Below, piece by piece: positions 1 through 34,004 of a stretch of 34,004 nucleotides of DNA. Under the pieces are notes generated by a model. The model saw only the letters and a program-made list of their open reading frames with translations. It did not search any database and had not been told where the DNA came from. Numbering within the stretch: position 1 is the first letter of the stretch; the number at the start of each line of letters is the position of its first letter. Source of the DNA: Acidimicrobiia bacterium (GTDB lineage Bacteria; Actinomycetota; Acidimicrobiia; Acidimicrobiales; AC-14); NCBI GenBank assembly GCA_023265025.1, contig JAHFUP010000058.1, positions 1 to 34,004 of the forward strand. The letters run 5' to 3'. The translations under genes were made by a program, and so were the position numbers.

Positions 1-10
1 CCTCCACGGC

Positions 11-29
11 CCCGGGTCGCCGACCCGGG
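11..29 (-). terminator. Hairpin after the early minus operon
   Basis: Perfect 8-bp inverted repeat CCCGGGTC/GACCCGGG with a GCC loop, lying about 20 bases beyond the stop of the last minus-strand gene. There is no T-run on either side, so termination by this stem alone is an inference. The other bases of 1-47 hold no recognisable gene. Confidence 0.45.
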
Positions 30-47
30 CAAGCGGTGTCCGCCCGG

Positions 48-1118
48 TCACGCTGACACCCCGCCCGGCCCGTAGGCCAGCTCGGCCAGGGATGCGTTGT
101 CAACAAGGTCGGGATGGTCGAGCATCACCAGCGCCGCCTCCTCAACGAGGCCCCGGTCCCGGGCTGTGACGGACCCGGAGGTGAGGCCGAGAACACCGAC
201 GAGCTCGGACCACATGACCGCGGCCATCCGCTGCGGGGTCGGGTCGTCCCACACGCCGGCGACGGCCTCGGGGTCGACCCCGGTAGCGTCCGGGTCGTCA
301 TACCGGGTCTCCCAGTCGACAGGCCGGTCGGCGACAAGGTCGACGAGCCACCGTTTCACCTCGTTTGTCACATCCACGTCGCCGCCGCCGGTGTGGTCGA
401 AGTGGTCGGTGTCCCACGCGATCCACTCCTTGCCGTCCCGCCCTCCCGTGCACGTCTTGTTGCGGCACTTCCACGCCGGCATCGGCTTCTTGCCCTCCTC
501 GACCCGCTGCTCGTTGTCCGCCCGGTTGTCCCACAGCCCCGACCCGCACGCCGGGCACTTCGGCCCCGTGTCGTCGGTGGGATCGTCGGCTATCCCGTCC
601 ATCTCCTCGGCGGGGGTCGGCGCGTACCCGGCCAACACCATGACGAACGCGAGGGGCAGGCGCAGGGCCTTGGACACGGCCCTCGTCTCGGCCATGGACC
701 TGAGCGCGTAGGAGTCCCGGTCCGCCCAGTTCCGCTCCGACCACAGGCATTCCATTTCGGCGGCACCAACCTCCCCACCGTCGGCGACACGGATCACCTG
801 CGCCCGCGCCTCCCAGCCACCCACCCCCCTCGAGGTGGCGGTGGGGGCCTGATAGTCGGGGGTGCGGCGGGTCCACTCGATCCGCACCGACAGGCCCAGC
901 ATCGACCCCAAGAACTGCCAGCCTTCCACCTGCACATAGTCCCGGGCGTCGGCCCGTTTCGACAGGCGGCGGGCGAGACCCTGGGAGCGGACGAACCCGG
1001 CCAGCGTCCGGGCGATCTCCCCGAACGCCTCGAGCTGCTCGGCGGGGGAGCCCGCCGGGATCATCCCCACCTCGGCCGGGTGCGCCACCGCCACAATCTC
1101 CGCAGTGTGCTCAGACAT
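48..1118 (-). CDS. ERF/SSAP-like recombination protein with zinc cluster
   Basis: This 356-residue protein resembles an actinophage early family often found beside recombination genes. The core spans about residues 65-166, with GWQFLGSMLGLSVRIEWTRR near 66 and the signature RSMAETRAVSKALRLPL at about 140-156. A four-Cys zinc cluster follows (C188, C191, C218, C223), then a helical C-terminal part. The ATG at 1118 is chosen over the in-frame ATG at 1136 because GAGAGGGAG lies just before it. It is the last gene of the leftward operon. Single-strand annealing or recombination accessory is the best guess from remembered family similarity; no catalytic residue proves it, so the exact role is uncertain. 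Confidence 0.7.
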   Translation of the reverse strand: MSEHTAEIVAVAHPAEVGMIPAGSPAEQLEAFGEIARTLAGFVRSQGLARRLSKRADARDYVQVEGWQFLGSMLGLSVRIEWTRRTPDYQAPTATSRGVGGWEARAQVIRVADGGEVGAAEMECLWSERNWADRDSYALRSMAETRAVSKALRLPLAFVMVLAGYAPTPAEEMDGIADDPTDDTGPKCPACGSGLWDNRADNEQRVEEGKKPMPAWKCRNKTCTGGRDGKEWIAWDTDHFDHTGGGDVDVTNEVKRWLVDLVADRPVDWETRYDDPDATGVDPEAVAGVWDDPTPQRMAAVMWSELVGVLGLTSGSVTARDRGLVEEAALVMLDHPDLVDNASLAELAYGPGGVSA

Positions 1119-1142
1119 GTCATCTCCCTCTCGCATGGTCGC

Positions 1143-1763
1143 TCAGTGCCGTCGTTGCCCGTGCGCGAGCTCGCCCGCCCACCGCGCCCTCGACACGGGC
1201 ACCCGGTCCAGTCGGCGGGCCGGGGTGCCGGGTGCCGGGTCGTTCCAGCCGAGGAACGTGTCCAAGACCGCCTCCGCGTATCCTGTCGCGGTGTCCTCAT
1301 CACCGCCGGCCTCGTTGAGGGCTCGGCGGCGTGCCAGCGCCTCGAGAGCGCCGACCCGCAGGTTGGAGTCGTCGAGACGGAACACGTCGGCGAGATTGTC
1401 GGCGCCGACCCATTCGACGAGGAGGTCCCGGTCGACGATGCGCCGCTGACGGGCCGACCCGGACCGGTAGGCGACGTCGCCGAGCCTGACGTCTCCACGC
1501 TCGGTCACGTCGACGAGGAGGAGCTCGTCGACGACCGTCCGAAGGATCCCGACGGCACGGCGGAGCCGGTCAACCTCCCCTTCCGCCAGCCACAGCACGT
1601 CGACCGGGTCGACACCCCCCACGGCGTGCTCGTCCCGCCACCCGGCGACCGTCTCGGCGGCGTACCCACGCGCACGGTCGGGATCCGTGTCGACCATCCC
1701 AGCAACCGCGGCGAGCAGGTCCCGGATCATGCGTCTCGTGTCCGCCGTCAGGCTGTCACTCAT
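1143..1763 (-). CDS. Hypothetical early phage protein
   Basis: A 206-residue acidic, soluble, mostly helical protein that I do not recognise. It has no transmembrane segment or Cys cluster, and is rich in Asp, Glu, Arg and Leu. The start is the ATG at 1763, preceded by a GAGAGGGGAC purine stretch; in-frame codons upstream up to 1964 encode low-complexity shadow sequence over neighbouring genes. Its start overlaps the stop of the preceding gene (1756-1974) by 8 bases, so the two are probably translationally coupled. It ends 24 bases before the SSAP-like gene start, in the same operon. Confidence 0.65.
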   Translation of the reverse strand: MSDSLTADTRRMIRDLLAAVAGMVDTDPDRARGYAAETVAGWRDEHAVGGVDPVDVLWLAEGEVDRLRRAVGILRTVVDELLLVDVTERGDVRLGDVAYRSGSARQRRIVDRDLLVEWVGADNLADVFRLDDSNLRVGALEALARRRALNEAGGDEDTATGYAEAVLDTFLGWNDPAPGTPARRLDRVPVSRARWAGELAHGQRRH

Positions 1764-1974
1764 CCCCGTCCCCTCTCCACTCGACCTGGTCCATGTCAGC
1801 CGGCGTCCACAGTGCCCGCCGCCGCCGGCGACGCTCCTGCTCATCCCCGGTGATGCCGAGCATCCGGTCGATCCGTCGGAGCGACAGCCAGGATCGCCAC
1901 CGCCAGTAGGGGGCGGTGAGCCGATCTGACCATGCCCAGCCGGTCGCGGTCCGCTCAAGGTCACGTTTCCACAT
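1756..1974 (-). CDS. Small basic hypothetical protein
   Basis: A 72-residue, Trp- and Arg-rich protein, with several Trp in residues 1-35 (WAW, YWRWRSW) and an RRRRRR run near residue 53. The start is the ATG at 1974, which overlaps the 3' end of the upstream zinc-ribbon gene by 14 bases. A GGAGG lies about 10 bases before it. Longer in-frame readings to 2181 are the antisense-like second frame of the upstream gene and are discarded. The Arg run suggests nucleic-acid contact, which is inference only. Confidence 0.55.
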   Translation of the reverse strand: MWKRDLERTATGWAWSDRLTAPYWRWRSWLSLRRIDRMLGITGDEQERRRRRRALWTPADMDQVEWRGDGDE

Positions 1975-2191
1975 CGTCCGCCCCAGCCTCCAGCCGGCGG
2001 CGACTACCGCCACAGGGCGGATCGGGCGCCACCATGTCGGTAGTGTCGGCACGACACGACAGCCCCGCGTGACAGTTCGGGCAGAGACCGTTCGCCTTCG
2101 CGGGCCAGTCTTCACCGCAGACGGCGCAGTGCTGCGGCAGTCGGCTATGTGGTGTCGATCTCCGGTTGGTTCCCAGGTCACGCCTCAGCAT
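1961..2191 (-). CDS. Small zinc-ribbon protein
   Basis: A 76-residue protein with one clear CxxC...CxxCH zinc ribbon (CAVC at about residues 22-25, then CPNCH near 37-41), a fold commonly used for nucleic-acid or protein contact. The ATG at 2191 has GAGGAG seven bases upstream. It starts 3 bases after the stop of the HTH gene, and its 3' end overlaps the next gene, so it sits in a tightly coupled set. No specific function can be given. Confidence 0.7.
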   Translation of the reverse strand: MLRRDLGTNRRSTPHSRLPQHCAVCGEDWPAKANGLCPNCHAGLSCRADTTDMVAPDPPCGGSRRRLEAGADDVET

Positions 2192-2194
2192 GGG

Positions 2195-2470
2195 CTACTC
2201 CTCTCCGAGTGCTTGCGTGCGCCGCTGAACCTCGCGGGCGATGCGGCCAACATGGCGCATGTTCCGCTCAAAGTCGATCAGCATCTTGACGGTCCGCGCC
2301 AGCTCCTCCCCGCCCCGAGCGGCGATCGCATTGATCAGCGCCGGCGACGTCTTCGCCGCCTTGCCGCAGAGCTGATAGGAGACGGCCGCCCGGGTCAACC
2401 CGAGCTCGTCGGCGAGGGACTGGCCGGTGATGCCACAGCGGGCCAGTTCGATGGCGGCGGGTGACATCAT
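2195..2470 (-). CDS. Small helix-turn-helix protein
   Basis: A 91-residue protein with a predicted helix-turn-helix at about residues 14-36 (GQSLADELGLTRAAVSYQL), followed by long charged helices. The fold resembles small phage Cro/XRE-type or MerR-like DNA-binding proteins. GAGGAGG at 7-13 bases upstream supports the ATG at 2470; the ATG at 2467 is equally possible. In-frame codons further upstream read through the GC-rich repeat of the neighbouring gene as a Pro/Gly ladder and are not real. It is a candidate regulator of the early operon; no partner is visible. Confidence 0.65.
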   Translation of the reverse strand: MMSPAAIELARCGITGQSLADELGLTRAAVSYQLCGKAAKTSPALINAIAARGGEELARTVKMLIDFERNMRHVGRIAREVQRRTQALGEE

Positions 2471-2510
2471 CTCGGTGCCTCCTCGGCTCTCGTTGCTCTC
2501 TTCTCGTCGA

Positions 2511-3116
2511 TCATGGCCGCACCTCGACCATCCGGTCGAGCAGCCGGAGGGCGCTTGACCGCAGTTCCATGACTGTGGGGGCGAGCGCATCCCCGGCGGC
2601 ATCCCAGGCGGCAGCCCAGGCGGCATCCCAGACGGCAGCCCTGGCGGCAGCCCTGGCGGCATCCCAGGCGGCAGCCCTGACGCCGGCGGCATCCCCGGCG
2701 GCAGCCCAGGCGGCAGCCCAGGCGGCATCCCTGGCTACAGCCCAGGCGGCAGCCCAGGCGGCATCCCAGGCCGCATCCCTGACTACAGCCCTGGCGGCAT
2801 CCCTGGCAGCAGCCCAGGCGGCTCCGGCTTCCCGGCGCGCCTCGCGGAGAGTCGGCAACACTGCATCCAACATCGACCAGTCGGTCACGGGCGGGAGGGC
2901 AGCCACCCTCGTCGCGGTGGCGGCGAGCCCCGCAGCGTGCAGCCACGCGGGAACGTATGAGCGGACCAGCCAGTCCGCCGCCATCAGCCCACGGACCCGC
3001 TCCGCTTCCAGGCTGACGTCGGCGTGAGCGACACGCGCCACCATCAACCCCAACTCCCGCTGGAAGTCCTCGTCGCCCACATCGGCGAGCTCAGCGACGA
3101 AATCCTCAAGAATCAT
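2511..3116 (-). CDS. Ala/Trp tetrad-repeat protein
   Basis: A 201-residue protein. Residues 1-95 are an ordinary acidic helical domain, followed by about 80 residues of repeating tetrads of the type AAWD, AAWA and AARD (about residues 97-178), then a short helical tail. Proteins with such AAWDAAW arrays recur in phage and bacterial genomes without an agreed function; a long amphipathic helix or solenoid is likely. The ATG at 3116 overlaps the TGA of the upstream gene as ATGA, with AGGTGG before it. Repeat copy number may vary between related phages, because the DNA is a 12-base tandem array. Confidence 0.75.
2591..2822. repeat. 12-bp degenerate tandem repeat (coding)
   Basis: A GC-rich array of 12-base units (plus-strand consensus GGCGGCATCCCA or GGCGGCAGCCCA) inside the Ala/Trp repeat gene. 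Each unit encodes one AAWD/AAWA-type tetrad on the minus strand. Units differ by one to three bases, which indicates expansion followed by drift. The shadow frames read as Pro-Gly or Cys-Gly ladders. Confidence 0.85.
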
Positions 3117-3622
3117 CGTCGCACCACCTGCGGGTCGGCGACCGTCCACACGAGCGCCGCGGCGGCGCCGAGGGTGCCCGCCCACAGGGTGAGCTGCGGC
3201 CAGCCGCCCGCCCACCCGGCCAGCCGGCCAGCCCACACTCCGAGTCCGGTGGCAGCCATGAGGGCGAGACCGGTGAGGATGCCGATGACCAGTCCTCCGG
3301 CGATGGCGAGCAGGCCCTCTCGGACGGTCAGTGGGGCCGGTGCGGCAGGTCGGGGGTTGGGGGTGAGGGACCGTCGGCCGCAGTGACCGCAGGTCCCCCA
3401 GGCGACCTCTCCGCCGATGAGCGTGCCACCGCACTGGTCACAGTGCCGCTCGTCGGCGAACACTTTCGCCTCCCATACCATGATGTCGGCGCTGGCGTTG
3501 ACGGGTTGGGCGACCGCGCCCACGTTCTGCCAGCCGCCCATCGTGTAGATGGTTTCGATGTCTTGGAGGGTGCCGGTGTCCGGGTCTCCTTCGATTGGGA
3601 TTGTGGCGATCTGCCGTCTCAT
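3113..3622 (-). CDS. Zinc-ribbon membrane protein
   Basis: First gene of the leftward early operon, 169 residues. A soluble N-terminal region is followed by a four-Cys zinc ribbon (C61, C64, C78, C81), a Pro/Ala linker, and two hydrophobic segments at about 104-130 and 143-162, giving a hairpin membrane anchor. The start at 3622 has GGAGGAG upstream. The protein would display a zinc ribbon at the inner membrane; role unknown. A promoter lies 29 bases upstream. The TGA overlaps the start of the next gene. Confidence 0.7.
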   Translation of the reverse strand: MRRQIATIPIEGDPDTGTLQDIETIYTMGGWQNVGAVAQPVNASADIMVWEAKVFADERHCDQCGGTLIGGEVAWGTCGHCGRRSLTPNPRPAAPAPLTVREGLLAIAGGLVIGILTGLALMAATGLGVWAGRLAGWAGGWPQLTLWAGTLGAAAALVWTVADPQVVRR

Positions 3623-3650
3623 GTGTGCTCCTCCGTTGCCGGTTGACACC

Positions 3651-3679
3651 ACCCTACCCCTTGACCTGTCATACGTCAA
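3651..3679 (-). promoter_or_regulatory. Promoter for the early minus operon
   Basis: On the minus strand there is TTGACG (3679-3674), a 17-base spacer, then TAGGGT (3656-3651), 29 bases before the first gene's ATG. This is close to the primary-sigma consensus. The palindrome CTTGAC-N9-GTCAAG (3660-3680) covers the -35 and spacer and is a likely repressor site. Confidence 0.6.
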
Positions 3680-3680
3680 G
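3660..3680. promoter_or_regulatory. Candidate operator 1 (CTTGAC-N9-GTCAAG)
   Basis: A perfect 6-bp inverted repeat with a 9-base centre, overlapping the early minus promoter. Its inner part contains TGACCTGTCA, which differs by one base from the centre of the palindrome at 3770-3791, as expected if one dimeric repressor binds both. Confidence 0.45.
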
Positions 3681-3697
3681 CGGGGGCTTGGATGAGA

Positions 3698-3758
3698 TTT
3701 CGCGACCCGGTGCGGAGGGTGGTCAGCCTGGTCGTGTGGCCCGGTCGAGGTCGCGAAA
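3698..3758. repeat. 10-bp inverted repeat in divergent control region
   Basis: TTTCGCGACC at 3698-3707 and its exact reverse complement GGTCGCGAAA at 3749-3758, separated by 41 bases. Both arms have a GAGA(TG) extension on the outer side. It is symmetrically placed between the two divergent promoters. Regulator binding or looping is an inference. Confidence 0.6.
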
Positions 3759-3769
3759 CATCTCCACTT

Positions 3770-3791
3770 CCCGCGTGACATGTCACACGGG
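3770..3791. promoter_or_regulatory. Candidate operator 2 (22-bp palindrome)
   Basis: CCCGCGTGACATGTCACACGG plus a final G forms a 22-bp palindrome with one mismatched pair and a perfect GTGACATGTCAC core. It lies just upstream of, or over, the -35 region of the rightward promoter. Confidence 0.55.
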
Positions 3792-3831
3792 AGGGAGTAT
3801 CTTGAGGCTATACCCCCCGGAGAAACCGGGG
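3775..3831 (+). promoter_or_regulatory. Rightward promoter region and leader hairpin
   Basis: Two -10 candidates exist: GTATCT at 3797-3802 with GTGACA 16 bases upstream (3775-3780), or TATACC at 3809-3814 inside GGCTATACC. A leader stem CCCCGG-AGAAA-CCGGGG follows at 3815-3831. The gene start is at 3854, after a GGAAAGGG ribosome site. Which -10 is used cannot be decided by eye. Confidence 0.4.
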
Positions 3832-3853
3832 AGAGGGACCGGAAAGGGCCACC

Positions 3854-4072
3854 ATGACCACCGACAGAACCCCCACGATGAACCTCTCCGAGATTCTTTC
3901 GGTCACTTGGGGGCCGTCCCCCGTCGAGCCGATCAACCTCATCTCGGTCGAGTTCGACGACGGCATCCAGTCCTGGGAATGCAGCTTCGCCGTCGCCGCA
4001 GCCTTCGCAGAGGCTGCCGGACTCACCGTCGAGACCACCACCCCCGACGGGCTGACAGGGTGGACACGATGA
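3854..4072 (+). CDS. Small acidic hypothetical protein
   Basis: A 72-residue protein and the first gene of the rightward small-gene operon. The sequence is acidic with a mixed alpha/beta look (INLISVEFDDGIQSWECSF), and has no membrane segment or metal motif. GGAAAGGG precedes the ATG. The stop overlaps the next start as ATGA. Position directly after the operator region suggests an immediate-early role, which is inference; the family is not recognised. Confidence 0.6.
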   Translation: MTTDRTPTMNLSEILSVTWGPSPVEPINLISVEFDDGIQSWECSFAVAAAFAEAAGLTVETTTPDGLTGWTR

Positions 4073-4245
4073 CGGCACAGCACGCTCGGCAGCTCGAGGA
4101 GTTCGTCGCCGTCCTCGACGACGGCGACGCCTGGGACATGCTCGCACGCCTCGGATGGCAGCTCATCGACCGTACCGGGGGAGTGGAGACGTGGGAGAAC
4201 GACGGCCGCACGATCCGGCGGGCGCCCACGGGGAGGGCCGCATGA
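4069..4245 (+). CDS. 58-aa protein, paralog of the one at 5151
   Basis: A 58-residue unknown protein starting in an ATGA overlap with the previous gene. Its central block reads W-x-ML-x-R-x-GW-x(2)-ID-x(4)-GVE-x-WE. The same block, at the same length, occurs in the product of 5151-5327, which points to an old duplication within this operon. The rest of the sequence is acidic and without a known motif. The start at 4069 is preferred because the upstream frame is the shadow of the preceding gene. Confidence 0.6.
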   Translation: MTAQHARQLEEFVAVLDDGDAWDMLARLGWQLIDRTGGVETWENDGRTIRRAPTGRAA

Positions 4246-4505
4246 CCGACGACCGCGCGCAGCCAACGAGGAGCGTCATCCTCACCGACGCTCAGGCCGC
4301 CGCCCTCGCCGCCGACGTGGCTGCGGACCTCATCGACGGCTACGGCGACCTGTTCTACGAGTTCCCGACGCTCACCACCGCCTCCGCACATGCAGTGCAG
4401 GCCGCTTTGCACGAGATCGCTCGGCGTCACCGAAAGGCGAGCGAGGCCGAGGAGGGGAATGGGTTCATGCGCCTACTGTGGGGCGAGGAGGAGAATGATG
4501 AGTGA
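4242..4505 (+). CDS. Small helical hypothetical protein
   Basis: An 87-residue, Ala-rich helical protein (TDAQAAALAADVAADLIDGY near residues 16-35), ending in an acidic tail. The ATG at 4242 overlaps the previous stop by 4 bases and has GGGAGGG upstream. No family recognised. The 3' end carries the ribosome site for the next gene and overlaps it by about 8 bases, so coupled translation is likely. Confidence 0.6.
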   Translation: MTDDRAQPTRSVILTDAQAAALAADVAADLIDGYGDLFYEFPTLTTASAHAVQAALHEIARRHRKASEAEEGNGFMRLLWGEEENDE

Positions 4506-4932
4506 CCACAAGCGACCGTCCGACTACGAAGTGCTGACCGCGGTCACGGATGCCGCCGAAGCTGCCGGTATGCGGGTCGGCCCCGTTTTCACACCGACCC
4601 CGGAGATGCGGCAGGCCGCGGCCGAAAGGTTGGAAGTGGCGGAGACCGCCATTAGGGACGCTTCTGGGGCTGTCCCGCCTGTCCGGCTGCCGTTCAACCC
4701 GACGAGCCGGCAGCGTCAGCAGCGGTGGAGCAGCCGCCACGACGACCCGCTGTGGCTTCTCACCCCCGCCGAGTTCGGGTGGCTCCCCGACGGTACAACG
4801 CTCATCTGCATCGACGGTCATCGGGTCGTGAAAGGGGTCGACAGCATCGACCAGGACACAAGGGGCGGATATCTCGCGTTCGGGCTCCTGGAGTCGCAGA
4901 TCATCCTCGAGAAGGAGAAAAAGAATGGTTAA
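4498..4932 (+). CDS. Hypothetical early protein
   Basis: A 144-residue protein of unknown family. The N-terminal half is helical, and the middle is basic and Gln/Arg rich (SRQRQQRW near 65-72). The C-terminal part is beta-like (TTLICIDGHRVVKG) and ends in a Lys/Glu tail. Two ATGs stand in tandem at 4495 and 4498; the second has the better distance (6 bases) to AGGAGG. It overlaps the next gene by 8 bases. Confidence 0.6.
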   Translation: MSDHKRPSDYEVLTAVTDAAEAAGMRVGPVFTPTPEMRQAAAERLEVAETAIRDASGAVPPVRLPFNPTSRQRQQRWSSRHDDPLWLLTPAEFGWLPDGTTLICIDGHRVVKGVDSIDQDTRGGYLAFGLLESQIILEKEKKNG

Positions 4933-5158
4933 GCGGCATGAGCAGCTTACGGCTGCCCTCGTTGGGCTCGTCGATGGAGGCGAGTATCTGTACCAGACGA
5001 ATGCCTCCTTCGCCCAGGGAATCGACCAGACGGTCAACATGCTGAGCGTCTTTGTCGGGGCATGGGCGAGAGAGGCAGAACAACGTCAGGCCGACATGGA
5101 CCTACTCATCCGATCTGTCAAGGCCGGTGGGCTGGTCCGTGGGGTCGGCGATGACTGA
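4925..5158 (+). CDS. Small helical hypothetical protein
   Basis: A 77-residue protein with a strong AAGGAG ribosome site just upstream. It is largely helical with heptad-like hydrophobics across residues 25-65 (QTVNMLSVFVGAWAREAEQR), so a short coiled coil is possible. There is no signal peptide. It ends overlapping the next gene by 8 bases in the same rightward operon. Confidence 0.6.
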   Translation: MVKRHEQLTAALVGLVDGGEYLYQTNASFAQGIDQTVNMLSVFVGAWAREAEQRQADMDLLIRSVKAGGLVRGVGDD

Positions 5159-5327
5159 CCGTTTCCCCGGCCCCGGCAGGGACCGCATCGGCTGGGAGAT
5201 CGCCTGGGGCATGCTGGAGCGGTTCGGGTGGCGGCGGGTCGACTACGGCCCCGGGGTGGAGGCGTGGGAGGAGCCGGACACCGGGCTCATCCTTGTCAGG
5301 GAGACACCCTCAGCAACCGATAGGTGA
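5151..5327 (+). CDS. 58-aa protein, paralog of the one at 4069
   Basis: Same length as the 4069 product, sharing W-x-ML-x-R-x-GW-x(2)-VD-x(4)-GVE-x-WE in the middle. The ATG at 5151 overlaps the previous gene. Last gene of the small rightward operon; its stop is only 8 bases from the stop of the convergent lysin gene. Function unknown. Confidence 0.6.
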   Translation: MTDRFPGPGRDRIGWEIAWGMLERFGWRRVDYGPGVEAWEEPDTGLILVRETPSATDR

Positions 5328-5331
5328 CGGG

Positions 5332-5356
5332 CGGCTCAGCCGAGGAGGCCGAGCCG
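5332..5356. terminator. Bidirectional terminator candidate
   Basis: An inverted repeat CGGCTC-A-GCC / GGC-C-GAGCCG (nine pairs, one mismatch, 5-base loop) spans the junction of two convergent genes and reaches into the lysin's last codons. No T-run is present; its position at a convergent junction is the main support. Confidence 0.4.
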
Positions 5357-6007
5357 GTCGAGGACGGCGGCGAGCTCGCCCCGGGTGACGGGCTCATCCG
5401 GCCGGAACGCCCCACCCTCACTGACACCCATCAGCCCGACGGACATCACCTTCTGGATGCTCACCGCCGCCCAATGGTCCGACCAGTCTGTCGGTTCGGC
5501 GGTGTCTCCGAGGGGGAGAAGGTAGTCCTCGACGATGGAGACCCCGTAGTCGGGGCTGGGCGCCCACCTGCCACCGAGGTCCTCCACGTTGGGGGCGGCG
5601 GCCCAGTACTGGCGGGGGAGGGGACGCTGAAGGATCTCGAGGTCGTAGATGTCGTCGCTGCCTTCCGCGTACATGCGCAGCCTGCGGAGGTGGCCGCGGG
5701 CTCCGTCGCGGATTGTCGGCCAGCTCATCCCGGGTACTCCGGGGCCGGTGGCGCCGACCCCGGCGAAGTTCCACTGCTCGGGCTGGACGGACCCGCCGTA
5801 GTTGAACGCGGCGGTCTCTTTTACTGCCTGTGCGAGGGCGATGTCCGCACGCACACCCTCCTCCTCGCCGACCTCGTAGTAGGCGTTGACAATGGTGGCG
5901 AGGAGGCTGTCGTGGTAGGCCGGGTTGCCGCGGGTGTGTGCCTTCTCGAGGACCCAGCGGGCAGCCTGCAGCCAGGTCGCCTCGGGGGCGCCCAGGATCG
6001 GGGTCAC
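5336..6007 (-). CDS. Glucosaminidase-type endolysin with SLH motif
   Basis: A 223-residue peptidoglycan hydrolase. Residues 55-95 (IALAQAVKETAAFNYGG, then QWNFAGVGATG) match the glucosaminidase/lysozyme-like fold, with E64 of VKET in the place of the catalytic Glu. The C-terminal 40 residues (VMSVGLMGVSEGGAFRPDEP, then VTRGELAAVL) look like a single S-layer-homology repeat, which in other proteins binds secondary wall polysaccharide. The start is a GTG at 6007, immediately after the stop of the holin-like gene. It is the last gene of the lysis cassette. Cleavage chemistry is assigned by fold only. Confidence 0.75.
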   Translation of the reverse strand: MTPILGAPEATWLQAARWVLEKAHTRGNPAYHDSLLATIVNAYYEVGEEEGVRADIALAQAVKETAAFNYGGSVQPEQWNFAGVGATGPGVPGMSWPTIRDGARGHLRRLRMYAEGSDDIYDLEILQRPLPRQYWAAAPNVEDLGGRWAPSPDYGVSIVEDYLLPLGDTAEPTDWSDHWAAVSIQKVMSVGLMGVSEGGAFRPDEPVTRGELAAVLDRLGLLG

Positions 6008-6238
6008 TCAGATCTCGGGGTGGCCGGACGCGTTGAAAGCCTCATCGACCGAGGCGGGCGCCCACACGATGCTGCGGGTGGCGACCGCGCCGATGAGCAT
6101 GAGGAGGGGGTTGGCGAGGCCGAGAATCGCCGCCACCTGGTCGGGGGAGAGCTCGAACCCGAAGGCGACGACGAGGGACAGCGCCGAGGAGAGGACGGCG
6201 ATGATGGCAACGTTGGCGTAGACCGGTTCGGTTCTCAC
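6008..6238 (-). CDS. Holin-like membrane protein
   Basis: A 76-residue protein with two hydrophobic segments at about residues 8-28 and 34-55, and a charged C-terminal tail, as in class II-type holins. The GTG at 6238 has AGGAG upstream. It lies between two peptidoglycan hydrolase genes on the same strand, which supports a pore-forming lysis role. Sequence alone cannot tell a holin from an antiholin or other small membrane protein. Confidence 0.65.
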   Translation of the reverse strand: MRTEPVYANVAIIAVLSSALSLVVAFGFELSPDQVAAILGLANPLLMLIGAVATRSIVWAPASVDEAFNASGHPEI

Positions 6239-6249
6239 GGCTGCACTCC

Positions 6250-6271
6250 TATCAGTTTCCTATCAGTTTCC
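6250..6271 (-). repeat. 11-bp tandem repeat at amidase/holin junction
   Basis: GAAACTGATAG occurs twice in direct succession on the minus strand. The first copy encodes the last residues of the amidase; the second contains the amidase stop codon and leads into the holin ribosome site AGGAG. A small tandem duplication at a gene junction. Confidence 0.6.
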
Positions 6272-6953
6272 GGAACGTGGCGTAGAGACCGCGGATCAGT
6301 TCGATGGTCTCTGTGACGAGGCCGTACCCGTTCGAGCCGTGTTCTTTCACTGCCCGGGCCATGCCCCGCAGCGTTTCGGCTTCCTCGTCGGTGAACTGTG
6401 CCATGTCATCCTCCACGATAGCTCCGATGTCGAACGCCCCGGGATCCCAGTGCGAGTTTTCGCTCACTTCCTGGTGTCCGCAGATACCTTCGAAGTCGAC
6501 CCACTCGCGGGGTGACATGCGGCATGGGCTCGACGCCCCGTAGCAGTGCGACCCCCGGCTGATGGTCCGCCACGTCGCCGGTACCCCGGTCTGTGCTCTG
6601 ATCCATGTGACCAACGAGCGGAGCGCAGAGAGTTGTGGGGCGGGCAGGTTGGAGCCGTTCTTCGCGTAGGCGACGATCTCGATCTGGACGCAGTGAACAC
6701 CCTGCCGGTTGGTCTGCACCCCACCTGCCACGTTGCGGAGCGCTCGAGCGGCCCGGTCGATGTCATGGTGCTGGTAGACGCTGCCGTCACGATCGACGGT
6801 GAAGTGTGGTGCCGAGTTGAGGCCCGTAATGTCCCCGTACCGGGGCACCCCCTGCGTTTCGGTGGTGTGCAGGACGATGCGGGACGGCCCACCGACCATC
6901 GACCCGCCGTCAAGCCGGTAGCGGCGGACAGTGGCGGTCGGATACCAGGTCAC
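6252..6953 (-). CDS. N-acetylmuramoyl-L-alanine amidase (endolysin)
   Basis: A 233-residue amidase_2/PGRP-family enzyme that would cut the amide bond between muramic acid and the stem peptide. The zinc-site regions are visible: HTTE near residue 29, and GHQEVSENSHWDPG near 159-172, supplying the distal His and conserved Asp-Pro. Residues 36-90 hold the substrate-groove part (PHFTVDRDGSVYQHHDIDRA). The C-terminal 50 residues are a helical tail that might bind wall or holin. The start is a GTG at 6953 with a weak ribosome site. It sits between the DUF2746-like gene and the holin-like gene. Confidence 0.9.
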   Translation of the reverse strand: MTWYPTATVRRYRLDGGSMVGGPSRIVLHTTETQGVPRYGDITGLNSAPHFTVDRDGSVYQHHDIDRAARALRNVAGGVQTNRQGVHCVQIEIVAYAKNGSNLPAPQLSALRSLVTWIRAQTGVPATWRTISRGSHCYGASSPCRMSPREWVDFEGICGHQEVSENSHWDPGAFDIGAIVEDDMAQFTDEEAETLRGMARAVKEHGSNGYGLVTETIELIRGLYATFRKLIGN

Positions 6954-6962
6954 CGGCCAAGC

Positions 6963-7214
6963 CTACACCGGGTGGCCGTCCGGGTCGTCCCAGCGGTGCG
7001 GGGTCTCCACCCGGTCAGCCTGACCGTGGCACATCACCGCCAGCTCCGTTTCCATGCGGACGATCCGGTCCCGCAGCGACGACCCGCCGTTCGGGTTGAG
7101 TTCCCGGTCCACGATCGTCACGACCCGCTCGAGACGGATCATGACACGGATAAGGACCCCAACCCCGGTGACAGCGACCGGAACGAAGACAGCCATGAGC
7201 TCGAAGTTGGTCAC
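6963..7214 (-). CDS. DUF2746-like small membrane protein
   Basis: An 83-residue protein with one N-terminal transmembrane helix (about residues 5-27), then a charged region with ELNPNGGSSLRDRI, typical of DUF2746-type proteins that sit next to lysins in actinophages. An accessory role in lysis is likely. First gene of the lysis operon. The GTG at 7214 has no clear ribosome site; a TAGCAT lies 7 bases upstream, so a leaderless transcript is possible. Confidence 0.65.
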   Translation of the reverse strand: MTNFELMAVFVPVAVTGVGVLIRVMIRLERVVTIVDRELNPNGGSSLRDRIVRMETELAVMCHGQADRVETPHRWDDPDGHPV

Positions 7215-7228
7215 GGTGCTGATGCTAG

Positions 7229-7243
7229 GTCACGGAGCGTGAC
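7229..7243. promoter_or_regulatory. Palindrome in lysis-operon leader
   Basis: GTCACG-GAG-CGTGAC, a perfect 6-bp inverted repeat 15 bases upstream of the first lysis gene. It could bind a regulator or form an RNA hairpin; no direct evidence for either. Confidence 0.4.
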
Positions 7244-7255
7244 AACCCGAACCAC

Positions 7256-7272
7256 CCACCCTACCCCTTGAC
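7256..7272. repeat. 17-bp block shared with control region 1
   Basis: CCACCCTACCCCTTGAC occurs here and at 3649-3665, in both cases in the divergent region upstream of a minus-strand operon. In minus orientation it includes the TAGGGT -10 used by the early promoter. Here the matching minus -35 (TTGACG) is absent, so lysis genes may need an activator or use a different start. Confidence 0.6.
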
Positions 7273-7295
7273 ATGATGCCCAGCCGTGCTACAGT
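7268..7295 (+). promoter_or_regulatory. Promoter for the 7328 gene
   Basis: TTGACA (7268-7273), a 16-base spacer, TACAGT (7290-7295) within the extended -10 TGCTACAGT. The transcript would start about 25 bases before the AAGGAG ribosome site and ATG at 7328. Confidence 0.65.
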
Positions 7296-7327
7296 GGGGG
7301 GTGTAACCGAAGAGAAGGAGAGGCGTC

Positions 7328-7693
7328 ATGCAGACAACCAGATGGTACGTAGTGGTCACCCCATCACCCGACCACGACCCCACCCCCCGGTCCATGGTCG
7401 TCGAAGCCACCAGCCCCGAAGAAGCCATCCTCGAAATAGCCGCCACCGGCAACCCCGGCCCCTACACCATCGCGGACATCCGCGACCTCGCCGGATACCG
7501 CCTCCAATCCACCGTCACCCTCACCAGACCAGCCACCATGACCACCAGTGACTGCCCCATCTGCCAGCGACCCCTCACCGGACCAACCCGACACCTCATC
7601 GACGGCCAAGCAACCTCGGCAGCGCACCAAGGCTGCGCCGAAAACTGGGCAGCCGACTCATCGGTCGACCACGACCTGGAAACCCGGCCATGA
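7328..7693 (+). CDS. Zinc-binding hypothetical protein
   Basis: A 121-residue protein. The first 60 residues look like a small alpha/beta domain (TTRWYVVVTPSP, then SPEEAILEIAATG). The C-terminal half has CPIC at about 76-79, with a His and Cys further on (AAHQGC), a likely zinc site. The GAAGGAGAGG ribosome site and the strong upstream promoter support the start. It overlaps the next gene as ATGA. Family not recognised. Confidence 0.6.
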   Translation: MQTTRWYVVVTPSPDHDPTPRSMVVEATSPEEAILEIAATGNPGPYTIADIRDLAGYRLQSTVTLTRPATMTTSDCPICQRPLTGPTRHLIDGQATSAAHQGCAENWAADSSVDHDLETRP

Positions 7694-7878
7694 TCCGCAC
7701 CAGATGCACCGGCTGTGACAACCTCACCTGGGATCCCACCACCCTCACATGCACCATCGACCATCACTGCCCCATCTGCCACACAGTCTTCACCCCAACC
7801 TCTGACGAACTAACCTGCTCGTGGGCATGCACCCGCGCCGACCAAGACATGGTCGAAGCCGACACCAGACGCATGTGA
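7690..7878 (+). CDS. Small Cys-rich zinc-finger protein
   Basis: A 62-residue protein with eight Cys or His pairs arranged as CTGC, then CPIC, then CSWAC; probably two small zinc ribbons. The ATG overlaps the previous stop by 4 bases. Short Cys-rich proteins next to terminase genes are common in actinophages, with unknown function. Confidence 0.6.
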   Translation: MIRTRCTGCDNLTWDPTTLTCTIDHHCPICHTVFTPTSDELTCSWACTRADQDMVEADTRRM

Positions 7879-7889
7879 CCAGGCCAACC

Positions 7890-7904
7890 TGCGGACAGTC
7901 CGCA
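7890..7904. promoter_or_regulatory. Palindrome between small genes and terminase
   Basis: TGCGGAC-A-GTCCGCA, perfect 7-bp arms, 12 bases after a stop codon and 65 bases before the small terminase gene. It could be a terminator stem or an operator; the 1-base centre favours a DNA site over an RNA stem. A weak -10, TATGCT at 7931-7936, lies downstream. Confidence 0.4.
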
Positions 7905-7968
7905 AAGCCCACACACCCCACCAAACCACGTATGCTCTGTCTAACCGCCAACGCGTGGGGGAGACCCG

Positions 7969-8382
7969 ATGGCACTAGACGGATGGGAAACACGGTTCCT
8001 CGAAGCGTTCCGCAACTCCGGGAACGTCCGTGCCGCATGCACCGCCGCCGGCGTTCACCGCAACACCCCGTTCAAACGGGCCGAACGCGACCCCGACTTC
8101 CGGCAAGCGTGGGACGAAGCCCGCGAAGACGCCCTCGACCTCCTGGAAATGATCGCGTGGAAACGGGCGCAGGACAACTCCGACTACCTGCTGTGGAAGC
8201 TGCTGGCGTCGAACCGTCGCAGCCTGTACGGCGACCGTATCGACGTGACCGCCGCCGCACACGTGACAACAACCGTTGAGGTGGGTGAACTGACCGTGGA
8301 CCGGGTCGCGATGCTGCTCGCTGTCCTCGGCGACATCGGTCAGCTTCCCGCGGGACTCCCCGCCAATGCTGACACTGACTGA
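7969..8382 (+). CDS. Terminase small subunit
   Basis: A 137-residue protein with an N-terminal helix-turn-helix (SGNVRAACTAAGVHRNTPFK, about residues 17-36), as in small terminase subunits that recognise the packaging site. A helical oligomerisation region follows (ALDLLEMIAWKRAQ). It lies directly before, and overlaps by 17 bases, the large subunit gene. A GGGGGAG ribosome site precedes the ATG. Start of the packaging and head module. Confidence 0.8.
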   Translation: MALDGWETRFLEAFRNSGNVRAACTAAGVHRNTPFKRAERDPDFRQAWDEAREDALDLLEMIAWKRAQDNSDYLLWKLLASNRRSLYGDRIDVTAAAHVTTTVEVGELTVDRVAMLLAVLGDIGQLPAGLPANADTD

Positions 8383-9691
8383 CAGTCAGCTCGCCGAGCT
8401 CGGCCCGATCCTCACCCCCCGGCTCCCCAGCCCCTACACCGACGCGTACCGGGCGGGGATCACCGTCAAACAGCAGGCCGCGGGGATCCTCCACCACATC
8501 CCGAACATCATGTACGGGGGTGCGGCGGGTGGAGCGAAAACGTGGTGGCTGCTCGCCGAAGCCCTCGCCTACTGCGACATTCCAGGGTACGCGGCGTTGC
8601 TGATCCGGGACACGTGGCCGAACCTGAGCCGGGAACCTGACGGGCTGATCCCCATCGCCCACAAGTGGCTGCGCGGGACCCCGGCCGCTTGGGATGGTGA
8701 AAACAGGACGTGGCGGTTCCCGGCAGGCGCCACCCTCAGCTTCGGACACTTGCAGACACCCGAAGCGCACCACAACTTCGACGGGCCCTCCTACCAGATG
8801 GTCGGGTTCGACGAGGTCACCCATATCAGGCCCGGCCAGTTCGAACATCTCCAAACCCGGTTACGGCGGCTCACGTCACTGCAAGTCCCGGTGAGGATCC
8901 GCACCGCGTCGAACCCGGGTGGCCGCTACCACTCGTACTACCGGCACTACTACGCCCTCGACGGCACCCCGCCCGTGCCGGGCCGCCTGTACATCCCGTC
9001 ACGGGTTGTTGACAACCCGCATTTGGACGCCGACGACTACATCGCCCGCCTGTCCAGCCTCCCCGACGTGCTACGACTCCGGATCCTCGAGGGTGACTGG
9101 TCGGTGGATGACTCGGGCGGGTTTTTCCGACCCGAGAACATAGCGGTCGTTGACGACTGGCCCCGTCACGCCCGCACCGTCCGTGGCTGGGACTTCGCGT
9201 CGACGGACAGTTCGGTGGGTGGGGACCCTGACTGGACGGCGGGCTGCCGGGTCGGTGTCGCCGACGGTGTCTGCTACATCGTTGACATGGTGCGGGGACG
9301 ATGGGACCCCGCCGGGGTGGAAACCGCGGTGCGGACCGCCGCAGCCCAGGACGGGCCCAGCACCGAGATCGTGATTGAGGAGGAGGCGGGTGCGGCGGGC
9401 CGGAACCTCGTACACACGTACCGGCGGATGCTCACCGGGCATCGGGTGCATGCGGGCAGTGTGTCCGGGTCGAAACTGGTTCGTGCGACCCCGTTCGCGA
9501 CGGCGGTGGGTAAGGGGCAGGTAGTGTTGGTGCGGGGCCGGTGGAACGAAGAGTTCCTCACCGAACTGTCAGGGTTCGGTGCGGCGGGTAGCCGCCACGA
9601 CGACCAGGTCGACGCTGCCGCCCACGCGTTCAACCGGGTCGCCAGATACCTCGACGATTCGGGATCGCGGGTACGGTTCCCGAACACGTGA
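8366..9691 (+). CDS. terL: Terminase large subunit
   Basis: A 441-residue DNA-packaging motor with ATPase and nuclease domains. Walker A is GGAAGGAKT (51-59). Walker B is YQMVGFDE (143-150), with D149 and catalytic E150. The coupling motif is ASN (181-183). The RNase-H-like nuclease half has GWDF (D276), a Glu triplet at 338-340 and HDDQVD (412-413), giving the acidic metal site. All key residues are present and the length is normal. The ATG at 8366 overlaps the small subunit gene and lacks a strong ribosome site, so it is likely coupled. Confidence 0.95.
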   Translation: MLTLTDSQLAELGPILTPRLPSPYTDAYRAGITVKQQAAGILHHIPNIMYGGAAGGAKTWWLLAEALAYCDIPGYAALLIRDTWPNLSREPDGLIPIAHKWLRGTPAAWDGENRTWRFPAGATLSFGHLQTPEAHHNFDGPSYQMVGFDEVTHIRPGQFEHLQTRLRRLTSLQVPVRIRTASNPGGRYHSYYRHYYALDGTPPVPGRLYIPSRVVDNPHLDADDYIARLSSLPDVLRLRILEGDWSVDDSGGFFRPENIAVVDDWPRHARTVRGWDFASTDSSVGGDPDWTAGCRVGVADGVCYIVDMVRGRWDPAGVETAVRTAAAQDGPSTEIVIEEEAGAAGRNLVHTYRRMLTGHRVHAGSVSGSKLVRATPFATAVGKGQVVLVRGRWNEEFLTELSGFGAAGSRHDDQVDAAAHAFNRVARYLDDSGSRVRFPNT

Positions 9692-9694
9692 CAG

Positions 9695-9730
9695 CCCGGT
9701 CGCTACTGTGCGCCGGGTAAGCCGACCGGG
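9695..9730 (+). promoter_or_regulatory. Long inverted repeat after terL
   Basis: CCCGGTCG (9695-9702) pairs exactly with CGACCGGG (9723-9730), which runs straight into the AGGAGGAG ribosome site of the next gene. An internal CCGGG (9713-9717) offers a shorter alternative pairing with the first arm. This could be a weak terminator or translation control element; speculative. Confidence 0.35.
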
Positions 9731-9742
9731 AGGAGGAGTGCG

Positions 9743-9880
9743 ATGGGTTGCGGATGCGGGCAGAAGAACACGCAGGCCGAAAAGGTGAAGGAGGTGACCC
9801 GGACCGCTGCGGCTGCCGCCGAGTATGAGCGTCGGGTAGCTGAGGCGAAAGCGAAGGCGGGAGGGGTGGGGGATGGTTGA
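9743..9880 (+). CDS. 45-aa Cys-containing protein
   Basis: A 45-residue protein that starts MGCGCGQKN and continues as a charged, Ala-rich helix ending in GGVGDG. Short MGCGCG-type proteins are often seen between terminase and portal genes in actinophages. It has an excellent GGAGGAGGAG ribosome site, and its 3' end overlaps the next gene by 8 bases. Function unknown. Confidence 0.65.
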   Translation: MGCGCGQKNTQAEKVKEVTRTAAAAAEYERRVAEAKAKAGGVGDG

Positions 9881-10292
9881 CCCGGTCGCATTCGTGGTGC
9901 TGGTCCTCGCCGCGTCCCGGATAGCGGGACTGCTCGTCGACGACGACTTCGGACCGCTCCGCGATGTGCGCACCTGGGTGCTGCGCCGCTGGCCCGACGA
10001 CGACACCGACTTTTACGACTCCGAAGTGACCGTCGGAGCCCACCCGTCGGAAGGCACGGTCACTGGGACGGGTGTGCCGCTGGTAGCGGTCGGTGACAGT
10101 GGCGCAGGGATGGTGTGGCGTGCGGTCACCCCGACACCGTTCGGGCGGCTCTGGTCGTGTGTCCGATGCATGAGCGTGTGGTCCGGTGTCGTGGTCACCG
10201 TCCTCGCCGTGACCAGCCCTCACGTGTTCTGGGCGTTGTGTTTGCCCCTGGCGGCGAGTGAAGTAGCCATCCGCATACACCGGGTCGGCTAA
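9873..10292 (+). CDS. DUF1360-like membrane protein
   Basis: A 139-residue membrane protein. A hydrophobic N-terminus (residues 4-21) is followed by LLVDDDFGPLRD, a polar insert of about 50 residues, then LWSCVRCMSVWSG and a hydrophobic C-terminal stretch (about 100-130). The C-x(2)-C-x(3)-W-x-G pattern with a preceding plR-type motif fits DUF1360. Such genes recur in this position in actinophage genomes; role unknown. Confidence 0.6.
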   Translation: MVDPVAFVVLVLAASRIAGLLVDDDFGPLRDVRTWVLRRWPDDDTDFYDSEVTVGAHPSEGTVTGTGVPLVAVGDSGAGMVWRAVTPTPFGRLWSCVRCMSVWSGVVVTVLAVTSPHVFWALCLPLAASEVAIRIHRVG

Positions 10293-10304
10293 CCTGACGT
10301 CACG

Positions 10305-12410
10305 ATGCGTATCGGTCATCCAATCCGCGGTGACGCCGCCCCTGTAGCACGGAAAGCGTTCCGGGTGCCGACCAGGGACCGGAAAATCGTGTCGGACAGT
10401 GAAGCGCGGCTCTGGCAGTACTACGACCAGATCCCCGAAGTGGGGTTCTGGACACGGGTCCTAGCGAACTCGGCGAAGAAGGTGGCCTACTACCCGGCTG
10501 TCACCGTGGGGTCGTCCGAACCGGAGGAGGTAACTGACCGGCGGGTCCTCGACGTGTGGGCGAGTGTGGGTGGTGAAACCGCGGTCGCCAACTGGGTTGG
10601 CGCACTAGTCACACATTTGGAAGTGACCGGTCAGGGCTGGCTGGTGGCTGTCGACAGCGCCGGTGTCCTCGGATCAGCGGACACGGCTCTCGGAGACCTG
10701 ACATGGCGTGTAGCGTCGACCGCTGAAACCCGGCGGCTGGTGAAAGCGGCGACCGGTGGTGAAGCGTTGGACCATCCGTCAGTGTGGCGGATCTGGACGC
10801 CGCATCCCAACGACTGGCGGGCTGCGGACTCGCCGATGCGCCGCTGCGCCGACCAGTGCGAAATCCTCGTCGCGTTAGCGGCCCGCCGCCGCCGCGACAT
10901 CCGCTCCCGGATCTTCGCGGGGGTGTGGCCCCTCCCCGACACGCTACGCGGGGAGCTCGGCCCGTCCGGTGTGCCCTGGGCGGACGCCCTCGACGACGCT
11001 CTCGCCGCGACCGTCGACGGCGGGTCGTTGATGCCGCTCATCGTGTACGTGCAACCTGACGAGGCGGCGGTGATGCGTGGCGGACCGATCCCCCTCGCAG
11101 TTGACGACCCGGCCCGTATCGACGACTTGGAGGAGCGGACCATCCGCCGGCTAGCGAACGGGATTGACGCTCCCGCCGAACTGCTGCTCGGGGTCGGGGA
11201 CATGAACCATTGGACGGGATGGCTGATCCGCCAGGACACGTTCGATCAGCATCTCGACCCGCTCATCCTCCGCATCCTCGACGGCCTGTCGGAATGGTGG
11301 CGTAGCCTGCTCGAAGTGTCGGGTGTGGCTGCTACCGGCAACATGATCTGGCGGAACCCTGCCACCGCGGTGTCGTCGGGTAACGGGTGGGAAACCGCGG
11401 TCGCCCTGTACGACCGGTTCGAACTGTCGGGTGACGCTCTGCGGGAAGCCGCGGACCGTGACGAGACGGTGAAACCGTCCGAAACGGAAATCAGCCAGCG
11501 GGTCAGTCTGGGACAGCGGCCCGTCACCACCGCACCCAGCGGGCAGCCGGGACCGCCCGCGTCAACGAACCCTGCCACCGTGCAAGCCGCCGGAACTAGT
11601 GTGCTCACCCGGTTGGGACGGTACCTGGCGGACACGGACGTGGCGGCCATGACCGCGTTGGAACGGGAAACCGCATCCCAGATCAGTGAGCTGGTAGCTG
11701 ACACTCAGGCCCGGCTCGCCGGCATCGTCGCGGCCATGTCCGAACCCGAACGGGACCGCTACCAGGTCACAGGCAGCGAACCTGACCTGGCGGCGATCCT
11801 GGGCCGGGACACTGTCGCCGTTCTCCTCGGTGGCCTCGTCGTCAACGAAGCTCTCATCAACGCTGACCCGTTCAACGGGATCATCTCGAGCAGCCAGGAG
11901 CGGGTGGGGAACCTGCTCGCCGGTGTGAACGCTTCCTGGGATCGGCTCCTCGCCGACGACGACCGGACGGTAGCTGTGTCAGTGATCACAGCGACTGTCG
12001 CCGCCGCCGCAGTCGACGCCCTGTTCAACCGGACTCGAGTCACGGTCGGGGAGGTGGCGTTCGAAGGAGCCGACCTGGTGCCCTACCAGGCGTTGCGTGC
12101 CGGGTACGACTGGGCTGGTGGGGGCAGTGTCCGCACCAGCACCGACATGATGTCGGGTGTCGGCAACGGGGTGCGTGCCACGGCCAATCTCGCCGATGCG
12201 GGTGTCCAAACCGCCGGGTTCCGCTGGCTGTATGGCACCAGTCCCCGCCGAACGTTCGAACCTCATCTGCGGCTCGACGGCACCGAGTTCACCCGCTGGG
12301 ATTCGCTCACCCAAACCCCCGACGGGGACTGGGTGGGCGGCGACGTGTACTATCCGGGGGATCACCGTGGATGCCGTTGCGGGTTCGAACGGCTTCTGGT
12401 CTTCGCGTGA
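10305..12410 (+). CDS. Portal protein fused to MuF-like head domain
   Basis: 701 residues. The first 400 match a portal protein of the SPP1 gp6 / actinophage type: residues 20-110 hold the N-terminal wing, and about 270-340 carry the stem and crown region (RRLANGIDAPAELLLGVGDM). After a Pro/Ser linker (about 400-425) comes a helical region, and then a C-terminal domain ending FRWLYGTSPRRTFEPH...LDG...YYPGD-HRGCRCGF (about 639-697), the signature of Mu gpF-like minor head proteins. In many phages these are two genes. The dodecameric portal would sit at the head vertex. The ATG at 10305 lacks a ribosome site; TAACCT lies 9 bases upstream. Confidence 0.9.
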   Translation: MRIGHPIRGDAAPVARKAFRVPTRDRKIVSDSEARLWQYYDQIPEVGFWTRVLANSAKKVAYYPAVTVGSSEPEEVTDRRVLDVWASVGGETAVANWVGALVTHLEVTGQGWLVAVDSAGVLGSADTALGDLTWRVASTAETRRLVKAATGGEALDHPSVWRIWTPHPNDWRAADSPMRRCADQCEILVALAARRRRDIRSRIFAGVWPLPDTLRGELGPSGVPWADALDDALAATVDGGSLMPLIVYVQPDEAAVMRGGPIPLAVDDPARIDDLEERTIRRLANGIDAPAELLLGVGDMNHWTGWLIRQDTFDQHLDPLILRILDGLSEWWRSLLEVSGVAATGNMIWRNPATAVSSGNGWETAVALYDRFELSGDALREAADRDETVKPSETEISQRVSLGQRPVTTAPSGQPGPPASTNPATVQAAGTSVLTRLGRYLADTDVAAMTALERETASQISELVADTQARLAGIVAAMSEPERDRYQVTGSEPDLAAILGRDTVAVLLGGLVVNEALINADPFNGIISSSQERVGNLLAGVNASWDRLLADDDRTVAVSVITATVAAAAVDALFNRTRVTVGEVAFEGADLVPYQALRAGYDWAGGGSVRTSTDMMSGVGNGVRATANLADAGVQTAGFRWLYGTSPRRTFEPHLRLDGTEFTRWDSLTQTPDGDWVGGDVYYPGDHRGCRCGFERLLVFA

Positions 12411-12997
12411 ACCGGGTGGATGTGGAACGGGGCTACTGGGATGAGGCGTCCCGAACACCCCCCGGCCGGCTGCGGAACGAATGGCTGTGTGACCGGTCGA
12501 TCAGCGACGAAGCGTGTGTCGGGGTGATCGCCCAGTTCCTCGACAGGGCCGTCGACTTGGACAGCCCGGTCACTCTCATCGACCTGGGGTGTGGGCCGGG
12601 CCGGGTCGCGGTGCCGCTCGCTGACCGGTTTCCCCGGGTGATAGTGGAGGGTGTGGACTCGTCACCGGGGATGCTGGCCCGGGCTGTCGCTCATCCCCGT
12701 GTCCGGTACACGCTCGGTGACGGGAGGGGTGTCCCTGTGACGGGTGACGCCGTGTACACGATGGGTCTTCTTCAACATGTGCCCGTGGACGGGCAACTCG
12801 GGTATGTTGGTGCGGCGGGTCGTGCCGCCCCTGTCCTCGTCGCCCAGTTCATCGAGGGGGAGGAGGCGGAACCGTTCAGCCATCACATTCCCCTCAACAT
12901 GATGGTCGACGCGGCGTCTGCGGCCGGGTATGGCAGGGTGTCAGTGTCCCGTGGTGTGCTCCACCCGTTGTGGACGTGGATGGTTGCCTGGACGTGA
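12407..12997 (+). CDS. Class I SAM-dependent methyltransferase
   Basis: A 196-residue enzyme with a class I (Methyltransf_11/25-type) Rossmann fold. Motif I is DLGCGPG (59-65), the ribose-binding acid is D84 (EGVDSS), and the motif IV region is VYTMGLLQHVP. The start is a GTG overlapping the portal stop as GTGA. The substrate is not readable from sequence. With an FkbM enzyme and four sugar transferases in the same transcript region, methylation of a virion glycan or of a small host molecule is plausible, but DNA or protein targets are not excluded. Confidence 0.85.
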   Translation: MNRVDVERGYWDEASRTPPGRLRNEWLCDRSISDEACVGVIAQFLDRAVDLDSPVTLIDLGCGPGRVAVPLADRFPRVIVEGVDSSPGMLARAVAHPRVRYTLGDGRGVPVTGDAVYTMGLLQHVPVDGQLGYVGAAGRAAPVLVAQFIEGEEAEPFSHHIPLNMMVDAASAAGYGRVSVSRGVLHPLWTWMVAWT

Positions 12998-13012
12998 GCG
13001 GGGTAATAGGGT
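12984..13012 (+). promoter_or_regulatory. Promoter before the lysozyme-like gene
   Basis: TTGCCT (12984-12989), a 17-base spacer, TAGGGT (13007-13012). The same -10 and spacer are seen in the early minus promoter at 3651-3679. Confidence 0.5.
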
Positions 13013-13075
13013 GTTCGCATCCCCCCTGTCCGTGTGACACGCTGACTGGTGTGTCCACGGGGATTGGAGTTCAGG

Positions 13076-13609
13076 ATGTTCCCTGCCCTCGCCCTCACCG
13101 TGGCCCTCACAGCCACACCCCCCACCCCCCCTCCTCCTGTCCCTCCCGCGCTGGCCGCGTGGGTGATGGCGGCGGGGATGGGCGCTGACATGTCGGAGCG
13201 TTGGCTCCGCCAGGAATGCGGGCGGATCTGCCAGCCGGCTCCGCCGGCACCCCCGCCAACCGCCAGCAGCTCGAGCAGCTCGAGCAGCTCGGCTGCGAGG
13301 CGGGTAGGGTCGGGGGTCGAGCAGTGGCGGACACTGGTCGCCAGCCACTTCCCAGCCGAACACGTGGACCTGGCGTTAGCGGTGATGGCCTGCGAGTCGG
13401 GTGGCAACCCGGACGCCCGCAACCCGAACAGTTCAGCATCCGGTCTGTTCCAACACCTCGCCCGGTACTGGGACGCCCGCACCCTCGCCGCAGGAATCCC
13501 CGGTGCCAGCATTTTCGACCCGACCAGCCAGATGGTGGTGACCGCTCACATGACCGGCGGCGGGGTCAACTGGACGGCGTGGCAGGCATCCCACCACTGC
13601 TGGCATTAG
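13076..13609 (+). CDS. Secreted lysozyme-like (SLT) protein
   Basis: A 177-residue protein. It starts with a hydrophobic signal-like segment (residues 1-14), then a Pro-rich stretch, a nine-Ser run (64-72) and a lysozyme-like domain. MACESGGNPDARN places the catalytic Glu at E107, and SSASGLFQHLARYW follows as in the SLT/lysozyme-like superfamily. It probably cuts peptidoglycan glycan strands. Located in the head module, it could be a virion-associated entry enzyme or be exported. The ATG at 13076 is preferred over GTG 13049 because the signal segment starts there. Confidence 0.75.
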   Translation: MFPALALTVALTATPPTPPPPVPPALAAWVMAAGMGADMSERWLRQECGRICQPAPPAPPPTASSSSSSSSSAARRVGSGVEQWRTLVASHFPAEHVDLALAVMACESGGNPDARNPNSSASGLFQHLARYWDARTLAAGIPGASIFDPTSQMVVTAHMTGGGVNWTAWQASHHCWH

Positions 13610-13630
13610 CGGGGTTCGAACCGCCAATGC
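13603..13630. terminator. Bidirectional terminator between convergent genes
   Basis: GCATT-A-GCGG pairs with CCGC-C-AATGC around the loop GGTTCGAA: ten positions with one mismatch. It covers the stops of the rightward lysozyme-like gene (TAG) and the leftward FkbM gene (TAA), which overlap by 3 bases. The loop resembles a tRNA T-loop but no tRNA is present. Confidence 0.6.
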
Positions 13631-14322
13631 TGCTCATGGTCGGTGGCGAGCAGACGCCCACGGTCATACCCGTGGGCGTGCAACAGTGCGAACAGGGCGT
13701 CCGGTGACGTGCCGTAGTCCCGGGCCATCAGGTCAGGGTGGACACTGATCCACACGGTCGGCCGGTCCCGTTCCAACACCCCGACCGTCCCGGCGATCAC
13801 CTCGAGTTCGGCGCCTTCCACGTCCACGGTCACACCCCCCACCAAGTCCAGGTCGAGCTCGTCGACCCGGAACACTCCCGCGGTGTGTGCGCCGTGCAGG
13901 TACTCGTATGACGGTTTGTCGACGACGGGTGCGGTCGCAGCGTCGGGCCATCCCCCGACAGTGACCTGCACCGAACCGGCCGGGTCGGGTCCGGCGAGCC
14001 CGTGGACGGTCATGCCGGGTGCCGCCGCCACGTTCGCGTTCCACACTGTCCGGGCGAGAGGCCACGCCTCCGCGGACCCTTCCACCAGGCACATGCGTGC
14101 CGCTCCCACAGTGTGGGCGTGGGCGACTGACAGCCAGCCCGCTTCCACACCCACATCCACAAGCCATCCGGGTCGCCCTTCCATCACCCTGGCAATACTG
14201 GTCGTGCGTTCCCGTTCCCAGTAATCCCACACATCCCAGCTCGCCAGCGGTTCGGGGAGTATCAGGGTGTAGTCGTAGTCCCTGGTCTGACCCTGCCGCA
14301 GATACCCGACGTTCCGGAACAT
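13606..14322 (-). CDS. FkbM-type methyltransferase
   Basis: A 238-residue SAM methyltransferase of FkbM type. Motif I is WLVDVGVEAGWLSV (about 53-66), and the family hallmark TVDVEGAELEVIAG is at about 165-180, followed by PTVWISVHPD. FkbM enzymes methylate sugar or polyketide hydroxyls, and are often in glycan loci. GGAGGTG precedes the ATG at 14322. It is the only leftward gene within the head module, flanked by a shared terminator on one side and a 200-base divergent gap on the other. This suggests separate acquisition (a moron), an inference from orientation. Confidence 0.8.
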   Translation of the reverse strand: MFRNVGYLRQGQTRDYDYTLILPEPLASWDVWDYWERERTTSIARVMEGRPGWLVDVGVEAGWLSVAHAHTVGAARMCLVEGSAEAWPLARTVWNANVAAAPGMTVHGLAGPDPAGSVQVTVGGWPDAATAPVVDKPSYEYLHGAHTAGVFRVDELDLDLVGGVTVDVEGAELEVIAGTVGVLERDRPTVWISVHPDLMARDYGTSPDALFALLHAHGYDRGRLLATDHEQHWRFEPR

Positions 14323-14522
14323 GTGGCACCTCCGGGGCTGCCTCGGTCACGCTTGCGGACTGTTGGCCCTCCGGGACACCGGCTGACATCCGAGTGGAGG
14401 GCTCCGACATGTCCGACGATACCAACGGGACCGCAGCGTGTGGAGGTGTCCCCAAACGTGACACGGTGCATCCCGGTGACCCGTTAGCATGTGTGATGGA
14501 ACCCCGATCCGGAGAACATCGC
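14323..14522. other. Divergent gap before protease gene
   Basis: A 200-base region between divergent genes. It holds an in-frame ATG at 14409 for the downstream gene and a TAGCAT at 14485-14490 that could serve as a -10, but no matching -35. No other feature is visible. Confidence 0.4.
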
Positions 14523-15836
14523 ATGTGGACACGCACACTCTTGACGTTGACAGCGTCGGTCACTGCCGGGCAGCGGGCATGGCTGGCCCCGTTGAACACT
14601 CCGACCACCGCCGACCGCCGGGTGTTGACCGGTGACCCGTCGTGGCGGGAAACGACACCGCTCATGTTCAGTGACACGGAGGCGGGTCACGGGGACGCCG
14701 TGTTCGTTGGGAACCTGACCGGCCTGGCGGTCACGGACCGTGACGGGGTGGCGTGGGTCACCGCGGATGTGGACTGGCTGGACGGTGACGCCACCGCGGA
14801 ACGGGCGCGAGGTCTGGTCGAGTCGGGACGGCTGCCGGGTGTGTCAGTCGCTGCGCTGGGTGAAACCGTGGACATGTGCTGGGATGAGGCCACGTCGACG
14901 GGCACTGTCATCAACTGGGAGGATCCCCCCGTCGTCGTCGACCAGGAAGGGAACAGGGGGCTGCCATGCGACTGGGAAACCATGGTGACGGCTGTTGTGG
15001 ACCCGGTGATCGTGTCGGCCACGATTGTCACAGTGCCAGCGTTCGACGGGGCGCTCATCGCCGACGCCACCGACACCGGCACCCCCAACCCCACCGACAC
15101 CGGCAGCCCCGGCCGGGGGCCCGTGGATTTGAACAGGCCACCCGACGACTGGTTCACCCGCCCCGACGTGGACGGCCCCGTCCCAGGGATGGTCACCGAC
15201 GACGGCCGGGTGTTCCGATACGTGGCGCTCTGGGACACATGCCATATCGGGTTCGGCGGCCAGTGCGTGACCCCACCCCGTGGAGCCTCCTACAAGGCGT
15301 TCCTCACCGGCCAACTGGTCACCGCGTCGGGGACGGTGGTCCCGGTCGGTCCCCTCGTCGTGGACGACGGGCACGCCCCCGTCGACTGGTCAGTGGACCG
15401 GGTCGGCCGGTACTACGCGAACACGCTTCTCGCCGCCGCGTACGTGACGGTGGGGGAGGACGAGTACGGGGTGTGGGTGGCGGGTGCGCTGTCACCCCGT
15501 GCCACTGTTGACCAGACCGAGGTGTTGCGCCGGCACCCCCTGTCAGGGGATTGGCGTCCCCTCGACGGGGGGTACGGGCTGGTGGCTGCGGTCGCTGTGA
15601 ACTCTCCCGGGTTTGTGGTGCCGCATGTGCTCGCCGCGGCGTCCGGTGACCCGGGCATGCTGGTCACGGTCGGTGACACGCCTGCGCCCGCAGAACCGGT
15701 GTCGGATCTGGTGCTGGTCGCCGCAGCGATCGAAGCTCTCGCCGGCCGGGTGTCGGACACGCTCGCCCGGTTGGACGCGGAAGCGTTGAACATGGCGGCT
15801 GACCGGGTGGCCGAAGCACTAGGAGTCGCGACATGA
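14523..15836 (+). CDS. Capsid maturation (prohead) protease
   Basis: A 437-residue protein matching actinophage capsid maturation proteases. The N-terminal 190 residues have the beta-rich fold with RARGLVESGRLPGVSVAALG near residue 100, and the IVTVPAFDGALIAD signature near 175. The C-terminal half is a large extension with GGQCVTPP and a final helix, possibly a scaffold-like or decoration part. It would trim capsid N-termini during head assembly. Starts at 14409 and 14508 are also in frame; 14523 is chosen because TLLTLTAS is the usual start region and GGAGA precedes it. The catalytic His/Ser are not assigned. Confidence 0.75.
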   Translation: MWTRTLLTLTASVTAGQRAWLAPLNTPTTADRRVLTGDPSWRETTPLMFSDTEAGHGDAVFVGNLTGLAVTDRDGVAWVTADVDWLDGDATAERARGLVESGRLPGVSVAALGETVDMCWDEATSTGTVINWEDPPVVVDQEGNRGLPCDWETMVTAVVDPVIVSATIVTVPAFDGALIADATDTGTPNPTDTGSPGRGPVDLNRPPDDWFTRPDVDGPVPGMVTDDGRVFRYVALWDTCHIGFGGQCVTPPRGASYKAFLTGQLVTASGTVVPVGPLVVDDGHAPVDWSVDRVGRYYANTLLAAAYVTVGEDEYGVWVAGALSPRATVDQTEVLRRHPLSGDWRPLDGGYGLVAAVAVNSPGFVVPHVLAAASGDPGMLVTVGDTPAPAEPVSDLVLVAAAIEALAGRVSDTLARLDAEALNMAADRVAEALGVAT

Positions 15837-16852
15837 GTCTGCTGTTGATGGAGTCCGCGGATCTGCCGTCCGTGGCCGGTGACAAATGGACCACGAACAC
15901 GGCGACGTTCGCGCAGACCGTGGACGGGCGCACCTGTTGGAGGATGGTGGAGGCGAGCATGCCCCTGACCAAGAACCTGTCAGCAGCCCAGGAGTCCGCC
16001 ACGATCACTGTCGGATTGCGCTACCTGGTCACCGGTACGAGCAACGGCACGACCAACAATGGCATCTGCACGTTCTACGGGATCGGTGGTACTGTCCTGC
16101 ATGTCCGTGTCACGAACACTGCGTCGGGTGCCATCGCAGTGTACCGGAACGCGTCCAATCTCCTTGGCACATCCGCGGCGGGTCTGCTGCCAATCAACAC
16201 GTGGGTGTACCTGGAGTTCCAGGTGACCTGTCATGACACGGCGGGTGCGGTCACTGTGAAAGCCGATGGTGTAACAGTGCTCACCCTCACCAATGTTGAC
16301 ACCCGTAACGCTGGCGCGGACGCCCTCATCGACCAGGTCAGGTTTGGTGCCCAGGATGTGGGTAGCCTAAAGTACGCCTACGTCCGGGATGTTGTCGTCA
16401 TGAACGATGCGGGCACCACCCTGAACGGGCCGATCGGCCCCTGCATTGTGGAAGCCCGGCTCGCCACCGCGGCCGGTGACCTGACAGCGTGGACTCCGAA
16501 CACTGGCGCGAACTATGCGGCAGTCGACGACCCGGCGGCCAACGACGGGGACACCACATTTGTGGAAGCGCTCACCCCGGTCCGTGACACGTACACGATG
16601 GCGGACCTTGTAGCGGTCGGCTCGAACATCAAAGCTGTCCAAGCCCATGTCGTCGCCCGGTACAACACGGCGCCACTCAACGTTGCGACCACCCTCCGCC
16701 GGTCGTCCACGAACAGTGACGGCACCGCTTCTGTCCCAACCGGGTCGTACGGGTCGAAGGCTGTGACGATATGGGAGACTGATCCGGTGGCTGCTGGGGC
16801 GTGGACTGTCGCTAATTTCAATGCCACGCAGTTCGGGGTCGTGTCCAGCTGA
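15833..16852 (+). CDS. ConA/LamG-like virion protein
   Basis: A 339-residue beta-rich protein. Residues 1-200 have the rhythm of a concanavalin A-like/laminin-G jelly roll (WVYLEFQVTCHDTAGAVTVK, then VTVLTLTNVDT, then VRFGAQDVGSLKYAYVRDV). Residues 200-339 form a second beta domain (TAWTPNTGANYAAVDDPAAN). Such proteins near capsid genes usually decorate the head or bind glycan. The start overlaps the protease stop as ATGA; the end overlaps the next start as TGATG. No signal peptide. Sugar binding is an inference from fold. Confidence 0.7.
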   Translation: MSLLLMESADLPSVAGDKWTTNTATFAQTVDGRTCWRMVEASMPLTKNLSAAQESATITVGLRYLVTGTSNGTTNNGICTFYGIGGTVLHVRVTNTASGAIAVYRNASNLLGTSAAGLLPINTWVYLEFQVTCHDTAGAVTVKADGVTVLTLTNVDTRNAGADALIDQVRFGAQDVGSLKYAYVRDVVVMNDAGTTLNGPIGPCIVEARLATAAGDLTAWTPNTGANYAAVDDPAANDGDTTFVEALTPVRDTYTMADLVAVGSNIKAVQAHVVARYNTAPLNVATTLRRSSTNSDGTASVPTGSYGSKAVTIWETDPVAAGAWTVANFNATQFGVVSS

Positions 16853-17370
16853 TGGCTGATGTTCGGGCCACCCAGCTCATCGTTGAGGTCCTCGGCGGCG
16901 TCCCCGATGTTCGGGCCACCCAGCTCATCGTTGAGGTCCTCGGCGGCGTCCCCGATGTTCGGGCCACCCAGCTCATCGTTGAGGTCCTCGCCTTGGAGGC
17001 AGCGTACGCGCCACCCGAAACACCAGCCGGGGTGGCGGCGGTGGCGACAGGCGAGACCACGGTCACTGTCACGTGGGGTGACGTTGCGAACGAAACCGGG
17101 TACCGGGTTGAGTCGTCGGTGGACGGGTCGACCGGATGGGTGGACCGGTCGGGGAGTCTGGCCGCTGACACTGTCACGTTCGGGGATACGGGACTGACCG
17201 CTGCCACCACGTACTGGTACCGGGTGATAGCGTTCAACCTGAACGGTGACAGTGCGGCGAGTGCGGTCGTGGACGCCACCACTGACAGCCCACCGCCTCC
17301 TGTGGTCGGTGAGTCGAACCGTATGGGTGGCAGCGGCGCTATCCGACATTCCCCACCCGGCCGCCGGTGA
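16852..17370 (+). CDS. Tandem-repeat plus FnIII virion protein
   Basis: 172 residues. The first 48 residues are three copies of a 16-residue unit, DVRATQLIVEVLGGVP (the third partial). A fibronectin type III domain follows at about 57-145 (PAGVAAVATGETTVTVTW, then TYWYRVIAFNLNGDSA), and then a polar Pro/Gly tail. The VRATQ..VEVL unit resembles short beta repeats found in environmental phage structural proteins. FnIII domains on virions often help bind carbohydrate surfaces. It lies immediately before the capsid promoter. A minor head decoration protein is likely. Confidence 0.7.
   Translation: MADVRATQLIVEVLGGVPDVRATQLIVEVLGGVPDVRATQLIVEVLALEAAYAPPETPAGVAAVATGETTVTVTWGDVANETGYRVESSVDGSTGWVDRSGSLAADTVTFGDTGLTAATTYWYRVIAFNLNGDSAASAVVDATTDSPPPPVVGESNRMGGSGAIRHSPPGRR
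16858..16990 (+). repeat. 48-bp tandem repeat (2.8 copies)
   Basis: Copies at 16858-16905 and 16906-16953 are identical; a third runs identically over 37 bases to 16990. The zero divergence means a recent duplication, in frame and coding for the 16-residue unit. Confidence 0.95.
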
Positions 17371-17389
17371 ACCAGCCCAACACGAGGTG

Positions 17390-17418
17390 TTGACTAGTCA
17401 CCGTGCGTCCGGTACTGT
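17390..17418 (+). promoter_or_regulatory. Promoter for the major capsid gene
   Basis: TTGACT (17390-17395), a 17-base spacer, TACTGT (17413-17418). TGACTAGTCA forms a 10-bp palindrome over the -35, and GTACTG-TGC-CAGTAC forms another across the -10. The remaining leader to 17515 holds short hairpins and the GGAGGTG ribosome site. Confidence 0.65.
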
Positions 17419-17515
17419 GCCAGTACAGGTCGCCTGCATCAGCACCCCGCCGGGGGGTCTCGCAGCCAGAGACGATGGGTGACACCCGACCCACCAACCC
17501 TGTGGAGGTGTCCCC

Positions 17516-19138
17516 ATGTTCACCCGTGAACAGATCCTCGCTCTGCTCGACAGTGACGTCGCCGCGTCAACCGACCCCGAACTGGGCGTACTCACCGAAG
17601 CGATCTCGGCTGCCCTCTCTGACCGTGGCTCGTACACCCGCGACGAACTGTCCCGACTCGTGGAAGTCGGCCGGGCTGTCAGCACCGAACGTGACACCCG
17701 TGTCGCCCTCACCGCGGAACTCGACGGCCTCGCGGTCGCCCTCACCGACCCCACCCCCGAACCGGTGGTCGAACCGGCCGTCACAACCCCCGACCCGGTG
17801 CCGGTGGCCGCGTCCGCGGGCACTGTCAGCCAGCTCGCCGGGCACCGCAACCAGCCCCTCCCCCCCAACGACGAGCTCCCCCCCGCCGCTGTGATCGTCG
17901 CGGCCGGCGGGTCGCCCGGTGGCGGCCGCACCGACGGCACCCCCATCAGCAACGTGGTAGAGCTCGGATCACGGATGGAGTCGGCGTGGCGTGGCACCTC
18001 GCCGCCCGCGAACGGGGCCGTGTTCAACCGGGCCGCGCAGAAGCAGTGGGACGCCGCCCACCGTTTCACCCAGGATTCGGGCGAGTCGAACTACCGGACG
18101 CTCCGCACCGTGTACGAGCAGGCGCAGGCAGCCGCCCGTGACAGCGTGTACAAGGGGTCGGGTGTCACCCGCACCCTCCAGGCCGCGTCCGGGATCTGTG
18201 GGCCGTCCGAAGCCCGCTACGACTTCCTGTCGCTCACCTCGACGGACGGTCTCATCGACCTGCCCGAAGTCGGGTTGACACGGGGCAGCGTGCAGATCCC
18301 CCAGTCCACCACATACCAGGATCTGCGCCTCGAGGCGGGTGTCGGCCAGTCGTACACGTCCGCGAACGGTGTCGCCGGCACCACCAAGTCAACGTTCACG
18401 GTGGCGTGCCCGGGTGTCACCACGTTCAACCTGACGGGGTGGGCGACGATCCTCCGGTTCTCCAACTTTCAGGGACAGTTCTTCCCCGAATATGTGGCGG
18501 ACACCACCCAGACTGCGCTCGCCGCGCACGCACAGAAAGTGAACAACGGGCTGCTCGACGCGATCATCGCGGACGCCAACACGCTCACCTACTCGACGTC
18601 GGATAAGGGTGGTGGAGCGTTCACCCAGTTCATCCGCCAGGTCACCTTCCACGTGTGGTTGTACCGGGACAAGTACCGGCTGGCGAGGGACACGATCCTC
18701 GACGTGGTGTTCCCGTACCGGGCGTTGGGTGCGATCATCGCCGATGTGGCGGCCCGTGACTCGACGACCACGGCCGGGCTCATGGTCGCATCAGCGATCA
18801 GTCAGCTCGAAACGGAGATCGGGGCTCGCATCCAGTTCGTGTACGGGCTGATGGAAATGCTCGACGCGCCCGGCGACTTCGGCGACGAAGTGTACGACGC
18901 GCTCGTGTACCCGGCTGGCGCGGTCATCCGGATCACCGGTGAAACCCTCGACCTGGGCGTGGTGCGCGACTCGACCCGTAACGCTGCGAACGAGTTCGAA
19001 ACGTTCACGGAAACGTTCGACGCGGTCGCCACGACAGGCTACGAGATCATGCGTCTCACTGACATGGTCCTGTGCCCGAACGGTGAAACCGGCAGCCGGG
19101 TGACGATCACCTGCACGTCGGGTGCGTCCGGGTCCTAA
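17516..19138 (+). CDS. Major capsid protein (HK97 fold)
   Basis: 540 residues. Residues 1-85 are a helical, acidic domain, then a Pro/Ala linker (about 80-150). The HK97-type capsid domain follows, with the N-arm and E-loop region at about 215-290 (VGLTRGSVQIPQSTTYQDLR) and P- and A-domains to the end (DTILDVVFPYRALGAIIADV, then MRLTDMVLCPNG). The extra N-terminal 150 residues probably act as a built-in scaffold (delta-domain) that the neighbouring protease removes. A GGAGGTG ribosome site and own promoter fit high expression. A strong hairpin follows the gene. Confidence 0.85.
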   Translation: MFTREQILALLDSDVAASTDPELGVLTEAISAALSDRGSYTRDELSRLVEVGRAVSTERDTRVALTAELDGLAVALTDPTPEPVVEPAVTTPDPVPVAASAGTVSQLAGHRNQPLPPNDELPPAAVIVAAGGSPGGGRTDGTPISNVVELGSRMESAWRGTSPPANGAVFNRAAQKQWDAAHRFTQDSGESNYRTLRTVYEQAQAAARDSVYKGSGVTRTLQAASGICGPSEARYDFLSLTSTDGLIDLPEVGLTRGSVQIPQSTTYQDLRLEAGVGQSYTSANGVAGTTKSTFTVACPGVTTFNLTGWATILRFSNFQGQFFPEYVADTTQTALAAHAQKVNNGLLDAIIADANTLTYSTSDKGGGAFTQFIRQVTFHVWLYRDKYRLARDTILDVVFPYRALGAIIADVAARDSTTTAGLMVASAISQLETEIGARIQFVYGLMEMLDAPGDFGDEVYDALVYPAGAVIRITGETLDLGVVRDSTRNAANEFETFTETFDAVATTGYEIMRLTDMVLCPNGETGSRVTITCTSGASGS

Positions 19139-19144
19139 CAGCCT

Positions 19145-19159
19145 CCCGGTAGTACCGGG
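19145..19159 (+). terminator. Small hairpin after the capsid gene
   Basis: CCCGG-TAGTA-CCGGG, six bases after the capsid stop. It is short and lacks a T-run, and acts together with the next stem if at all. Confidence 0.4.
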
Positions 19160-19176
19160 CAGCACGCAGCGGCAAT

Positions 19177-19199
19177 GGTGGGGGGCCAGTCCCCCCACC
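19177..19199 (+). terminator. Strong GC hairpin after the capsid gene
   Basis: GGTGGGGGG-CCAGT-CCCCCCACC, a perfect 9-bp GC stem. Position between the capsid gene and the glycosyltransferase block suggests a terminator, an attenuator or an mRNA 3'-end protector that lets capsid mRNA accumulate. Confidence 0.6.
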
Positions 19200-19213
19200 T
19201 GCCGCGTGGTAGC

Positions 19214-19241
19214 CTCCTCTACCAGCCCACGCATAGAGGAG
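19214..19241 (+). promoter_or_regulatory. Ribosome-site-hiding hairpin
   Basis: CTCCTCTA (19214-19221) is the exact reverse complement of TAGAGGAG (19234-19241), the ribosome site of the gene at 19249; the loop is 12 bases. When folded it would block translation of the first glycosyltransferase. Confidence 0.5.
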
Positions 19242-19248
19242 CCAGGTC

Positions 19249-20820
19249 ATGTCCCCGCCACCGCTACCAGTGGTCTGGCACACATACCATCCCGACCATG
19301 TGGGCCGTTGCTGCTGGGATCAGACCATCGTCGAACAGCTTCTCGAACCGTTCAACCCGGTCACTGTCGAACAGATCCCCACTACGGGTGGGGCCGTGAT
19401 TGTCGTCCCCGGCCGTGACAACGCGGGGACAGAACCCCGGTTCACCGCCGACATAGCGCACCTCGACTGGGTGGTGCTCATCGTCACCGGTGACGAAGAA
19501 GGCCTGTTCCACCCGGCCGAGGTCACCCATCCGCGTATCCGCCGGTGGGTGCAAACCCCCCACACGCTCGGTGACGGGGACATGCTGCTGCCACTCGGAC
19601 CGACCCCCCACACCAGTGACCCGTCGATAGTCGAAGCCCCAGCCAAAAACGTGGACGTTTTCTTCGCCGGTCAGGTCACCCATCAGCGCCGCCACGACAT
19701 GGTCGCAGCGTTCACCGGGTTCCCCGGCGCCGAACTGGTCGCCACCGCAGGGTTCAGTCAGGGCCTGGACCGTGGCGAGTACATGGCTCGGATGCGGGCA
19801 GCGAAAGTGGTGCCATGCCCGTCGGGTCCCTGCCATGTCGAATCGTTCCGCATATACGAGGCGCTCGAGTCGGGGGCTGTTCCCCTCGTGGACAGTCGCA
19901 CACCGGACGGGGCCCCGGGTGTAGGTCCCGCCTACGACTGGGTGGTGGGGGAATGGGAACACGCCCCCACCATGGCCCGCCTGGTCCTCGACACGTGGCC
20001 GGTGTCAGCGAACCGGACCCAAGCCCACTATCAGGCAGCGAAAATGCGGTTACGGGCGGGCATGGCCGCCCAGTTGAACACGTTGCGTGGCAGCGACGAT
20101 GCGACACCACCGGTCACAGTGCTCATTCCCACGTCACCGATCCTCGCTCACCCCGACCCTGCCATGACTGTGGAAGCGGTCACGTCGGTCCGTACCCAGT
20201 TGCCGGGGGTGCCGATCGTGCTCATGTTCGACGGGGTCCGTCCCGAACAGGAGAACCGGCGGGAAGCGTACGAGGAGTATCAGCGGCGTGTGCTGTGGCA
20301 CACCAACCGGATTGGTGGTGTGACCCCCCTCCGGTTCGACGAGTACACCCATCAGGCGGGCATGACCCGGCGAGCTCTCGAAGAGGTCACGTCACCTCTC
20401 GTCCTGTATGTGGAACATGACACGTTCCTGGACGGTGTGATCCCGTGGGATGCGCTGGGTGGCTGCATCACGGACGGTGCCTTCGACGTGATCCGGTTGC
20501 ATCACGAATCCGAGATCCTAGAACCGCACCGTTATCTGATGCTCGACGACACCCCCACCAGTGCTGGGGTGCCGGTGCTCCGCACCCGGCAATGGTCGCA
20601 ACGTCCACACCTCGCGTCGGCCGCGTACTACCGGCGGCTTCTCACCTTGTGGTTCCGGCCCGGTCAACGCACCATGATCGAAGATGTGATGCATGGGGTG
20701 TGCCAGTCGGAACCGTGGACTGAGAACCGGGTGGGGATTTACGCTCCACCGGGCGACATGAAACGGTCATGGCATTTGGACGGGCGGGCCAGCGAACCGA
20801 AATACGGGATGGACCGATGA
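19249..20820 (+). CDS. Bifunctional glycosyltransferase (exostosin-like + GT-A)
   Basis: 523 residues with two transferase-like domains. Residues 1-280 resemble an exostosin-like GT-B domain: FFAGQVTHQRR (about 138-148), then CHVESFRIYEALESGAVPLV (about 195-214), with the conserved Glu pair for sugar nucleotide binding. Residues 287-480 look like a GT-A (GT2-like) domain: VTVLIPTSPI, VPIVLMFDG, and YVEHDTF (387-393) at the DxD position. It would add sugars to a virion protein or a host wall polymer. The next gene overlaps it as ATGA. Domain calls come from motif reading. Confidence 0.75.
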   Translation: MSPPPLPVVWHTYHPDHVGRCCWDQTIVEQLLEPFNPVTVEQIPTTGGAVIVVPGRDNAGTEPRFTADIAHLDWVVLIVTGDEEGLFHPAEVTHPRIRRWVQTPHTLGDGDMLLPLGPTPHTSDPSIVEAPAKNVDVFFAGQVTHQRRHDMVAAFTGFPGAELVATAGFSQGLDRGEYMARMRAAKVVPCPSGPCHVESFRIYEALESGAVPLVDSRTPDGAPGVGPAYDWVVGEWEHAPTMARLVLDTWPVSANRTQAHYQAAKMRLRAGMAAQLNTLRGSDDATPPVTVLIPTSPILAHPDPAMTVEAVTSVRTQLPGVPIVLMFDGVRPEQENRREAYEEYQRRVLWHTNRIGGVTPLRFDEYTHQAGMTRRALEEVTSPLVLYVEHDTFLDGVIPWDALGGCITDGAFDVIRLHHESEILEPHRYLMLDDTPTSAGVPVLRTRQWSQRPHLASAAYYRRLLTLWFRPGQRTMIEDVMHGVCQSEPWTENRVGIYAPPGDMKRSWHLDGRASEPKYGMDR

Positions 20821-21758
20821 CGAAGGTCGTGTACGTCGGGAACTTCCGACCCGAATATTCCACCGAAAACGACGTGGCGGACGCGTTGGCACGGTTGGGA
20901 ACCCAAGTGGTCACAGTTCAGGAGGACGACTGGGCGCAGGGACGGTGCGGCATGCCCGACCCTGACAGTGTGGACATGGTGTTGTGGACCCGCACATGGC
21001 CGGTGCCCAGTGCCCTCGCTGAGGTGTCGCTGCAACCGTTCAAAGCGGCGGGGGTGCCAGTGGTCGGCTACCATTTGGACCGGTGGTGGGGTTTGAGCCG
21101 GTCCCGGGACCTGTACTCGGATCCGTACTGGGCGTGGATGGACACGTTCTTCACCGCTGACCCCGGCACCGCTCATTGGGCGCGGCTGGGTGTGAACGCG
21201 GTGTGGACACCCCCCGCAGTGTCCGAACGTCACCTCGAACCTGTCACACTGCCACGCCACGCACCCTACCCGAACGCGGTCGTAGCGTTCGTTGGGAACA
21301 CCGACGAAACGTCGTACCATCCTGAGCATCAGCACCGGTTCGCGATGCTCGACGTGCTCCGCCGCCGATACGGGTCGTCGTTCGTTGAAATCCCTGGGCG
21401 TGGCCGACCCGCTATCCGTGGCCCCGCCCTCACCCACATTTACGGGACGGTGCCCGTCATCGTCGGTGATTCGTGCCTGGCGGGACTGGACGCGTACTGG
21501 TCGGATCGGGTACCCGAAACGGTGGGCCGGGCCGGGCTGCTGCTCCACCCGTGGACGGACTGGGCGGGCCAGTACGAACCGGGCCAACATTTGCTGTGTT
21601 GGCGTCTCGGGGACTGGGATGGGCTTTGCGGTGTCATCGACTCGGCGTTAGCGGACAGTGCTGGCAGGGACCGGGTCCGGTTCGAGGGTGCCGCGCACGT
21701 CCGGGCGGGTCACACGTACACGGTGCGGATGCGACGGGTGTTGGAGATGATGCTGTGA
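20817..21758 (+). CDS. Glycosyltransferase (CgeB/GT4-like)
   Basis: 313 residues. A Rossmann-type N-terminus (KVVYVGNFRPEYSTENDVAD) and an acceptor/donor domain follow the layout of CgeB-type or GT4 glycosyltransferases: FVGNTDE near residue 160, PVIVGDSCLAG near 215, and VPETVGRAGLLLHPW near 235-250, where the donor nucleotide would bind. The start at 20817 overlaps the previous stop. The final residues overlap the GTG of the next gene. The sugar is unknown. Confidence 0.75.
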   Translation: MTKVVYVGNFRPEYSTENDVADALARLGTQVVTVQEDDWAQGRCGMPDPDSVDMVLWTRTWPVPSALAEVSLQPFKAAGVPVVGYHLDRWWGLSRSRDLYSDPYWAWMDTFFTADPGTAHWARLGVNAVWTPPAVSERHLEPVTLPRHAPYPNAVVAFVGNTDETSYHPEHQHRFAMLDVLRRRYGSSFVEIPGRGRPAIRGPALTHIYGTVPVIVGDSCLAGLDAYWSDRVPETVGRAGLLLHPWTDWAGQYEPGQHLLCWRLGDWDGLCGVIDSALADSAGRDRVRFEGAAHVRAGHTYTVRMRRVLEMML

Positions 21759-22738
21759 GGGTCGGGTTGATCGCCCGCTGCGACAACCGGGGTCTCGGCA
21801 TCCAAACCTGGGAGGTGTGGCGGCATCTGACACCGGCGGTGACCGTGGTAGTGGACCCTGGCGGGACAGAAGCCCGCCAGTACCCGGACAGGTATCCCGA
21901 CGGCATTGTCTGCACTCCCGACCGGATATGTGACCGGCGGATCGTGGACATGTTAGCGACGTGCGACGTCGTGTACACGGCGGAAACCTGGTATGACCGG
22001 TCGCTGCCCGAACGGCTCGCCGCTGCGGGCACTGCCACAGTCCGGCACATCAACCCTGAACTCGACGACGGGGCATGGTCGTCGAGTGTGTGGGCTCCCA
22101 CAGGCTGGCTCACCGACCGGCTTCCTGCTGGGACCCGTGTCGTGCCCATGCCCGCACCCGTTGACCGGTTCCCGACGGTGACCCCACCCACGTCACCGCC
22201 CAGGGTGGTGCATCCGGCGGGGAAACCGGCGTTAGCTGACCGGCAAGGTTCGGAGATTGTGGCGGCTTGCACCCGGCCTCTGCATCGGGCGGGTATCAGC
22301 GTGGACCTTGTCGGGTTCGGTTCCGCCCGTGGTGTCCCGTTCCGGCCTGTGGACGACTGGTGGACCCGTGACCCGGGTGCGGTATGTTCGGTGATACCCC
22401 GACGGTACGGCGGGTTGTGCATGCCCGTTCTCGAAGCGTTGGCCGCGGGTGTGCCCGTAATGATGACGGACTGCCCGCCGAACGCTGACATGTGGCCGAT
22501 CATCCCGTTGGCAGCGTCGCGGGGTCATGATGTGCGGGCGAAAGCGGGTCTGGTGCCGAACTGGGTGGTGGATCCGGGCACGGTCACGTCCACGGTGATG
22601 GTCCTGGCCGCTGACCCGGACCGGCGGGCCCATGAAGCGGACCGGGCCAGGGGTTGGGCGCTGGAACATTCGTGGGAGGTGCTCGCACCCGTGTGGGTCA
22701 GGGAACTGGCCGACGCTGCCGAGACGGGCAGTCGGTGA
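21755..22738 (+). CDS. GT4-family glycosyltransferase
   Basis: 327 residues. The N-terminus GLIARCDNRGLGIQTWEVWR is a Gly-rich donor-side loop. The C-terminal domain has RRYGGLCMPVLEALAAGVPV (about 210-229), the GT4 donor-binding element in which the Glu contacts the nucleotide sugar. The start is a GTG in a GTGA overlap with the previous gene, with GGAGATG upstream. Third transferase in a row in one coupled set, so the enzymes probably build one short glycan. Confidence 0.8.
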   Translation: MRVGLIARCDNRGLGIQTWEVWRHLTPAVTVVVDPGGTEARQYPDRYPDGIVCTPDRICDRRIVDMLATCDVVYTAETWYDRSLPERLAAAGTATVRHINPELDDGAWSSSVWAPTGWLTDRLPAGTRVVPMPAPVDRFPTVTPPTSPPRVVHPAGKPALADRQGSEIVAACTRPLHRAGISVDLVGFGSARGVPFRPVDDWWTRDPGAVCSVIPRRYGGLCMPVLEALAAGVPVMMTDCPPNADMWPIIPLAASRGHDVRAKAGLVPNWVVDPGTVTSTVMVLAADPDRRAHEADRARGWALEHSWEVLAPVWVRELADAAETGSR

Positions 22739-23088
22739 AAGCGAGCGTCGAGCAGATCGGGGCGCTCACCCGTCTGCTCGGGGAGCTCGAAGCGGTCCGG
22801 CGTGGCGTTGACCTGTGGGCGTTGGACCGGGCTGAGGCCGCGGAACTGATCCGGGCCTGCCATTTGGAGCTTGGTGACCTCCGGGTCGCAGACCTGTCGG
22901 GTGGTGGACGGGGACAGTCGGGAAGCCGCCAGTCTGCTCGCCGCCGGATGGTGGGAGCGGCAATCGTCGCTGACCCCGACGATATGAGGCATGGCACCGA
23001 ATACGGTTACAACCACGGGTGCCGGTGCGACCGGTGCCGGGCCGCGAAATCGGAGGCGGGTAAAGCACGACGAACCCGCCACACATAG
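22735..23088 (+). CDS. HGTxxGY-GCRCDRC zinc-motif protein
   Basis: 117 residues. Helical N-terminal 60 residues, a Ser/Gly/Arg-rich linker, then HGTEYGYNHGCRCDRCRAAK (about 85-104). This small Cys/His element is widespread in actinobacterial genomes and phages and is probably zinc-binding and DNA-related. The GTG start overlaps the upstream stop. Role unknown; its presence supports an actinobacterial host. Confidence 0.65.
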   Translation: MKASVEQIGALTRLLGELEAVRRGVDLWALDRAEAAELIRACHLELGDLRVADLSGGGRGQSGSRQSARRRMVGAAIVADPDDMRHGTEYGYNHGCRCDRCRAAKSEAGKARRTRHT

Positions 23089-23107
23089 CACCCCGACCGC
23101 CCACGTG

Positions 23108-23116
23108 TGCTATCTT
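23108..23116 (+). promoter_or_regulatory. Extended -10 before the LexA-like gene
   Basis: TGCTATCTT lies 29 bases before the GTG, ahead of a GAGGAG ribosome site. No good -35 is visible, as expected for extended -10 promoters. Confidence 0.45.
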
Positions 23117-23145
23117 GGGTGGTGTTCCAGTGAGGAGACGGCAGA

Positions 23146-23361
23146 GTGCTGAACGCCCGCGACGAAGCAACACTCACGTTCATCCGCAACTTCTACGCGG
23201 ACAATGACTACTACCCGACCCTCCGTCAGGTGGCAGAGGGCATCGGGTTGAGTCGAGAATCCACACAGAGTGTGCGACTGATCCTCACCCGTCTCGAACG
23301 TGAAGGGTTGATCCGTCGGATTGGCGGGGTGCCGCAGGGTATCCGACTGGTACACCCGTGA
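23146..23361 (+). CDS. LexA-type winged-helix protein
   Basis: A 71-residue stand-alone DNA-binding domain like the LexA N-terminus: RDEATLTFIRNFYADNDYYP, T-LRQVAEGIGLSRESTQSVRL as the recognition helix-turn-helix, then LEREGLIRRIGG as the wing. The LexA protease half is missing. GTG start with GAGGAG upstream and its own extended -10. Placed inside the late region between glycan genes, it may regulate this block locally. Confidence 0.75.
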   Translation: MLNARDEATLTFIRNFYADNDYYPTLRQVAEGIGLSRESTQSVRLILTRLEREGLIRRIGGVPQGIRLVHP

Positions 23362-23377
23362 CCGCGGGACGGTGACC

Positions 23378-24268
23378 GTGACCCGTGTCGGTGTCGTCGC
23401 CGACCTCGAGCATTACCGCCGTCACCTCACCCCGATCGTCGACGGGCTCGCCGTGGCGGGTGTCGAAGTGTTCGACGGTCCCGGCGACATCACCCTCGTC
23501 GCGGGCAGAGCCGACGCCCGGAGAGTGAACGGGCCGGTCATCCTCGTGGAGCATGGTGCCGGGCAACGGTACATGACCGAGCACGGGCAGCTCATAGACG
23601 CGTACGGTGAACCGGCACCCGAACACAACGTGGTCATGTACCTGTCCCCACGGTCCGAAACGGTGGGGACCATGGCCGAAGTGTTACCCAACGCCCGGAT
23701 CGTGGTTGCCGGTGCGCCAGTGCTCGGCACGTTGGGTGCGGTGGGTGCGGGCGACCGGGTGGTGTTCGCGACGCATTGGGCGTCGGGTCTCGCATCGCGG
23801 ATCCCCGAGGCGGGCACGTCGTGGCCGTGGAGTGTCCGCCATGTGCAAGCTCTCACCGCCCGGTATGGCACACGGGTCACTGTTCACGCCCACCCCCGGC
23901 ATGTGGCGAGGGTACGCAACGATGTGGCACGCCGCCGAATCCACGTTGACGTGGAAGCGGACTGGCGGTCCGTGCTGACCCAAGCGCAGATCCTGGTGGT
24001 GGATAATTCGTCGATTATCTGGGAGGCGCAGGCGGTGGGTGTGCCCGTCGTGCTCATCGACCATCCCCTGTGGCGGTCAGACCCGGGCCACGACTTGCGG
24101 TGGGGTCCGGAGGGTCGGCGTTTGCCGCTGGTCCGGCCCGGTGACAATCTGACAGAGATAGTTGACAGAGAGCTGGTGTCACCGACCGCCCCCGTGAACG
24201 TGTACGGGCCGGGCGACCCGGTCGAGGCGCTCGGACTGGCTGTCGCAGCGATCGTCGACCTGTTGTAA
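23378..24268 (+). CDS. CDP-glycerol glycerophosphotransferase-like protein
   Basis: 296 residues resembling the C-terminal catalytic part of CDP-glycerol/ribitol phosphotransferases (TagF/TarF-like) and related GT-B enzymes. VEHGAGQRY near residue 57, HAHPRHV near 170, and LVVDNSSIIWEAQAVGVPVV near 205-224, then LIDHPLWR, match the CDP-binding motifs (HG, HP, D-SS). The family builds teichoic-acid-type polymers. There is no membrane helix. The GTG at 23378 is preferred, with 23372 as alternative. Fourth transfer enzyme of the block. Confidence 0.75.
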   Translation: MTRVGVVADLEHYRRHLTPIVDGLAVAGVEVFDGPGDITLVAGRADARRVNGPVILVEHGAGQRYMTEHGQLIDAYGEPAPEHNVVMYLSPRSETVGTMAEVLPNARIVVAGAPVLGTLGAVGAGDRVVFATHWASGLASRIPEAGTSWPWSVRHVQALTARYGTRVTVHAHPRHVARVRNDVARRRIHVDVEADWRSVLTQAQILVVDNSSIIWEAQAVGVPVVLIDHPLWRSDPGHDLRWGPEGRRLPLVRPGDNLTEIVDRELVSPTAPVNVYGPGDPVEALGLAVAAIVDLL

Positions 24269-24288
24269 GTGGATGCAACCTCGTCGAC

Positions 24289-24297
24289 TGCTATGAT
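24289..24297 (+). promoter_or_regulatory. Extended -10 before the 24306 gene
   Basis: TGCTATGAT ends 8 bases before the ATG at 24306, which has no ribosome site; a leaderless mRNA is likely. Confidence 0.55.
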
Positions 24298-24305
24298 CCG
24301 CTGCG

Positions 24306-25226
24306 ATGACCGTCGCACCGATTTTCGCGACCTCACCGCCCGCCCGGTCGGGATGGCGGCCAAGTTTAGTGGGTGCTGCCCGAGAGTTCGGCACGTATGA
24401 GCCTCCCGACTCTGATGTTGCACGTCGTCTCGGTGGGATCAGCTATCAGCCACCGTCGGACAACACGTGGGTGCGTACCTTCGACCCGTGTGACAGTCCG
24501 GAACTGGTACACAGTCAGGGTGACCCGGCGGCGGTGTGGCTGCCGTGGGGTATCACAGCCCGTGACGACTGTCCCAGCATCGGCAACGACCCGGTAGCCG
24601 CCGCGGGTCGGGTCACTGCCACGCTCCGCAACCAGACCTCACATCTGATCGAGGAGGTGTTGTGGACTGGGCTCCTCGACGTGGGCACTGACATTGAGAC
24701 CATGGCAGCGGCGAACAGTCCCGCCGGGTCGAACCGTCGACTCGCGTCGGATTCGGCGACCCTCATCGACGGGACCGCCGCCCACGGTTTCGTCGACGCG
24801 TTCGGCCACATCCTCGACTGGGTGCCCACAGTGCTGGGCGGTGAAAACGCGTGGATTCATTTGGAGCCACGTCTCCTCCCGTACCTGGCGTTCTACAACC
24901 TGGCGACGCGAACGTCGGCGAGGTCGATCAGCACTGTCCTCGGGGACTATCCGATCGTGGCTGGCACCGGGTACACGGGGTCGGGTCCCGCCAGCCAGGT
25001 CACCGGCACCGGGCAGTCGTGGATCTACGTGACGACCCCCGTCCGTGTGATCGAGGGGCCCATCTTCGAACCGGGCGACCCGGAAGGGTTCTTGGATCGG
25101 AGTCTCAACAGGTTCCGTCCCGTCGCATCACGTATGGTCCTGGCCGACTGGGACCTCGAGGTGCATGGGGCGATAAGGGTTGCCACCCCGGACCCCGGTC
25201 CGACGTGGGCGGCGACAGGAAGCTAA
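24306..25226 (+). CDS. Virion structural protein, unknown
   Basis: 306 residues, mixed alpha/beta with no signal or membrane segment. Conserved-looking blocks are GGISYQPPSDNTWVRTFDPC (about 43-62), GRVTATLRNQTSHLIEEVLW (about 100-119), NAWIHLEPRLLPYLAFYNLA (about 180-199) and VAGTGYTGSGP. It resembles a family seen beside tail genes in actinophage-like contigs that I cannot name. It opens the tail module. Own extended -10; probably leaderless. Confidence 0.65.
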   Translation: MTVAPIFATSPPARSGWRPSLVGAAREFGTYEPPDSDVARRLGGISYQPPSDNTWVRTFDPCDSPELVHSQGDPAAVWLPWGITARDDCPSIGNDPVAAAGRVTATLRNQTSHLIEEVLWTGLLDVGTDIETMAAANSPAGSNRRLASDSATLIDGTAAHGFVDAFGHILDWVPTVLGGENAWIHLEPRLLPYLAFYNLATRTSARSISTVLGDYPIVAGTGYTGSGPASQVTGTGQSWIYVTTPVRVIEGPIFEPGDPEGFLDRSLNRFRPVASRMVLADWDLEVHGAIRVATPDPGPTWAATGS

Positions 25227-25242
25227 CGGAGGAGACGCGACG

Positions 25243-25938
25243 ATGGCGACAAGCCAGCCGAGTTTGGCGGCGGGACGTGGTCTCGTCGCTGCCCGGATCA
25301 CCCTGCTCAACGCGGACGGTTCCCGGAACTGTTCCACCGCCGACACGAGCGCGTACACGATGTGCCCGCAGACAATCACCGTTTCCGAACAGACCGAAGC
25401 GGGAGAGTCTCAGACCATCCGCTGCGGTTCGGGCAGCGTGTACGCCACGTACACGACTGAGGACGCGGTGAACAGCCTCGAACTGACCATGACCCTCGTG
25501 CCAGTCGACATCGAGTTGATCGCCTTGGCGACCGGAGCGACCCCGCTACGGTCCGGCGGGTCGATCATCGGATGGTCGGGCGGGCAGAACACGAACACGA
25601 TCCCCACCGAAGTGCACGCCTGGCAGGAATCGTATGTGGGTGGAGCCCAGTCCGCCGCACCTAACAACTTCTGGCATCACTGCTGGCCGCATGTGAAATG
25701 GCGGTTGTCGCCCGCGAACCTGGAGGAAGGGTTCAACACGATTTCCCTCATCGGGAAAGTGTCGGGGAACCTGAGCCTCGGTAACGGGTCGTTCTTGGAC
25801 ATTCCCGTGGAAGCGTTCGAATCGTCCACCCACTACCACGCCAGGTGGCGGGACAATGACGTGCCGGTCGTCACCGACGCGGCGTACAACAATGGTTTGG
25901 GTGGCGGTTACATACCCACGCCGGCCTGCACGAGCTGA
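25243..25938 (+). CDS. Major tail (tube) protein candidate
   Basis: A 231-residue beta-rich protein. YATYTTEDAVNSLELTMTLV at about 68-87, ELIALATGATP next to it, and SPANLEEGFNTISLIGKVSG near 165-184 are typical of siphovirus tail-tube proteins, including an LxLxLxP strand pattern. GGAGGAG precedes the ATG at 25243. It lies before the connector genes, which is unusual, since tube genes normally follow them. If not the tube, it may be a decoration or tail-completion protein. Confidence 0.65.
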   Translation: MATSQPSLAAGRGLVAARITLLNADGSRNCSTADTSAYTMCPQTITVSEQTEAGESQTIRCGSGSVYATYTTEDAVNSLELTMTLVPVDIELIALATGATPLRSGGSIIGWSGGQNTNTIPTEVHAWQESYVGGAQSAAPNNFWHHCWPHVKWRLSPANLEEGFNTISLIGKVSGNLSLGNGSFLDIPVEAFESSTHYHARWRDNDVPVVTDAAYNNGLGGGYIPTPACTS

Positions 25939-25940
25939 CA

Positions 25941-26630
25941 GTGGACATGCCATGTGACGTGTGGGTCACGTCGGCGGACGTCGCGGCGTGTGGTGTCGAC
26001 CCGGCCCTGTACGACGCTGCCCTGGTCACTGATGTGCTCGCCGCCGCGTCCGCGTGGACGTTCCGCATGTCGGGGCAACGGTGGACGGGGGTGTGCACGT
26101 CAACGGAACGGCCATGCGGGTGTTCGTGTCGCTGCGACCAGGTGTGCCGCTGCGACAGTCTGTGCCAGTGTCAGACCGCGGACACGGTCGCTCTCACTTA
26201 CGGGCCGGTGGTGGGCACCCCGACAGTCACCATTGACGGCGCCCCGTTCAGCATGTTCGCGGTGATCGCCCCGAACATGCTGGCCCGCACCGACGGGCAC
26301 CGCTGGCCGTCCTGCCAGGTGTATGAGCAGGGCCCGTCGGAGGGGTGGATAGTCACATATGATCATGGTGTCGTACCCCCAGTGTTGGCGGTGATGGCCG
26401 CTGCGGAGGTGGCGTCGGAGATGCTGCGGGCGTGTGCCGGTGACGTGTGCGCGTTGCCGGCGGGTACGGTGGCGGTCACCCGGCGGGGAGTGTCCATCGA
26501 CTTGGACTCGGACAAGGCGGCGGCAGCGTTACCGCGGGTGGCGATGCTTCTCGGGTCGTATCCGCCTCGTCGGAGCCCACCCGTGGTGCGGGACGGTTCG
26601 CGGGGTCTCATCACGTCGGGTCCGGTGTGA
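25941..26630 (+). CDS. Head-tail connector with Cys-rich insert
   Basis: 229 residues, gp6/adaptor-like: helices at 10-50 (VDPALYDAALVTDVLAAASAW) and 140-170, and a C-terminal DKAAAALPRVAMLLGSY region that would contact the portal. A Cys-rich insert at about residues 58-78 packs nine Cys with the spacing CGCSCRCDQVCRCDSLCQCQ. GTG 25941 or ATG 25947 can be the start; GTG has a GAG at suitable distance. Part of the connector set with the next two genes. Confidence 0.7.
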   Translation: MDMPCDVWVTSADVAACGVDPALYDAALVTDVLAAASAWTFRMSGQRWTGVCTSTERPCGCSCRCDQVCRCDSLCQCQTADTVALTYGPVVGTPTVTIDGAPFSMFAVIAPNMLARTDGHRWPSCQVYEQGPSEGWIVTYDHGVVPPVLAVMAAAEVASEMLRACAGDVCALPAGTVAVTRRGVSIDLDSDKAAAALPRVAMLLGSYPPRRSPPVVRDGSRGLITSGPV

Positions 26631-27017
26631 ATGGCGTCCCTCGACCCGCTCCGCGAACGTATTAGGGGTCGGGCCCGTGTCGCGGTGGGCCGGGTTGCGG
26701 GTCCGTTGGAAACGGAGCTGCGTCGCACGTCGCCACGCCGGACCGGACGCATGGCCAGTCAGACCCGGGTGACACCGGCGGGCCCGTACCGGCTGCGGGT
26801 GACAGTGAACACCCCGTACGCGTCGTATGTGCGGTCGGGCACGGCACCGCATGTGATCCGCCCGGTCCGGGGTAAAGCCCTCACGTTCATATGGCATGGC
26901 CGCCGAGTGTTCTTCTCGAGGGTGCGGCATCCGGGGACGCTCGCCCGGCCGTGGCTGGCGTTGGCGTTCGACCGGTTCGGGCGGATGGTCGCGGACGAGT
27001 TGCGGAGGCTGCCATGA
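26631..27017 (+). CDS. HK97 gp10-like connector/tail protein
   Basis: A 128-residue HK97 gp10-type protein. RRTSPRRTGRMASQ near 32-45, then TVNTPYASYVRSGTAPHVI near 58-76, then RHPGTLARPWL is the family pattern (Pxx-T/xG...PYAxxxExGT). It helps join head and tail. Starts directly after the preceding stop and overlaps the next gene by 4 bases. Confidence 0.8.
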   Translation: MASLDPLRERIRGRARVAVGRVAGPLETELRRTSPRRTGRMASQTRVTPAGPYRLRVTVNTPYASYVRSGTAPHVIRPVRGKALTFIWHGRRVFFSRVRHPGTLARPWLALAFDRFGRMVADELRRLP

Positions 27018-27511
27018 CCGTGGCCGCCACAACGTTGCTGACAGCGGCCACCGGGCTCGCTGATGTCCTGTCGGACGCTGCGGTCGCGTACGGGTGGACA
27101 CCGTCACAGGTGTGTGTGACACCGGTCGAACCGGGGTTCGGCTGCGACGAAATCCATGTGTGGTTCGGGGGGATCCGCCCGGATACTGTGCGTGGAGCTC
27201 CGGACTGTGAAGTGGCGTCGATTGTGGAACTGTCGTGGGCGGTGTCGCATTGCATTGGCGCTGACCGGGTCGAGTCGTGTGCCTGGTGGGGTGAAGCGGG
27301 TCGGACTGATGAGGCGCTGGCACGGTTGTGGGTGGTGTGGGGTGGCCTGGTGGTGGCGCAGACGTCAGGGGTGTTGTGCACGGCGTTGGGTGCCCGGTCG
27401 TGCCGGGACGTGTCGTTGGGGCCTGTCGGCAGGTTCGAGTCGGGCGACTTGGCCGTGTATTCGGGCACAGTGTCCGTCCGGTTGGACGTCACCACGGTTG
27501 GGGGTTCCTAA
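27014..27511 (+). CDS. Putative tail terminator/completion protein
   Basis: A 165-residue protein with no motif I can name. Placement after the gp10-like gene and before the tail chaperones is where the tail terminator (gpU-like) is normally encoded. Mixed alpha/beta with several Cys. ATG at 27014 in ATGA overlap with the gp10-like gene. The role rests on gene order only. Confidence 0.55.
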   Translation: MTVAATTLLTAATGLADVLSDAAVAYGWTPSQVCVTPVEPGFGCDEIHVWFGGIRPDTVRGAPDCEVASIVELSWAVSHCIGADRVESCAWWGEAGRTDEALARLWVVWGGLVVAQTSGVLCTALGARSCRDVSLGPVGRFESGDLAVYSGTVSVRLDVTTVGGS

Positions 27512-27533
27512 CCCGCCCGGGCTTGCCCGCCGG

Positions 27534-27542
27534 TGCTATCCT
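27534..27542 (+). promoter_or_regulatory. Extended -10, leader copy A
   Basis: TGCTATCCT inside a 22-base stretch (27523-27544) that recurs exactly at 27771-27792. GGAGG lies between it and the ATG at 27549. Confidence 0.5.
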
Positions 27543-27548
27543 GGAGGT

Positions 27549-27764
27549 ATGCTCCTGAGGCTACAAGATCGACTCACACTCCGAGACCACGGGCTCTCAG
27601 TTCGGAAGGAGCGTTTCCTCAAAGGTGGAAAAGCCCTCGGACTATGGACGCTCACAGATGATGAGGGAGCGTATCTCCTGATCGGAGACCAGGGGTGCGC
27701 CGCTCCCACACAGTGGGAAGCGGTCGCCGAGGCTCTCTCCCGCATCGAACGGGGAGACTACTGA
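27549..27764 (+). CDS. Small hypothetical protein
   Basis: A 71-residue protein. Residues 1-52 look beta-like (VRKERFLKGGKALGLWTLTD), with a helical end. It is a single short gene between the tail terminator candidate and the tail chaperones, preceded by leader copy A and GGAGG. No family recognised. Its duplicated leader suggests co-regulation with the chaperone gene. Confidence 0.5.
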   Translation: MLLRLQDRLTLRDHGLSVRKERFLKGGKALGLWTLTDDEGAYLLIGDQGCAAPTQWEAVAEALSRIERGDY

Positions 27765-27781
27765 CCGCGGTTGCCCGCCGG

Positions 27782-27790
27782 TGCTATCCT
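27782..27790 (+). promoter_or_regulatory. Extended -10, leader copy B
   Basis: TGCTATCCT in the second copy of the leader (27771-27792), followed by GGGGGG and the ATG at 27798. Confidence 0.5.
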
Positions 27791-27797
27791 GGGGGGT

Positions 27798-28208
27798 ATG
27801 GATGAGACGCATGGGATCACTTTGCACCCTGACGGGTCGGCGACGGTGGAAGGGGTACGGTTGCGGGCCCCTTCGCTCAGTGAGTACGGTGACGTGATCG
27901 ACGCGTTCGAACGTGCCCGGCTGCGGATCGTTGAGCTCGGGGAACAAGCCGACCAGTATCGGGCGGACGCGGTGGTGCCTGGCGCGGATCGTGTCGGACT
28001 GGTTGGTGAAGCGGTACGGGTGGAACGGGAACGACGGGAAACGTTCGCGCGGCTGGTCGCAGAAGTGCTTCGCCCTCTCACCGGTGACCCGGACGCATGG
28101 TCGGGGGGGCTGCCAGCGTGGATGGGACGTCCCGACGGTCTTCTCCTCCTCCTCAACCATTGGGAGACGGTCCCTTTCCGTGGCTCGGAGCAGATAGTCG
28201 GCGGCTGA
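27798..28208 (+). CDS. Tail assembly chaperone, upstream frame
   Basis: A 136-residue protein, the gpG-like half of the tail chaperone pair that holds the tape measure during tube assembly. The sequence is beta-like at the start (DETHGITLHPDGSATVEGVR) and helical from 40 to 95, ending LPAWMGRPDG...NHWETVPF. The downstream frame is offset by -1, and two in-phase slippery heptamers occur before the stop. Leader copy B precedes it. Confidence 0.75.
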   Translation: MDETHGITLHPDGSATVEGVRLRAPSLSEYGDVIDAFERARLRIVELGEQADQYRADAVVPGADRVGLVGEAVRVERERRETFARLVAEVLRPLTGDPDAWSGGLPAWMGRPDGLLLLLNHWETVPFRGSEQIVGG

Positions 28209-28477
28209 CTCCTGGAGCCACGTCAACTGACCGCTGGCAGCAACTGACCGGCCCGAAAATCCTTCTCGGTGGGGGCCTGCGGATTCGAGCGTCGATTTAC
28301 CGGGCGTTGCCGATGCACGCCCCCACTGTCCTGGACGGGTTGACGTTGTGGCAGGTGGGGGTGTTGCTGGGCCATCACGTCGCTGGGCCAAGCGAAGCCG
28401 ACGAGGCGGAGGCAGCCGATATTATGGAGGCGCGGGCCCGCCGGGTCTTGGAAGTGGAGGAGCGGCGTCGTGGCTGA
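27798..28477 (+). CDS. Tail chaperone frameshift product (gpG-GT type)
   Basis: Predicted 226-residue fusion made by -1 slippage near the end of the upstream frame. Candidates are C CCT TTC (28172-28178), which keeps more of the plausible upstream sequence, and G GGG GGG (28103-28109). The -1 frame continues open to 28477, with a helical, charged end (AADIMEARARRVLEVEERRRG) and no ribosome site of its own. It ends 8 bases into the tape measure gene. Confidence 0.65.
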
Positions 28478-31178
28478 CATCGTCGAGGATCTAGTCCTCA
28501 GAATTGATGAGGCGCTGGCCGCTGTCGACCGGGTTGAACGGCGGATCACGGACCTGTCACAGCCGGTGCGGGTGTCGGTGGATGATTCCGGGGTGCGGGC
28601 GTTGTCCGCCCGTTTCGACGACGTGACCGTGTCCGCTGCCCGTCTGTCGTCTGAGACACGGGAAGCTGACCGGGCGGCGGGTGCGGTAGCGTCGGAGATG
28701 GGCCGGGTCGAGTCGTCGGCTTCGGCTGCTGCCGGTGACGCCGCCCGGCTGAGCCGTGAACTGGATGAGGGTGCCTCCGACGCCCGTGTGATGGCGTCGG
28801 AGATGGGCCGGGTGTCGTCGGGTGTGTCGTCGGCGACGACTGGTGCCCGCCGGTTGGACGCGGTGACGGGTAGTGCCGCAGCGTCAACGTCGGGGTTGGG
28901 TGCGGCAGCGGTCACGACAGGTGGCGCGTTGGCCGGGTTCGCGGGGAGGGTGGGTGTCGCTGTCGGCGCGTTAGGTGGGTTCGGGGTGCTGCGGGCTGTC
29001 ACCTCCCAGCTCGGCCAGTCACTCACCGCGTTCAACGATCTGAGCGAATCGGTGAACGCGGTGAACGTCACATATAAGGCAGGCGCAGAAGCGATCGCCG
29101 AGTTCGGGGCGACATCCGCGGCAAGTTTCGGGATCGCCCGCTCCGAACTGAACACGCTGGCAGTACCGATCGGGGCGCTGCTCCGCAACTTTGGGCTGTC
29201 CGCCACGGAGGCAGCCGACTCGACAGTGATCCTCGCCCGTCGTGCCGCGGACCTGGGATCAGTGCTCAACCGGCCGGTCGCCGACGCCCTAACAGCGATC
29301 GGTGCCGGGTTGCGGGGCCAATCCGAACCGCTCCTCGCGTTCGGCGCGAACATCAACGAGGCGAGGGTCGCGGCGGAGGCGATGGCGTTGGGGTTGGCGT
29401 CGTCCACGTCCGCGGTGTCAGACCAGGCGAAAATCCAGGCCCGGCTCAGCCTGATCCTCAAAGACACGGCGTTCGCGGCGGGTGACTTCGCGAACACGAT
29501 CGACGGGCTGCCGAACCGGACGAAGACCGTGTCAGCAGGGTTCGAGGAGATGCGCGTCAAGCTGGGTGAGGGTCTCGTCCCAGCGATGGAAGCCCTCCTC
29601 GGGGTTGCACCGGCGATCGTGACAGTGGTCGAGTCGATGGGACCGGCGATCGCTGACACTGCCCAGGGTTTCGCCACGTTCGTCGCCGCTGTGGACAACG
29701 CGGCGGAAGGTGGCGGCCGCCTCGAGGAGATCGGGCAGGCCTTAGTGTCCACGTTCGGTCTGTTCACCGATATTGGGGGTGCCGCCAGTGATGTGCTGTC
29801 GGGTGCGTTCGCCGCGGCGGAAGGGGACTTGGCGGGGCTCAACGAGCAGGGGGCACAGTTCAGCCAGAAAGTGTTCGGCAACCAGTTCGTGAGGGTCGCC
29901 CGCCAGAACATTGTGCAGTCCATGAACGATGGCACTGACGCGGTGACCGCGTTCGCCAACGCGATGGCGTTCCTCGCCCGGCAACGAACATTGGCGGGGG
30001 AGTCCCTGCCCATCGACGCGTTCGACCAGCTCGCCCAGGCGGCCGGGTTGAGCAGCGATCAGGTCACCGAAGCCACGTTCTTTCTGGCCCGTCACGCCGA
30101 CCAGGCGTCGTTGACCACGTTCCAGGTCAACGAGCTGAACCGTGGTCTCGCTTCGGCAGCCGAGTCCGCGCGGCTGTCAGGGTTGGCGGTCGCTGCCGGG
30201 CTCGACGAGCAGGCCGCGGCGCAAGCCCGGTTGGATGCTGCCCTGTCCGGCACGTCGGGGTTCGCCGGGCTGATCGCCGAGGCGGCAGAAACAGGGTTGA
30301 CGCTCACCGAACTGGCCAAGACGGCTGAGACGGCCGGTACCAGCATTCTCGCCGGGTTGGGTCCAACAGACGCTGCCCGTGCCCGCCTCGCCCTGTTCGC
30401 GGAGGATGCGGCTACTGCCGCCCGCTCCTACGGGGAGACCGTTGACATTTTCAAAGGCAAGGTTGAGGAGCACGCCGGGTCGACAGCCGAGTTCGTGAAG
30501 AACCTAACGGAGTCGGTGGGTCAGCAACAGCAGTTCGAAGCGGACTTGGCGGTGCTCGCTGCACGTGGCTTCCCGCTTCTTGCAGAGGAGCTCCGCAGTC
30601 AGGGTCCCGCCGCGGCGAGCGCCGCTGACAAATTCGTGGCGGACACGTTCAACGCCCGCCGAGCCGAGGATGCGCTGTCCGGGTATGTGAGTGGTGTCAC
30701 CGAGCAGGTCACCACGGACCTGACCACCGAACTGGGGAAAATCGATTTGAGTCAGCTCGGGTCGGAAGCGTTCCTGTCGTTCCTCGCCGGGTTCAACTCG
30801 GCGTCGGTGACCAAGGCGACACAGGACGCCGCCCGGTTGAAAGCGGAACGCCTCGACATGTACATTCGGAAGGGGTTGGAGTTCGGGTCCCCGTCGAAAG
30901 TGATGTTGCGGATCGGTGAGGACGCCGGCGATTCGCTGCTCGTCGGGTTCAACGCCGCGGCGAACCGTCCCGTCCTCGCCCTCACCGGTGTGCAAGCCGT
31001 GCCGGTCGGTGCGGCCGCCGTGCCCGGTGGGCAGACGGCTGGCACGGGGGGCACGGGGGGCGGTAACGTGAACCAGACCATCAACATCACCAATCCGACA
31101 GTCCGGGACCTCGAATCCGAGACGGCTCGTCTCGCACAGTTGACGGGTGCGGTCGCGTCCACGTTGAGGGGGTTCTGA
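28470..31178 (+). CDS. Tape measure protein
   Basis: 902 residues, setting tail length; at about 0.15 nm per residue the tail would be near 135 nm. Residues 1-140 form a coiled-coil-like helix with ASEMGRV repeated. A hydrophobic Gly/Ala stretch lies at about 148-172. A long helical body follows, and the FGSPSKVMLRIGEDAGDSLL element typical of tape measures is near 810-829, with a Gly-rich end. GTG start with GGAGGAG upstream. No peptidase or lysozyme domain seen. Confidence 0.9.
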   Translation: MADIVEDLVLRIDEALAAVDRVERRITDLSQPVRVSVDDSGVRALSARFDDVTVSAARLSSETREADRAAGAVASEMGRVESSASAAAGDAARLSRELDEGASDARVMASEMGRVSSGVSSATTGARRLDAVTGSAAASTSGLGAAAVTTGGALAGFAGRVGVAVGALGGFGVLRAVTSQLGQSLTAFNDLSESVNAVNVTYKAGAEAIAEFGATSAASFGIARSELNTLAVPIGALLRNFGLSATEAADSTVILARRAADLGSVLNRPVADALTAIGAGLRGQSEPLLAFGANINEARVAAEAMALGLASSTSAVSDQAKIQARLSLILKDTAFAAGDFANTIDGLPNRTKTVSAGFEEMRVKLGEGLVPAMEALLGVAPAIVTVVESMGPAIADTAQGFATFVAAVDNAAEGGGRLEEIGQALVSTFGLFTDIGGAASDVLSGAFAAAEGDLAGLNEQGAQFSQKVFGNQFVRVARQNIVQSMNDGTDAVTAFANAMAFLARQRTLAGESLPIDAFDQLAQAAGLSSDQVTEATFFLARHADQASLTTFQVNELNRGLASAAESARLSGLAVAAGLDEQAAAQARLDAALSGTSGFAGLIAEAAETGLTLTELAKTAETAGTSILAGLGPTDAARARLALFAEDAATAARSYGETVDIFKGKVEEHAGSTAEFVKNLTESVGQQQQFEADLAVLAARGFPLLAEELRSQGPAAASAADKFVADTFNARRAEDALSGYVSGVTEQVTTDLTTELGKIDLSQLGSEAFLSFLAGFNSASVTKATQDAARLKAERLDMYIRKGLEFGSPSKVMLRIGEDAGDSLLVGFNAAANRPVLALTGVQAVPVGAAAVPGGQTAGTGGTGGGNVNQTINITNPTVRDLESETARLAQLTGAVASTLRGF

Positions 31179-31969
31179 TGGTGTGCGACCTGCGGCTCGG
31201 TGGCACCCTGTCCGGGTCCGGGTTGACAGGTGGCATGAGTGTCCACAATTCCCGGATCAGTGTGGCGGACTGGTCAGGAATCCATGGCAGCCCCGGTTAC
31301 AACACCCGGCTGGTGCGGGTCGCTGGGCGGGCGGGCGGCTACCCGGTGGGTGATGGCATGCCGTTCGAACGGTCCATCAACCTGGACTTGCTGGTTACCC
31401 GTTGGGCGGCTACCGGACCCGGGTCGTTGACCGAGGCGACTAGTGGCGTGCAGGTGGAAGCGAACACGGACACCCTGCTCGGGGTGCTCGCCGACCCTGA
31501 CGGCTTCTACATTGAGGAGGACCTGGATGACGGGTCGTCACGGTTCACGCATGGGCGTGCGGTGACTGTGGTCACGGTACGGCAGAGGGAATGGCGTCGT
31601 GTGAACGTGCCGGTGGTGTGCGAGTGGCCGTACTGGTCGGCGGGTGGCAGCCAGTCCACGGACACCCTGACCGGTTCGGACACGCTCACCGTCGGCGGGA
31701 ACGTCGACGTGTACAACCCGGTGCTCGAGTTCAGCGGTGACGGCACCCTCACCCACACGGCACTCGGTTGGACGATCACAGTGACCGGTTCCGTTTCGGC
31801 GGTCACGGTTGACTTGGGTGCCCGCACCGTCGTTCAGGCCGGTGTCAACGCTGACAGTGTCATGTCACACAACACCGCGTATTGGGGCCGGTTCGTGCCG
31901 GGTGTCAACGCGGTGACGTGTTCGGGGGCGCTCTCGGTTGCGGTGACGTGGCGGGACCAGTGGTCTTGA
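31178..31969 (+). CDS. Distal tail (Dit-like) protein
   Basis: 263 residues, beta-rich and lying directly after the tape measure, as distal tail proteins do. The N-terminal half has VRVAGRAGGYPVGDGMPFER, near a strand-rich core. The C-terminal half reads as a galectin-like beta domain (NPVLEFSGDGTLTHTALGWT). It would form the hub between tube and tip. The ATG at 31178 overlaps the tape measure stop by one base. Confidence 0.8.
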   Translation: MVCDLRLGGTLSGSGLTGGMSVHNSRISVADWSGIHGSPGYNTRLVRVAGRAGGYPVGDGMPFERSINLDLLVTRWAATGPGSLTEATSGVQVEANTDTLLGVLADPDGFYIEEDLDDGSSRFTHGRAVTVVTVRQREWRRVNVPVVCEWPYWSAGGSQSTDTLTGSDTLTVGGNVDVYNPVLEFSGDGTLTHTALGWTITVTGSVSAVTVDLGARTVVQAGVNADSVMSHNTAYWGRFVPGVNAVTCSGALSVAVTWRDQWS

Positions 31970-34004
31970 TGTCACGGGTGTGGGCGGAAGTGTGGACACG
32001 TCCGGGGGCCGCGTCGTTCGGCCGGGTGATCGCGGACTGCCCGGTCCTGTCCTTGTCGGGGACGAGACGGGCGAACGGGGTGGGTGAGGGGGTGTGTGTC
32101 CTGGCTGAATCGTTCACCCGGTTCGACGAGATCCTGAAACCGGATCCGGTGACACCCGCCAACGCGGTGTCGAGCCTGATCCGGGTGTTCTCGGAAGCGG
32201 ACCCGTCCACCCCGTTCTTCGAGTTCCTACCCGACCAGTTGACGGGGAGGGCGTCAGCGGCGGACGTGGACGTGGATGTGCGGGGACCCGACATCAGCCG
32301 TATTGTCGGGTACGCCCGGGTGGAACCGTGGGACTGGGATGGCACCGACGACCATGTTTCTTTGTGGCCCGACCACGTGTACGGGGGTCGGAACACGCTC
32401 GGGGAGTTGGAAGGCCGCTACCAGCCGCACATCGTGAACGTGTGGACAACGGCGACAGGTGGCACGTTCACGATCGGGGTGTCGGTGGACGGTGCCGCCT
32501 ATCAGACCACCGCGTCGATCGCCTACAACGCGTCATCGGACACGGTACGAACCGAACTGGTTGCGCTCAGCAACGTGGTTGAGGTCGAGGTGACGGGGGC
32601 CGGGTCGGCGGGGCAGCCGTGGACGATCCAGTTCGTCGACCCGGAAGCCTCATACACGATTGTGGTGAATTCGGGTGCGTTGACTGGTGGCAGCGGGTTC
32701 AGTTCGATCACCCAAACCGGCAAACTGATCCCGGTGGGTTGGACAGAGTCGGTGAACCCGTCGGGTACCGAACATGGGATCCTCACCGAGTTTTACGCCA
32801 CGCAGGGTGGCGGTTCCGACCCGGCGTTGCCGGCAGGGTCGGATTGGGCGATCGCGTTCAACGGGACCGAACCGGTGTACCCGGGGACGCAGCGGCGGGT
32901 GTCAGTGACCGCAGGGGGGATCTACCACGCGTCCATCCAAGTGTATTCGGTGGGTGCGCCCACCGATGTGCGACTGGTGATCCGTGACCTGCATGAGAAC
33001 CCGATCGCTGCGGCCCCCGGGTTCGGTGGGAGCTCGACCATTCCCGCGAACACGTGGACCACCCTGTCAATCACAACAGTGGCAATCCCCGCCAACACTG
33101 ACGAAGTGGTGTTCCGGATCGGTCATGTCGGTCCGGGCGACCCGCCCCGCGTGTATGTGGCGTCCCCCGAACTGAGGGAGGGTTTACCCGCCGCGACTGT
33201 GGGTGTGATCCTCGGCGACTTGTACGACGACGCGGTCACCGACCATGCGCCCGGCCGGGTGGTGTGGGCGACATCGGGAAGCCCGTACCTGACTCTCGGG
33301 TTCACTGACACCCTCGATTCGGCGGGTGCCGCCTGGGACACAACCCGGTCGTTGACCCTGGTACGCGGTCAAAGCTACTTGCAGGTGCTAGCCCAGATCG
33401 CCGAGCTCGGCTACGAATGGCTGGTCCGGCCCGATTCAGTGTCAGCGGGCACTTGGATCTTGGATGTGTTCAACCCGGGAACTGCGGGCACTGTGACCAG
33501 CCAGGTGGTGCGGGGCGGCAAGAACCTGACACGCCGGGACGTCCGCCGGTTCCTGCCCCCGGTCACAGACCAGGCGGTCGAAGCCGCCGGTGTGGAAATC
33601 AGCAGGGTCCGTTCTGCGTCGGCTGTAACAGCGTTGGGGCGGATCGAAGGGTATGAGGCGGCGCAGGACCTTGGCGGGGTCGCGGAGGCGGGAGACGCTG
33701 CGTCAGCGGCGTTAGCGGACGGGTTGTCGGCGTCGCAGTCCCTCACGTACACGTTCACGCCGGGGAGTGAACGTCCGTTCCCGTTCGTCGACTTCGACGT
33801 GTTCGACACGGTCACTGTTGATGACCCGCCGGATGTGGCGGCGACGACCCGCCGGGTCCTGTCCAACCAGTTCTCGTTGGCTGGCGGTGTTGTCGAATAT
33901 CAGTGTCAGCTCGGGTCGGAGTCGTTTGTGGGGGTGGGTGCCGTGTATGAGGGGGTGCGCCGGCTGCTCGACGAGTTCAAAGCGATCCGGGAACGGGCAC
34001 CGGT
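31969..34004 (+). CDS. Minor tail protein (partial, 3' end missing)
   Basis: At least 678 residues, open to the window's edge. It resembles the gp37-like tail-tip proteins of actinophages (ReqiPepy6 type). The N-terminal 150 residues are a tail-hub domain; residues about 160-245 form an inserted domain with GTFTIGVSVDGAAYQTTASI, IAYNASSDTVRTEL and an SAGQPWTIQFVD end, a unit also seen in environmental surface proteins. A carbohydrate-binding-like beta domain follows at about 290-400, then the hub sequence resumes. It probably touches the host surface. ATG overlaps the Dit stop by one base. Confidence 0.8.
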   Translation, partial: MSRVWAEVWTRPGAASFGRVIADCPVLSLSGTRRANGVGEGVCVLAESFTRFDEILKPDPVTPANAVSSLIRVFSEADPSTPFFEFLPDQLTGRASAADVDVDVRGPDISRIVGYARVEPWDWDGTDDHVSLWPDHVYGGRNTLGELEGRYQPHIVNVWTTATGGTFTIGVSVDGAAYQTTASIAYNASSDTVRTELVALSNVVEVEVTGAGSAGQPWTIQFVDPEASYTIVVNSGALTGGSGFSSITQTGKLIPVGWTESVNPSGTEHGILTEFYATQGGGSDPALPAGSDWAIAFNGTEPVYPGTQRRVSVTAGGIYHASIQVYSVGAPTDVRLVIRDLHENPIAAAPGFGGSSTIPANTWTTLSITTVAIPANTDEVVFRIGHVGPGDPPRVYVASPELREGLPAATVGVILGDLYDDAVTDHAPGRVVWATSGSPYLTLGFTDTLDSAGAAWDTTRSLTLVRGQSYLQVLAQIAELGYEWLVRPDSVSAGTWILDVFNPGTAGTVTSQVVRGGKNLTRRDVRRFLPPVTDQAVEAAGVEISRVRSASAVTALGRIEGYEAAQDLGGVAEAGDAASAALADGLSASQSLTYTFTPGSERPFPFVDFDVFDTVTVDDPPDVAATTRRVLSNQFSLAGGVVEYQCQLGSESFVGVGAVYEGVRRLLDEFKAIRERAP

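Follow-up and report, generated by a model that had tools for sequence, protein, structure and literature searches.

The sugar-modification genes that follow the major capsid gene in the window (the whole stretch of 34,004 nucleotides analysed here) are highly likely to belong to a virion-glycosylation cassette, predicted to O-glycosylate virion proteins at the C-terminus and to cap the glycan with methyl groups. Judged from sequence, the enzyme set very probably attaches a chain of sugars to the final residue of the phage's own shell and tail proteins. Virion glycosylation is the best supported reading because the cassette recurs beside head genes, shows no membrane segment in its window enzymes, includes methyltransferases and coincides with a C-terminal serine tag on virion proteins. 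The initial annotation of a sugar-modification block is partly confirmed, in that the gene set recurs but several details had to be corrected. The features of the locus are as follows.

8366-9691, plus strand: terminase large subunit, head context (PHROG 979, E 9.2e-93).
10305-12410, plus strand: portal protein, head context (PHROG 776, E 1.5e-43).
12371-12997, plus strand: Methyltransf_25-type methyltransferase (Methyltransf_25, E 2.3e-10), homologous to a methyltransferase of 29 other loci.
13606-14322, minus strand: FkbM methyltransferase, a displaced and inverted cassette member (PF05050, E 2e-5), with homologues in 63 other loci.
15833-16852: protein of unknown function matching PHROG 6368, without a Pfam match.
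16852-17370: FnIII protein (PF00041, E 1.9e-6).
17516-19138, plus strand: major capsid protein (PHROG 777, E 2.7e-57), C-terminus ...CTSGASGS, proposed glycan acceptor.
19249-20820, plus strand: ORF1, two-domain glycosyltransferase with a GT-B half (residues ~1-280, GT47-like) and a GT-A half (~285-523), from the AlphaFold model and fold comparison.
20817-21758, plus strand: ORF2, glycosyltransferase, Glyco_trans_1_2-like (PHROG 28745, E 4.9e-32).
21755-22738, plus strand: ORF3, GT-B glycosyltransferase, Glycos_transf_1-like, GTG start (PHROG 2170, E 5.7e-6).
22735-23088, plus strand: ORF4, small CxxC-motif protein, weakly HNH-like (PHROG 23251, E 3.5e-7 over 31 residues).
23146-23361, plus strand: 71-aa LexA-DNA-binding-like winged helix protein (PF01726, E 2.9e-9).
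About 23372-24268, plus strand: ORF5, GT-B enzyme of the TagF/TarL / UDP-GlcNAc 2-epimerase fold group, from profile and fold comparison.
24306-25226, plus strand: PHROG 779 protein, probably the capsid pentamer protein, C-terminus ...WAATGS, proposed acceptor.
25180-25938, plus strand: probable major tail protein (PHROG 792, E 0.0012, and gene position), C-terminus ...TPACTS, proposed acceptor.
25941-26630, plus strand: head-tail adaptor (PHROG 783, E 1e-24), untagged, ending ...SGPV.

Three glycosyltransferase genes (ORF1, ORF2 and ORF3) indeed follow the capsid gene, as had been annotated. The tight overlap ascribed to the whole block holds for ORF1/ORF2 (4 bp, ATGA at 20817-20820) and ORF2/ORF3 (4 bp, GTGA at 21755-21758), whereas ORF5 is separated from them by ORF4 and the LexA-like ORF. 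The block was placed between capsid and tail genes; it does come after the capsid gene, but the next gene is the PHROG 779 head gene, which is probably the capsid pentamer gene by analogy with gene position in annotated mycobacteriophages such as Rhinoforte. Both annotated methyltransferases are real, and the FnIII domain before the capsid gene was confirmed; the ConA-like assignment of its neighbour at 15833-16852 was not. ORF4 is probably outside the cassette because it has no relative in the clustered loci. A nucleotide search of the region against phage records gave no match.

In the AlphaFold model of ORF1 (pLDDT 94.1) a GT-B half is joined to a GT-A half, so that ORF1, as modelled, is two enzymes in one chain; in L005, L082 and other relatives each half has an ORF of its own. 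Fold comparison matched the GT-B half to AO75L, a chlorovirus enzyme of the capsid-glycan type, with Z 14.4 over 228 residues, and AO75L entries match the ORF1 family by profile (E 9e-5), the sequence similarity of the GT47 part being weak. Exostosin_GT47 and RXYLT1_C were found in 30/48 and 38/48 members of the family alignment (E<=0.01). In the window protein itself RXYLT1_C scored 23.1 bits against a cut-off of 27, and PF03016 scored 15.3 against a curated cut-off of 33.4; the GT-B half is therefore named only "GT47-like". No PHROG matched the window ORF1. The GT-A half resembles B4GALNT1 (Z 17.3) and, among many further GT-A enzymes, ppGalNAc-T (Z up to 15.8). Matches to the GT-A fold are common, and such a match does not reveal the acceptor.

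The Glycos_transf_1-like match of ORF3 (E 1e-4) lies under that family's curated cut-off. The FkbM protein of the window passed its cut-off for PF05050 (25.2 vs 22.7 bits), and all five aligned FkbM members matched at E<=0.01. The assignment of ORF5 as CDP-glycerol-transferase-like fared less evenly. The window protein scored 12.8 bits with PF04464, far under the 22.1-bit cut-off, while 11/13 rows of its family alignment matched at E<=0.1 (best 2.4e-9) and the family matched TarL by profile (E 3.4e-5). By fold, ORF5 scored Z 18.7 with UDP-GlcNAc 2-epimerase, 17.3 with TarL and 16.8 with TagF. The CDP-glycerol-family identity is credible only with the relatives included, and an epimerase fold fits at least equally; we therefore call ORF5 only "TagF/TarL-like", and it could be a sugar-nucleotide enzyme instead of a transferase. 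An insertion in the ORF5 of L004 that reads as intein-like had no Pfam match. Structure prediction and family search bore out ORF1 to ORF3 as glycosyltransferases and left ORF5 as either a transferase or epimerase-like.

The likeness of ORF5 to TarL and TagF, together with the resemblance of the ORF1 GT-A half to the wall-glycan enzymes TarS, TarP and RmlT, would suit a cassette aimed at the surface of the infected or lysogenic host cell, whether its wall teichoic acid, arabinogalactan or capsule, and serving for instance to keep out superinfecting phages. We consider this very unlikely, as no membrane segment was seen in eight proteins encoded in the cassette region of the window (highest 19-residue Kyte-Doolittle mean, 1.56), the cassette is placed beside head genes, and the tag correlates with capsid and tail C-termini. 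Nor do these eight proteins fit a serotype-conversion (gtrABC-like) cassette, which would include a flippase and a lipid-carrier transferase with membrane segments. The wall teichoic acid polymerases TagF and TarL have the GT-B fold and the profile match in common with the ORF5 family, but the window ORF5 falls far short of the Pfam threshold. The suggestion of a teichoic-acid-like decoration comes down to this one gene, which is ambiguous in fold and present in only 16/88 cassette sequences.

Those 88 sequences were chosen for ORF1 and include near-copies. ORF3 was present in 85/88, ORF2 in 74/88 (by a model that included the L003 row in a wrong frame) and FkbM in 64/88, and the gene order ORF2-FkbM-ORF1-ORF3(-ORF5) was kept in 54/88. 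ORF1, ORF2, ORF3 and FkbM form a recurring cassette, of which the second methyltransferase and ORF5 are less frequent members; since the same set recurs across the 88 sequences, it is beyond chance. In 64/88 the cassette had a labelled family of head, packaging or tail proteins nearby. The cassette adjoins head genes of four packaging types, and the packaging type changed at least 8 times on the ORF1 tree. Relatives of ORF1, the central enzyme, were confirmed in at least 552 stretches of viral contigs (uncultured-virus DNA) and, in a pattern-limited scan, at 6 genome loci, 5 of them with labelled phage head genes, and none was found among 50,697 GenBank phage records. Among the carriers of the cassette, Nocardia sp. 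CDC159 (L085) is the one isolate with a name.

The acceptor is suggested by the C-termini of the virion proteins. A C-terminal Ser, usually as Gly/Ala-Ser, was found on 22/24 identified major capsid proteins and 23/23 identified major tail proteins of cassette phages, against a background of 132/1128 (12%). These counts cover the part of the 88 sequences with identifiable capsid or tail proteins, without the MUF38-type capsid, without rows identical in the last 25 residues (L039, dropped from both sets) and without L017 and L071, near-copies of L018. In the window, the capsid (SGS), PHROG 779 and tail (CTS) proteins all end in Ser, and the pentamer protein was tagged in 7/11 cassette phages. 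The tag was first spotted by eye and that set is not independent; the tests are a last-residue scan, regions fetched later and controls. In the unbiased scan of families with at least 4 distinct members, four families stood out and no others, two of capsid and two of major tail proteins. A mostly Ser ending was also seen in ten smaller families of 2-3 members, of which two were recognisable, one capsid and one tail. In regions fetched after the tag idea had been noted, 5/5 new capsid and 5/5 new tail proteins, identified by homology, end in Ser.

A scan of viral contigs with the capsid protein of the window confirmed no relative, and the capsid controls were therefore taken from GenBank phages. 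They were picked for host spread with their tails unseen (16/847 and 5/355 records), six of the sixteen being added when the tails of the first ten were already known; Che8 was included for its described glycosylation. Among controls without ORF1 or phrog_854, the family of Che8 gp110, a C-terminal Ser occurred on 0/18 capsid and 1/13 tail proteins, the exception being Phlyer; the Fisher significance of such contrasts is overstated because the rows share ancestry, as is clear for GMA2 and Sixama. Four of 22 phage records searched carry phrog_854 (Che8, GMA2, Sixama and phiGD23-1), and in all four the capsid and tail proteins both end in GS, with the tails KTGS and SDGS in Che8. The pentamer protein, in controls mostly assigned by position after the capsid gene, was tagged in 3/16, one of these, Judebell, lacking phrog_854. 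A GT2 gene of any kind was rejected as a predictor of the tag, as Tyrumbra has a GT2-family gene and no Ser tag. Phages that have these enzymes and the examined relatives that lack them could be told apart by a simple sequence tag.

The tag rule fails in one head type, T2_1216, whose two identified capsid proteins (L061 and L046) have no C-terminal Ser; the acceptor of this type must therefore differ. Near its portal gene lies a collagen-like protein rich in Gly-X-Thr triplets, with a longest G-X-Y run of 210 residues (L046), and collagen-like proteins are known sugar acceptors. One could extend this to all cassette phages and suppose that another virion protein, a tail fibre or the collagen-like protein, is the acceptor and that the Ser tags belong to a separate process. 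This seems unlikely to us, as the three other capsid families are tagged in 22/22 cassette phages, in contrast to the control capsids above, and Che8, described as C-terminally glycosylated, bears the same tag.

Virion glycosylation, with the tag as its acceptor, would proceed as follows. Soluble phage enzymes, presumably expressed late to judge from gene position, would assemble an O-linked chain of sugars. Its anchor would be the Ser that closes the Gly/Ala-Ser tail of the major capsid and major tail-tube proteins and, in many cases, of the pentamer protein too. For the first sugar the most plausible transferase is the GT-A half of ORF1 or, in phages that have one, the Che8 gp110 homologue. 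The GT47-like half of ORF1, ORF2 and ORF3 would extend the chain, and the FkbM and Methyltransf_25 enzymes would methylate it; in a minority of phages ORF5 may contribute a further sugar or a polyol-phosphate. The completed chain would form a coat on the particle surface. Substrate, step order, sugars, expression timing and benefit are all points that we infer.

Homologues of Che8 gp110 occur in 9/88 cassette sequences (39-54% identity), and a gp109-like protein in four cassette loci (25-28%). Together with the tag coincidence and the head-gene site, the nine gp110 loci support the virion-glycosylation reading of the initial annotation. The phrog_854 model matched none of the window ORFs, the contig being a fragment, nor the genome of the window, where the controls of the search were equally silent; with no gp110 homologue detected in the window, its initiating enzyme can be named only conditionally.

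Transferases of this kind might instead hypermodify bases of the phage DNA, and a passage of PMC12619734 describes phage DNA as a known substrate of phage glycosyltransferases. Neither the site beside head genes nor the tag correlation agrees with this, and PF00303 (thymidylate-synthase family) was found in 1/42 records, on a Nocardia contig other than that of the cassette, in a count of this one family, apart from ThyX and other base-making routes, over records other than the window, many of them fragments. Modification of DNA is a most improbable role.

We lean towards a broader interpretation, in which the Gly/Ala-Ser tail of capsid, pentamer and tail-tube proteins serves as a portable signal for glycosylation. 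This signal would be read by a horizontally exchanged cassette built around the fused GT47-like/GT-A enzyme, which would have moved between different head modules and would give many uncultured phages methyl-capped glycans. If so, the residue that ends the capsid and tail proteins would predict which phages glycosylate their particles. Passages of PMC11256854 and PMC12363180 present phage virion glycosylation as known so far from a few mycobacteriophages. A little-annotated cassette and tag in many uncultured phages would let glycosylated virions be predicted from sequence, would help to identify the acceptor residue, and would allow the purpose of the coat to be probed in environments without an immune system.

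Mycobacteriophage virion glycosylation was reportedly described for Che8, Corndog and Myrna by Freeman et al. 2023. As in the cassette phages, the glycosyltransferases of this system are phage-encoded (passages of PMC11256854, PMC12363180 and PMC12619734). Of these sources, PMC12619734 places the mycobacteriophage glycans at the C-terminal ends of the capsid and tail-tube proteins, PMC12363180 calls gp110 indispensable to the glycosylation of the capsid, and PMC11256854 and PMC12363180 describe virion glycosylation as a shield against antibodies. Che8 shares with the cassette phages the GS ends of capsid and tail proteins, whereas the cassette has its own methyltransferases and lies in the head region, the mycobacteriophage genes being at the right end. 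Models of ORF1, ORF3, ORF5 and FkbM found nothing in Che8 50-59 kb or Myrna 60-108 kb. No literature linking a C-terminal serine to phage glycosylation or the major tail protein was found, Freeman et al. 2023 lying outside the scope of that search, and no paper on this cassette was recognised in the literature covered.

The chlorovirus PBCV-1 (A075L, A064R, A061L) likewise encodes mostly soluble transferases, including a GT47-type one, multidomain proteins and sugar O-methyltransferases for its major capsid glycan, but it is a eukaryotic algal virus and the glycan is N-linked, according to passages of PMC9614988. Models of ORF1, ORF3, ORF5 and FkbM found nothing in the examined stretch of the Streptomyces phage Dryad. 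Dryad, Wentworth, Yara and their kin are the only GenBank phage records with an ORF2 homologue (9/50,697), and in Dryad this homologue is followed by a hypothetical gene and then by a methyltransferase.

By its gene content, the window looks like a siphophage late region, and the following features are relevant here.

7969-9691, terminase subunits
10305-12410, portal
12371-12997, + strand, methyltransferase of the Methyltransf_25 type
13606-14322, − strand, FkbM methyltransferase
within 14019-15836, protease-type head protein
17516-19138, capsid protein
19249-20820, ORF1, 4-base overlap with ORF2
20817-21758, ORF2, 4-base overlap with ORF3
21755-22738, ORF3, 4-base overlap with ORF4
22735-23088, ORF4
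23146-23361, LexA-like DNA-binding protein of 71 aa, immediately 5' of ORF5
about 23372-24268, ORF5
24306-25226, PHROG 779 protein
25180-25938, probable major tail protein
25941-26630, adaptor
28470-31178, tape measure
31178-31969, weakly Dit-like protein ending ...DQWS

The window is one entire contig (C18; 34,004 bases) of a 5.45 Mb assembly in 185 contigs, and since the contig carries no host flank, both a prophage and a co-binned phage fit. The gene between the two methyltransferase genes (13049-13606) encodes a small protein in which an SLT/transglycosylase-like domain is weakly recognisable, and the FnIII protein (16852-17370) starts with three almost identical copies of a 16-residue unit (DVRATQLIVEVLGGVP). 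The 71-aa protein consists of little apart from a LexA-type DNA-binding domain; it is encoded within the late block and may be its regulator.

ORF1 had no match in PHROG, and its AlphaFold model, built from 48 sequences, was confident (pLDDT 94.1, pTM 0.93). A GT-A domain makes up the C-terminal half, with B4GALNT1 as the nearest fold (Z 17.3), followed by polypeptide GalNAc-transferases (Z up to 15.8) and many other GT-A enzymes just below. The N-terminal half resembles AO75L, a GT47 enzyme (Z 14.4 over 228 residues, rmsd 4.1), which was also found by the sequence profile of ORF1 (E 9e-5). Because the two halves are separate ORFs in L005, L066, L072, L080-L084 and other fetched loci, ORF1 reads as two fused enzymes. 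The top fold matches of ORF5 were UDP-GlcNAc 2-epimerases (Z 18.7), with TarL (17.3) and TagF (16.8) slightly below, and its family profile search returned TarL first (E 3.4e-5). An ORF5 homologue of 589 aa in L004 (12474-14243) seems to be split at an EHGAGQ-like motif by an intein-like insertion with Cys at its start and HN at its end; the insertion had no match in Pfam, and the intein is a reading by eye.

An alignment of five ORF1 proteins matched at least 600 stretches of viral contigs, and 552 of the listed matches encode an ORF1 relative; the best 80 of these at least 552 stretches, all distinct loci, were retained. Across 84,980 genomes, a pattern-limited scan gave six ORF1 loci, five of them near labelled phage head genes (the exception is L087), and none of 50,697 GenBank phage records matched any of four ORF1 queries. 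Of 298 genomes from the order to which the window genome belongs, eight had any ORF1 match, full-length only on the window contig. In the window and 87 loci, all selected for ORF1 and near-copies included, ORF3 was present in 85 of the 88 sequences, ORF2 in 74, FkbM in 64, the Methyltransf_25 family in 30 and ORF5 in 16, and ORF4 had no relative in the protein clustering. In 54/88, the genes ran ORF2-FkbM-ORF1-ORF3, either alone or followed by ORF5; the arrangement of the window occurred once. The initial annotation had noted the two methyltransferases near the block, and both indeed belong to cassette families, but in the window they lie apart from the cassette and one is inverted. The cassette of L005 also includes a radical SAM protein (3728-4486), whose gene separates that of the FkbM methyltransferase from that of the GT-A half.

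In 64/88 sequences, the fetched flank contained at least one family labelled as terminase, portal, capsid, adaptor or tail; in the other 24, none was labelled. The cassette lies beside four packaging types, which are not wholly unrelated, because the window terminase clusters with that of one of them, the MUF38 type. On the tree of 69 non-redundant ORF1 proteins, packaging type needs at least 8 changes (possible minimum 3, shuffled mean 27.8); cassette and packaging type are thus mostly co-inherited, with several moves between head modules.

According to PMC12619734, the capsid and tail tube proteins of mycobacteriophages were observed to carry glycans at their C-termini. PMC12363180 describes Che8, Corndog and Myrna as glycosylated and Che8 gp110 as one of two essential transferases, and PMC11256854 states that the glycan coat alters antibody responses.

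A terminal serine was first spotted when capsid proteins 20-27% identical to that of the window were compared, as all of them ended in it. In an unbiased last-residue scan of the protein families of the loci, considering families with at least 4 distinct members, four families always ended in Ser: two capsid (10/10 and 4/4) and two major tail (11/11 and 4/4). The background was 132/1128 genes (11.7%; GS or AS ends, 31/1128), and the frequency was 0 to 23% in cassette enzymes, portals, terminases and adaptors and 4/8 in the PHROG 779 family. Ten smaller families (2-3 members), one of them capsid and one tail, were mostly Ser-ended. In regions retrieved later, where homology alone served to identify the proteins, 5/5 new capsid and 5/5 new tail proteins ended in Ser, giving 22/24 identified capsid and 23/23 identified tail proteins in cassette phages, usually with Gly/Ala-Ser at the end. 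Excluding the T2_1216 head type, the capsid count was 22/22 across three families (PHROG 777, 10 and 267), a tally that has no MUF38-type capsid protein. The PHROG 779 or post-capsid protein carried the C-terminal Ser tag in 7/11 cassette phages. Judging from their Ser ends, the structural-region proteins at 15833-16852 (...VVSS) and 26891-27511 (...VGGS) and the Dit-like protein could be additional acceptors.

The glycans of mycobacteriophages are reportedly O-linked. As controls, 16 GenBank relatives of the window capsid and 5 of the Che8 capsid were examined; the Ser-ended capsids were those of GMA2 and Sixama among the sixteen and phiGD23-1 among the five. Among 22 records searched, phrog_854, the family of gp110, occurred in exactly Che8, GMA2, Sixama and phiGD23-1, in which capsid and tail protein both end in GS. 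In the 18 records without it, a Ser end was found in 0/18 capsids and 1/13 tail proteins read (Phlyer, ...SLS). The Fisher value for capsids is ~1e-8, not to be taken literally, as the compared phages are related to one another, for example GMA2 to Sixama. Tyrumbra has a GT2 gene without the tag, so a GT2 gene alone is not predictive. The PHROG 779 or post-capsid protein was tagged in 3/16 controls (GMA2, Sixama and Judebell), and phrog_1721, the family of Che8 gp109, occurred in Che8 and GMA2 only, among 17 records.

Homologues of gp110 were present in nine cassette loci (39-54% identity), and Che8 gp109 matched in four (25-28%); a fifth, L078, has a gp109-family protein matching the GMA2 member. 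In L017, L018 and L071, which are near-copies, the polypeptide that includes ORF3 also contains a gp109-related stretch. Because no gp110 homologue was detected among the window ORFs (a genome-wide search was equally silent, as were its controls), the GT-A half of ORF1 is the candidate for the first sugar, which it would place in the window phage.

The T2_1216 type carries the cassette, yet its capsids were untagged in 2/2 read. Near its portal, this type encodes a collagen-like protein rich in Gly-X-Thr, with Gly-Asp-Thr repeats in L046 (18389-20251) and L061 (18185-21262), and this protein is a possible alternative acceptor. Taken together, the block is a real, conserved and little-annotated cassette that very probably glycosylates the virion, with the C-terminal Ser as the proposed acceptor, and this role is directly open to testing. 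Outside phages, its closest analogue is the chlorovirus capsid glycan, whose synthesis, according to PMC9614988, involves an enzyme annotated as exostosin, transferases with several domains and two methyltransferase activities that act on sugars. Streptomyces phage Dryad has a three-gene block (genes 34-36; L091 12046-14284), with an ORF2 homologue first and an annotated methyltransferase last, which is possibly a reduced cassette.
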